Assembly: GCF_037975245.1 (NCBI RefSeq)
Contig: NC_092567.1
Location: 20,335,376-20,399,375 of the forward strand
Direction: 5' to 3'
Length of the DNA stretch: 64,000 nucleotides
Origin: Apostichopus japonicus
Taxonomy: Eukaryota > Echinodermata > Holothuroidea > Aspidochirotida > Stichopodidae
Part shown: positions 1-64,000 of the stretch, piece by piece
Layout: the number at the start of each line of letters is the position of its first letter
How positions within the stretch are numbered: position 1 is the stretch's first letter
Translations under genes and position numbers: made by a program
Notes under the pieces: generated by a model
What the model saw: the letters and a program-made list of their open reading frames with translations, nothing else
What the model was told of the DNA's origin: nothing
Databases searched by the model: none

Positions 1-74
<74 letters not shown>

Positions 75-80
75 ATATTT
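1..80. repeat. (TA)n microsatellite at the window edge
   Basis: Nearly pure TA dinucleotides with single-base breaks around 61 and 79. It runs off the window start, so its true length is unknown. Confidence 0.9.
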
Positions 81-111
81 AAGTGACCGAGTGATAGAGA
101 TAATCCGATTG

Positions 112-183
112 TAGCGACAAGTAGAAACGGTAAATTTACCCTTTCAGAGCGCGGCACGCGGTTTGGGCGAGACTTGAATACCT
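112..183 (+). mobile_element. Truncated copy of the TTAA-target MITE
   Basis: It matches the terminal part of the MITE at 58299-58640 and ends at a TTAA (184-187). The rest is missing, cut at about 112, where a second copy of the 5'-flank sequence of the Kazal gene begins. Confidence 0.6.
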
Positions 184-363
184 TTAACCGGATAACCTTT
201 TCATCGTTGTCATGACGTACACGGTATATATTTGTTTTCTTTATATATTTATTTGAAATTCTGCCGGTAACTGGAAATATCAGTTTTATTCTGTAGCTCA
301 TTTTATAAACAAAATGATGATAGGCTACTTCCGGTGTGACCTACGACCTTATTGCTTGTACAG

Positions 364-375
364 TATATATATATA
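364..375 (+). promoter_or_regulatory. Possible TATA box of the left Kazal gene
   Basis: A short TA run (TATATATATATA) sits about 165 bases upstream of the ATG at 541 and is conserved at the mirror position in the right arm (58126-58135). Transcription would start around 395-405. It could also be a simple TA repeat, as the region is rich in them. Confidence 0.4.
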
Positions 376-540
376 CCGAGTGATAGAGATAATCCGATCA
401 GTGAATAAGCTGTGATACAGACTCGCTCTAAGGAATCCCTCTTCTTCTCCCATTTTGTGTGTTGTGTTGTGTGTGTGAACCACAGCGCTGACGATCCATC
501 AAGCTACGGAAGAAGACAAAGATCATTGAATTCGAGCATC

Positions 541-3500
541 ATGAAGTATCTATGTGTTCTCGCTGTTATTCTGTTAACACCGACGGCCGTTTCAGCTGCC
601 ATCCGTGAAATAGGTAAATATACAATTAAATAAAAAGGAACCTTTTTCATATCTATAGTTTTATCAGTGCTATCATATATGCTTCGACAACTCACATTTG
701 GTTGTTCTGCATATAACTTTGTGTGGTATTTAAAGTTTCTGAAAGGTTTCACATTTTACCCCCGCTTTCTGCCTGGCTTGATATCTATTTAAATACGGTA
801 ATAACCACCTTCCACAAAATCCGGGCATTTTGCGTGTTCGATAGAGTGCGTACATGTTTGCGTGTGCGTTTCTGTGCTTACACTTGGAGTATCAGAAATC
901 CAATCCACTCCGTCAGAACCTGGCCAAAGCTGGATAAACTCGTCAGTTCTTACGGAAGAGATGCGAAAAGGGTCGGATGAGACGGGTGGTTGGGTAGGTG
1001 CAAGGGGGAGTTGGGGAAGTGAGTCGAGTATTTTTTTTTGTCTGTGTATGTGAGGTCAAAGGGCGAATTTTTAGTCAAGCAGAGAATGGAGTTAGTTCTG
1101 TGCATGCTTATATAGGGACCGCACAATCCGCATGCATACTCGATAGTGTATAACCACGTGATCAGGACGGTGTAACATCACTATTGGGAAGTATCGCGAG
1201 TTCCATCGCAAGGGAACACGTTCACGGCAGTTGTGTTAAAGGTTGACAGTGTGCACCTGTTTTAAATGCGTATAAGGTGTAGTGATAAAATTGTCATTGT
1301 CAGAATACTAGTTATATATAGGGGTGACATATCTAATATTAAACACTGAAAAATGGTCATCAAATTATAACTAATGAATCTTACGAGCTGTTGAAAGAAT
1401 AGTACTGAATTTTGTTTTGGTATAATGAAAGCCAAAACATATTCTAAACATCCTAGAAAAATTGTATTCAATTTCCATTTTATCTGTCATATTGCTGTCA
1501 GGGGTTCCCGAACTGGGGTACATGAACCCCTAGGGGGTGCGTGAGTCCATCCCAGGGGGTTCGTGAGACGTTTCTGGAAGTCAAAACTAGAGAACTTTTT
1601 GTTGAACTAAAATCTGATATATCGATATAATTTTAGTAATGTACAAAAGTCGTAACTATCGACAAACTCTTTTCGCGTTCCATAAGCATATGTTGTCATA
1701 GTAGTACCGTACCGTGCATGTAAGAAACTGAATTATGAAACAGACACATCAGGCCGCATTCCTTTGGTGAAGTTGGTGTACGCATGACAGTACGTCGTGA
1801 AGATAAAGAGCTGAGAAAGTAACTGAAAGGTGGCCAAAATAATAATTATTATATTGGAAATTCCAGATGACCTCCGTTTTGCCCGACACAAAGCAAAGTT
1901 AGCATAAATTCATGCTTGAAAATTGTTGTTGAGTGACAACATGCAGTCACTAGCCTGTTTTAACATGATATACCAGTTCAATATTACACTATGAACTTGA
2001 TCTTTTACGGAGCACTGTTATGCGTATTATAGTATAATAATGACTCAGATCGTGTCTCGAAAAGTTGGGGGTTCGTGGACAACTCTGACATCCACAGGGG
2101 ATTCGTGGGGTGGGGATAAAGTTAGGGAAACCCTGGTCTTCTACAGATATGTAAACCTATTTCCTTCATAAATTCTTTCTGTAGAAAATTTGAAAATTGG
2201 AAGAGGTATTTACCTGACAATAATTTTTATCACGCGAGTGCTAGTAATTTTTTTTTTTCAAAGTAAGAAACAAAACAGGAATAATTAATCCAGAAATTCC
2301 CGCTAAGCTGTAATGATATGAACAGGTTTTCTGCTTCAATACTTCCGTCTAATTGAAGAAACATTGCTCTGAAAAAACCATAACTTAATATTTCCTATAT
2401 ACTTTTCGGCAAAAATCCCTTTTTTTCCCCCATATTTGTTTTAATCGATTTTTTTTTCTTGCTTCCTGAAGTAGAGACATTTGGATTCATATTTATACCT
2501 TATGTCATATCAGTCTTCATCTGCTCGTTAAAGAGGAAACAATTTATATTTGACCTTTGACCTGAACTGTTGTTTCCTTTCAGCGCAAGACTGCTTCGTT
2601 GATTGTACGGCGCGCTATGCACCCGTATGCGGTTCAGACGGGAACTCTTACAACAACGAATGTGAACTCGAGGGATTTGCTGGATGTCGAAATACACCCG
2701 ATTTGGTCAAAGTAAAGGATAGACCATGTGACGTTGGTAAGATATGTTTTCTTGGTATAGCTTCACACTGTTATATGCCATGGTGCGTGTCGCCGCCGGC
2801 ACGGCACGCTAAAATCCTTATAGATACAGTCGGTTTGCACATTTACAAAATGGAGAAAAATAATAAGTAATATTTATATAGCGCATAATCAGCAAAGCTG
2901 CTCAAAGCGCTTTAAAAATGTAAAAACAAATAGTAACAAAAACCAAAATATTAAATATATAGAACCAATAAGGCAAAAATGTAAAAGCCGCAAAAGCAAC
3001 AATATAAAAAAACACCCGTACTAAACTGAACGATACTAAAAAAAAAATAAGCCCAAAACGCATATAGTCCAAACAAATTAAGAAGTATGTAAGGTTCATG
3101 GCATGTATTAAATGTTGTTTCATGGTTTTAACTTGATAGCAACCAAAAGTTGTTTTAGAAGACACAAACAAATCCATCATCATTTTTCTTTGTGATAGAG
3201 ATATAAGTGCGGTTATGGACAACGCCCCCAAACATATAATTGAATGCTTCTATACCATTGGGAGATATCCCGCACACAATTTCAATTTCATCGTGCACAA
3301 TATGACATACTTGATCAAGTCCAATTATGACTTCATCACGCCACGCGTGCTGAATTCAGTTTATTATTTCTCCATTACTTAGTACAATGTTTCTTTTCTG
3401 TACTATCGATCGAGATGGGTTTTGCAAAAATGCTTGAAATCTAACATATTTGGGGCTATTAACCCCATGACTAAAGTGACGGGATGGTGATGACTTAAGC

Positions 3501-6500
3501 CTCAGCAATATGTTAACAATCTGCCTTGAAAATAGTGAACAAAAAATAGAAAGAAATTAAAGAGAGAACGTAAAAGGTTATCCGATACTAGTCTCACTAT
3601 ATATCCTATCATTTATTATTGAAATGATATCGGCCGCCAGACGCGACTTTTTACTTTTGGTTCTCTCAAACGGAGTCATGATGATTTTGTTATAGCTGTT
3701 TTGGTGGGAGTTTTCAATCATACAAGCTAAACAAAGATGATATAGCCTACAGTTGGGTGTGTGTCTCCTTAAAATCATTAGCATCGTTCGCCAAAAGAAA
3801 AACGTTGTCCAAATTTGGGTTCCCCTGCAGGGACACATAACTCAAGAGAAAATTTTTGAAAAAAGCGAATCGTTCAAAACGGTGACACTGTCCATTTTGT
3901 TCTTACTAATAATAGGGCCTATATTTTGTCGATTCTACAGGAACTGTTGTACTTCTGGATTCTTTCGAATGGGATATGAAAGTCCCCAAAGCAAAACTAG
4001 ATGCAAAGAGCGCCATCACTCTCAACGTTTTCGCGGAATTAGCAAAAGGTAGCGATTCGGTAAGCGGTAAGAATTTATGGAAAGTTGGCATTTTCGGCAG
4101 TGAATGGGAGGATGGTTATGGCGATAAATATGGATACGTCAACCAAATCTTGACGACAAAGCAAGCCTCTAAGAGAGCGAAGAAAGGGAAAATGTTGAAA
4201 CTCAAAAATCTACGGGCTCGGTTTGATATAAGCCAGATCGGATGTGGCGCTGTCGCCTTCTTCTGCGTCGAACTTGCAAGGGACAGGGATTCACCGGTCA
4301 ATTTCGAACTGAGAGCTGGCATCGTGTTCGGCAGTATCGTCGCCTGCCGAAGATTCGATTGTCTACGGCCAAACATTACCATGGAAACCGAGAGTGGTAA
4401 GTACATAGTTTCCTTATCGACTTTGAATGAGAATAACAGAGATAAAATCTGCCCAAATGGTTAAATATCCGTGTGAAAAAACAGAGACGACAAAATCGGT
4501 TTGGTAGGGGGAGGGGGAGGGGGGAGGGGTGGAAAGGAGGGGGGTGTGAGAGAAAACTTTGCTAAAATATAATCTTCATGAAATATATTCTTCAATATAT
4601 ATTTCTCATACAAAACAGTCTTATCAATTCTGTTCAATTTACTTCGCTATTCACTTGACCTGTCTCCTCAAAATATCTGCACACAAGCTCTACCGTGTCT
4701 AGAGTGACCTTTGACATTGACCAGACCGTGACCGATACTATTATGATCATGGGCATTGTTATAAGGCATCGAAAACTAGTTGTATTTCAAGAGTACCAAA
4801 TGATGAAATAACTGCTGACAAAAAATTATAAGAACGAAAACTCCCGCCCTTTTTGCATCCCCAGATTTGCCGCCAACTTGTTTCGAGTCGTGTCCTCCAC
4901 CTGAGATTCTTGGTGGCACCGTTTGTGGGAACAACAGTGTTCAGTACGACAGCTTTTGTGAGTTAACAAAGGCAGCACGCTGTCAACGTGTCGCGGTCAG
5001 ATTTGAAACCTTGGGAGAATGTCCACCTGGTAAGTCTGTTCGGGATTTTTTGAGTTAGGATTCTGTGCATATTGTACCTATCTTAAAATGGAGGCAGGGG
5101 AAGGGGTGGGAAGGGGGTGTGGGTGTGATGCACCAACAACCTACTTTGTTATGTGGAGGAAGGAGCACGTTTCTATACCGCCCTCATTTTGTTCCTGCTT
5201 TGTAGGGATATACTCTTGGCGATGGCGCTATTCTCATTCAGCTAGATTATTCATAATGATTAACATTTAGAGAGAGAGAGAGAGTGCAAGGTAATCAAGA
5301 AAATCATCTATTTTTCATTTTCCAAGTAAGTCGAATTATTCTATTTTTGTATCCGAAACTTGTACAAAATGTCCAAATTTTGACCAAACTTTTGATCAAT
5401 TTAGCAAAAAGCCAAAATTTCGACATAAAACTAGTCGAAATTTTCGATGCGCAATATAGGCCACTGTATCATCTACCAAACTAACATTCATCTGGTGAAG
5501 ACCCCAAACACCACCAGTTTTCTCGCCCCCCCCCCCACCCCTCGTTAACAGTTTTTCGCGTATCTTTAAAGTAAACACTGAAACCAATGCGATCGTTAGC
5601 TCATGTAGCCTATATAAATCTTCAATATTTTAGACTTGTGCATTTGCATGAATAAAAGAACATTCTAGCAAGTTCAAGCATAACTTTGGCTCGAAAATGT
5701 TCAAATTGTTCAACTAAATATCCTCTTTTCTCAATTAATTTCGTCCTTCTCCCAATTCCATCTTCAGAAATAACAATCTCTGGCGTATTTTGGACCGCTC
5801 TGGCCCGACCGAATCCGGACAACAGGAGAATGCCACTTCTGAATAATGACCTGTATCTCTTCAACGAAGGCAGCGATATCGTTGGCACGGACTTGTGGCA
5901 AATCAGCTTGTTCGGCAGTGCAAACGAATTCGGCGTTGGAATACGTCATAACCACATTCCACAGGTATTAACGAGTGAATTGAGCTCACAACCTTTAACC
6001 GGTGGATACCCCTTCAACATTCAGTTTACCGTGCCTTTTGATACCTATGCTGTTGGCTGTGAAGATGTACCATACCTTTGTATGGAGTTGAAACGTAATC
6101 CCAACGCATCCATAGAATTTGTGATGAAAAAGTCATCGGGGGCAAGTGTCGTCCTGAGTTGCAGAGAGGTACCCTGCTTAACAAGTAAGTGATTTGAATT
6201 GTTTACATGAAATATATACGCACGGAATTGCGGAACTTGGAATTCGGATAAAAGTAAAGCGTAATTTTATTCATAGGTAACTACATACCAGGGAGCTGCC
6301 ACTCCCTGACTATAATATGCAACACAGACGAAGTTTGCGCCCGGAACACTCCCGTCCACGTACAATGTATACAGGTGTGGCCCCAAATATTCGTAAAACG
6401 TGAGAGTTGCTCGATGAAACGAGTGACACAGCTTTTATCCAGCCACAGCTAAGTGACAATTGAATTGCGCCATGACAGGCCACACCTTTTGTATATGAAT

Positions 6501-9394
6501 AGTAATCTGTGTATAGGGACTATTCAGCAATCATATATGTCCATAGTTAGATATTGTAACCACTCAAACTCGGTGGCGTAGCTAGGGGGGTCAAGGGAAG
6601 GCACTTGCACCGGGCGCCGGGTTAAGGTGACGCTAAAATGGGAGAATGAGAGTAAAAAAAATAAGCGCTTTTTAGAAAAAATATGAAATTGATGTACGTC
6701 GTCAGGCATGAATATTTTCCAGTTACTAATAAGAATCTGAACTGAATGTAGTTGTTTTTATTAGCAAATTTGTAGATTGTGATTTCTTTTCAGTCCATTT
6801 CGACCGTTTTCTCTTTTCTTTTTATTTTGTTCTGTATTCTGTAATGACTACATGTCACGGAAATTTCGGGTATTTTAGTATACAGTTCCAAGGCATTAGA
6901 TTTCGAAAGGTGGAAATAACATAGGCGTAGGAGCACAATTTGTTTTAGGGGGAGGGGGGGGGTGTAACGACTTGCCCGAAAATTATAACCAAAAATTATC
7001 GCGCGCAATTTATTTTTCTTTCAGTAGTGGGGGCGGGGCGCAATTTTCTACTCTTGCACCCAGGCGCAAAAACCTCTAGCTACGCAACTGCTCTAACTGG
7101 ATGTATAGTTTGAAATTGGTGAAGTCGGAAATTTTTATCACATGTTCCTTTTTAGATTTCCTTCTATGCATAACAATTGGATAATATCTCAGAATTATTG
7201 CTTCGGCCTTGTTCGCTTCCCGGCCACAAGTTGGTCATCTTGGGCTCGAATACAAAATGGCTTGGTCTTGGTCTTACGGTGTGCCAGGACGTCGAGTGTA
7301 GGGACCGGATTCGAGTCTCGGGTCCCGTCACCTCCGTCCCCGAGACGCAGATTAGCCATCTTGGTCTCAAATGCAAATATAACTTGGTCTCGTGTGCCAG
7401 GACTCGACCGGTCTCGAGTGCATTCCGCAGCACTGAATCTTTGTCACCAATGAACTACTCAACTATTATAATACAGGCCTATAAGAATATATATGGTCTG
7501 TATATAAATATGATCCTTTCCTTTTTACTTTACACAGTTTCAGATAAGGTTCACCTATCTTTTCAACAAGTCCGATGGAACATCATTGTCGACAATTTCC
7601 GATTCAACGAACCAAGTGATATGAGCCTCAATATATCGGTGGATGTACAAGAGAACAGCGAAGAGATCATAGGAGGAACGAATTTATGGCGGATTGGCAT
7701 TTACGGCAGTCGAGATCCCGCTGGTGACGATGACGAAAAGATCGGCTTCATTCCTCAGATCTTAGACAAGTCCGACGCCTTACATTCACCCGACATTATC
7801 CCAGGACGTACTCTTGTTTTCCCGCTGATTACGACACAGTTTGATCTCAGCGCCATCGGTTGCGGTGATTATCGGTATCTGTGTGTAGCAATCGCGAAGT
7901 CTGCTGACTCTGTGCCAAATTTCGAAATATCCAATAATAAAAACAAGAGAAAAGTAGTGACATGCCGCCAAATACAATGTATCAGTGAGTATACCAGCAA
8001 CTTTCCTTTTCCGGTCAGATATGCTACTATAGTAACACCGAAAACGGTCACAGACAATCAGTGGGTATAGGAAGCTTCTAAAAAGTAGGGGGGGGGGGGC
8101 ACAACATCAGAGGGGCACTTTCTCATTCCACAACCATCACTCGTTATGCTATAAACCGATACACATGACCGGCTATAACACTTAAATATATATGGTGTGT
8201 TAGTATGCTATGAATACTACTATGGTGCGCTGCAACATATGATTTTTTTATTTATTGAGATTGTTTATTGTTAACCGTGCTACAAAAAGATATGGGATGC
8301 CATTTTAAAAATAAAAATGTACATACTCAAAATAAATAATTGAAATAAAATATTAAAAGTAACGAAGGCTTAAGATATCCAAAAGACAGTTCTTCATCAA
8401 AGGGGCACATTTTATTTGCCAGTAGGGCACATTTGCTATTTTGGTAAAAAGTGAGGATGGGGGGACGTGCCACCAGAACCCCCCCCCCGGCTCCTACCCC
8501 CTGCAGACAATCATTTACCTGCAGTAGTGTAAGTTGCCCTTTACAATGCATTTTCGACATTGAGGCGAGTTGAGGCGATGTGCGCGCAATTGTTAGAGTT
8601 TACAACGTACTCAAACAACGAGGGGTTGAGGGAAGGGTGGTTGGGAGACTGTGGGAGGGGGACGGGGGTGAGATGATATTCACCGGGAAGGAAAGACAAT
8701 TTAAGCAATACTTTTGCCTGATTTTTGATGGTGGACGAGGGCAGAGGTGTTACGATTTGCACTCGCTGACCTCCCCCCCCCCCCCCCCCCAAAGGACGTG
8801 GTCGGAATGACTTGCGGAAATTGTTAATGAAGTTAATTGCTTCATCTGACAGGAAATCTGATTGATGAATTTTAGTGGGTAAACCGTCTGATTTAAAAAT
8901 CATCTCTTTGCCGTCGTCTCTACTCTGCAGGTCAAGAACCACTACCTCCACCACCACCGACGGCCCTCCTGCAGTACCTTAAATGGAATCTGACTTTCCA
9001 GAGGGTGCCTGAAGGTAAAGGTTACGACGTGACATTAACAGTGAACATCGTGCCAATGGACGACACAGATTCCATAAATGGTACCGATCTCTGGCGGCTC
9101 GGTCTATTCCTCTCCAATGCTACCGGGGGTGTCATGGCGCGTGCGCAGTATCAACCTGATATACTTACGGAAGAGGATAAGGCCATACCTCTCATCCGAG
9201 GCCAAAATCTCTTTTTCACTGGTCTGCATGGTGTGTTAGATGTAGAAGGGTTAGGCTGCCCTGGTGTTAGTCTTCAGTACGTATGCATGGAGTTCGCCAA
9301 GGGGGAATCCCCTTCACCATATTTCCATCTCCCACTTGGCCCTAGTGGCGCAGCAATCTCTTGCCAACCGTTATTTTGTCATCCAATATCTTAA
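541..9394 (+). CDS. Secreted Kazal-domain protein with four copies of an unrecognised ~140-aa module (left copy)
   Basis: Exons 541-613, 2584-2736, 3941-4396, 4865-5029, 5768-6184, 7538-7984 and 8931-9394 join with GT-AG borders into one frame of 724 codons plus stop; every intron is phase 1. Residues 1-20 are a signal peptide (MKYLCVLAVILL core). Kazal 1 is residues 25-75 (Cys 28, 32, 40, 51, 59, 73; PVCGSDG core). Kazal 2 is 228-282 (Cys 233, 237, 248, 259, 267, 280). Modules A (76-227), B (283-421), C (422-570) and D (571-724) share an early Trp, a G-[TK]-[ND]-L-W core, a Q-[IV]-L or similar motif, then GC, [YF]xC, SC/TC/AC and a final Cys. Kazal domains usually inhibit serine proteases; the role of the module is unknown to me. 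A secreted inhibitor or recognition protein is inference. The start is fixed by the signal peptide and the matching right-arm copy. Confidence 0.88.
1499..2135 (+). mobile_element. hAT-like non-autonomous element in Kazal intron 1
   Basis: Termini CAGGGGTTCCCGAACT and (reverse complement of the other end) CAGGGTTTCCCTAACT form a TIR, and both flanks hold subterminal GGGGGTTCGTG motifs. I could not find a clean 8-bp target duplication. The right-arm counterpart spans about 56255-56915 and has extra sequence at both ends. Confidence 0.55.
2866..2930 (-). mobile_element. SINE 3'-tail relic in Kazal intron 2
   Basis: On the minus strand it reads AAAGCGCTTTGAGCAGC followed by GCGCTATATAAA and a TTA/ATT-rich run, which is the tail style of the SINE at 43911-44221. 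It is present in both arms (right counterpart about 55418-55485), so it predates the duplication. Confidence 0.5.
5768..6184 (+). CDS. Exon 5 of the left Kazal gene (module B), absent from the right copy
   Basis: This 417-nt phase-1 exon encodes residues 283-421: an early Trp, GTDLWQISLFGS core, VGC, YLC, LSC and a final Cys. The right arm has no counterpart. At 52230-52260 its sequence passes directly from the position matching left ~5125 to the position matching left ~6223, so about 1.1 kb including this exon is missing there (or was gained here). Because 417 is a multiple of three and both flanking introns are phase 1, the exon can be present or absent without a frameshift. Confidence 0.85.
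6572..7089 (+). mobile_element. G-rich TIR MITE in Kazal intron 5 (left)
   Basis: The ends read GGCGTAGCTAGGGGGG and its inverse (CTAGCTACGC). In the right arm it is 51371-51890, with cleaner CAGT-GGCGTAGCTAG ends. Shared by both arms, so it was inserted before the duplication. No coding capacity. Confidence 0.6.
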
Positions 9395-9655
9395 GCCACC
9401 GATGACTAGATCCTTTAAACGTTTTCATCTACCATGCAGCAGTGTTTGATTAGAGGTAAACTAGGAATGTTAATTTTTCAACACTAATTTCGGGTCATTT
9501 GTTTATATCCATGGCGTGCTCAGTTTTTTATATATTAACGGAGCACTACATATATTAATAAGTACTTCTCCCGCCATACCACCACCATCTGGTACTAAAG
9601 TAATTGTATCAATTTCACAGAGAAGAAATTTCTTTAAATATAGTATTGTGTAAGA

Positions 9656-9661
9656 AATAAA
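9656..9661 (+). terminator. Polyadenylation signal AATAAA, left Kazal gene
   Basis: AATAAA lies 262 bases after the stop codon, in a 3' region conserved in the right arm, where the mirrored hexamer is at 48793-48798. Confidence 0.6.
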
Positions 9662-9862
9662 GGATCAGTTTATAACAAGACATGTTTTTGTTATTTCTAT
9701 TTTAAATATGTCATTTATTAAATGTTAAGCAATCATTGCATCTAAATGTGGTTTTATAATTGGATGAGGCAAATAGGTCATACAGTCACATTCTCGCACC
9801 TATACATATTGTCCCATGAGAAGGGTACGTCGTGTAGTATTGGTTTCGATGATCATCGTAAC

Positions 9863-10168
9863 CAGGCGCGTAGCCAAGGGGGCGAAGGGGGCAGCCGCCC
9901 CCCCCCCCCCCACGGGAGCATATTTTATTTATGTAATTATGATATCGCTAGTAATTTCAAAAGAGGAAATGCTAAGATGCAACTTACAAGGCCTGGGAAG
10001 TGCCATTTCCAGCGATCTGGGAGGCATTTTCAGCCAAAATTTTCTAGTACGCTTCGCGCCAACCTATCGTGGCGCTACGCTCAGATAGTTTACAATGCCG
10101 TACCTACGGCTGTGATAGTTTGCCTACAGTTTCGCCCCTCCCTTGGCAAATTCCTCGCTACGCGCCTG
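9863..10168 (+). mobile_element. CAGGCGCGTAGC MITE downstream of the left Kazal gene
   Basis: TIR CAGGCGCGTAGC / GCTACGCGCCTG, with flanking ATCGTAAC and ATCGTTAC as an 8-bp target duplication with one mismatch, consistent with hAT-type insertion. A long C run follows the left TIR. Right counterpart: 48290-48591. Confidence 0.65.
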
Positions 10169-10209
10169 ATCGTTACCTCATGCAGGCAGATGAGTGAGGG
10201 CGTGCGCGT

Positions 10210-10870
10210 GACGCCTTGCTTGTAAACACGATTTCTCAAAGACTGAAGCGTGGACCATTCTCACATTTCGTGTCTAGGAGAACCGCCATATTGAGTAGAA
10301 GGAGCATATTGTTTGTTGAGTTCAAAGGTCAATTGGGGTGAACACGGATCAAATTGTAAAGACCTTGTAAACACGATTTCTTGAGGGAAAATTGGACCAA
10401 TCTCATATTTGGTAGGTAGTTCTGACACGTTTGAGTACAAAAATTCTGCAGTTGTTTTTGCTGGAGGTCAAAGATCATTTGGTCAAATTGTGGAAATCTT
10501 GTTATAACTTAGCATGTGCATGAATCATATTGCGAAGTTGTATTGTTTAACCTGGAGCCTAAAGGTCATCTGAGGTCACCAGATGTCAAACACTGAAAAT
10601 CGTGTAAAGACTATATCTCAACTTAGGAAAAATGGATTTTTTATATTATAATTGGCACGTGGAAGCGTTATATTGAATAGAATAAACTCAGTTGCTTTTG
10701 GTGGAGGTCAAAGGTCGTCTGGGTCTCCAGCGGTCAAAACTTTGAAAAATCTTGAAATATGATATCTCATGGTAGAAATCAGGACATTTATATTTACAAA
10801 AGCTATTTGTGGTGAACAAGCAGAAGTCTATTGCATTGAGGTCATCGAAACCTCAATGAATTTTTGCATT
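10210..10870 (+). repeat. Imperfect tandem repeat, ~150 bp, between the convergent genes
   Basis: Units share a start like TAAACACGATTTCT, a middle with GGAGGTCAAAGGTC and an end near CTTGTAAA. A related block is in P450 intron 8 (20540-20840; right 35935-36240). The right-arm copy of this one is at about 47600-48240. Confidence 0.55.
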
Positions 10871-11390
10871 CTGGTTTAGGGTGGAGGGGTGCTTGGTTGT
10901 AATTTTTCTGCACTGAGTAGGACTACCCTCATTAAAGATGACAATAATAAAAATCATAAAAAAAACGACAAATTACATCAATAACTCATTTTCCTTCGGA
11001 TCTCTTTATTTATTATTCTCTTTTACAAGATTTTGAAAAAAAAATATATTTCCTGGAAATGACTGATGTGACAATTGTTGTAAGACAAAAAAAAAAATCA
11101 TCAATTGTACAGTAAAATTAAATATGAGGTAAAAATGTTTCTGGAATGTTAACCAGTTTGAATTATAATTTATATAAATATCGTTTTTTCTACAAGAACG
11201 TTTGTTTTTAAAAATAAACACAATGACCAATCATTATTACTGTTTATCAGATCCAATTACACTGACCACCAAAACATATTACAAATTGAAAAAAACAACA
11301 TATTATTATAATATAAAATTCTCATACAGACTGAATGTCAGAAACTGTCTGTCAGAATCTGTCTATGTTGTGACTAAGACACATAGACAT

Positions 11391-11795
11391 AAACGCGATG
11401 GCTTATTAGACAAGCAAACCTTGGCTGAGACACAACTCACCTAAGACACATACACCTTGGCTAAGACATATACACCTTGGCTAAGACACAACTCACCTAA
11501 GACACATACACTTTGGCTGAGACAAAACTCACCTAAGACACATACACCTTGGCTAAGACATATACACCTTGGCTAAGACACAACTCACCTAAGACACATA
11601 CACTTTGGCTAAGACGCAACTTACCTAAGACACATACACCTTGGCTAAGACAAAACTCACCTAAGACACATACACCTTGACTAAGACATATACACCTTGG
11701 CTAAGACACAACTCACCTAAGACACATACTCCTTGGCTAAAACACAACTCACCTAAGACACATACTCCTTGGCTAAGACACATACACCCCTTGGT
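11391..11795 (+). repeat. VNTR of CACATACACCTTGGCTAAGA-type units (left)
   Basis: Alternating short units of CTAAGACACATACACCTTGG and CTAAGACACAACTCAC fill about 400 bases. The right-arm counterpart is about 720 bases long. Confidence 0.85.
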
Positions 11796-12075
11796 TGGAA
11801 CGTAAATAATGAGTGCTAATAATGTCTCAATATAATATCTATTGACCTATTCAAAATATTCAGCGTTTACAAATTCGTGATGCTCCTCTGAAGCCCAAAT
11901 TTGCAATGACGGTAGATATCTTCTCCTCTGTGCAGGTCTGTTGATGTTAACGTTTAAAGGACGACCGTTCTTTTAATTCTATATAATGACACCAGAATCA
12001 ACCTGCAGGTCCTGAGAGATCCGAGCTGTCATCGATAAAAGCGACTCTTTGCTCTTTTTGTCCAATCTGTATGAT

Positions 12076-15000
12076 TTACATGTTGCTATCAGTGGTTTCC
12101 CTAGTAACGAGTTGAAGTTTGACTCCATTTTTGGGGCAGAGGAAGGGACTTCTTGCATTAAGGACTGGAGGAATCTGTGAAAAGAGAAAAACGATAATAT
12201 ATAGAACATTAATTTGTAGTTTTTAGTCCAGGTCAAGCAATGACTACATTCCAAGCTGCAGTATCCATTTATATTTTGAGTTGACCTTGATACATGTGTG
12301 GAGGTGTGGGGGGGGGGGGGATGTACCTTCATCATCAGTGCCTGGAAAAGTGTTCAGTTGCGTGACTTTTTTTCTTACAAAATTATTGGGATAATCTGGC
12401 ACTTCTGACTTAATTATAGACCTAACTGAAAGAATGCATCATTTGAGGTCTTAGCTTTAAGATTTTTCTCACTACATCGATGTCAGCGTTAACGACCCCC
12501 CAAGACCACACTTTCTTCCCTGTAGGAATCTTGATCTGCCTCCAGCCATACTGTAAAAAATCCATGCTCCTACCTCAATCTGTCAGGAGGATTTAAAATT
12601 TGCAACAAAAAGGCTCAAAGAAAAAAAATCTGGTTATAAATGAAAGTTTTAGGACATTTTACACTGTGCTTAATCTATGTTGTGAATATATGCCACCATG
12701 ATATGTAGCCCTCTTTAAAATTTAAAATGTCGTACTTTTCAACCAAAGAAATCTAAAACCAAGAACTGCATGCATTGAAAACTAAATGCTTGTATTCTGC
12801 TCTTCCATGTCAAAATTAGGGCTTTGTTAAGGCAGTCTCCATCACAATATCATAGAATAATACTAAAATAAGGAACATGAATATGCACATGTGACATATA
12901 TGCACATACTATGCACAAGGAACATGTATATGCTCATACTATGCACAGGCGCGTATCCAGGATTTTCTAACCCGGGGGGCGCGAATTACTATCTTAGCGG
13001 AGCGCCACCATCGGTTGGCGCGGAGCGTACAAGAAAATTTCTGGTTTTGATACCCCCCAGATCACCGGAAAAAGCACTTCTCGGGCTTGAAAATGAGCAA
13101 CCAGATGTACACTTTTGCCTGAGAACCAAGTATTTCCCAAAAGTTTTTTCCATCCATAACCTTTTTGAAGATTGTCACCAGTCACACATCATGTTCGACC
13201 TCATTGCATGTCCTATGGATCATTGCTTTTGTAGGTTATTCTACGTCACGGCCCACAATATCCGAAAGCCCCATTTTTCAAGGTTTTAAGCCCATTACTT
13301 GTTGAGAATTTGAAAATTCACTTTTCTCGTGAATAAAATCACTTCAAAACATACCCATAATGTTGCACAAAATTCAATCTATAGACAACCAATATAGAAA
13401 AACCTCCTTGAACCCCTAACAGACAGGTCAAAATTGAACGAGTAGAGGAAAGTATGATGAAGAATGTTGGTGAGGAAATTTTCGAAAATTCCGACACAGT
13501 TAATTTATTGGTGTACAAATATTGCAACCTCTTATAATGGCTTTTACAAAACTTGGTTGAAGGAACAGAAAAATAGCAGATATTTCCGATATGAGGTATA
13601 TCGAAACCGAACACTTCACTCATAGGCGTAGGTCCCGTAGGAGGCGGGGGCTGCAGCCCCCCCCCCCCCCAATTGTTTTCCCATTTTTCGGGCACCTACT
13701 GAAAGAAAAATAAATAGCAATGAATAGCTTAAAATGATCTCCTTGGTAATTGAAATAAAGTTGTAAGCTTGGCCGACATTACTACTGTAAAAGAGAGTTT
13801 TGACATAAATGGATCTGTATGGTTTTTCTCCATCTACATAAGACATTTGGTTGTTTACATTAGCATCCGGCGGTATACTGTGCAACTTTCACGGATCGTG
13901 CGGTACACGATGCCATACAATGTAATGACCGATCTTGCCTATATGATATTGGCATCGACATGTTGAATGCGAAAAATTTTGGCTTTTTTTCGGGCAAGTC
14001 ATTACAGCCCCCAAATCCAATCTGGCTCCTACGCCTTTGACTACACACATTGACAGTTTTTGAGGCTGTTCATCGTGGAACATGCATTTCAATGCTCATT
14101 GATATGATGTTACATCTGCTCTTTGCTTTACAAATCCGAACAGGCGTGTAGCGAGTAATTGCCAAGGGAGGGCGAAGCCTGTAGGCAAACTATGAGTTGG
14201 CGCGAAGCGTACAAGAAAAATTTTGGCCGAAAATGCCTCCCAGATCGCTGGAAATGACACTTCCCAGGCCTTGTAAGTTGCATCTAAGCATTGTCTATTT
14301 TGAAATTACTAGCGATGTCATAAAGAAAATTTGCTCCGGGGGGGGGGGGCGGTCGCCCCCTTCCCGAAATGCGTTATGTTCCCCGACGACGCGGTCGAGT
14401 TCAAGTACATTAGTGAGAGAGGAAAAACGGAAACGTCAAAAATGGAGTTGTCGGGGTAAGGGGTAGGGTGAGGCGCACACCCCATCCGTAATCCTTGATC
14501 TGTCACTGGCTACCCTGTGTATATAATAGGGATCTTTCTCTTCCCGAGGTCTTGGCTATCTTCTACTCCCTCCTTTTCTCCTTTTTCTCTCTTTTTTCTT
14601 TTTCTTTTCCCTTCCTTCCTCTCCTCCTTTTCTTTTTTCCCCTCCTTTTCCCTTTTTTCTTCTCTTTTTTTTTCTCTCCTCTTTTCCTTACCCGGGGGGC
14701 GCGGGCCCCCAACGCCCCCCCTGGATACGCACCTGATGCACAAGGAACATGTATATGCACACACCATGCACATGTGACATACTATGCACAAGGAACATGT
14801 ATATGCACATACTTTGCGAACAACGCACCCAGTTGGGACAACCTTTTCTATACTGTACCTTCATGTCTCGATCGTTTCAAACAATAGTTTTGACAGTATG
14901 GGTACTAAATTTTAACCTTCCCAACCATACCATTAACGACATGTCCCTACAGGGGATTGAATCCTTAGGTAGCCGTCCTGACCTAGTACGAACCAGCAGA

Positions 15001-18000
15001 GAGTGGCTGTGGATGCAACGCCTTCGCACCATTCAACCTCATGGGCTCAACATTAAAGAAGGATATGACTAACTTTTCTTCTGTCCCCCTCCCTCTACCC
15101 TTGTCCCCCCCCCCATCAAGCCTCTTCTCACAGCTCTCTTCCACCCCCTTTTTTCTTTCTTTTTTCTCCACACCTTTCTGTCTTTGTCCTTCTCCAGTTT
15201 ATTCCCTACCCTGTTCCTTTAATCCTCTCTCTGTCCCTCCACTGTTTATCTCCTACCCTGTTGCTTTCTTCTCTCCAACCCTTGTCTACTAATCCCCTTA
15301 CATCTATCTCATTGTGTTCACTGTGCTTCTGTCTGTGTTCTGTGCGTGTTTGTGTCCCTTCTGTTACTGTTACTTCCTCTGAAGAAGATCCTGCTAAGAT
15401 CGAAACGTCAGGCCAACTTACTTTTACACACAGTATGGGTACTAGTATAAATATCATGTTTCCATCCGTCTAATAGAGGGTAGAAACTGTTTGTACTGTC
15501 AGTAATATCGCTAGCTTTGAAGCAGCGCGGTATGCCAGTTTGACAGTATACAGTGGTAATAGCATTAGGAAATTGTTCCAACTGACTGAACAAATGAAAT
15601 CAAGTATATGTGATTTTTGGTCCAATTTAGCCAAACCACTTTTCTAACAGGCTAGGTCACATACCTTGTTCTTCTTTCTAAAAAGCCTTTCTAATGCAAA
15701 TTACCACTGAAATCATGAAACGTCATCGACCCAAAAACTGAAGAAGGAAGAAAACACAAAAAAAAAATGCAAACCTCAGTCTCGGAGCAGGTCTTGAGTT
15801 TGTATTCTTGAAGGACCCTTATGATACCAAACTTGATCTCCATCATGGCGAGCCGCATGCCGATGCAATTCCTGGGACCGTCACCAAACGGAAGCCAGGA
15901 CGCTGGGTGAATCTTGCCGCGGTTCTCCTTATTGAACCTGAGAAAGGGAGCATTTAAGGACACAAAGATGATGACTCTTTTTCTCTCTCTCCTTCACAAA
16001 CCTTCACTTTCTGGGGTTGTTTGTATAAAACACCACACTCCACTTTTTAGCTGATTCACTCAATTAGCTTAAGCAATGTTCTAACTTCTCTACCAGGTAG
16101 GCTATAAATCAATTTTAAATCGTGCAGTTTCCCCGAAACATCAGATTGTTGGGCATTTGGCTTGCCATAAATGTTAAGCAATAAAACAAGTTTGACTGAG
16201 CTGAACTCACCCCTATTCATATTAGGTGGCAGTGTAGGTATCAGACACACTGCTGCCACCCTCCCCCCCCCCCCCATCCCCTTCAGTGTTGATGCTAAAA
16301 CCAATTCCAATATTAGGTCATGTCAATTGAGAGATGAATGAATAGGTTACAGAGTCAGCATTTGCAAAACCCATCTCCAGGGCAGGAAAATACACATTCT
16401 AATCAAATGAAGGAAAAACAAACAAAAAACATGATTCAGTCTGATGATGGAGTCTTCACACTTGTGTGTGAGGAAATATTAAAGGGTGTGAAGACTCGCG
16501 CAAAAAGAAACGTCTAATGTCGGTAATTTGACCTAGTTTCGAATGAGGTGTAACAGAGGTGTTAAACACCACCATCGATCCCAGAAAACACACACACAGC
16601 TTGCTACCGTCGGTAATTAGACACTAGTGTACAGTCAGTACATACAGCTGCGGTCAATACCCACAGCACAGTATACAAACGATACAGCGATGGACATCTC
16701 AGGTCCAGCTAAAGATAACAATTAAGGTATCACGTTTCATTACTGTCTGCATTTTGTAGCGACACAAACAAAACGTCACTTGCAAGCAACAGCAAGTTAA
16801 CTTTTTCATATGGCCGCACGCGGTTTGGGACGAGTCTTCAATGCCTTTAAACTTTTGATATCTCCCAAATGGCATCAGATATGTGTGAGCCGTTTCGAGG
16901 GGACTTCTTCATTGCCGTTCTCTCTATCACACACAACCCAGTGGTGATTGTTTCGAGTTTTGTGCCTTCATTAATAACAGAATTTGGCTCAAGTTGGTCC
17001 AGTTTTCGGCAATAGAGGGTCGGTAATAGATAAGAACTACCGAACACAAAAACTGGTTGTGAAGAGCTATTATTTCCTGATAGGATGTTTAAAAGTGAAA
17101 AGGGCCTGATGTTTCGATCAGAGGCTGAATGACCAAGTTACAGTAACAGAAGGGACAAATACACACAGAGAAATACAGACAGATTAATGAGCACGGTGAA
17201 CACAATGAGATAGATGTAAGGGGATTAGTGGACAAGGGATGGAGAGAAGAAAGAAAAACCAACAGGGGAAGAGGAGAGGTAGGAGATAAACTGTAGAGGG
17301 ACAAAGAGAGGCTTAAGGGAAGGGGGTAGGGAGTAAACTAGAGAAGGACAAAGACAGAAAAGTGGAGAGAAAAAAAAGAGTTAAATGTTGGCAGAACCTT
17401 TCTGGTTGGAATTCTTCTGGATCTTCCCATATTTCTGGATCGTGGTGAATGGCGTAAACAGGAACGAAGATCCGGAATCCCTTGGGGATCAGGAGATCCT
17501 TGATGACGATATCACTTTTGTCATTGATGCGATCCAACCTGCCAATTTTTTGTGTAAAACATATTAATAAAATTAATAAAAACTTACGGAACTGTTTTCG
17601 ATTCGCTCATTCATACTTTTGGCAAAAACACTGCCATGACATGCACAAAAATGTTTTAAAAAAAAATTTTTTTTTTTTAAAAATTACGTATTAGGAAAAA
17701 AGCTTGTCACACTTAGCATCAATAACAGAACAAAACAGGTACAGACAAATGAAACATAGTGTATCAAAGACAAATAAAAACAGAAAACTTATTAAGTTGC
17801 TGAAAATCTTATACAAGCAACTTAAGAAGCCCCCATGACTAGGCTATTTAATTGTCAAAACCCTCTACTTTTCAAATTTCAACCATCCGAAGAAACTTCG
17901 CAATTTCTTTTTTATATCAAACAAATGTCGATCCGGTTTTGTGTTATTGCGTTTACAGCCTGAGAGTGGGAAGATGGCCACACCTTGACAACATACCTTC

Positions 18001-19555
18001 ATATTTTGACACTTGTTGTACTTGACAAATTGTACCTTTCGATTCTGTTACTCAGTCTGAATGCAGAAATTGTTGGGTATAATGGCTAGCTATAGTGAAC
18101 ACATGACATTTAAGTTTCTACAGCAACTTTTCTCAATGGTCATGATCAGACAATGCAAGAAGGCATATCCCCCCCCCCTAATCCCCCCCTCCATGGGAAG
18201 TAACAGAACTGTTAAAAGCAAAAGGGACACCCCGACTGAGCAATCCAATTCTTACTCTGGGACGGAAACCTCGTCTGATTAGAGGCAGACACGGCGTAAC
18301 AAAGACTTACACTGAGATGGGAGGAAACAGCCGAAGTGATTCTCGAACAAAGCAATCCAGGTATTCCATCTGACTAAGAACCTTGTAGGTTACATCCTCT
18401 CTTCTCGGGGCAAACTTCTTCACTTCTTCAAACAGTTTGTCCTGTTTCTCCGGGTGGGTGGCCAGTAGGTATGAAGTGAGGCACAAGGCTGTGTTGGTAG
18501 TCTCGTAGCCAGCCAAAAAAAATACATAAGCCTGAAGAACAGAATTTTGACGAAGAGTCTTTCCTTAGAGCAGGGAGAGACGGGCGATGTTATTCGTGCA
18601 GACAGAGAGACAATTGATGGACTAATTCATACAGTGTCAGTCATAGGCATAGGAGGCAGGGGGTGGGGAGGGGAGGGGGCTAGGGTGCTGCAGCCCCCCA
18701 ACCAAAACTTTTTGTGAAAATTCGGGCAATATGATGAGAACTTTTCGGCACCTACTGAAAGAAAAATAATTTGCAATGTGTTTTTCAATGGTTAAAATGA
18801 TATTATTATGATCATCATTATTGTAACGACTTCCCCAATAATTGTAACCAATATGGAAGGGTATATAAATAACACAGGAAATTATTGTATGTTATTTGCA
18901 TGCGATGAAATAACCAATGCATGCCTATATGATATGCAAATTAAGAAGTTGAATGCGAGCGGAGCGTGCAAAAAATGTTGGTTATATTTTTCGGGCAAGT
19001 CGTTACAGCCCCCCCCCCCCCCCCAAAATCAGATAAGGCTCCTACGCCTATGGTGTCAGTAGTGTAACAGAACCTTTAACTGTTATTTTTGAAAATCAAA
19101 GCCAAAAACTAGTGTACATTAGCAAGCACAGCTGGTCATCATTATTAAGCAATCATATGTTTCTTTGTTATGCTAGGCAGTCTTTTCTTTGCTCATATAC
19201 TCGAAATAGGGAGCCATTATGTTTATAAGGGTTCTTTGTGGCCTCAGTTTACGATCCCAAATAAAAGAAGAACATATTAAAGTCTATAGAAAGACTACTT
19301 ATTGAGAGGTGTTCCTATTCTTTTGTTGTTTTTGTTCTAACAATAGATTAAAGCCGCATATATATATATATATATATATATCACATAGAATGGTGGTCAA
19401 TATTCACAAAGAGTGCTCTATGCCAAGGCAACCGTAAACACACACGCCTGAAGCCGAGATAGCCTATGTTGTTCAGTTGCCTGATGACCGGTGCGCGAGA
19501 CGTACCCGTGAAACTCCGAGTAGCAGTATGATGATAGTTTAGTTAAGTATATTAT

Positions 19556-19591
<36 letters not shown>

Positions 19592-22500
19592 TACCGGATA
19601 TGTACCTTAGGTCGACAGTTTATGGTAAAAAAGTGTACCTAAGGTCAACAGTGTACCTTAGGTCGGCATTTCAGTGTCGACCTATTGTTTTTACTACCAT
19701 TTTAAGAAACTTTTTTATTCTCGAAAATAGCTTTATAATGTTCTCCGTCCTCTAAAACGTTCATTTACAAGGTTTGCTTAGGGTCGGTTCAGGGTTAGGG
19801 TTAGAAAAAATCGATTGAATTTAGTGTGTAAGTCAATGTAAATGTCGACCTAAGGTATGATCCAGAGTAAAATATATATATATATATATATATATATTCC
19901 AAGGTAACAGAAGCATCTATGCTGGTCAGTGGATGAATATAAAACCAGACCCTACCTAACTACCATCTTGTCTGGTTTTTAGAGGGCAGTAGTATGAAGT
20001 GCCTCAAATATGCCTAAACAGCTAAATCCATGGTCACTATAATACTCTAACTTCAGCACAAGCTACTAACAACCAAATTCAAAAACCTCCTCTAAACTTC
20101 CCCCCCCCCTCTCCTCTTCTCCTCTTTTGCTTTATTAACCACCCTCATTTGCTACATTAACCCTCCCCCATTGTCTGGAGGGGTCGGCTGAAAACCAAGC
20201 AAAGTGATATTGATAAATTTTACTGACCATGCAGCTTTCTAAACTCTGGGGATGATACTAGGTGACTGATAAAATTTGTTTCTTTTCTTATTTTTTGGGG
20301 GGCTACCCATAATAGTGAGACAACAGAGTATCCTTCTACACTTACATTGGCCATGATTTCCTCTGTGGTGAGGGCAGCCTTTCTCTGTGAGGAACCCGAG
20401 GCAGTTCCCTCATGTACTAGAGGGTCCTCTGTCGTCTGGTCCTCTTTGCTCGAGTCCAAATGATGAGCATCGGCCATTAACTGCAGAATGTCCATCCGCT
20501 ACAAAATAAACATTGATACAGGGGTTTTAAAAATGTTTCAGATTTTCATTTAAATGTTGACTGCAAATGACCTTTGACCTCCACCAATTTCAATAGTGTT
20601 CTTGTACTCAACAAGCTGAATCTGCATACCATATATGAATTTCAGATGTATTTTTTGAGTTATCGTGTTCACAAATTTTTTCAGACTTTGACCTCTGTTG
20701 ACCCCAAATGACCATTGCACTTCACAGAAGACAACAGGCTTCTTGTACTCAAAAAACACGGATCCACACACCAAGCATGGAGATAATTATCCACCATTAA
20801 CTTTTTTAGTTACCATGTTTACAAGCAAGTGTCACATACATACACACATACACCCAATCATAATTGGCTAGGAATAAAAAGAAACTTAACAAATGATAAT
20901 GTTGGACAAGATAGGAATTTGTATCAGTTTTGTCATTGTATAAAAAATTCCAAACCAAATTATTAATACATAGTGTTCAAGATCATAATAGTAAGCAAGA
21001 AAATGGGTTTAATTATATAAAGCAAAATATAAAAAAATAATCCTCAGGTTTGAAGATACCTGGAATAATGTAGGTCAACATAGTCCACTTAAAAATGCTA
21101 ATCACTTTTGATAACATGAAGCAAGGTTGACGAGGCTCCCTCAAAACGGGATCTTTTTCTAGAAAGTGTACGAGGGTAAAGTTAATATGGTACATCACCT
21201 CACCTTAACCTCTCCTTTCTCTCGAAGTTCCAACGCTTTGGCGATTACACCCAAGAAGAAACGTTTGATTTTAGGGTCAGTAACAGACACGCCAAGCAAA
21301 TCATACAGTTTGCCCAGACCCGGTACCAAAACTGCAGGGTTGAAAAATAAACTTCAAATATCTTCTGCATCACCCTCAAAGTTATAACATCAGTGTTCAC
21401 TAGCTTGGATCAATTCTCATTTATGTTGTTGAACATGTGCTATCAAACGAACATCAACATTGAACATTTTTCCTTGCAATTTTTAAACAGGTCTCCTATA
21501 GAAAAATCAAACTGTAATTTTTTTATTATTATTATTACTTTTTTATTCTTCTGCAATAGAAAGAACTGTCTCATTGAGTTTGGTTTGTACCCAAGTTTTC
21601 CTTTCGGATTTGCTGAGGAAACTAGCAAAACACGACATTGTAAATATTTTAATTCTGTGTACAATGGCTGCTTGTTTTGCTTGCTAACTTCAGTTTACTT
21701 CTTTGCGCTGAAGACAGACACAGGCTTGTCTAAAATATACAGAACTGATCTTCCACTCGAGATCGGCTTCCCAGTCTGGAAGGTCTCACGCCCAGGATCT
21801 GACCCTGAGATCTTCAACCTCCCACCCCACCCCCTCCTCTATATGTAGCCTTCGATCAGGTCCTGAGCTTGAGATCAAAATAACACGAGTGAAAGCTATG
21901 TGGGTCAGTCACGGAGTTGACCCGAGTTTACTTTAACATATGACATCAAAACCGGTTTGGCCCTTGTTATCTTATTGCAACACTGTTGTATCTTAACGCT
22001 CTTTACATCTTCCTGTTTGCCGATCACCTGTTTGGCGATCACCTGTTTGGCGATCACCAGTCTGGTGATCACCAGTCTGGTGATCAGGTGGTTGCCCTCA
22101 AAGGATCCAATGTGAATGTATATGAAAACCGTAGAGTGGAATATTTGTGGTTCTGGATTGTTAAGATCGGAGGATCAAATACGAAAAGGATTCTAAGGGT
22201 GCCAAAAGAAATGATCTGCTCGAGGGATGGAGATGCTGTCAATTCATGCCTCTGAGTGGATACTCTTCTTTCCTTCTCCGTTGAAACACTGGTGATGGGG
22301 AAGTGTAAACTCAGTACTAGCCTACTTACATGGCAAAATAGCTTTCATAGTTACAAAGGCATTGCGGAACGCTTCGCTGGCGTGTTTGGTAAACGGATCG
22401 TCGGGATTACTCTGGCAATCAACCTGTAGACCAAAGAACACTGAAGCAACGACCTCCATACTATAACTGCCGAAGAGACTGGAAGACAAAGGAAATAAAC

Positions 22501-25500
22501 AAATAAACATTGAAATCAACAATAAAAAAGATTTTTGGGGGGGATTTCTGAAAGTATAAATCACAATTTTATCCTAGACTTTAACTACCACAGAGACTGG
22601 AAGACAAAAGGAATAAACAAAACGAAAAAAAAAGAAAGCAATGTTTTATTTCTGATAGTTAATATCACAATTTTTAGCCTAGAACTTTAACTACCAAAAA
22701 GGCAGGAAGACAAAAAAAAAAAAAAAAAATTTTGATATTAATTTTTTTTTTTTTTTTTCAATGTTCCTATCAATTTTTCATTTGTGAAGCATTTTTTTAA
22801 AGGTCTAAATTTTATCTTTTATAAAAATTATAACTATGATTCCATTGTATTAAAGAAAACTGCTGCAATACATGTGGATTTGTATAGCAAACTTGACCAC
22901 TTTGTACTAGCAATTTTGCCAATAACGTGATACCGGATAAATTATTCGATGCATTGGACTTTTTGCAGATGAATGAATATGTCTGAAAGTGAAATATCAG
23001 TTAATATGATTTTAGTATTTCATCTTACTCTTTACACTGGATGAAACCTTGGTTTTCCATCTGTTTGTGGATATTTCTCACCAGACGGTCACAACACTCA
23101 TTTATCAACGGGTTCATCTGAAGGAGAAAATGGAAAATGCGCCTGCAAATTACATATGCGTTACGTCAAATCGTTGAAACGAAAGAGGCGTACTAATCTA
23201 ATATATTGGTATATTCATTTATTAGATTGTGCAGGACATTTCAAACTTAATGCAACATAATAACTAAGAATTGTTTTTTAAGAAACTTTTATAGCCATGT
23301 AAGTTTGAACTTGTTATCATATGATAGATAATATCTCGACTATGGCAATTACATTTGCTTTCTTCATCTTTATTGTAAAAGAGGACTGCATGTTATTCCA
23401 CTATAACTTCCTCTGTACTCCACCATATCCCAGTCTGTAATATACATTCATACAAACACGCATACAAACATTCATACACACATTCATGCACCCACACATA
23501 TATTACTACATACTGTACCAATGTTTCCTTGGAAACATACTGAATATTCAATATCGATTAATAGAAAAAAGAAAAAAGGATTGCAACATCCCTTTCAGCT
23601 TAACCACGCAAGAGTCTGTTTCTAGAGAAATTCAGGGTTGCCTAAACATAAATCAGGACCAAACAGTTGGGCTTTTAAATTTTCACCTGTGTCATCTTGG
23701 TTCAATACATTTACATCCCTGTGTGTTAGTCCATAATTTAATTTCACAGTTTGAGTGGACTGGGGGAGGAAGGGGGGAGGGGGATAGGGCTCGGTTGGAA
23801 GGGAAGGGAATAAACTTGCTTTTTTTTGGAAGACCAATGATTTGCATACAGTGTATCAAGATGTTAATTCATACAAATAATTAGGAACAAAATTTATATT
23901 CTAAGAATATTAATCATTTTCTAAAGAAAGAAGTTACCCAATATGAATCTTCACAGACCAATGTACCAACCTTTTCAGGACCACCGTTGCCCCACCACTC
24001 CCCACCCTACACACATACTCAGAAGTAATGGGCCTGATGACCCAAAAATTACATTCACCTGTTTCAGTTTATTCCCAGAAAAAGCTGGACTGACGGTATT
24101 GCGAACCGACTTCCAATGTCCATCTTGAGCATTGGAGACTGCTTTGTCAAAAGGGGCATCCTTGTAAGGTAATTTCTGTGCACGGGTAAAAGAACTAGTA
24201 GTAAGCCATACCATAAATCAGTGAGAGGAGAAACAAATGATACCCTCTCTAAATTCCCCACCCATGCCAGGACGGATTATAATAAGGATCTCTATCTCAC
24301 AGACCATGATATACAGCCGAGTGTGTACAGGATTTCAAAGCTGGAGATGACAGGGGTGGGGGGGTGGTGTGGGGGCGGGTGGGGGAATGCAAATTATACA
24401 AGAACAATAACAGAAATGAAAAACCTGCAATTTTTCGAACCAACCCCTCACGTAAAATGGCAAGTTTTTAAAGTTTACCTTGGGAAAATTCCTGGGTCCC
24501 TGTGGATTTTGACATGTGTGTGACAAAGGTGTGTTTCTACATTGTCTAATGTGTGAAAGTAGGTCAGCTGTGAAGCTAACTTCAACATGCCTGTTAAAGC
24601 CTGATATTATGCAAACACTTCTTGACAGGCATATTCAAGTATGGTGGTGTGAAATTAGATAGGATAGCAATACACGTAAGTGAGTCATTCATGTCATTCT
24701 CAATTTACTGTAGCAGGTATATGGGTTCCTATGATAGCCCCCAAATTGTTGTCACTTGTGAACAAACCCTCTTTACTCACCAGTAAACAATTTGGTATGG
24801 TGCTCATGGAAAGCCGAATGTGGTCTAAGTTGGCCTCAATTGACCAAAGTTTTGCACTAAACGTATTATTATTGGCGTGTACTCTAACATTCAAGCCACG
24901 AAAAAAGAGGAACCCCCTAAATTCTGTTCGATAATTGATTACCAAAACAGAGACGATTCTCATGTTGCTCTTTGGCAATTTTCCCAAAGGGATGATGTCA
25001 GTGGCGTAGGAAGGTAGTTTTGAGTGGGGGGGCTGAAGACTGATGGCCGGCCTGGGGGAGGGGTCTAAGGGAATTTTTTTTTTTAAGGGAATCCCTTAGG
25101 AATTTTTTTGCATTTCCAGGTGGCCTCAGATGCAATTTGGTGCAATATAGCACACTTCAACTCCCACTCCATTTTGTAAAGAATTTTGCATTTTCACCTG
25201 GCCTTAAATGCAATTTGGTGCTCCAAATGAGATTTTTTTTCTCATTTGGAAATGAAAAAGGGGTTTTCTGACTTGCGGAGCGGGGGGGGGGGCGGAATGA
25301 TACTTCCGCCCCCCATGTTTTTCACTGGGGGGTTGGCGCCCCCCAGCCCCCCCGGTTCCTACGCCCTTGGATGATGTGATTTTGTGAGTGGATCTGATAA
25401 TGACTCTACTAGGAGACTGTATGCCACTGTAAAGACATGGCTTCAAAAAAAAATCTTTTTCACCAATGGGCTGATTATAATGTAAAATTCATCAGTGAGA

Positions 25501-28500
25501 ATGTTTCTTTCCTCAAATGAATACAAATGAAACAAGAGCCCAAGGGCACTGTGGTTCCTTGCTTGGGGTATATGACAATACACATAATATTATCAAGCAA
25601 GATTGGGCTCAAAATAATCCAAGTAATTGTGGTCCTACATGTTCCCATAAAGTAACCAACACTATAGCCAACACTTTTGTGATCACAAAATGTGATCAGA
25701 TTTTTTATCAAAAGGCACTTTTGAGATCTAAATATGGCGTCGCAAATGTAAGAAATATAAGAGACCTACAAGTGAGACGTAAATATAGCATCAAAACTAT
25801 AAAAATTCAAACAATTTTTCTTTGCCCATTTTCTCCCCCGAAAATACTAGTTTTTTAACGTTAATTGACCTTTGGTGACCTCGGATCACATGACCGTTAA
25901 GTTTGAAAATATTCCCCTTTACCATTAGCAACTTGTCCAAAAATATCAACTGTGTCACACCTTGGCACTGGGGGTTATTGCAATAAATGTCTGAAAATTA
26001 ACTTTCACCTTGTATAACTTTGCACACGAAGGTCACACGGGTGTCAACCCATTGACATTTTTGATTGGAAGGTACCTTTGATATCCAAATCTAGCATCAA
26101 AACCAGAAATTTTCTTTTTTGTTCGTTTCCTCCCTAAATAAGCACATTTTTTCTAATGTGACCTTTGACCTTTTGACCTTGGTTTCAGATGTAGTTTTAT
26201 CCCCTGATTACAAAAAACAAAACGTAAAGTCTGTACAGCCATCCTAACTCCGACCGAAAAACTTTGACCCCATATAACTTCGCACAAAAAGGTCACACGG
26301 GGTCAACCTGATGACATTTAGGATCAGAAGGTACCTTTGACATCTGAAAATAGCATCAAAACTGTAAAAATCCACAAAACACTAAAAAGGTCACCAGAGG
26401 TCAAATTGAGGTCAAGGGTCACCCAGATGCGGGTCGACAATTGGATTACATTGAAGCAACTCCCAACCCTAACGGACAATTTGTTCTCAAGTTATCGCAA
26501 AAAATACTAGTTTTTTATCATTAATTGACCTTTGGTGACCTCGGATCACATGACCGTTAAGTTTGAAAATATTCCCCTATACCATTTGCAACTTGTCTCA
26601 AAATATCAACTGTGTAACACCTTGGCACTGGGAGTTATTACACTAACTGTCTGAAAATTAACTTTGACCTCATATAACTTAACATACAAAGGTCACCTTG
26701 GGTCAATTTATTGACATTTTTGATTGATGAGACCTAAATTAGAGCATCAAACTATAAAAATTCAAACATGTTTTTCTTTGCCCATTTTCTACCCCCAAAA
26801 TACTAGTTTTTTGACATTAATTGACCTTTGGTGACCTCGGATCACATGACCGGTAAGTTTGAAAATATTCCCCTATACCATTTGCAACTTGTCCAAAAAT
26901 ATCAACCATATCACACCTTGGAACTGGGAGTTGTTGCATTAAATGTCTGAAAATTAACTTTGACCTCGTATAACTTCGCACACGAAGGTCACACGGGTGT
27001 CAACCAATTGACATATTTGATCGGAAGGTACCTTTGATATCCAAATCTAGCATCAAAACCAAACATTTTCTTTTTTGCTCGTTTCCTCCCAAAATAAGCA
27101 CATTTTTTCTAATGTGACCTTTGACCTTTTGACCTTGGTTTCAGATGTAGTTTAATCTCCTGATTCCAAAAATCAAAACGAAAAGTCTGTACAACCATCC
27201 TAACTCCGACCGAAAAACTTTGACCCCATATAACTTCGCACATAAAGGTCACACGGGGTCAACCTATTGACATTTATGATCAGAAGGTACCTTTGACATC
27301 TGAAAATAGCATCGAAACTGTAAAAATCCCAAAAACACGAAAAGGTCACCAGAGGTCAAATTGAGGTCAAGGGTCACCCAGATGCGGGTCGACAATTGGA
27401 TTACATTGAGGCAACTCCCAACCCTAACAGACATTTCGTTCTCAAGTTATTGCAAAAATACTAGTTTTTTATCATTAATTGACCTTTGGTGACCTCGGAT
27501 CACATGACCGTTAAGTTTGAAAATGCTCCCCTAACCAGTTCACAACTTGTCCCAAAATATCAATCTTGTCGCACATTGGCACTGGGAGTTATTGCAGTTT
27601 TAATATTTTCGGTTTTTGGACCATAACTGACCTTTGGTGACCTTTGTGGGCACCAGAAACAATAGGGCACACCCTCTCCATATGGCGAATCTATAGTCCA
27701 AGTTTGGCCTCAATCCAACATTCCCTTATTGAGATAGAGCGTACCCAAGCAAGTGTCACAGACACACACACACACACACATACATACATACACACACACG
27801 CCAACCTGACTGCATAGGTTCCTTTTGCTAAAGCAAGGAACCAAAAAGGAAAGGTGTTTTTCAGTTCAATTACCATGACGACGTCGCTGCCTTGGCTGTT
27901 GCTAGATACATTCCTTAAATTCCACCAAGTTTTGAAAAACTGTATCTCCATGATAAAAATGCTCTTTAGGATGCGGTTTTGACCTAAGGCTTTATTGGAA
28001 TTCCCATCAATTTCTTTTTCTTGTAACTGTGAACTAACGGAATATCCCATTACGGACTACTTCTTACCATTAAAGGCATTGAAGACTCGCCCTACACCGC
28101 GTGCCGCAATCTGACAAAGTCAACTTTCCGTTGCTTGCAAGTGAAGTTTTTTTTGTGTCGCTACAAATTGCAGACAGTAATGAAACGTGATACCTTGTTA
28201 TCTTTAGCTGGACCTGAGATGTCCATCGCTGTATCGTTTGTACACTGTGCTGTGGGTATTGACCGCAGCTGTATGTACTGACTGTACACTAACTGTCTAA
28301 TAATTAACCGATGGTAGCAAGCTGTGTGTGTATTTTCTGGGATCCATGGTGGTGTTTAACACTTCTGTTACACCTCATTCGAAACTAGGTCAGATTACCG
28401 GCATTAGACATTTCTTTTGCGCGAGTCTTCACACCCTTTAAGACCCTTCATGTGCTGCATTACTCACAGATCGGTTTGACAGAGACGAAAATCTGCTGAT

Positions 28501-30911
28501 CAGTACAGCTTGGAGAACATCCACATCGTTAACAGCGATACAAGCCTGTCCAACGTACATCCTATGGAGAATGCAAATGAGAAATTCAAAGCAACACTTT
28601 CTAGAGGAAATCGGTTATAAATTAAAAGATATATGAATAGGATAAATATGGTAAATACAAGTTATGATATGGCCTGGACATAAAAATTGAGATGGCCTAA
28701 AAGTATCAACTATTACATCTGCACAGAATTGATATGTTTTATACACTGGGCAAACTTTTGAAATATCTGATTATTATAGTTCTTTACATAACTTTCTCAG
28801 ACACTCAGTTTCTGTTTATATTTATAATTAGATAAATATAATAAATACAAGTTATGATATGACCTGGCCAAAACAATTGAGTTGGCCTAAAGTATCAACT
28901 ATTACATCTGCACAGAATTGATATGTCTTATAGAATGGGCAAACTTTTGAAATACCTGATAATTATAGTTCTTTGCATAACTTTCTCCGACACTCAGTTT
29001 CGGTTTATATATATTCCTAATATAAATAATAGAAATAAAATGCAACTTCTTACCTTTGTTTACTTTACTTACATAGTTACTCAGTCTTTGTTGTTCACAG
29101 TATTGTTTTACACAGTACTGAGTCGATAGGGTATCTCTAACCTGTGTTAAACGTGAGGCACTTACACTGGACTGTTTCTGTGGTAATATGTAGTTTTGTA
29201 TATTTTCACAATTGGCCTGCCTTAGTAAGTTCCCTGTTGGCCTTCCATAGAGCACCATGCATAGAGACAGGGCTCCTCTCAGAGAAGTTTTATAAACAGG
29301 ATGTGAGTCATCCTGACAGGTACCCTCCTGCTACCAAGCTGTACCCCTTAGAGAATGGTGTCATTGAGCCAGGTGAAGTAATCCAGAGTTAACTGTTTGT
29401 CTTTGATTGTTTGCTTCTCAGGCCATACATGTATGTGTACTTGTTCTCATTGTTTCTAAGAAGATCAGTATTACTATTAGTGAGCAAGTGAGTAGGTTGT
29501 TTAGTGTGATGCCTGCTCATCTTGGTTCATGAATGTGGTCAGTGATGAATATATTGCAGCTAAACAACTTGGACGGTTTTCTGTTGTCATTTGCTTGGCT
29601 GTCCCACCCAAGGTCGCCCCCACCAGGCCCCCCCCCCAATAGTGCTTTGCAACATTTCCAATGGTTTATAATATGTATGAACATTAATATAAATGTGCCT
29701 AAAACTGGTCCATTAACCTAAAACATTGCAGATTTTTGACGGCTTCAAAAATCTAAAATTTTTTTATAAAACTTATTCAACTCTTACCCATAAATTTTGC
29801 CATATTTTCTTCTTTTCTCCACCAAGTCAAAGGTTAGACCCTGTAAAGTGGAAAGTAGAATTATTAAAAAAATAATATAAACATAGCGAATAAAACATGG
29901 ATTTGATAATGGAAACCAAGACTTAACATTTTCCAAATTTTTGAAAAAATGTCAAATTAGGGAAAAGTACTGAGTACTACATTGGCCAGCCATTCTATAA
30001 AATCAAATCAAAGCCTACAATCTGTAGAATTGCTAACTTTATATATATGCAGGGTTCCCCCTGGGTTATTGAGAATGTGAGGTGGAATCAGGGGCAGGGT
30101 GGAGTTTGGCTGAGGGTCACACAGCTGATAGCTGATCTTTCACAGATTTTCCTTTCTTAAACTATTTTTCTTCTAAAATATCCTTGAAATGTGAAACATT
30201 TAGAATGATTGCTTAACTTTCCATTTTCTCCAAAACGGTTAATCTGATAAATGGTAAATTGATAATCTAACCTTCGTATAGGAGAACATAGTTCCAAACA
30301 CAGGAATGGGTAGAGGTGCAGGAATACCATTTCTTACAAAGTAAAGCATCTTCCAATAATCTACCCTGTAAAATAAATAAACGCTGTCAGAAGGAATTTG
30401 TAAAATATCTGCTCTGAAAGTTAAAATATCAATGAACTGTAAAAGTTGTCTACTTTACAATGATTAATACCAAATACAAGTCATTAAATTAGGCAAATGT
30501 GCAATTTTAAGACCACCAACTCCTTCTAATTCTATGTCAAAAAACTGATCTAGACTATATATGCATTCAAGAATACCACAAATTTTCAGACACCCTCGAA
30601 AATTAATCATGCGGTAACAATAACTTTATACTACTTTCGATTACCTCTTGTTAAATTTTGAAGCTGTTATCAGTTTTATATACTAACAAAGTACTCAACC
30701 AATGCTAACTATTTTTCAGTATATTATTAGGCTAACTTTTTAAGACTACTACTGTACTAGTACAACGGAAGCAAAGGCCTATGCTTATTTGACAAGCGTC
30801 AAGCCTACACAAACTAAACACCCCTTTTCAGACTTACGCTAAATAGACAGCAACTATAGAGCCTAGCAGTGTGAGCGTAGTAGAATTGAAAAGAAGTTCG
30901 TAGATAGCCAT
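12076..30911 (-). CDS. Cytochrome P450, CYP3-like, complete 13-exon gene
   Basis: Minus-strand exons: 30838-30911, 30272-30365, 29788-29840, 28468-28561, 24059-24175, 23029-23117, 22330-22478, 21204-21331, 20346-20498, 18311-18531, 17398-17538, 15775-15937, 12076-12174. They join in frame to 524 codons plus stop with compatible phases. Residues 1-24 form an N-terminal membrane anchor. Motifs: I-helix AGYETT (324-329), ExxR ESLR (381-384), PERF (436-439), haem loop FGDGPRNCIG (455-464) with axial Cys462. The 13-exon count and motif spacing match vertebrate CYP3A genes (established family knowledge). Expected role: ER-bound, haem-thiolate monooxygenase of lipophilic substrates, using P450 reductase. 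Introns carry many repeats. The exon-11 donor is the weak GTTCTG. The gene converges on the Kazal gene. Substrate and exact CYP subfamily are not determinable here. Confidence 0.9.
12946..14734 (+). mobile_element. 1.8-kb TIR element with nested MITEs (left arm only)
   Basis: Ends CAGGCGCGTATCCAGG and (inverse) CAGGTGCGTATCCAGG. It sits inside a minisatellite of ATGCACAAGGAACATG-type units, which continues on both sides (12874-12945, 14735-14822). Nested inside are a CATAGGCGTAGG MITE (13621-14039) and part of a CAGGCGYGTAGC MITE (about 14142-14362). A polypyrimidine stretch at about 14560-14690 is low complexity. No transposase seen. Confidence 0.55.
13621..14039 (+). mobile_element. CATAGGCGTAGG-type MITE nested in the 1.8-kb element
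   Basis: It starts CATAGGCGTAGGTCC and ends GGCTCCTACGCCTTTG, with C-runs just inside. It belongs to the same family as 18642-19052. Confidence 0.55.
14890..15417 (+). mobile_element. Penelope-like element, 3' end with hammerhead-like core
   Basis: A reading frame ending at 15072 encodes SLGSRPDLVRTSREWLW and RLRTIQPHGLN, which resembles the end of the GIY-YIG endonuclease region of Penelope-like retroelements (recalled pattern). A pyrimidine-rich 3' UTR follows. It closes with CTGAAGA, a GATC...GATC pair and GAAACGTC at 15379-15409, similar to the hammerhead-ribozyme core reported in this class. 5' truncated. Confidence 0.55.
16483..16846 (+). mobile_element. TTAA-target MITE (364 bp), left arm only
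   Basis: Termini AGGGTGTGAAGACTCG and CGAGTCTTCAATGCCT form an imperfect inverted repeat, flanked on both sides by TTAA (16479-16482, 16847-16850). The mirror position in the right arm has a single TTAA (39748-39751) and no element, so the target duplication is directly seen. TTAA targets are known for piggyBac and Kolobok elements; the A-G-G ends favour Kolobok by inference. No coding capacity. Confidence 0.8.
17099..17395 (-). mobile_element. Penelope-like 3'-UTR relic next to P450 exon 11 (left)
   Basis: On the minus strand this matches the pyrimidine-rich tail of the element at 14890-15417. It starts almost directly at the exon-11 donor. About 17 bases of the hammerhead-like core are missing here but present in the right-arm counterpart. 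Confidence 0.5.
18642..19052 (+). mobile_element. CATAGGCGTAGGAG MITE with perfect 8-bp target duplication (left)
   Basis: TIR CATAGGCATAGGAGG / CTCCTACGCCTATG, flanked on both sides by GTGTCAGT (18634-18641, 19053-19060). Long G and C runs lie just inside the ends. Lies in P450 intron 9. The right counterpart (37531-37944) has the same flanks, so the insertion predates the duplication. Confidence 0.75.
19600..19860 (+). mobile_element. Short palindromic TA-flanked MITE (left)
   Basis: The ends carry ACCTTAGGTCGACA and its inverse TGTCGACCTAAGGT, with further internal copies, and it lies between TA tracts. This fits a mariner-type MITE with a TA target, by inference. Right counterpart: about 36911-37160. 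Confidence 0.5.
22016..22095 (+). repeat. 15-bp tandem repeat (GATCACC...), five units left, about three right
   Basis: Units GATCACCTGTTTGGC change to GATCACCAGTCTGGT across the run. The right-arm mirror at about 34590-34640 has fewer units. Confidence 0.7.
24999..25369 (+). mobile_element. CAGTGGCGTAGGAA MITE in P450 intron 4
   Basis: 371 bp; ends CAGTGGCGTAGGAAG and CCTACGCCCTTG. The flanks are GATGATGT on both sides (24991-24998, 25370-25377), a perfect 8-bp target duplication. Confidence 0.75.
25850..27660 (+). repeat. Tandem AGGTCA-rich repeat array in P450 intron 4
   Basis: A unit beginning near AAAATACTAGTTTTTT and containing TGACCTTTGGTGACCTCGG recurs at about 25850, 26510, 26800 and 27460, with spacings of about 664, 290 and 664 bases; a partial copy lies near 27628. 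Each unit contains TGACC half-sites in direct repeat. Absent from the right arm, because it lies in the spacer. Confidence 0.75.
27755..27805 (+). repeat. (CA)n microsatellite
   Basis: CA dinucleotides with TACATACA breaks, just after the AGGTCA-rich array. Confidence 0.8.
28074..28437 (+). mobile_element. TTAA-target MITE (364 bp) in P450 intron 4
   Basis: Same family as 16483-16846 in the opposite orientation, flanked by TTAA at 28070-28073 and 28438-28441. It ends only about 30 bases from the exon-4 donor of the P450. Confidence 0.8.
28637..29020 (+). repeat. Tandem duplication of ~192 bp in P450 intron 3
   Basis: Segments beginning GATAAATATGGTAAATACAAG (28640) and GATAAATATAATAAATACAAG (28832) run in parallel for about 190 bases, both containing TATCAACTATTACATCTG. 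Confidence 0.75.
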
Positions 30912-31340
30912 TCTGATAATATACTGTTAAACTTCACAAGTACTGAGTGTGAAAACCGTTGGTCTTCTTTGGCAAAACAATAGAATCTTTCTTTTCCAGT
31001 CGTTGAGCACTTCATTACTTATTCTCTTCGGCTTCACTAATATTGGTAATGTTTACATCGATATTGCGCAATAGCTGTTTAAAACTGTGTGGTATTTATG
31101 GAACGCCGAAAGTTTCAAGTGTACGATGATTAGGCATACGTATTCGTATATACGGCTCTGGGCTTACGTAAAAACTTACGAGTATGGTGTAAAAGCATAC
31201 GATGGTGATGTAAAGTTAAACGTTCATGATGTAAAATATACCTTCATGGTGAAAAAAAGGTGATGAACTCTAATTATGCATTCGTTATGTCAACAAAATT
31301 CACGCTTATGATGTACAAAGGTATAAGATGGTAAGATGGG

Positions 31341-31769
31341 TTGGATGGATGGATGGATGGATGGATGGATGGATGGATGGATGGATGGATGGATGGATGG
31401 ATGGATGGATGGATGGATGGATGGATGGATGGATGGATGGATGGATGGATGGATGGATGGATGGATGGATGGATGGATGGATGGATGGATGGATGGATGG
31501 ATGGATGGATGGATGGATGGATGGATGGATGGATGGATGGATGGATGGATGGATGGATGGATGGATGGATGGATGGATGGATGGATGGATGGATGGATGG
31601 ATGGATGGATGGATGGATGGATGGATGGATGGATGGATGGATGGATGGATGGATGGATGGATGGATGGATGGATGGATGGATGGATGGATGGATGGATGG
31701 ATGGATGGATGGATGGATGGATGGATGGATGGATGGATGGATGGATGGATGGATGGATGGATGGATGGA
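31341..31769 (+). repeat. (GGAT)n array of about 107 units
   Basis: An almost perfect tetranucleotide array of about 428 bases, about 430 bases upstream of the P450 start codon. It gives open frames on both strands (Met-Asp-Gly-Trp and Ile-His-Pro-Ser repeats) that are artefacts of the four-base period. Confidence 0.95.
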
Positions 31770-32961
31770 CAAGCTATTAGTGAACAACTTAGAGAATAAA
31801 ATAAAGTAAGCAGAACCAGAACTGTAACAGAAGCATTTCAATGTGTTCCAATATCCAAATTCTAGCGAATCTTCTGACACGTTTATAGCCTACATGGATA
31901 AAATGTCACCCACATACAAATCGGGTGTAATTTCAGTTTCGTTAGATTGTCTTTAAGCACATTTTCTCATCATTTTTCTTGTATTAGAATAGACTTTGGC
32001 AAATCATATGTGAAATAAAGCATAAATGGTATTTTGTGTGAAATAGACTAATATGAGTGAAATGAAATCAGGGATATGTTAATGCATGGGCTATCTGTCG
32101 CTTTTCTTTTTTCTTTTCACGTCAACTTTTTGTTAAGTTGTTTTGACGATAAAGTACCTTTCATCTCCTTCTCTAACATACATACAATTTGTGCGTAGAA
32201 ACGCAGAAAATAGTATTTGATGTGAATATTCAGTCCTAAATTTTCACTCCAAGAGCTAATGAATAACCAGTAGATTTTCACCCGAATATATATAATACGT
32301 TGTACTGTAAATACCAAATAGACCATACACAGTGAATTGACACTCTAAATACCGAAGAAACTCTACCAGGATGAGGTTTCTAGGATATTGACTCTAATTA
32401 GAGTTGAATTCACTCTGATCAGAGGATCGAACTCTAGGTCAATTTACCAATTTCCAATCTGTTAATTATACAATTTGCTCCAATCCATCCTGATCGTGTC
32501 GAAAGCTTGATAATTTATTGTGAATGATCTCAATGATCGTAAATATTTGGTCTATGGTAAAATGTGTGCACGCGGCGGACAGCAGGGGAAGTAATGAGTA
32601 ATATTCCCTTCCTGCACACGCCCACCCCCGCCTCTTCTCCCCTCCATTCAAAAATGGGCTCCACCGTCCCTGCTTTGGCCGATGTAATTCGGAATATTCC
32701 TTTTTGAAATAATTGTGTCAGACAAAATGTCCTGTTTTATATTTTCCATTTTCATTTCTTTAAGTCTATCACTACTGGTGTGATTTTGGTGGGCTAACTT
32801 AAGCTGATCGTTTAACCAGGTGACTTTATATCATTCTCTTTTAACAATTTATATGTTGATTTAACTGAATTTACTTATTTTGTGAATCACTGTTGCCAGT
32901 GATAGTTGATGTTTCCTAGGGCATTTTTCGTTAACTTCGTCCTTTATCTATTTATTGTAAG

Positions 32962-33510
32962 AAACGGGCATCCAAGCGAGAGAAGAGGAAGGCATTAGTC
33001 TCACCACCTGACACTACTTTCATCTGCGACACCTGCACGAAAGACTGCCACTCCAGGATTGGCCTTTACAGTCACGGCAGATCAAGGGCGTAGGAACCGG
33101 GGGCTGGGGGCGCCAGCCCCCCCCCCCCGGTGAAAAATATGGGGGGCGGAAGTATTGTTCCGCCCCCCCCCCCGCTCCGCAAGTCAGAAAACCCCTTTTT
33201 CATTTCCAAATGAGAAAAAAATCTCATTTGAAGCACCAAATTGCATCTAAGGCTAGGTGAAAATGCAAAATTCTTTACAAAATGGAGTGGGTGTTGAAGT
33301 GTGCTATATTGCACCAAATTGCATCTTGAGGCCACCTGGAAATGCAAAAAACAACCCCTCCCCTTACACCCCTCCCCCAGGCCGGCCATCAGTCTTCAGC
33401 CCCCCCCCCCACTCAAAAGTACCTTCCTACGCCACTGCACGGCAGATCGTGTTCTTCAGCAGCAAGGCGCAACCCATCGTCTTCTGAGACGGACGGAGGC
33501 CAATGAATGA
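32962..33510 (+). mobile_element. LINE ORF2 C-terminal fragment interrupted by a MITE
   Basis: Frame 32962-33082 encodes a basic stretch and then CDTCTKDCHSRIGLYSHGR. After removal of the MITE and one copy of its target duplication the frame continues with SCSS. The C-x2-C...H...C pattern is the zinc knuckle often found at the end of LINE reverse transcriptases in invertebrates (recalled). Nothing upstream of 32960 is recognisable. Confidence 0.55.
33083..33437 (-). mobile_element. CAGTGGCGTAGGAA MITE splitting a LINE fragment
   Basis: 355 bp, same family as 24999-25369 in the opposite orientation. A perfect 10-bp repeat CACGGCAGAT flanks it (33073-33082, 33438-33447). Confidence 0.75.
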
Positions 33511-35682
33511 CTACGTTTACAAGACTATATTATATGATGCTTAGATGATTACATGATGCAATACTTTCAGTTGTTTATACATCATACAAGTCATAATTAA
33601 GGCAGGCGTGCGCGTTTAGACTATTTTAGATACTTTAATAGCCCTTCACGAAAACTTCACTTTCTTCCAGAAAGGACCCATCTTGCAGACTTGAACTTAA
33701 CAGGTATATTGTTGTGTAAAGGGGATGTATTGCAACAGTTTTCTTTAATACAATGGAATCATAGTTATAATTTTTATAAAAGACAAAATTCAGATCCTTA
33801 AAAAAACAATGCTTCACAAATGAAAAATCGATAGGAACATTGCAAAAATAAAAAAGTTTATATATCAGAAATAAAATATTTTGTTGTTTTGTTGTTGTTT
33901 TTTTGGCATTATTCTTTTGTCTCCTGTCTTTGAGTAGTTATAGTTCTAGGCTAAATATTGTGATTTTTACTATCAGAAATATAACATTGCTTTTTTTTTT
34001 TTTGTTCTTTTCTTTTTATTCCTTTGTCTTCCAGTCTCTGTGGTAGTTAAAGTCCTAGGATAAAGTTGTGATTTATACTATCAGAAATAAAAAGATAAAA
34101 AAGTATTGTTTTTTGGTTTATTTCTTTTGTATTCCAGTCTCTGTGGTAGTTGGATAAAATTGTGATTTATACTATCAGAAATACAAAAAAAAAAATAATG
34201 TTTATTTGTTTATTTCCTTTGTCTTCCAGTCTCTTTGGCAGTTATAGCATGGAGGTCGTTGCTTCAGTGTTCTTTGGTTTACAGGTTGATTGCCAGAGTA
34301 ATTCCGACGATCCGTTTACCAAACACGCCAGGGAAGCATTCCGCAATGCCTTTGTAAGTAGGCTAGTACTGAGTTTACACTTCCCCATCACCAGTGTTTC
34401 AACGGAGGAGGAAAGAAGAGTATCCACTCAGAGGGATGAATTGCCAGCATCTCCATCCCTCGAGCAGATCATTTTTTTGGAACCCCCAGACTTCTTTTCG
34501 TATTTGATCCTCCGATCTTAACAATCCAAAACCACAAATATTCCACTCTACGGTTTTCATAAACGTTCACATTGGATCCTCCGAGGGCAACCACCTGATC
34601 ACCAGACTGGTGATCGCCAAACAGGTGATCAGCAAACAGGAAGATGTAAAGAGCGTTAAGATACAACATTGTTGCAATAAGATAACAAGGGCCAAACCGG
34701 TTTTGATGTCATATGTTAAAGTAAACTCGGGTCAACTCCGTGACTGACCCACATAGCTTTCACCCGTGTTATTTTGATCTCAAGCTCAGGACCTGATCGT
34801 AGACTACATATAGAGGTGGGGGATGGAGTGGGAAGGTGGCAGATCTCAGTGTCCGATCCTGGGCGTGAGACCTTCCAGACTGGGAAGCCGATCTCGAGTG
34901 GAAGATCAGTTCTGTATATTTCGGACAAGCCTGTGTCTGTCTTCAGCGCAAAAAAAGTAAACTGAAGTTAGCAAGCAAAAACAAGCAGCCATTGTACACA
35001 GAATTAGAATATTTACAATGTCGTGTTTTCCTAGTTTCCTCAGCAAATCTGAAAGGAAAACTTGGGTACAAACCAAACTCAATGAGAAAGTTCTTTCAGA
35101 AGAATACTATAAAAAAAATAATGATAAAAAAAATTAATTAAACAAAATTAAACAAAATTGCAGTTTGATTTTTCTATAGGAGACCTGTTTCAAAATTGCA
35201 AGGAAAAATGTTCAATGTTGATGTTGGTTTGATGCTCAGGTGCAACAACAAAAATGAAATTTATCCAAGATAGTGAACACTGATGTTGTAAGTTTGGGGG
35301 CTGATGCAGACGATATTTGACGTTTATTTTTCAACCCCGCAGTTTTGGTACAGGGTCTGCCCAAACTGTATGATTTGCTTGGCGTGCCCGTTACTGACCC
35401 TAAAATCAAACGTTTCTTCTTGGGTGTAATCGCCAAAGCGTTGGAACTTCGAGAGAAAGGAGAGGTTAAGGTGAGGCGATGCACCATATTAACTTTACCC
35501 TCGTACACTTTCTAGAAAAAGATCCCGTTTTGAGGGAGCCTCGTCAACCTTGCTTCATGTTATCAAAAGTGATTAGCATTTTTAAGTGGACTATGTTGAC
35601 CTACATTATTCCAGGTATCTTCAAACCTGACGATTATTTTTTGATATTTTGCTTATTAATTAAACCTATTTTCTTGCTTATT

Positions 35683-35795
35683 ATTATTATTATTATATTT
35701 ATAATTAATATTATTGTTATTATTATTGTTGCTGTTGTTGTTGTTGCTGCTGCTGTTGTTGTTATTGTTATTTTTATTATCTTGAATACTTTGTT
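35683..35795 (+). repeat. (ATT/GTT/GCT)n trinucleotide tract, right arm only
   Basis: TTATTATTATT grading into GTTGTTGCTGCTG. The left arm at about 20960-21010 has only ordinary AT-rich sequence. Confidence 0.7.
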
Positions 35796-36859
35796 TAACC
35801 ATTTGGTTTGGACTTTGTTATCCAATGACAAAACTGATACAAATGCCTATCTTGTCCAACATTATCATTTGTTAAGTTTCTTTTTATTCCTAGCCAACTA
35901 TGATTGGGTGTATGTGTGTATGTATGTGACACTTGCTTGTAAACACGGTAACTCAAAAAGTTAATGGTGGATTACCTTCATACTTGGTGTGTGGATCCGT
36001 GTTTTTTGAGTACAAGAAGCCTGTTGTCTTCTGTGAAGTGCAATTGTCATTTGGGGTCAAGAGAGGTCAAAGTCTGAAAAACTTTGTGAATTGTGAACAC
36101 GATAACTAAGAAAGTACATCTGAAATTCATACATTGTATGCAGATTCAGTTTGTTGAGTACAACTATTGAAGTTGGTGGAGGTCAAAGGTCATTTGCAGT
36201 CAACATTTAAATGAAAGTCTGAAACATTTTTAAAACCCCTATATCAATGTTTATTTTGTAGCGGATGGACATTCTGTAGTTAATGGACGATGCTCATCAT
36301 TTGGACTCGAGCGAAGAGGACCAGACGACAGAGGACCCTCTAGTACATGAGGGAACTGCCTCGGGTTCCTCACAGAGAAAGACTGCCCTCACCACAGAGG
36401 AAATCATGGCCAATGTAAGTGTAGAAGGATACTCTGTTGTCTCACTAATATGGGTAGCCCAAAAAAAACTAAGAAAAGAAACAAATTTTAACAGTCACCT
36501 AGTATCATCCCCAGAGTTTAGAAAGCTGCATGGTCGGTAAAATTTCTCAACATTACTTTGGTTGGTTTTTCAGCTGACCCCTCCAGACAATGGGGAGGGT
36601 TAATGTAGCAAATGAGGGTGGTTAATAAAGCAAAAGAGGAGAAAAGGAGAGGGGGGGGGGGAGTTTAGAGGAGGTTTTTGAAGTTGGTAGTTAGTAGCTT
36701 GTGCTGAAGTTAGAGTATTATAGTGACCATGGATTTAGCTGTTTAGGCATATTTGAGGCACTTCATACTACTGCCCTCTAAAAACCAGACAAGATGGTAG
36801 TTAGGTAGGGTCTGGTTTTATATTCATCCACTGACCAGCATAGATGCTTCTGTTACCTT

Positions 36860-36904
<45 letters not shown>

Positions 36905-36910
36905 TACTCT

Positions 36911-37159
36911 GGATCATACCAGGTCGACATTTACATTGACTTACACACTAAATTCAATCGATTTTTTCTAACCCTAACCCTGAACCGACCCTAACCGAAC
37001 CTTGTACATGAACGTTTTAGAGGAGGGAGAACATTATAAAGCTTTTTTCGAGAATAAAAAAGTTTCTTAAAATGGTCGACACTGAAATGCCGACCTAAGG
37101 TACACTGTTGACCTAAGGTACACTTTTTTACCATAAACTGTCGACCTAAGGTACATATC

Positions 37160-37160
<1 letters not shown>
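36911..37160 (-). mobile_element. Short palindromic TA-flanked MITE, right-arm counterpart
   Basis: Mirror of 19600-19860, bounded by TA tracts at 36861-36902 and 37164-37245. Confidence 0.5.

Positions 37161-37163
<3 letters not shown>

Positions 37164-37245
<82 letters not shown>
37164..37245 (+). repeat. (TA)n microsatellite, right arm
   Basis: A pure TA tract of about 80 bases. The left arm has shorter TA tracts here plus about 285 bases (19305-19590) that the right arm lacks, so an exchange between TA tracts may have removed them. Confidence 0.85.
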
Positions 37246-37248
<3 letters not shown>

Positions 37249-37530
37249 AAAAAGTAGTCTTTCCATAGACTTTAATATGTTCTTCTTTTATTTGGGATCG
37301 TAAGAGACGAGGCGTGTTCCGGCCATAAAATAAAACTGAGGCCCCAAAGAACCCTTGTAAACATAATGGCTCCCTATTTCGAGTATATGAGCAAAGAAAA
37401 GACTGCCTAGCATAACAAAGAAACATATGATTGCTTAATAATGATGACCAGCTGTGCTTGCTAATGTACACTAGTTTTTGGCTTTGATTTTTCAAAATAA
37501 CAGTTAAAGGTTATGTTACACTACTGACAC

Positions 37531-37944
37531 CATAGGAGTAGGAGCCTTATCTGATTTGGGGGGGGGGGGGGGGGCTGTACCGACTTGCCCGAAAAATATA
37601 ACCAACATATTTTGCACGCTCCGCTCGCATTCAACTTCTTAATTTGCATATCATATAGGCATGCATCGGTTATTACATCGCATGCAAATAACATACAATA
37701 ATTTCCCGTGTACCCTTCCATATTGGTTACAATTAGGATACAATTATTGGGGAAGTCGTTACAATAATGATGATGATAATAATAATATCACTTTAACCAT
37801 TGAAAAACACATTGCAAATTATTTTTCTTTCAGTAGGTGCCCGAATAATTCTCATCATATTGCCCGAATTTTCACAAAAAGTTTTGGTTGGGGAGCTGCA
37901 GCACCCCCAGCCCCCCCCCCCACCCCCTGCCTCCTACGCCTATG
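37531..37944 (-). mobile_element. CATAGGCGTAGGAG MITE, right-arm counterpart
   Basis: Mirror of 18642-19052, flanked by ACTGACAC at 37523-37530 and 37945-37952. Confidence 0.75.
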
Positions 37945-39187
37945 ACTGACACTGTATGAATTAGTCCATCAATTGTCTCTCTGTCTGCACCAATAACATC
38001 GCCCGTCTCTCCCTGCTCTAAGGAAAGACTCTTCGTCAAAATTCTGTTCTGCAGGCTTATGTATTTTTTTATGGCTGGCTACGAGACTACCAACACAGCC
38101 TTGTGCCTCACTTCATACCTTCTGGCCACCCACCCCGAGAAACAGGACAAACTGTTTGAAGAAGTGAAGAAGTTTGCCCCGAGAAGAGAGGATGTAAGCT
38201 ACAAGGTTCTTAGTCAGATGGAATACCTGGATTGCTTTGTTCGAGAATCGCTTCGGCTGTTTCCTCCCATCTCAGTGTAAGTCTTTGTAACATAGTCTGC
38301 CTCTAATCAGATGAGGTTTTCGTCCCAGAGTAACAATTGGATTGCTCAGTCGGGGTGTCCCTTTTGCTTTTAACAGTTCTGTTACTTCCCATGGAGGGGG
38401 GGGGGTTAGGGGGATTATGCCTTCTTGCATGGTCTGATCATGACCATGAGAAAAGTTGCTGTAAAAACTTAAATATCATGTGTTTACTAGCTAGCCATTA
38501 TACCCAACAATTTCTGTATTCAGACTGAGTAACAAAAAAAAGGTACAGTTTGTCAAGTACTACAAGTGTCAAAACCTGAAGGTATCTGTAAAGGTGTGGC
38601 CATCTTCCCACTCTCAGGCTGTAAACGCAATAACACAAAACCGGATCGATATTTGTTTGATATAAAAAAAAAATTGCGAAGTTTCTTCGGATGGTTGAAA
38701 TTTGAAAAGTAGAGGGTTTTGACAATTAAATAGCCTAGTCATGGGGGCTTCTTAAGTTGCTTGTATAAGATTTTCAGCAACTTAATAAGTTTTCTGTTTT
38801 TATTTGTCTTTGATACACTATGTTTCCTTTGTCTGTACCTGTTTTGTTCTGTTATTAATGCTAAGTTTGACAAGCTTTTTTCCTAATAAGTTATTTTTTT
38901 TTTTTTTTTATTATTATTTTTTTTTTTTAAACATTTTTGTGCATGTCATGGCAGTGTTATTGCCAAAAGTATGAATGAACGAATCGAAAACAGTTCCGTA
39001 AGTTTTTATTAATTTTATTAATATTTTTACACACAAAAATTGGCAGGTTGGATCGCATCAATGACAAAAGTGATATCGTCATCAAGAATCTCCTGATCCC
39101 CAAGGGATTCCGGATCTTGGTTCCTATTTACGCCATTCACCACGATCCAGAAATATGGGAGGATCCGGAAGAATTCCAACCAGAAAG

Positions 39188-39500
39188 GTTCTGCCAACAT
39201 CTTACCCTTTTTTCCCTCCACATTTCTGTCTTTGTCCATCTCTAGTTTCCTCACTGCCCACCTTCCCTTAATCCTCTCTTTGTCCCTCTACAGTTTATCT
39301 CCTACCTCCCCTCTTACCCCTGTTGGTTTCTTTCCTCTCTCCATCCCTTGTCTACCAATCCTCTTACAAACTTTCTCTTTTGTGTTCACCCTGCTAATTA
39401 ACCTGTCTGTATTTCTCTGTGTGTATTTGTCCCTCCTGTTACTGTAACTTGGTCATTCAGCCTCTGAAGAAGATCCTGCAATGATCGAAACGTCAGGCCC
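39188..39500 (+). mobile_element. Penelope-like 3'-UTR relic, right arm, core intact
   Basis: Counterpart of 17099-17395. The segment at 39464-39494 keeps CTGAAGA, GATC...GATC and GAAACGTC. Confidence 0.5.
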
Positions 39501-39769
39501 TTTTCACTTTTAAACATCCCATCAGGAAATTATAGCCCTTCACAACCAGTTTTTGTGTCCGGTAGTTCTTATCTATTGCCGCCCTCTGGTTGAAAACTGG
39601 ACCAACTTGAGCCAAATTCTGTTATTGATGAGGGCACAAAACTCGAAACAATCATCACTGGGTTGTGTGTGATAGAGTGAACGGCAATGAAGTAGTCCCC
39701 CGAAACAGCTCACACATATCTGATTCCATTTGGGAGATATCCAAAGTTTAATGTTTACTCACACACATG

Positions 39770-42700
39770 TAGGCCATCAGCTGAAGCTCAAAATGTGGCT
39801 GTAAAATCAGTTTCGTTCCAGCAACACCGGGTCTAGACTTTTAATGCATTTTTGGGTAGTTTAATGCATCACAAACATCATATCAAAAGTTCTCCAAAAA
39901 ATTTCCTGCAGTATTTTTGTAAGAAACCCTTGAAATTGGGTATGTTATGTAGACATTACGTGCTACGATGCTATGTATTAGGAACACATGTGCTAACGTT
40001 AGATTTGGTACAGTGGTGCATACATACCACTCTTTTCTTATATGTTAAATTACGACTGATATTTTTTTTGTATAATAGTTGGGTCAGGGTTACAAGAATG
40101 GTGGAAGAGGATTCTGGTCTAAGGGTCAGTGAGGGTTGTTTTCAGGCATTACAAGTTGTGCCCCCCCCCCTCCATTTTCGCCAAAATGGTAAAAAATCAC
40201 ATTTTCAATTTTGAAATATGAAATACAATTTTTGCACATTATAACTTAAGGGTTTTAATTATAAAAATGTACCACTTTTAATAAACTCAGATATAATGCT
40301 TTGTAATAAATCAAATATTTTTAAATTTTCCCCCTATGTTATGAATGCATTTTCGTCTGTGCATGTATGCGTAAATATACACATATAATGAAAAGTTCCT
40401 CTCCATAATTGTTACACTCCCCATCCAAACTGTTTTACAAATGCGACCCCCTCCCCCTCTACTTTACATGTAGCTAAATCCCTAGTTACAATGAGATGTA
40501 CCAATGCCCCAAGACCAGTGAGCTATTTCTTTTGTATAAATCAATGTATAAGTTGGCACACTAAGACGTCATGGCATATCGTAGATGTGAAATAAAGTTA
40601 TAGTCGGTATATATCCGTTACCTTAGTACTCTTTCTACAGTCTTCTGCAAAACTAGGTACTTTCTCCTTGTTACTGAAACGACATGTTTATAATTCGTAT
40701 TCCTGCAAAAAGAGTTTCCAAGGGAGTTAACGTATAAAAGAAAAGATCGACAAGGTTGCGAATGGTATTTTGAATAATAATAGTTCTATATTCTACAAAT
40801 AATATGAATAATAAAGGTGAATGGTACAAATAAGTGAATAACGAAGACAGTTAACTTAAGCCCCAGATAGAAAGAAATAATGTATCTATTAAGACTGGGT
40901 CGATACACTCAATGGTGTAGTAGAGCTGGGCCTTTGCGATGATTCAAGATACAGGTTCTTCATCAAAAGGCGCGGCGCGGAATTAATAAGTGATTAAAAG
41001 TTCATCCAAGGACAGTTGTACTAGTCTTAAAAGTATCCACTTCAATTCACTGCATGGTAGTCAGATATGGTATGGAAAAGGGAAAGTCTATTCCGTAGTA
41101 GAGGTGAAGATAATTAGATGAAATAAAAGTCACTAAAGACTTGAATATCCTTCAGTCAAAACTTGAACAGATGCACAGAACATATTAACAATATGAAAAA
41201 AACAGGTAACGAAATGTTACGGCAAACAATAAAGAACCGTGATATTGGAACAGGGTCAGGGGATATGTGAATATGCAAGAGGTAAAGCATGCCCATAACA
41301 CCCTCCTCCCCCCTCCCCTCCCCTCTCAAAAAAAAGTGTGATTTGAAGAAAATGTGGATATTTATCAAAGGTGTCTGGTAGGTAGGGTAATCTACGTAAA
41401 ACTACTAATAGCTAAAATGAATATATGAATAAGATCATGTTTTCTGGTTCCTTTAAACTCTGGGGAACAAAATAATGACAACATGACTTTGAAAAAGTTA
41501 ACCCTCTTCACAAACTTCAAACTTGATTAAAATTTCAGACTAAGATATCAAGATTTAACACCATCACAGTTCATCCTCCAAATCATCTTCCCCTGCATCA
41601 ACAATCTCAACATCTTCTTGGAAGTTGCTGCAATTTCTATATTTACATAGGTCTGTACACGGTAGTTGTGCATTCATTCAGGAACATCTTCCTTTAAGAC
41701 ATTTGCCGACTCTACAGCTACTGCTGACACACTGAAGCAAAACATCTGGGTCAGGTGGCTTCGTCATCCAAGTGATTATAAGGTCATCATTTTCAAGTTT
41801 CCATCCATGTCCCTCTGGTGAGAGTGCATCAATCCTTTGCTGCAATGCCCTACTGTGAATAGCAGCCTGGTTGGTGCAGCGCTTAACATGCTGGATCAGA
41901 GCATCTTTTGTTGGTGGTAAACTCTGCTCTGAGGAGGAGATGAACAGAACACCTTGTACCATGAAATTGGATATTTTTGAGTCTCACATTTTATGATGGG
42001 GTACCAATATAATTACAATTCAGCTAGACATATGTTGCAAATTACTTTAATAATTTCAATGGAAAGATTAACCTGATATTGCATCTCAAAGCGTTTAGAG
42101 AATTTTTTAATTTTCCTTGGGGGAGGACCCCCATATTCCAAAAGTCCTAGATCCACCCCTGAACACTCAATGAAGCACACATTGAAGAGAGTACTTTACC
42201 TTTCAAGATCTGTATGTCTTCCTTGTCAAGAATTGTATCTAGTTTCTTCAACATAGAGAGTGGTACCTCACTTCAATGGCAACATGGTCTTTTCCTCTAA
42301 TATTCATAAAATCTGGGCTCATCTTTTTTCCGCTCTGCTGCTTGTCGCAGCAATACCTTAATAAAATGAAATAAAAAAAGCAAATTGTTTTGCATTTTCT
42401 GTTGATCAAAATGTAAGTTTGAACAAATAAGAACTAAGACAATTTTATTTATATACCATGTGATCTGTTCATCTTCTATGGACAAACAAAGACACATTCA
42501 AATTTTGCAAACCAGTGTCATGCAAAAGAGAATTAAAACAGGCTTTTTTTGACAGTACAGTACATTATCTCTTAATGTTATGGTTTAAATTATACAATGG
42601 TAGATTATATCTGTTACTAATAATAAAGGAGACAGATACTTGTTCATTTTGGTAAAGCTAGACAGGCTGACCATAAGACCTTGCAAACCTAACCTTATTG

Positions 42701-43812
42701 CACCTTTGTTACACTTATATTTCTAACTAATATAATATCTCTATCATTCAAATAAAGGGCCACAGTAAGAAAACTATGAAGCCTGTATTTAACACTTAGG
42801 CTAGTGCCCAGATGGAGAATTTGAAACAAATTTCCATTCCTACCACCATATAACAAAACAAATCAGATGACCATGCCACTAATGATATTATGTTCAGGTC
42901 CAACACTGTGCCCTTTGACTTGGATTATATCCCTTAAGAGCTACTGATCTTGCATTATGCAACTTCTCTTAACACTTCAACTATGCCACAGAAGTACAAG
43001 TAGAGTCGTGTAGTATGCTTAGGCTTACCTCCATCGAAGTCTCTGCCTGCTGCAGCTTGTCCCGTTTGCAACGCCTAGTAATGTATTGTTTCTTTTCCCA
43101 CATATAATAAATTGAACAGGCAATACACCAGAGCTTCTGCTTGGTTTCCTCGATCTTTTCCGTCAATTCTTCGTTTAAAATCATATGGGGTCTCCTCTGG
43201 AACTGTCCGTTTTCTTGCAGCAATGTGCTTGCTATCAATGAACCGCCTGTAACACTTATCGTGGAACCCCATCATACTATGCTGTTGAACACACGCTTGA
43301 TCGTAGTAGGCCATGGAGTAATCAGTAGTACGGCGATATCACTGTCTCCGCCGCTGAGATTAAGCCAATCTTTAGCGCAGGAAGTAACTTTAGTCCATCG
43401 TTTATTCGTCAGTGCCTTGAATGCTTCAAATTTTACAGATTCAATGTGCACTGAGCACTGTAGATTTCCGTGTGTCGGAGACTGACTAGCGCCCGTAGGA
43501 GCCGCCATGTTTGTTGTTTTCTACAAAGATTGCACACAGAACTCATGGTTCATTGGACAATTCATATCACATGGTACAGATATCTCACTGGCGCACAACT
43601 TTTGAACGTAAAACGGCAAGTTTCTTAACATACGCAATAAAAAATATAGTTCGATCTTTCGAGCGGAATTGCAAAAAAACTGCAGGAAAGTACATGGAGA
43701 ACTTTTGGATCATTAATCTTAATTAATTTATGTATTCAATGCTGTAGAGAAATTTTAGACCCGCAGTTGCTGGAACGAAACAAGCGAATTTCGACATTCA
43801 GCTGATGGCCTA
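39770..43812 (-). mobile_element. 4.04-kb DNA transposon with ~60-bp TIRs, degenerate, right arm only
   Basis: Both ends read TAGGCCATCAGCTGAA inward, with similarity continuing for about 60 bases through TTTCGTTCCAGCAAC. A 3-bp direct repeat ATG flanks it (39767-39769 and 43813-43815). The left arm has neither element. On the minus strand, fragments of a transposon-type protein occur: 43508-43272; 43314-43075 (FHDKCYRRFIDSKHIAARKR); about 43150-43020 (CIAC, KLQQAETS); about 42300-42250; and 41962-41678 (ALIQHVKRCTNQAA, then Cys-rich). Such pieces recall unnamed proteins abundant in marine invertebrate genomes (memory, not checked). Frameshifts and stops separate them. Superfamily not assigned. 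Confidence 0.75.
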
Positions 43813-43910
43813 ATGTCTGAAAACTCACTCATCAGACGGAATCATGTTTTCTGTTTGTTTTTTCCTTCATTTGATTAGAATGTTTATTTTCCTGTCCTCT
43901 AGATGGGTTT

Positions 43911-44221
43911 TAATAATATAATAATAATAATATTGAAGATTTATAAAGCGCAGACATATCCACCGATAACGGTGCTCAAGGCGCATCACAATATTACCCT
44001 GGTCAACGATAACATGCCAAACATAGAGACAATCCCCTCACGCGGCAGCAGCTAAACAGCGCCCAGTTGACAGTTTTATCTCACAGGTCCCCATTTTTAC
44101 ACCTGGGTGAAGAGAGGCATTGGAGATAAAGTGCCTTGCCCAAGAACACAACGCAATGATCTGGCCAAGACTCGAACCTGCAATCCTTAGATCACAAGTC
44201 CACTGCCTTAACCACTTGACA
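43911..44221 (-). mobile_element. tRNA-derived SINE, right arm only
   Basis: On the minus strand it starts with a tRNA-like head: A-box-like TGGTTAAGGCAGTGG and B-box GGTTCGAGTCT. Then comes a core containing CTTGGGCAAGGCACTTTA and a tail with GCGCTTTATAAAT ending in ATT repeats. The left arm at about 16361-16370 has the uninterrupted site, with TTTT at the junction. It lies within the P450 pseudogene. Confidence 0.75.
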
Positions 44222-44495
44222 TTTTGCAAATGCTGACTCTGTAACCTATTCATTCATCCCTCAATTGACATGACCTAATATTGGAATTGGTTTTAGCATC
44301 AACACTGAAGGGGATGGGAGGGGGGTGGGGGAGGGTGGCAGCAGTGTGTCTGCTACCTACACTGCCATGTTATATAAATGTGGGTGGGTTCAGCTCAGTC
44401 AAACTTGTTTTATTGCTTGCCCAAACAATCTGATGTTTCCGGGAAACTGCATGACTTAAAAGTGATTTATAACTGGTAGAGTACATTGCTCGAGT

Positions 44496-44867
44496 TAAAG
44501 CAGCATTTTGAGTTTTGATGCCGTTTTCCACTTTATTGACAAGTACATCAAGTTTTTTACATATACCAATCACAAAACAGCAAACTAAGATATTAGCCAG
44601 GTTTTTCCCTGCCAAAAGCGTTAATTGGCGAGTAATTAAGGACATTTGCAGATAATGAGAAAAGTGTCCACCGACAAATTCCACATTTTGTATTAATCGC
44701 ATACAGTTCCTCCAACCCACTAGTTTGAATCCAACCAATCAGAGATGCATGTTGTATTACGTATTGGCCAATGACGTTTGTAGCTTTTAAATATTCATAT
44801 TATGGGCGTTTATTTGGATCCCAACGGAAAATATCTTCGAGAAAAGCAAAGTTGAAAGTTGTAAATT
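44496..44867. other. Unidentified filler where P450 exon 12 should be
   Basis: About 370 bases with no match to the left arm, which has 12858-16074 in this position. I see no TIR, frame or repeat in it. Confidence 0.6.
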
Positions 44868-46369
44868 TATTCTATGATATTGCGATGGAGATTGCCTTAA
44901 CAAAGCCCTAATCTTGACATGGAAGAGCAGAATACAAGCATTTAGTTTCCAATGCACGCAGTTCTTGGTTTTAGATTTCTTTGGTTGAAAAGTGCGAAAT
45001 CATATCCTTGGGGGGGGGGGGGGGGTCAATAGGAGCGGGTGGATATGCCCGTTGCCATTTGAAGAAAATTTTGGAACTTTTAAAGAGGGCTACATACCAT
45101 GGTGGCATATATTCACAACGTGGATTAAGCACAGTGTAAAATGTCCTAAAACTTTCATTTATAACCAGATTTTTTTCTTTGAGCCTTTTTGTTGCAAATT
45201 TTAAATCCTCCTGACAGATTGAGGTAGGAGCATGGATCTTTTACAGTGTGGCTGGAGGCAGATCAATATTCCAACAGAGAAGAAAGTGTGGTCTTGGGGG
45301 TCGTTAACGCTGACATCGATGTAGTGAAAAAAATCTTAAAGCCAAGACCTCAAATGATGCATTCTTTCAGTTAGGTCTATAATTAAGTCAAAGTGCCAGA
45401 TTATCCCAATAATTTTTGTAAGAAAAAAAAGTCATGCAACTGAACACTTTTCCAGGCATTGATGAAGAAGGTACATCTACCCCCCCCCCCCCCTCTCCAC
45501 ACATGTATCAAGGTCAACTCAAAATATAAATGGATATTGCAGCTTGGAATGTAGTCATTGCTTGACCTGGACTAAATCTAAAAACTAAATGTCTTTATTT
45601 TTATCCTTTTTCTCTTTTCACAGATTCCTCCAGTCCTTAATGCAAGAAGTCCCTTCCTCTGCCCCAAAAATGGAGTCAAACTTCAACTCGTTACGAGGGA
45701 AACCACTGATAGCAACATATAAAATCGTAGAGATTGGACAAAATGAGCAAAGAGTCGCTTTTATCGATGATGGCTCGGATCTCTCAGGACCTGCATGTTG
45801 ATTCTGGTGTCATGTTATAAAATTTGTAGAACGGTCGTCCTTTAAATGTTAACATCAACAAACCTGCACCGAGGAGAAGATATCTACCGTATCACAAATT
45901 TGGGCTTCAGAGGAGCATCACGAATTTGTTAACGTTGAATATTTTGAATACGTCAATAGATATTATATTGAGACATATTAGCACTCATTATTTCCGTTCC
46001 ACCCCCACCCCACCCCCCCCCCCCCGATACAGTATATGAAACTTGTTTTGGCAAACCTCTACAAACCTGTATCACTCTTAATACTCAGTTCGGCCAAATC
46101 ACAGTTTGTGAAAAACTTCAAACTCTCTTTAACTCCAGAGGCTGGTTTGGTGCCTGTGATGGGAATAGCTTTAGTTTAGAAAATGACTTCAATGCTAAGT
46201 TTATCTATAAAAAAAAATGTGGAAATTTACCGTAGAGGGTTGCTGCCCACACTGGACAACTTTAGTCAAAGTGTAGCAATACTGTAGCATATTGTTGTAT
46301 GTTGCATTAATAACCCAGTATGTAGTATATGTGACTTGGAAAGGTGTGCACTTTTCTTATAGTCCAATG

Positions 46370-47085
46370 TGGATGTGTCTTAGACAAAGTGGATGTGACC
46401 TACGTCAAGGTGTAGGTGATTTAGTCAAGGCGTACGTGTCTTAGCCAAGGGGTGTATGTGTCTTAGCCAGGTGTATGTGTATTAACCAAGGTGTATGTGT
46501 CTTAGCCAAGGTGTATGTGTTTTAGGTGAGTTGTGTCTTAACCAACGGGTGTAGGTGTCTTAGCCAAGGTGTATGTGTGTTAACCAAGGTGTATGTGTCT
46601 TAGCCAAGGTGTATGTGTCTTAGGTGAGTTGTGTCTTAACCAAGGGGTGTATGTGTCTTAGCCAAGGTGTATGTGTGTTAACCTAGGTGTATGTGTCTTA
46701 GGTGAGTTGTGTCTTAGTCAGGGTGTATGTGTCTTAGGTGAGTTGTGTCTTAGCCAAGGTGTATGTGTCTTAGCCAAGAAGTATATGTCTTAGGTGGGTT
46801 GTGTCTTAGCCAAGGTGTATGTGTCTTAGGTGAGTTGTGTCTTAGCCAAGGTGTATGTGTCTTAGCCAAGAAGTATATGTCTTAGGTGAGTTGTGTTTTA
46901 GCAAAGGTGTATGTGTCTTAGGAGATTTGTGTCTTAGCCAAGGTGTATATGTCTTAGCCAAGGTGTATGTGTCTTAGGTGAGTTGTGTCTTAGCCAAGGT
47001 GTATGTGTCTTAGCCAAGGAGTATGTGTCTTAGGTGAGTTGTGTCTCAGCCAAGATGTGCGTGTCTAATAAGCAATCATGTTTAT
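46370..47085 (-). repeat. VNTR, expanded right-arm counterpart
   Basis: Same units in reverse complement (GTGTCTTAGCCAAGGTGTAT), about 720 bases versus about 400 on the left. Confidence 0.85.
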
Positions 47086-48289
47086 GTCTATGTGTCTTAG
47101 TCACAACAGAGACCGATTCTGACATTCAATCTGTATGAAAAGACATTTTTTTTTCAATTTGTAATATATTTTGGTGATCAGTGTAATTGGATCTGATAAA
47201 CAGTCATCATGAATGGTCATTGTTTTTATTTTTTAAACAAACATTCTTGTAGAAAAACGATATATATTTAAATAATAATGCAAACTGGTTAACATTCCAG
47301 AAAATATTTTACCTCATATTTAATTTTACTGTACAATTGATGATTTTTTTTTTTTTTTTTGTCTTACAACAATTGTCACATCAGTCATTTCCAGGAATTT
47401 TTTTTTTTTTCAAAATCTTGTTCAAGAGAATAATAAATAAAGAGATCCGAAGGAAAATGAGTTATTGATGTAATTTGTCGTTTTTTTTTTATGATTTTTA
47501 TTATTGTCATCTTTAATGAGGGTAGTCCTACTCAGTGCAGAAAAATTACAACCAAGCACCCCTCATCCCTAAACCACCAGAATGCAAAAATTCATTGAGG
47601 TTTCGATGACCTCAATGCAACAGACTTCTGCTTGTTCACCACAAATAGCTTTTGTAAATATAAATGTCCTGATTTCTACCATGAGATATCATGTTTCAAA
47701 GGTTTTTCAGAGTTTTGACCGCTGCAGGTGACCCAGACGACCTTTGACCTCCACCAAAAGCAATTGAGTTTTTCTAATCAATATAACGCTTCCACATGCC
47801 AATTATAATTAAAAAAAAATCATCCTTCCTAAGTTAAGATATAGTCTTTATACACGGTTTTCAGTGTTTGACATCTGGTGACCTCAGATGACCTTTAGGC
47901 TCCAGGTTAAACAATACAACTTCGCAATATGATTCATGCACATGCTAAGTATGACAAGATTTCCACAATTTGACCAAATGATCTTTGACCTCCATGCAGC
48001 AAAAACAACTGCAGAATTTTTGTACTCAAACGTGTCAGAACTACCTACCAAATATGAGATTGGTCCAATTTTCCCTCAAGAAATCGTGTTTACAAAGTCT
48101 TCACAATTTGATCCCTGTTCACCCCAATTGACCTTTAAACTCAACAAACAATACGCTCCTTCTACTCAATATAGCAGTTCTACACACGAAATGTAAAGAA
48201 TGGTCCACGCTTCAGTCTTTGAGATACCGTGTTTACAAGCAAAGTGTCGAGCGCACGCCCTCACTCATCTGCCTGCATGAGGTAACGAT

Positions 48290-48591
48290 CAGGCGCGTAG
48301 CGAGGAATTTGCCAAGGGAGGGGCGAAACTGTAGGCAAACTATCAAGACCGTAGGTACGGCATTGTAAACTATCTGAGCGTAGCGCCACGATAGGTTGGC
48401 GCGAAGCGTACTAGAAAATTTTGGCTGAAAATGCCTCCCAGATCGCTGGAAATGGCACTTCCCAGGCCTTGTAAGTTGCATCTTAGCATTTTCTCTTTTG
48501 AAATTACTAGCGATATCATAATTACATAAATTAAATATGGTCCGGGGGGGGGGGGGCGGCTGTCCCCTTCGCCCTCTTGGCTACGCGCCTG
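48290..48591 (-). mobile_element. CAGGCGCGTAGC MITE, right-arm counterpart
   Basis: Mirror of 9863-10168, with the same TIRs and a degenerate 8-bp flank repeat (GTAACGAT / GTTATGAT). Confidence 0.65.
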
Positions 48592-48792
48592 GTTATGATG
48601 ATCATCGAAACCAATACTATACGACGTACCCTTCTCATGGGACAATATGTATAGGTGCGAGAATGTGACTGTATGACCTATTTGCCTCATCCAATTATAA
48701 AACCACATTTAGATGCGATGATTGCTTAACATTTAATAAATGACACATTTACTATAGAAAGAACAAAAACATGTCTTGTTATAAACCGATCC

Positions 48793-48798
48793 TTTATT
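48793..48798 (-). terminator. Polyadenylation signal AATAAA, right Kazal gene
   Basis: TTTATT on the + strand reads AATAAA on the minus strand, about 250 bases past the stop at 49048. It is the mirror of the left-arm signal. Confidence 0.6.
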
Positions 48799-49047
48799 TC
48801 TTACACAATACTATATTTAAAGAAATTTCTTCTCTGTGAAGTTGATACAATTACTTTAGTACCAGATGGTGGTGGTATGGCGGGAGAAGTACTTATTAAT
48901 ATGTGTAATGCTCCGGTAATATATAAAAAAAAAAATGAGCACGCCATGGATATAAACAAATGACCCGAAATTAGTGTCGAAAATTAACATTCCTAGTTTA
49001 CATCTAATCAAACACTGCTACATGGTAGATGAAAACGTTTAAAGGAT

Positions 49048-52000
49048 CTAGTCATCGGTGGCTTGAGATATTGGATGACAATTTATCGTTTTGCAAGCGA
49101 TTATTGCGCGACTAGGGCCAAGTGGGAGATAGAAATATGGTGAAGGGGATTCCCCCTTGGCGAACTCCAGGCATGCGTACTGAAGACTAACACCAGGGCA
49201 ACCTAACCCATCTACATCTAACACACCATGCAGACCAGTGAAAAGGAGATTTTGGCCTCGGATGAGAGGTATGGCCTTATCCTCTTCCGAAAGTACATCA
49301 GGTTGATACTGCGCACGCGTCATGACACCACTGGTAGCATTGGAGAGGAATAGACCGATCCGCCAGAGATCGGTACCATATATGGTATCTGTGTCGTTAA
49401 ATGGCTCGATGTTCACTTTAAACGCCACTTCGTAACCTTTACCTTCAAGCACCCTCTCATTAGTCACATTCCATTTTAAGCACCGCAGCCAGGCCGTCGG
49501 TGGTGGAGGTAGTGGTTCTCGATCTGCAGAGTAGAGACGACGGCAAAGAGATTTTTTTTTTTTTTTTAAAGACGGTTTTACCCACTGAAATTCATCAGTC
49601 AGATTTTCTGTCAGATGAAGCAATTAACTTCATTAACAATTTCCGCAAGTCATTCCGACCACGTCCTTTGGGGGGATGTGGGGGGGGGGTGAGGTCAGCG
49701 AGTGCAAAACGTAACACCTCTGCCCTCGTCAACCATCAAAAATCAGGCAAATGTCAAGTTGCTCACATTTGTTTCCTTCCCGGTGAATATCCTCTCACCT
49801 CCCCCTCCGCCAGTCTCCCAACAACCCTTCCTCCACCCCCTCGTTGTTGGAGTACGTTTTAAACTCTAACAATTGCCTCAATGTTGAAAATGTATTGTAA
49901 AGGTCAACTAGTACACTACTGTAGGTAAATGATTGTCTGCAGGGGGTTGGAGCCCGGGGGTACTGGTGGCACGTGCCCCCCTCCCCACTACCCACTTTTT
50001 TTTCCAAAATAGCAAATGTGCCCTACTGGCAAATAAAATGTGCCCCTTTGATGAAGAACTGTCTTTTGGATATCTTAAGCCTTTGTTAATTTTAATATTT
50101 TAATTTAATTATTTACTTTGAGTCTGTACATGCTTACTTTTAAAATGGCATCCCATATCTTTTTGTAGCACGGTTAACAATAAACAATCTCAATAAATAA
50201 AAAAAAAATCAATGTTGCAGCACACCATAAATAGTATTGATAGCATACTAACACACCATATATATATTTAAGTGTTACGGCCGGTCATGTGTATCGGTTT
50301 ATAGCATAACGAGTGATGGTTGTGGAATGAGAAAGTGCCCCTCTGATGTTGTGCCCCCCCCCCTACTTTTTGGAAGCTTCCTATACCCAATGATTGTCTG
50401 TGACCGTTTTCGGTGTTACTATAGTAGCATATCTGACCGGAAAAGGAAAGTTGCTGGTATACTCACTGATACATCGTATAATGCGGCAGGTCACTACTTT
50501 TCTCTTGTTTTCATTATTGGATATTTCGAAATTTGGCACAGAGTCAGCAGACTTCGCGATTGTTACACACAGATACCGATAATCACCGCAACCGATGGCG
50601 CTGAGATCAAACTGTGTCGTAATCAGCGGGAAAACAAGAGTACGTCCTGGGATAATGTCGGGTGAATGTAAGGCGTCGGACTCGTCTAAGATCTGAGGAT
50701 TGAAGCCGATCTTTTCGTTTTCGTGGTCACCATAGTAATCTCGGCTACCGTAAATGGCAATCCGCCATAAATTCGTTCCTCCTATGATCTCTTCGCTGTT
50801 CTCTTGTACATCCACCGATATATTGAGGCGTATACCAATTGGTTCGTTGAGTCGGAACCTTTCGAGCATCATGACGTCCCATCGGACTTGTTGAAAAGAT
50901 AGGTGAACCTTATCTGAAACTGTGTAAAGTAAAAAGGAAAGGATCATATTTATATACAGACCATATATATTCTTATAGGCCTGTATTATAATAGTTGAGT
51001 AGTTCATTGGTGACAAAGATTCAGTGCTGCGGCATGCACTCGAGACCGGTCGAGTCCTGGCACACGAGACCAAGTTATATTTGCATTTGAGACCAAGATG
51101 GCTAATCTGCGTCTCGGGGACGGAGGTGACGGGACCCGAGACTCGAATCCGGTCCCTACACTCGACGTCCTGGCACACCGTAAGACCAAGACCAAGACCA
51201 AGCCATTTTGTATTCAAGCCCAAGATGACCAACTTGTGGCCGGGAAGCGAACAAGGCCGAAGCAATAATTCTGAGATATTATCCAATTGTTATGCATAGA
51301 AGGAAATTTAAAAAGGAACATGTGATAAAAAATTCCGACTTCACCAATTTCAAACTACATCCAGCTAGAGCAGTTGCGTAGCTAGAGGTTTTTGCGCCCG
51401 GGTGCAAGAGTAGAATATTGCGCCCGCCCCCACTACTGAAAGAAAAATAAATTGCGCGCGATAATTTTTGGTTATAATTTTCGGGCAAGTCGTTACATCC
51501 TCCCCCCCTTCCCCTAAATCAAATTGTGCTCCTACGCCTATGTTATTTCCACCTTTCGAAATCTAATGCCTTGGAACTGTATACTAAAATACCCGAAATT
51601 TCCGTAACATGTAGTCATTACAGAATACAGAACAAAATAAAAAGAAAAGAGAAAACGGTCGAAATGGACTGAAAAGAAATCACAATCTACAAATTTGCTA
51701 ATAAAATGAACTACATTCAGTTCAGATTCTTATTAGTAACTGGAAAATATTCATGCCTGACGACGTACATCAATTTCATATTTTTTCTAAAAAGCGCTTA
51801 TTTTTTTTACTCTCATTCTCCCATTTTAGCGCCCCCTTAACCCGGCGCCCGGTGCAAGTGCCTTCCCTTGACCCCCCTAGCTACGCCACTGAGTTTGAGT
51901 GGTTACAATATATAACTATGGACATATATGATTGCTGAATAGTCCCTATACACAGATTACTATTCATATACAAAAGGTGTGGCCTGTCATGGCGCAATTC

Positions 52001-55000
52001 AATTGTCACTTAGCTGTGGCTGGATAAAAGCTGTGTCACTCGTTTCATCGAGCAACTCTCACGTTTTACGAATATTTGGGGCCACACCTGTATACATTGT
52101 ACGTGGACGGGAGTGTTCCGGGCGCAAACTTCGTCTGTGTTGCATATTATAGTCAGGGAGTGGCAGCTCCCTGGTATGTAGTTACCTATGAATGAAATTA
52201 CGCTTTACTTTTATCCGAATTCCAAGTTCCGCGACACACACCACCCCCTCTCCCACCCCTTCCACTGCCTCCATTTTAAGATAGGTAGTAATATGTACAG
52301 AATCCTAACTCAAAACACATTTGAACTTTAAAGACATGCATTTGAAGACTCGCCCCAAACCGCGTGCGGCCATCTGAAAAAAAAGTTAACTTTCTGTTGC
52401 TTGCAAGTGACGTTTTGTTCGTGTCGCTACAAAATGCAGACAGTAATGAACGTGATACCTTTGTTAGCTTTAGCTGGACCTGAGATGTCCATCGCTGTAT
52501 CGTTTATACACCGTGCTGTGGGTATTGACCGAAGCTGTTTGTACTGACTGTACACTAGTGTATAATTAACAACGATAGCAAGCTGTGTGTGTATTTTCTA
52601 GGATCGATGGTGGTGTCTAACACTTCTGTTACACCTCATTCGAAACTAGGTCAGATTACCGGCATTAGACGTTTCTTTTTGCGCGAGTCTTCACACCCTT
52701 TAAAGAAGAAAGCCCGGACAGACTTACCAGGTGGACATTCTCCCAAGGTTTCAAATCTGACCGCGACACGTTGACAGCGTGCTGCCTTTGTTAACTCACA
52801 AAAGCTGTCGTACTGAACACTGTTGTTCCCACAAACGACGCCACCAAGAATCTCAGGCGGAGGACACGACTCGAAACAAGTTGGCGGCAAATCTGGGAAT
52901 GAAGAAAGGGCGGGAGTTTTCGTTCTTACAATTTATTGTCAGCAGTATTTCATCATTTGGTACTTTTGAAATACAACTTTTCTTCGACAGGGACGTAGCC
53001 AGGGGGGAACAGGGGGAGCGACTGCTCCCCTCTTTCAGTGTCGAAAAAATGTTAAAAATTGTTGTTTTTTGAGCAAGATATTTCGTCAGTGCCCTTTTGA
53101 TCTTGAATACTCGTCAGCTCCGTTAACTCGATTATTATCGTAGTAACATTCAGGCCTACTGATTCAGCAACTTACTACGTTTGGCAGATGCATATAGCTA
53201 AATTTAACCTATAGCCTATTACAAGCCTACAGTTGACCACTGCGCAATAAAATACATATTGCCTACCTAACCGCACTCGATGGAGTGTTACGAACCGTAT
53301 GCACAACGACGTCGACAACGTTCGTTCTCATCCTTTCTATGATTCGTCCTAAGTTGTTGAACGAACAGCATGTTATGAAGCTAAGCTAGCAATCGTACGT
53401 GATACGCACTTCCTATTAATAATGATTACACTGCTAATACACTGCGATAACGAAGTCCAGATATTGGACAATAAACCAAAATCATCCTACTGGGAATTTT
53501 TTTTAAAAGAGCACAATGTTTGTCTTTCTGATCATATAATAAGTAAAAGAACATTTAAAAGAATTCAAACAGGAAACAAAATCTGCTGATAATATGATAT
53601 CATATGAAAATGATGAAACTGGCAAAACATTGCACCAGATCGCATCTAAGGACCTTCAATTTTTCAAAAATATCTCATGGACACCCCCTCCCTTTAGACC
53701 CCTCCCCCATATCAATTACAAAATGTGCTCCCCTTTCAAATTCCTGGCTACGTCGCTGCTTTTTCGATACGTGTAATAATGCCCATCATCATAATAGTAT
53801 CGGTGTCTGGTCACTGTCAAAGGTCAGGAGGTAACTCTAGACACGCTAGGGCGTGTGTGCAGATACCATATATACTTACCACTCTCGGTTTCCATGGTAA
53901 TGTTTGGCCGTAGACATTCGCGTCTTCGGCAGGCGACGATACTGCCGAACACGATGCCAGCTCTCAGTTCGAAATTGACCGGTGAATCCCTGTCCCTTGC
54001 AAGTTCGACGCAGAAGAAGGCGACAGCGCCACATCCGATCTGGCTTATATCAAACCGAGCCTGTAGATTTTTGAGTTTCAACATATTCCCTTTCTCCGCT
54101 CTCTTAGAGGCTTGCTTTGTCGTCAAGATTTGGTTGACGTATCCATATTTATCGCCATAACCATCCTCCCATTCACTGCCGAAAATGCCAACTTTCCATA
54201 AATTCTTACCGCTTACCGAATCGCTACCTTTTGCTAATTCCGCGAAAACGTTGAGAGTGATGGCGCTCTTTGCATCTAGTTTTGCTTTGGGGACTTTCAC
54301 ATCCCATTCGAAAGAATCCAGAGTTACAACAGTTCCTGTGGAATCGACAAAATATAGGCCCTATGATTATTAGTAAGAACAAAATGGACAGTGTCACCGT
54401 TTTGAACGATTCGCTTTTTTCAAAAATTTTCTCTTGAGTTATGTGTCCCTGCAGGGGAACCCAAGTTCCGGACAACGTTTTTTTTTTTTGCGAACGATGT
54501 TATTAATTTACACAGACACAAACCCACGTAGGCTATATCATCTTTGTTTAGCTTGTATGATTGAAAACTTTGATGATAAACAACTCCCACCAAAATAGCT
54601 ATAGCAAAATCATCATGACTCCGATTGAGAGAACCAAAAGTTAAATGTCGCGTCTGGCGGCAGATATCATTTCAATAATAAATGATAGGATATATAGTGA
54701 GACTAGTATCGGATAACCTTTTACGTTCTCTCTTTAATTTCTTTCTATTTTTTGTTCACTATTTTCAAGGCAGATTGTTAACATATTGCTGAGGCTTAAA
54801 TCATCACCATCCCATCACTTTAGTCATGGGGTTAATAGCCCCAAATATGTTAGATTTCAAATTTCAAGCATTTTTGCAAAACCCATCTCGATAGTACAGA
54901 AAATAAACTTTGTACTAAGTAATGAAGAAAACATTACCTGAATTGAGCACGCGTGGCGTGATGAAGTCATAATTGGACTTGATCAAGTAACGACATATTG

Positions 55001-57960
55001 TGCACGATGAAATTGAAATTGTGTACGGGATATCTCACAATGGTATAGAAGCATTCAATTATATGTTTGGGGGCGTTGTCCATAACCGCACTTATATCTC
55101 TATCACAAAGAAAAATGATGATGGATTTGTTTGTGTCTTCTAAAACAACTTTTGGTTGCTATCAAGTTAAAACCATGAAACAACATTTAATACATGCCAT
55201 GAACCTTTTTCCTGATTTAATCTATTTTACTATTTACATACTTCTTAATTTGTTTTGGACTATATGCGTTTTGGGCTTATTTTTTTTTAGTATCGTTCAG
55301 TTTAGTACGGGTGTTTTTTTTATATTGTTGCTTTTGGCTTTTACATTTTTTGCCTTATTGGTTCTATATATTTAATATTTTGGTTTTTTGTTACTATTTG
55401 TTTTCAGGTTTTACATTTTGTAAAGCGCTTTGAGCAGCTTTGCTGATTATGCGCTATATAAAAATTACTTATTATTTTCTCCATTTTTGTAAATGTGCAA
55501 ACCGACTGTATCAATAAGGATTTTAGCGTGCCGTGCCGGCGGCGACACGCACCATGGCATATAACAGTGTGAAGCTATACCAAGAAAACATATCTTACCG
55601 ACGTCACATGGTCCATCCTTTACTTTGACCAAATCGGGTGTATTTCGACATCCAGCAAATCCCTCGAGTTCACATTCGTTGTTGTAAGAGTTCCCGTCTG
55701 AACCGCATACGGGTGCATAGCGCGCCGTACAATCAACGAAGCAGTCTTGCGCTGAAAGGAAACAACAGTTCAGGTCAAAGGTCAAATATAAATCGTTTTC
55801 TCTTTAACGAGCAGATGAAGAATGATATGACGTAAGGTATAAATATGAATCCAAATGTCTCTACTTCAGGAAGCAAGAAAAAAAATCGATTAAAACAAAT
55901 ATGGGGGAAAAAAAGGGATTTTTGCCGAAAAGTATATAGGAAATATTAAGTTATGGTTTTTCAAGAGCAATGTTTCTTCAATTAGACGGAAGTTTGTCAT
56001 TGAAGCAGAAAAACCTGTTAATATTATTACAGCTTGGCGGGAATTTCTGGATTAATTATTCCTGTTTTGTTTCTTACTTTGAAAAAAAAATACTAGCACT
56101 CGCGTGATAAAAATTATTGTCAGGTAAATACCTCTTCCAATTTTCTACAAAAAGAATTTATGAAGGAAATAGGTCTACATATTTGTAGAAGACCGCAACA
56201 GTTAGAACCTTTTTACGCCCATGGGGTCAAATTCCCTCTTATCTATCTAGACCTGGGTTTCCCTAACTATATCCCCCGACCCCCCACCCCCTCCCCCACA
56301 CGAACCCCCTGTTGATGTCAGAGTTGTCCACGAACCCCCAACTTTTCGAGACACGATCTGAGTCATTATTATACTATAATAAGCATAACAGTGCTCCGTA
56401 AAAGATCAAGTTCATAGTGTAATATTGAACTGGTATATCATGTTTAAACAGACTAGCGATTGCATGTTGTCACTCAACAACAATTTTCAAGCATGAATTT
56501 ATGCTAACTTTGCTTTGTGTCGGGCAAAATGGAGGTCATCTGGAATTTCCAAAATAATAATAATTACTTTGGCCAACCTTTCAGTTACTTTCTCAGCTCT
56601 TTATCGTCATGACGTACTGTCATGGGTACACCAACTTCACCTAAGGAATGCGGCCTGTGTCTGTTTCATAATTCAGTTTCTTACATGCACGGTACGGTAC
56701 TACTATGACAACATATGCTTATGGAACGCGAAAAGAGTTTGTCGATAGGTACGACTTTTGTACATTACTAAATTATATCGATATATCAGATTTTAGTTCA
56801 ACAAAAAGTACTACGGTACTCTAGTTTAGACTTCCAGAAACGTCGCACGAACCCCTGGGATGGATTCACGCACCCCCTAGGGGTTCATGCACCCCAGTTA
56901 AGGAACCCTATGATCAATATAGACTATTAAAGATATTCACCTGTCCTTTCGTTCCTCTCAATCACATTTTCGAAATATTCACAGTTGAAATTGTCAGAGG
57001 CTGTAACCTAACTGAACTTGAGGCTACAATGGTGTGACGTCATAATGTTGCAGAATTGACAGCAATATTACAGATAAAATGGAAATTGAATGCAATTTGA
57101 CTAGGATGTTTAGAATATGTTCTTGCTCTCATTATCAAAACAAAATTCAGTACTATTCTTTCAACAGCTCGTGAAATTCGTTAGTTATAATTTGATGACC
57201 ATTTTTCAGTGTTTCATATTAGATATGTCACCCCTATATATAACTAGTATTCTGACAATGACAATTTTATCACTACACCTTATACGCTTAAAACAGGTGC
57301 ACACTGTCAACCTTTAACACAACTGTCTGAACACGTGGTTATACACTATCGAGTATGCATGCGGATTGTATAGTCCCTATATAAAGCATGCACAGAACTA
57401 AACTCCATTCATTTTTGTGACTTAAAATTCGCCCTTTGACCTCACATACACAGACAAAAAAATGCTCGACTCACTTCCCCAACTCCCCTTTGCACCCACC
57501 CACCCAACCACCCATCCCATCCAACCCCTTTCCCATCTCTGCCGTAAGAACTGACGAGTTTATCCAGCTTTTGGCCAGGCTCTGACGGAGTGGATTGGAT
57601 TTCTGATACTCCAAGTGTAAGCACAGAAACGCACACGCAAACATGTACGCACGCACTCTATCGAACACGCAAAATGCCCGGATTTTGTAGAAGGTGGTTA
57701 TTACTGTATTTAAATAGATATAAAGCCAGGCAGAATGCGGGGGTAAAATGTGAAACCTTTCAGAAACTTTAAATACCACACAAAGTTATATGCGGAACAA
57801 CCGAGTTGATTTGTCGAAGCATATATGATAGCACTGATAAAACTATAGATATGAAAAAGGTTCCTTTTTATTTAATTGTATATTTACCTATTTCACGGAT
57901 GACAGCTGTAACGGCCGTCGAAGTTAACAGAATAACAGCGAGAACACATAGATACTTCAT
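49048..57960 (-). CDS. Secreted Kazal-domain protein with three copies of the module (right copy)
   Basis: Minus-strand exons in order: 57888-57960, 55599-55751, 53880-54335, 52728-52892, 50467-50919, 49048-49523. They join into 591 codons plus stop, all introns phase 1. Layout: signal peptide, Kazal 1, module A, Kazal 2, module C, module D; module B is missing. Kazal 1 differs from the left copy by one residue (Arg71 to Gly). Module C is two codons longer than on the left. The C terminus is six residues longer (QATDD after the shared HPIS, plus upstream length change), because the left copy has TAA where this one has CAA. The 771-bp MITE at 52988-53758 and the TTAA MITE at 52332-52699 lie in its introns, the latter about 30 bases from the exon-4 donor. 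The frame is intact, so it looks functional; expression cannot be judged. Confidence 0.85.
51371..51890 (-). mobile_element. G-rich TIR MITE, right-arm counterpart
   Basis: Mirror of 6572-7089. Ends CAGTTGCGTAGCTAG and CTAGCTACGCCACTG are near-perfect inverted repeats. Confidence 0.6.
52332..52699 (+). mobile_element. TTAA-target MITE, right arm only, next to a Kazal exon
   Basis: Same family, with TTAA at 52328-52331 and 52700-52703. It lies about 30 bases from the exon-4 splice donor of the right Kazal gene; the donor itself is intact. The left arm lacks it, although the flanks there also differ by a short indel, so the empty site is not perfectly clean. Confidence 0.75.
52988..53758 (+). 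mobile_element. 771-bp TIR MITE, right arm only
   Basis: TIR CAGGGACGTAGCCAGG / CCTGGCTACGTCGCTG. It lies in the intron between modules A and Kazal 2 of the right Kazal gene. The left arm (about 4771) lacks it. The flanks look like a degenerate target duplication (TTCTTCGA / TTTTTCGA). Confidence 0.65.
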
Positions 57961-58125
57961 GATGCTCGAACTCAATGATCTTTGTCTTCTTCCGTAGCTT
58001 GATGGATCGTCAGTGCTGTGGTTCACACACACAAGACAACACACAAAATGGGAGAAGAAGAGGGATTCCTTAGAGCGAGTCTGTATCACAGCTTATTCAC
58101 TGATCAGATTATCTCTATCACTCGG

Positions 58126-58135
58126 TATATATATA
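58126..58135 (-). promoter_or_regulatory. Possible TATA box of the right Kazal gene
   Basis: TATATATATA about 165 bases upstream of the minus-strand ATG at 57960, mirrored in the left arm. Conservation with the left copy is the only support beyond composition. Confidence 0.4.
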
Positions 58136-58298
58136 CTGTACAAGCAATAAGGTCGTAGGTCGCACCGGAGGTAGCCTATCGTCATTTTTTTTACAAAATG
58201 AGCTACAGAATAAAACTGATATTTCCAGTTACCGGCAGAATTTCAAATAAATATATACCGTGTACGTCATGACAACGATGAAAAGGTTATCCGTTTAA

Positions 58299-58640
58299 AG
58301 GCATTGAAGTCTCGCCCAAACCGCGTGCCGCGCTCTGAAAGGGTAAACTTACCGTTTTCTTCTTGTTGCTACAAAATGCAGACAGTAATGAAACGTGATA
58401 CCTTGTTATCTTTTATCTATACCTGAGATGTCCATCGCTGCTATGCACACTGTGTTGTGGGTATTGACCGCAGCTGTATGTATTGACTGTACACTAGTGT
58501 CTAATTACCGACGGTAGCAAGCTGGGTGTGTGTATTTTCTGGGATCGATGGCGGTGTCTAACACTTCTGTTACACCTCTTTCGAAACTAGGTCAGATTAC
58601 CGGCATGAGACGTTTCTTTGCGCGCGAGTCTTCACACCCT
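58299..58640 (+). mobile_element. TTAA-target MITE at the outer end of the right arm
   Basis: Same family (342 bp), bounded by TTAA at 58295-58298 and 58641-58644. Only its first part aligns with the left arm (112-183), so the arm boundary lies within this element. Confidence 0.75.
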
Positions 58641-58649
58641 TTAAGTTCC

Positions 58650-59489
58650 GAGAAATATTACATCAGTGAATTTGGCCGATAGAATCAGGGTGACACCAAT
58701 ATAGCTCACATTTATAGAACCAGGGAAAGCAACTAGGATTATTATTTTTGTTTTGAAAGAAAAGTCACCCCAGATAGACACGGGAAATCAAGCAACTTGG
58801 ATTCGCCCTGTGGCGTACCAAGAATAGTTGGCACCCGGGCGGAACCTTCCTTTTTCACCCCATGCAAGGGATGCCGTCCTGGGTAGGGGTGTATAATGGG
58901 ACAAAGTTTCGGGAAATGGAGGGGTGGGGGCGGGTTAATAAGGTTATATATCTGAAGTGAATACGTGGCAGTCAACGGTGGGGATTATAACACACCTGGT
59001 CCGTCACCTCCCCCCCCCCCCAAAAAAAACATGTCTGTATAGCCTAAGGCCTAGAAATCTTAGTATACGTTGGGGAAAAAACACCAAAAAACGTGACATT
59101 ACCATGGCGTAACCTATCAAAGAATTATTATGTATCACATGATGTATCACAATTTCCGGCTGCCAACATATTGACTGCAATCTTATTTAGAATAGCAATG
59201 ACACACGGTTCAGTGTGATATGAGTCATTCGGTTTCCTAAAATTACTAAGGAAGTGAAGTCAGGCCATTTCCTAGCATTTATACCAGAATTGTTTATATA
59301 TTTTTTTGTTAAATTTTCCTAGATGGTCCCTAGATGGATCGATCATGCCGATGGTCGCTGGATTCGGTACATGATCTATGGGAGACGTGGCTCCCTTTCT
59401 AGCGATAAATCGATATGTATACGGGAACAGAGGGTAAATACTCTCAGGTCATTCACATCGACACGAACTTTTGGTTAAATTTTACTGCA
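58650..59489. other. Right flank without recognisable genes
   Basis: Past the arm boundary I see only short unconnected open frames and C/A runs (around 59010-59030). No splice-linked coding signal or known repeat was found. Confidence 0.5.
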
Positions 59490-59615
59490 TGGGGTTGCCA
59501 TAGACATTACCGATGTAGGCTGATATGAAGCTATAAACAGCTACTGCAGGGCTGCCATAGACAGTACCGATGTAGGCTGATATGAAGCTATATACGGCTA
59601 CTGCATGGGGCTGCC

Positions 59616-60866
59616 CAGGGCCTTCTTAACGCATGGGCCCACTGGGCCCTGGCCCAGGGCCCCGCGATGTCAGGGGCCCCGCAATCACAGTAACCCCGTG
59701 TCTTAATCTGGGAGGAAAACTTATTGAATATGCCACTATGCCTGATTGAATCGATACTTGACAACTTGTGACGAGAGTTGGTGAAACACTTGAGAGTTTG
59801 ACATTAAATATTCAAATCTGAGTTGGCAACCCTGGAATATACAATGCCCCGAAGGCTTACACAGAGAAACTGTTACTCCGTAACTATAAGAAAGAGGAAA
59901 TTGCCTCAGCCACGAAAGGCATAAAATTTGAAAACCGTGGGCAATACCTTACTACCAAACCTAAACAAAAGTAACCACCACTTGTGTTCAAGGTCACCTT
60001 TACACCCCATATCAAAACCACGCATTTGAAGAAAAAAAAACACTTTAGAAACATTGGCACTTAATCTCGCAACACGCAACAATTATCCAAACTGTTTCCA
60101 AAAGAACCGATTCTAGCCTACAATAGGGCCCAAAATCTCAAAGATTTACTTGTTAACTCAAGGTTTCGTACTAACGAAGAATCAGCTGACTCTCAAGGTT
60201 CACACGAAGCTCTTTTAGATGCTCTTATATAGCTGCACCATGAGTCCATAAAAACTTGTGCACAGAAAATATATGCATTTTGAGAATGAGACGCCCAGGC
60301 CGAATATAAATTATTTAAAGGCTACTACTGATGAAGCTCCTCCTATGAAGTTTGAAAGCAGAAACCGGTCTAGTTGGTCATAAGAACCTACGCTAGTCTC
60401 TCCTACTATTAACAGTACACTCAATTCACCTAATAGGTGCAATTATGTTTCACCATGAGGAGCATGCTATAAGTTCATGTTACTCGGGCCCTCCCTTAAA
60501 AATAATTCATGTTCTTGGCGACTACGTTGCGTTAGATAGTGTAAAACCGCCTACACCTCCCTCTCAGTTGAAAGACTCAACACAAGGGTGTTACAAATGG
60601 TAAGTCCAGTATTGTTAGGGAAGGGATGGAGGGCAACTGGAAGATTTCTCTTCTATAATGTATTTCATTTTTTAGATATATGTTATTCAGCTAAAGTTTT
60701 ATACTTTATGCGCGACATAGGGAGGGGTGGTAAATGCAGGCATGTCTATGCTTGAGCGATTGTCAAGGATGTCAATTTTTCACGCAACTTTTTTCGAACT
60801 CACTTGATTGATGGGCCCCGCTCCATTGCCGGGCCCAGGGCCCGGTGATCACTTAAGACGGCCCTG
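59616..60866 (+). mobile_element. hAT-like element, 1251 bp
   Basis: TIR CAGGGCCTTCTTAACGC / inverse CAGGGCCGTCTTAAGTG, with GGGCCC-rich subterminal sequence. Target duplication GGGCTGCC (59608-59615) / GGGCTACC (60867-60874), 8 bp with one mismatch. It contains a Penelope-like fragment instead of a transposase. Confidence 0.75.
59850..60400 (+). mobile_element. Penelope-like fragment nested in the hAT-like element
   Basis: Broken frames include KVTFTPHIKTTHLKK and, frameshifted, LFPKEPILAYNRAQNLKDLL, resembling the region between reverse transcriptase and GIY-YIG endonuclease in this class (recalled pattern). Downstream, GATGAAGCTCC...GAAACCGGTCTA at about 60331-60374 recalls the typical 3' motif. 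Degenerate. Confidence 0.45.
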
Positions 60867-61029
60867 GGGCTACCATAAACAGTACCGACGAAGGCTGATA
60901 TGAAGCTATATACAGCTACTGCATGGGGCTGTCATAGACATTACCGATGTAGGCTGATATGAAGCTATATACAGCTACTGCATGGGGCTGTCATAGACAG
61001 TACCGATGTAGGCTGATATGAATCTGTAA

Positions 61030-62620
61030 AGTGCTATCACTGTACAGTGTACAATGTCAGAAGAGGAAAAACCTGTTTGGTAGTGGGCAACTTATAGTGT
61101 CGAAAATAACAACTTTGGACCAACAAAAGAAGGCAACAAATCTAAAAAGAGAAAGCTGAAGAAAAGTAAAGAGTGGTTTCCAAACACTGTAACCCGATTA
61201 GCCATACGTGTAACATCATGTTTACAGAAAGCTTATCCCTCCGTGGTCGCTTAATTTATCAACTTGCACCTCAGGGTCTTGTGAAGTGTGAGTTTATAAA
61301 TAGTCACCGAATTGTCAACACACACAAAAAAAAGCAACGTTTTTTTAATGTCCCAGGCGTCTGCCTCGGCAGTCTTCCTAGGATCGACCAAGTATATAAA
61401 TGGCAATTTTTGTCATTTTTTACCGACTACATCAATCTACAAACATAACATCTGCAGACCATTGCGACAACTTTCCAATGCTAATACCACTCTATACTGT
61501 CTACTGATACGATGCTTTAAAGCAACTGTACTGACAGTACAAATAATATTTACCCGATTTAGAAACATCATATTCATATTGCTCATAACTGTCATTACAA
61601 GTGGTTCGGAGCATGATATAAAAGTTCATTTAAAAAAAAAAAAAATCAAATTGTCTCAACTTGGTGAAATTTACATTTTACAGTTCTATTTTACATTGAA
61701 CCCATTTTGTTTTCTCTCGAAGAAATGCGGTTAAGAGGTTTGGTTAAAAATCAGGTTTGACCCTACAACTAACTATATCACAGTGTTGTTAATTACATTC
61801 CTTATTTTTCACTTTGAACGTTCCAAATTCCATTCAAATAAGACATCTTCTTCTCCATTTGAGCTATATAGTCAAATTTGTCGATTAGAAAGAAAAAAAA
61901 AAAACAATTTTGAGGCAGGTACATACGATTGAAGTTAGAGTAATATGACCTCACACGAATTAATTCTGAAAATAACGCCCACTGAACATTAAAATGTCTT
62001 ATGTTCTTGAAGTTACAACCTATAGGCGACATGCTATAACAGCTGCATGATAATGACGTAAGCAGTGGCCCGGGGAGGGGGGGTGAGGATGGGAATGTTT
62101 TGCATGCCTCACGCATCTTACCAGTCTACTTACACGTGGCCCAAGGGTGAAAACGGTGTTTAGCATATTTATAGCCGAGCTAAGCAGGCAATGTTCATAT
62201 CCAGAGGTTACTACCGTAACTGCTAACTGTATTACAATAAATGTTTTTGTTTTGCTTTTGGTAATAATTTGTTTTCTTTACCGCCAAACTTTTTCGGTCA
62301 AGAGCAACGAAAATAGCCAAATCCTGGAATGGTAACTCAAATTCGGTACATAATTATTGTACAAGACTATGTGCCTAGGATACATCGCTATACATGAAAC
62401 CAGAAACCATGACACTAAAAATGAACTTTGACAGTTCAAGCTCATGTTACTTGAAAGATATAACTGTCACCGCTCATATAATGTGCAATGATGACCTGCT
62501 TATTGGTGATCCTGGGTGAGGGAGGGGTAGAGTTAGGGGACTACTTTTGGGCTTAGGCTGCTACTTTCAACCCTTCACACTCATGCATGTATGCAAATTC
62601 ATAAGCGTCGAGGGGCGGGT
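61030..62620. other. Right flank without recognisable genes
   Basis: AT-rich, with short open frames of low-complexity composition. No repeat family, RNA gene or exon was recognised. The same holds for 63282-64000. Confidence 0.5.
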
Positions 62621-62631
62621 GTGAAGTAGTG

Positions 62632-63273
62632 CAGTGGCGTTGCCAAGGGGGGGGGGGGCAGGGGGCACGTGCCCCCTGGAAAACCTAGTGCCCCCGAGTG
62701 CCTCCCCACATCTGAGATTTGGGTTGGTAACAAAAATATATATCTATTTTGTTATATTCAACTCCCATCATCTGAATTGGTTTTTCATAAGGACAAAGAA
62801 GCACAGTAATTCGTATTTTCTTCAAATGGGCTGCGAAAAAATTGAAAAAGTTTATCCTTGACCGTCGGGTATCGAAGTCGTAACCAGCGCCATCTTAATA
62901 GATAATGGGAGAAAACGAGAAGGACAAGAAAGGAGTCGGGGGTCATGCACACATTAATTCAACAAATGTAGGTTCTATTGATAGGGTTAGGCATAATATC
63001 GACAGCATGTGGTTCATATCCTCTGCAAAATTCTGCGCGTTGTTAAAATCATTACCTCAAAAATAGCAATTTCTGGAGATATCTTCAGATCGAATTTAGC
63101 ATCAAATGTGGCACCATTTTGCATCTAGCCCATCCTCCGTATGCGAAAATTTTCCCCTCCCCCTCCCTTAGACCCCTCCCCCAGGACGGCGATCCGTATC
63201 CACCTAAGTGCCCCCCATCAAATGCTGGTGCCCCCCTGTGCCCCTCAGACTGAAAAGTCTGGTGACGCCACTG
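62632..63273 (+). mobile_element. CAGTGGCGTTGCC MITE, 642 bp, perfect 8-bp target duplication
   Basis: TIR CAGTGGCGTTGCCAAG / inverse CAGTGGCGTCACCAGA, flanked by AAGTAGTG on both sides (62624-62631, 63274-63281). G and C runs sit just inside the ends. No coding capacity. Confidence 0.75.
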
Positions 63274-64000
63274 AAGTAGTGGGTGAGGGCGGGGGGGGGG
63301 GGTGGGTAGGACAAAATAGATAATGGATGAAGGACGATACTCAGTATATGTATTACGTCATGTTACATGCTTGCAACCGAGAAATATCAACCATAGGCTA
63401 TTTGCGTAAGTTCACAAGCAAGGCTGGACCATTATACCGTTATACAGCAGGTAGTCAGTTCCAACTGCGCTGATCCGTGTATGCAGGTTACAAAGCTATA
63501 TAGGAACCGTGGGACAATGCAGTGCATAATAAGAGGGCAAAATATACGGAATAAAATCGACGCACGTTTAACCTTCACGTTAACCCCTACTACATATAAT
63601 CCCCAAACAAACTTATAACAACTTCTGCGAGGCAAAATATCGAATTACTATGGAGTATCATTTTCTTCACCAAAAGAGAACAAAATAAGAAAGGCAAAAA
63701 TAAACAAGAGCATCACATGATGACGCAGTATCTCAATACAGAAAGTTCTAATTTCGATTCCTAGTTTCTTATCTTTGCTCTGTCTCTACAATTATCAATA
63801 TCAATATATATAATATTTTTGGTCATATAGTTTGACGTCAATGACAACAGTCAAATAAGGAGAGGCGAACAACTCGACCATATTCTTGATGCCCGCCTTG
63901 AGAAAGCTAGGCCTATCGACCTACTGTAGGTTACTGTAGACTGTAGTGGTGACTACCATCAAAACTGTGTACACTTCCAATTATCAAAACAACCCACGTT

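Follow-up and report, generated by a model that had tools for sequence, protein, structure and literature searches.

The window analysed here, a stretch of 64 kb without a single N, is an imperfect inverted repeat. A blastn comparison of its two halves pairs a left arm (109-25369, forward strand) in reverse with a right arm (58374-33083, minus strand). The arms, of about 25 kb each, pair in pieces, with private stretches and many small indels in between. Gaps aside, most pieces diverge by 3-5%, and those toward the inner end by as much as 9%. A spacer of 7.7 kb separates them, and this hosts a long, largely perfect array of an 8-bp unit at approximately 31227-31780. Other repeats include a tandem array with 16-, 20- and 36-bp spacing (approximately 11400-11796 and 46400-47066), which is longer in the right arm, and a dispersed repeat of about 290-370 bp (52338-52703, 16479-16844, 28076-28441 and 58353-58644), the copies of which are about 89-92% alike in the pairs given by blastn. 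Scans of the window for Rfam families and tRNAs returned no match.

Each arm carries a Kazal-type gene with an open frame, encoding 765 amino acids in eight exons on the left and 632 amino acids in seven exons on the right. The gene models were derived from the sequence, using open frames and splice borders. All introns of both copies have gt and ag ends and interrupt a codon between its first and second bases. The left gene (forward strand) starts with an exon that hosts the start codon and, judged by eye, a signal-peptide-like N terminus (541-613). This is followed by Kazal domain 1 (2584-2736; Pfam Kazal_2 E=2.7e-8, Kazal_1 E=2.8e-8), a domain we call module A, which tblastn relates to the later modules B, C and D (3941-4396), Kazal domain 2 (4865-5029; Kazal_2 E=5.8e-8), module B (5768-6184; tblastn), a small cysteine-containing segment (6277-6399), module C (7538-7984) and finally module D with the stop codon (8931-9394). 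The small exon is putatively coding, being open in phase with ag/gt borders.

The right gene, on the minus strand, has the same plan without module B. Its signal-peptide-like first exon (57888-57960) is joined to Kazal domain 1 (55599-55751; tblastn identity to the left copy 98%), module A (53880-54335; 95%), Kazal domain 2 (52728-52892; 98%), the small cysteine-containing segment (52063-52185; found by tblastn and through the joined frame), module C (50467-50919; 84%, with two 3-nt insertions relative to the left) and module D (49048-49523; 77%, with one 3-nt deletion). An AATAAA lies 3' of each copy, at 9656 (left) and 48798 (right).

On the Kazal_2 profile the left domains score 34.2 bits (Kazal 1) and 33.2 bits (Kazal 2) against a cut-off of 22.8. 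With the right domains 98% identical to these, both copies count as Kazal-type domain proteins by the curated Pfam cut-off. The second and third cysteines are spaced by seven residues in Kazal 1, which we take to be the canonical spacing, and by ten in Kazal 2. The small cysteine-containing exon has no Pfam match and does not differ at all between the copies. It is part of a region (6230-7530) where the arms differ at only 17 of 1256 columns, less than elsewhere; recent arm-to-arm conversion or allelic recombination could have produced this.

The modules form a family of their own. Modules A, B and C share 22-26% identity with D, and the seven module sequences of both copies have 15 invariant columns, four cysteines among them. 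None of the seven has a significant Pfam match, the best being E=0.034 (DUF4470, one member). Searched by sequence against the PDB, the module profile reached at best E=1.1 and module C alone matched nothing up to E=10. Relatives were also sought in two collections not meant for animals, where 13 pattern matches in IMG/VR and 17 in GTDB genomes gave no confirmed member. Among the literature matches listed for Kazal domains with diversifying or positive selection, gamete recognition and sea urchin, no title or opening of an abstract concerned the module. At column 20 of the module alignment A1, the second residue past the invariant tryptophan, modules A, C and D all have valine in the right copy (M, I and L, respectively, in the left); this shared change may be due to chance.

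Module B was found in the left gene only. In the right arm, tblastn with this module picks up nothing but its relatives A, C and D (28-32% identity), and about 1.1 kb of left sequence, judged by eye, is absent between the right Kazal 2 and the small exon (52728-52185). Loss by deletion in the right copy would be the simplest reading. The right frame is kept without module B because the internal exons share the same phase. The right intron at this site contains a copy of the dispersed repeat. The genes also differ elsewhere: the right stop codon is five codons later than the left, and right module D contains an additional cysteine. One of its N-glycosylation motifs is shifted, to residue 42 from residue 49 on the left, and two others are kept. 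As module B has no right-arm partner, it enters none of the comparisons below.

A cytochrome P450 gene lies further inside each arm. On the left, tblastn locates three exons on the minus strand (15772-18522): e1 at 18522-18310, e2 at 17537-17394 and e3 at 15939-15772, the last with a Pfam p450 match of E=4.7e-19 and presumably carrying the haem-binding motif. On the right there are two on the forward strand (38038-39191), e1 at 38038-38277 and e2 at 39048-39191 (E=2.6e-19 and 7.5e-16). A tblastn search for a partner of e3 in the right arm found none, and the right-arm P450 seems to lack this exon. The spliced Kazal and P450 genes suggest that the DNA comes from an animal.

Two such absences raise the possibility that the right copy is decaying, and that its amino-acid changes reflect relaxed constraint. 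However, the joined frames of both copies are without internal stop codons or frameshifts. Three indels, each of 3 nt, fall in the six exons counted (1719 bp, without Kazal 2 and B). In noncoding DNA there are 79 indels in 7551 bp, of which 13 are a multiple of three. Without constraint about 18 indels would be expected in the six exons (p=2e-5). Exon indels are thus few and in frame, which makes decay unlikely. A further argument comes from the rates, as decay raises nonsynonymous change to the neutral rate and not over it. In module D, 41 of 346 nonsynonymous sites differ, compared with 73 of 1616 columns in nearby noncoding DNA, which is 2.6 times as many (p=1.4e-6). On this evidence we regard decay of one copy as highly improbable.

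A codon alignment of the two copies bears out the counts that an earlier, sequence-only reading had made by eye. For module D, left 8933-9391 was aligned with right 49521-49066. Where that reading had around 30 replacements and about two silent changes, the alignment gives 34 replacement and three silent codons out of 152; one of the silent codons adjoins the 3-nt gap in a proline run. In module C the counts are 22 and three of 148. The cluster of replacements near the N terminus that had been described there is also seen: the opening 50 columns of the alignment contain 11 of the 22 and are free of silent changes. Module A has seven replacements and no silent change in 151 codons and Kazal 1 has one of each in 50, both as claimed. 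Kazal 2 likewise has one of each in 54 codons, the replaced residue being located between the second and third cysteines. The signal exon has three replacements and one silent change in 24 codons, and the small exon none of either in 40. As a control from the neighbouring gene, P450 e1 and e2 have five replacement and five silent codons among 119 (71 in e1, 48 in e2), a lower ratio of replacements to silent codons than random change gives, albeit on a small number.

The sequence-only reading had further stated that replacements vastly exceed silent changes. The raw 11:1 ratio in D overstates the effect, because neutral change alone gives about 3:1: when as many random changes are placed in exon D, the mean outcome is 31.8 replacement and 10.6 silent codons. 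The informative quantity is therefore the corrected ratio, in which an excess remains. Under random neutral change, three or fewer silent codons in D would occur with p=0.003; the matching tests give p=0.069 for C and p=0.073 for A. Changes at codon positions one, two and three number 25, 11 and 11 in D, and 12, 9 and 9 in C. Third positions are thus not the most changed.

We estimated dN/dS in two ways: by Nei-Gojobori counting with a one-sided Fisher test, and by an own-written pairwise codon maximum likelihood (ML) method with a likelihood-ratio test. All estimates are from one sequence pair, the left versus the right copy, and the p-values are uncorrected for several tests. With only two sequences, branch and site models and the polarisation of changes do not apply. 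For module D, dN/dS is 2.20 by counting (dN 0.128, dS 0.058; p=0.035) and 3.33 by ML (p=0.012). Module C alone is borderline, with 2.22 by counting (p=0.16) and 2.89 by ML (p=0.055). For C and D together the values are 2.18 (p=0.015) and 3.08 (p=0.002), and adding A gives 2.39 (p=0.005) and 3.49 (p=0.0004). For A alone the counting ratio is undefined, there being no silent change. Pooling all seven shared exons by counting still results in 1.95 (Fisher p=0.017). The ratio at or below one in C and D that would have spoken against selection is therefore not what either method returns.

The remaining exons behave differently. Pooled, the signal exon, the two Kazal exons and the small exon have six nonsynonymous and three silent differences. 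Counting puts their dN/dS at 0.59 and ML puts it at 0.87, neither of which differs from one.

The noncoding DNA of the arms, i.e. introns and flanks, provides an independent neutral reference. We used the intervals 200-535, 620-2575, 2742-3925, 6405-7525, 7992-8915 and 9420-11240, and left out columns within five of a gap. The region 4400-6230 was excluded from this rate and from the indel count, because the global alignment is meaningless there. Overall, 223 of 6391 columns differ (3.5%), ranging from 1.5% to 5.4% across intervals; the unmasked rates of the same intervals are 1.5-6.2%. At silent sites the divergence does not differ from this rate, being 1.0 times as high in C (p=0.78) and 1.6 times as high in D (p=0.29). 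At nonsynonymous sites it is raised by a factor of 2.2 in C (p=6e-4) and of 3.4 in D (p=1e-10). The nonsynonymous sites of C are also above nearby noncoding DNA (26 of 346 versus 57 of 1831, p=3e-4), and D remains higher when compared with the intron before it, which is the most diverged interval (p=3e-4). In module A the nonsynonymous rate is 0.73 times the intron rate (p=0.45), i.e. not above it, and for this reason A is only suggestive.

Total change per exon can be compared with noncoding windows of the arms. Exon D has 46 changes in 430 columns, and 1696 overlapping noncoding windows reach at most 31. Exon C, at 24 changes per 430 columns, is inside the noncoding range (90th percentile 24, maximum 31). 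Left out of this comparison are the tandem repeat at 11380-11800, the piece with Kazal 2, the interval 16176-16369 and all pieces past 22056.

Such a concentration of change in D might be a mutational artefact, with a hypermutable stretch or multi-base mutations inflating the number of replacements. In D, changes sit next to each other somewhat more often (8 adjacent pairs among 46 changes) than they do in noncoding DNA (25 among 223). Twelve codons have two or three changes, eight of them in D and four in C, and codons of this kind can originate in single multi-base mutations. That said, the silent sites of D do not significantly outpace noncoding DNA. When the multiply changed codons are removed, dN/dS in D rises to 5.1 (p=0.0056) and C and D together give 3.3 (p=0.004), although C alone falls to 2.3 (p=0.16); for A the test gives p=0.076. 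An artefact of mutation is, in our judgement, a very unlikely source of the excess.

Gene conversion offers another route to clustered change. If C and D of one copy had been overwritten from a distant third paralogue, the divergence would be older and not a product of selection, and the dense cluster at the start of C, with half of the module's replacements, would fit a converted tract. However, an older donor should also have added silent changes, and silent divergence does not differ from the intron level. A donor that was itself under selection is conceivable. We also looked at the changed sites for conversion between the modules of the same gene and saw none: the right residues do not resemble the other modules more closely than the left ones do (11 versus 12 of 34 in D, 7 versus 6 of 22 in C), which argues against the gene's own modules as the only donors. 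Overall we give conversion from a third paralogue little credence.

The positions of the changes within the module show no strong pattern. Avoidance of the most conserved module columns is weak and not significant in D (5 of 34 columns versus 27 of 103, p=0.24) and in C (2 of 34 versus 18 of 103, p=0.16). Modules D and C share eight changed columns where 5.0 are expected (p=0.086; shift control p=0.147), or 16 versus 12.4 with one column of slack (p=0.12; shift 0.028). For D and A the numbers are four versus 1.7 (p=0.052; shift 0.035) and for C and A two versus 1.05 (p=0.29). Since these shared hot columns are weak, we refrain from proposing a variable face common to the modules.

Taken together, selection for amino-acid change is well supported in module D and fairly supported in C, and only suggested in A. 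For C and D combined, dN/dS is estimated above one with dS at the neutral rate, in this one sequence pair. The diversifying selection that the sequence-only reading had proposed is thus favoured in part. In C and D, dN is above dS as well as above the intron rate, and dS does not differ from the latter, but the Kazal domains are not the target.

That reading had also spoken of two genes. An open gene is indeed present in each arm, but the arms could be either a true inverted duplication or the two haplotypes of one locus in a very heterozygous animal, which the assembler joined head to head. With haplotypes, the replacements would be allelic diversity at one polymorphic protein. The arms are collinear over about 25 kb, with the divergence, small indels and private stretches described above, and 3-5% is a level at which haplotypes differ in some marine invertebrates. 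The patchiness of the divergence, e.g. 17 of 1256 columns at 6230-7530 versus 41 of 753 in the C-D intron, is also something that recombining alleles could show. On the other hand, no gap of Ns marks a join in the window, and an old, true inverted duplication with gene conversion between its arms could look alike. Furthermore, the finding of module B and one P450 exon in the left arm only goes beyond what is expected of ordinary alleles, though such differences occur. We consider joined haplotypes a serious possibility, with chances only somewhat short of even. The selection result stands for duplicates and haplotypes alike, with a different meaning in each case, and the haplotype reading is compatible with the explanation that we prefer.

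Our preferred explanation is that each arm encodes an intact, secreted mosaic protein, in which positive selection has acted on module D, on C and perhaps on A; we think this is probably correct. Both genes are apparently intact, and diversifying selection would have repeatedly altered the amino acids of D and C, and perhaps of A. The process would have preserved the Kazal domains, the splice borders and the reading frame, together with the four cysteines of the modules. Binding to a changing partner is the usual cause of selection for amino-acid change. The modules may therefore be putative binding domains that face such a partner, with the Kazal and linker parts serving as a scaffold. Candidate partners include a product of a microbe or parasite, the surface of a mate or neighbour, and a proteinase. 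Expression of the genes and secretion of their products are presumed in this model, as are the binding role and the nature of the partner.

A bolder version of this model is that the locus encodes an undescribed, highly variable invertebrate recognition protein. This would combine a new four-cysteine module of about 140 residues with Kazal domains, and diversification would act on the modules and not on the inhibitors. Its mirror-image locus would differ by a whole module and possibly serve polymorphic recognition of mates, self or pathogens. We put this forward tentatively, as a speculation that is rather unlikely in its full form.

The protein resembles known systems in different ways. It is like other Kazal-domain proteins (PF00050/PF07648) in having two exons over the profile cut-off and, by eye, a signal-peptide-like N terminus. 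In proteins of the ovomucoid type the hypervariable part is the Kazal reactive loop, whereas here a single residue differs per Kazal domain and the unrelated modules in between change instead. There is also a likeness by pattern only to bindin, lysin/VERL, SpTransformer and Hydractinia Alr, which are positively selected recognition proteins of marine invertebrates: these share dN/dS above one in particular domains, and open frames.

Animal proteins that join Kazal to other domains are also represented in echinoderm skeletal proteomes, which according to an excerpt of a published study include agrin/Kazal and Sushi/Kazal proteins (PMC5460417). The same excerpt terms matrix proteins often rapidly evolving (PMC5460417). 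It names the agrin/Kazal and Sushi/Kazal proteins and not the present module (PMC5460417); the likeness is one of description.

Domains that outpace neutral DNA mark the places where proteins meet changing partners. In the case described here the signal comes with internal controls, namely the introns, the silent sites, the Kazal exons and two exons from the neighbouring P450 gene. It is located in a module without a significant Pfam match. The present case is one sequence pair, and the locus behind it may be single and polymorphic. Should the signal recur in orthologues and in population data, this gene would be a candidate recognition protein for experimental work.
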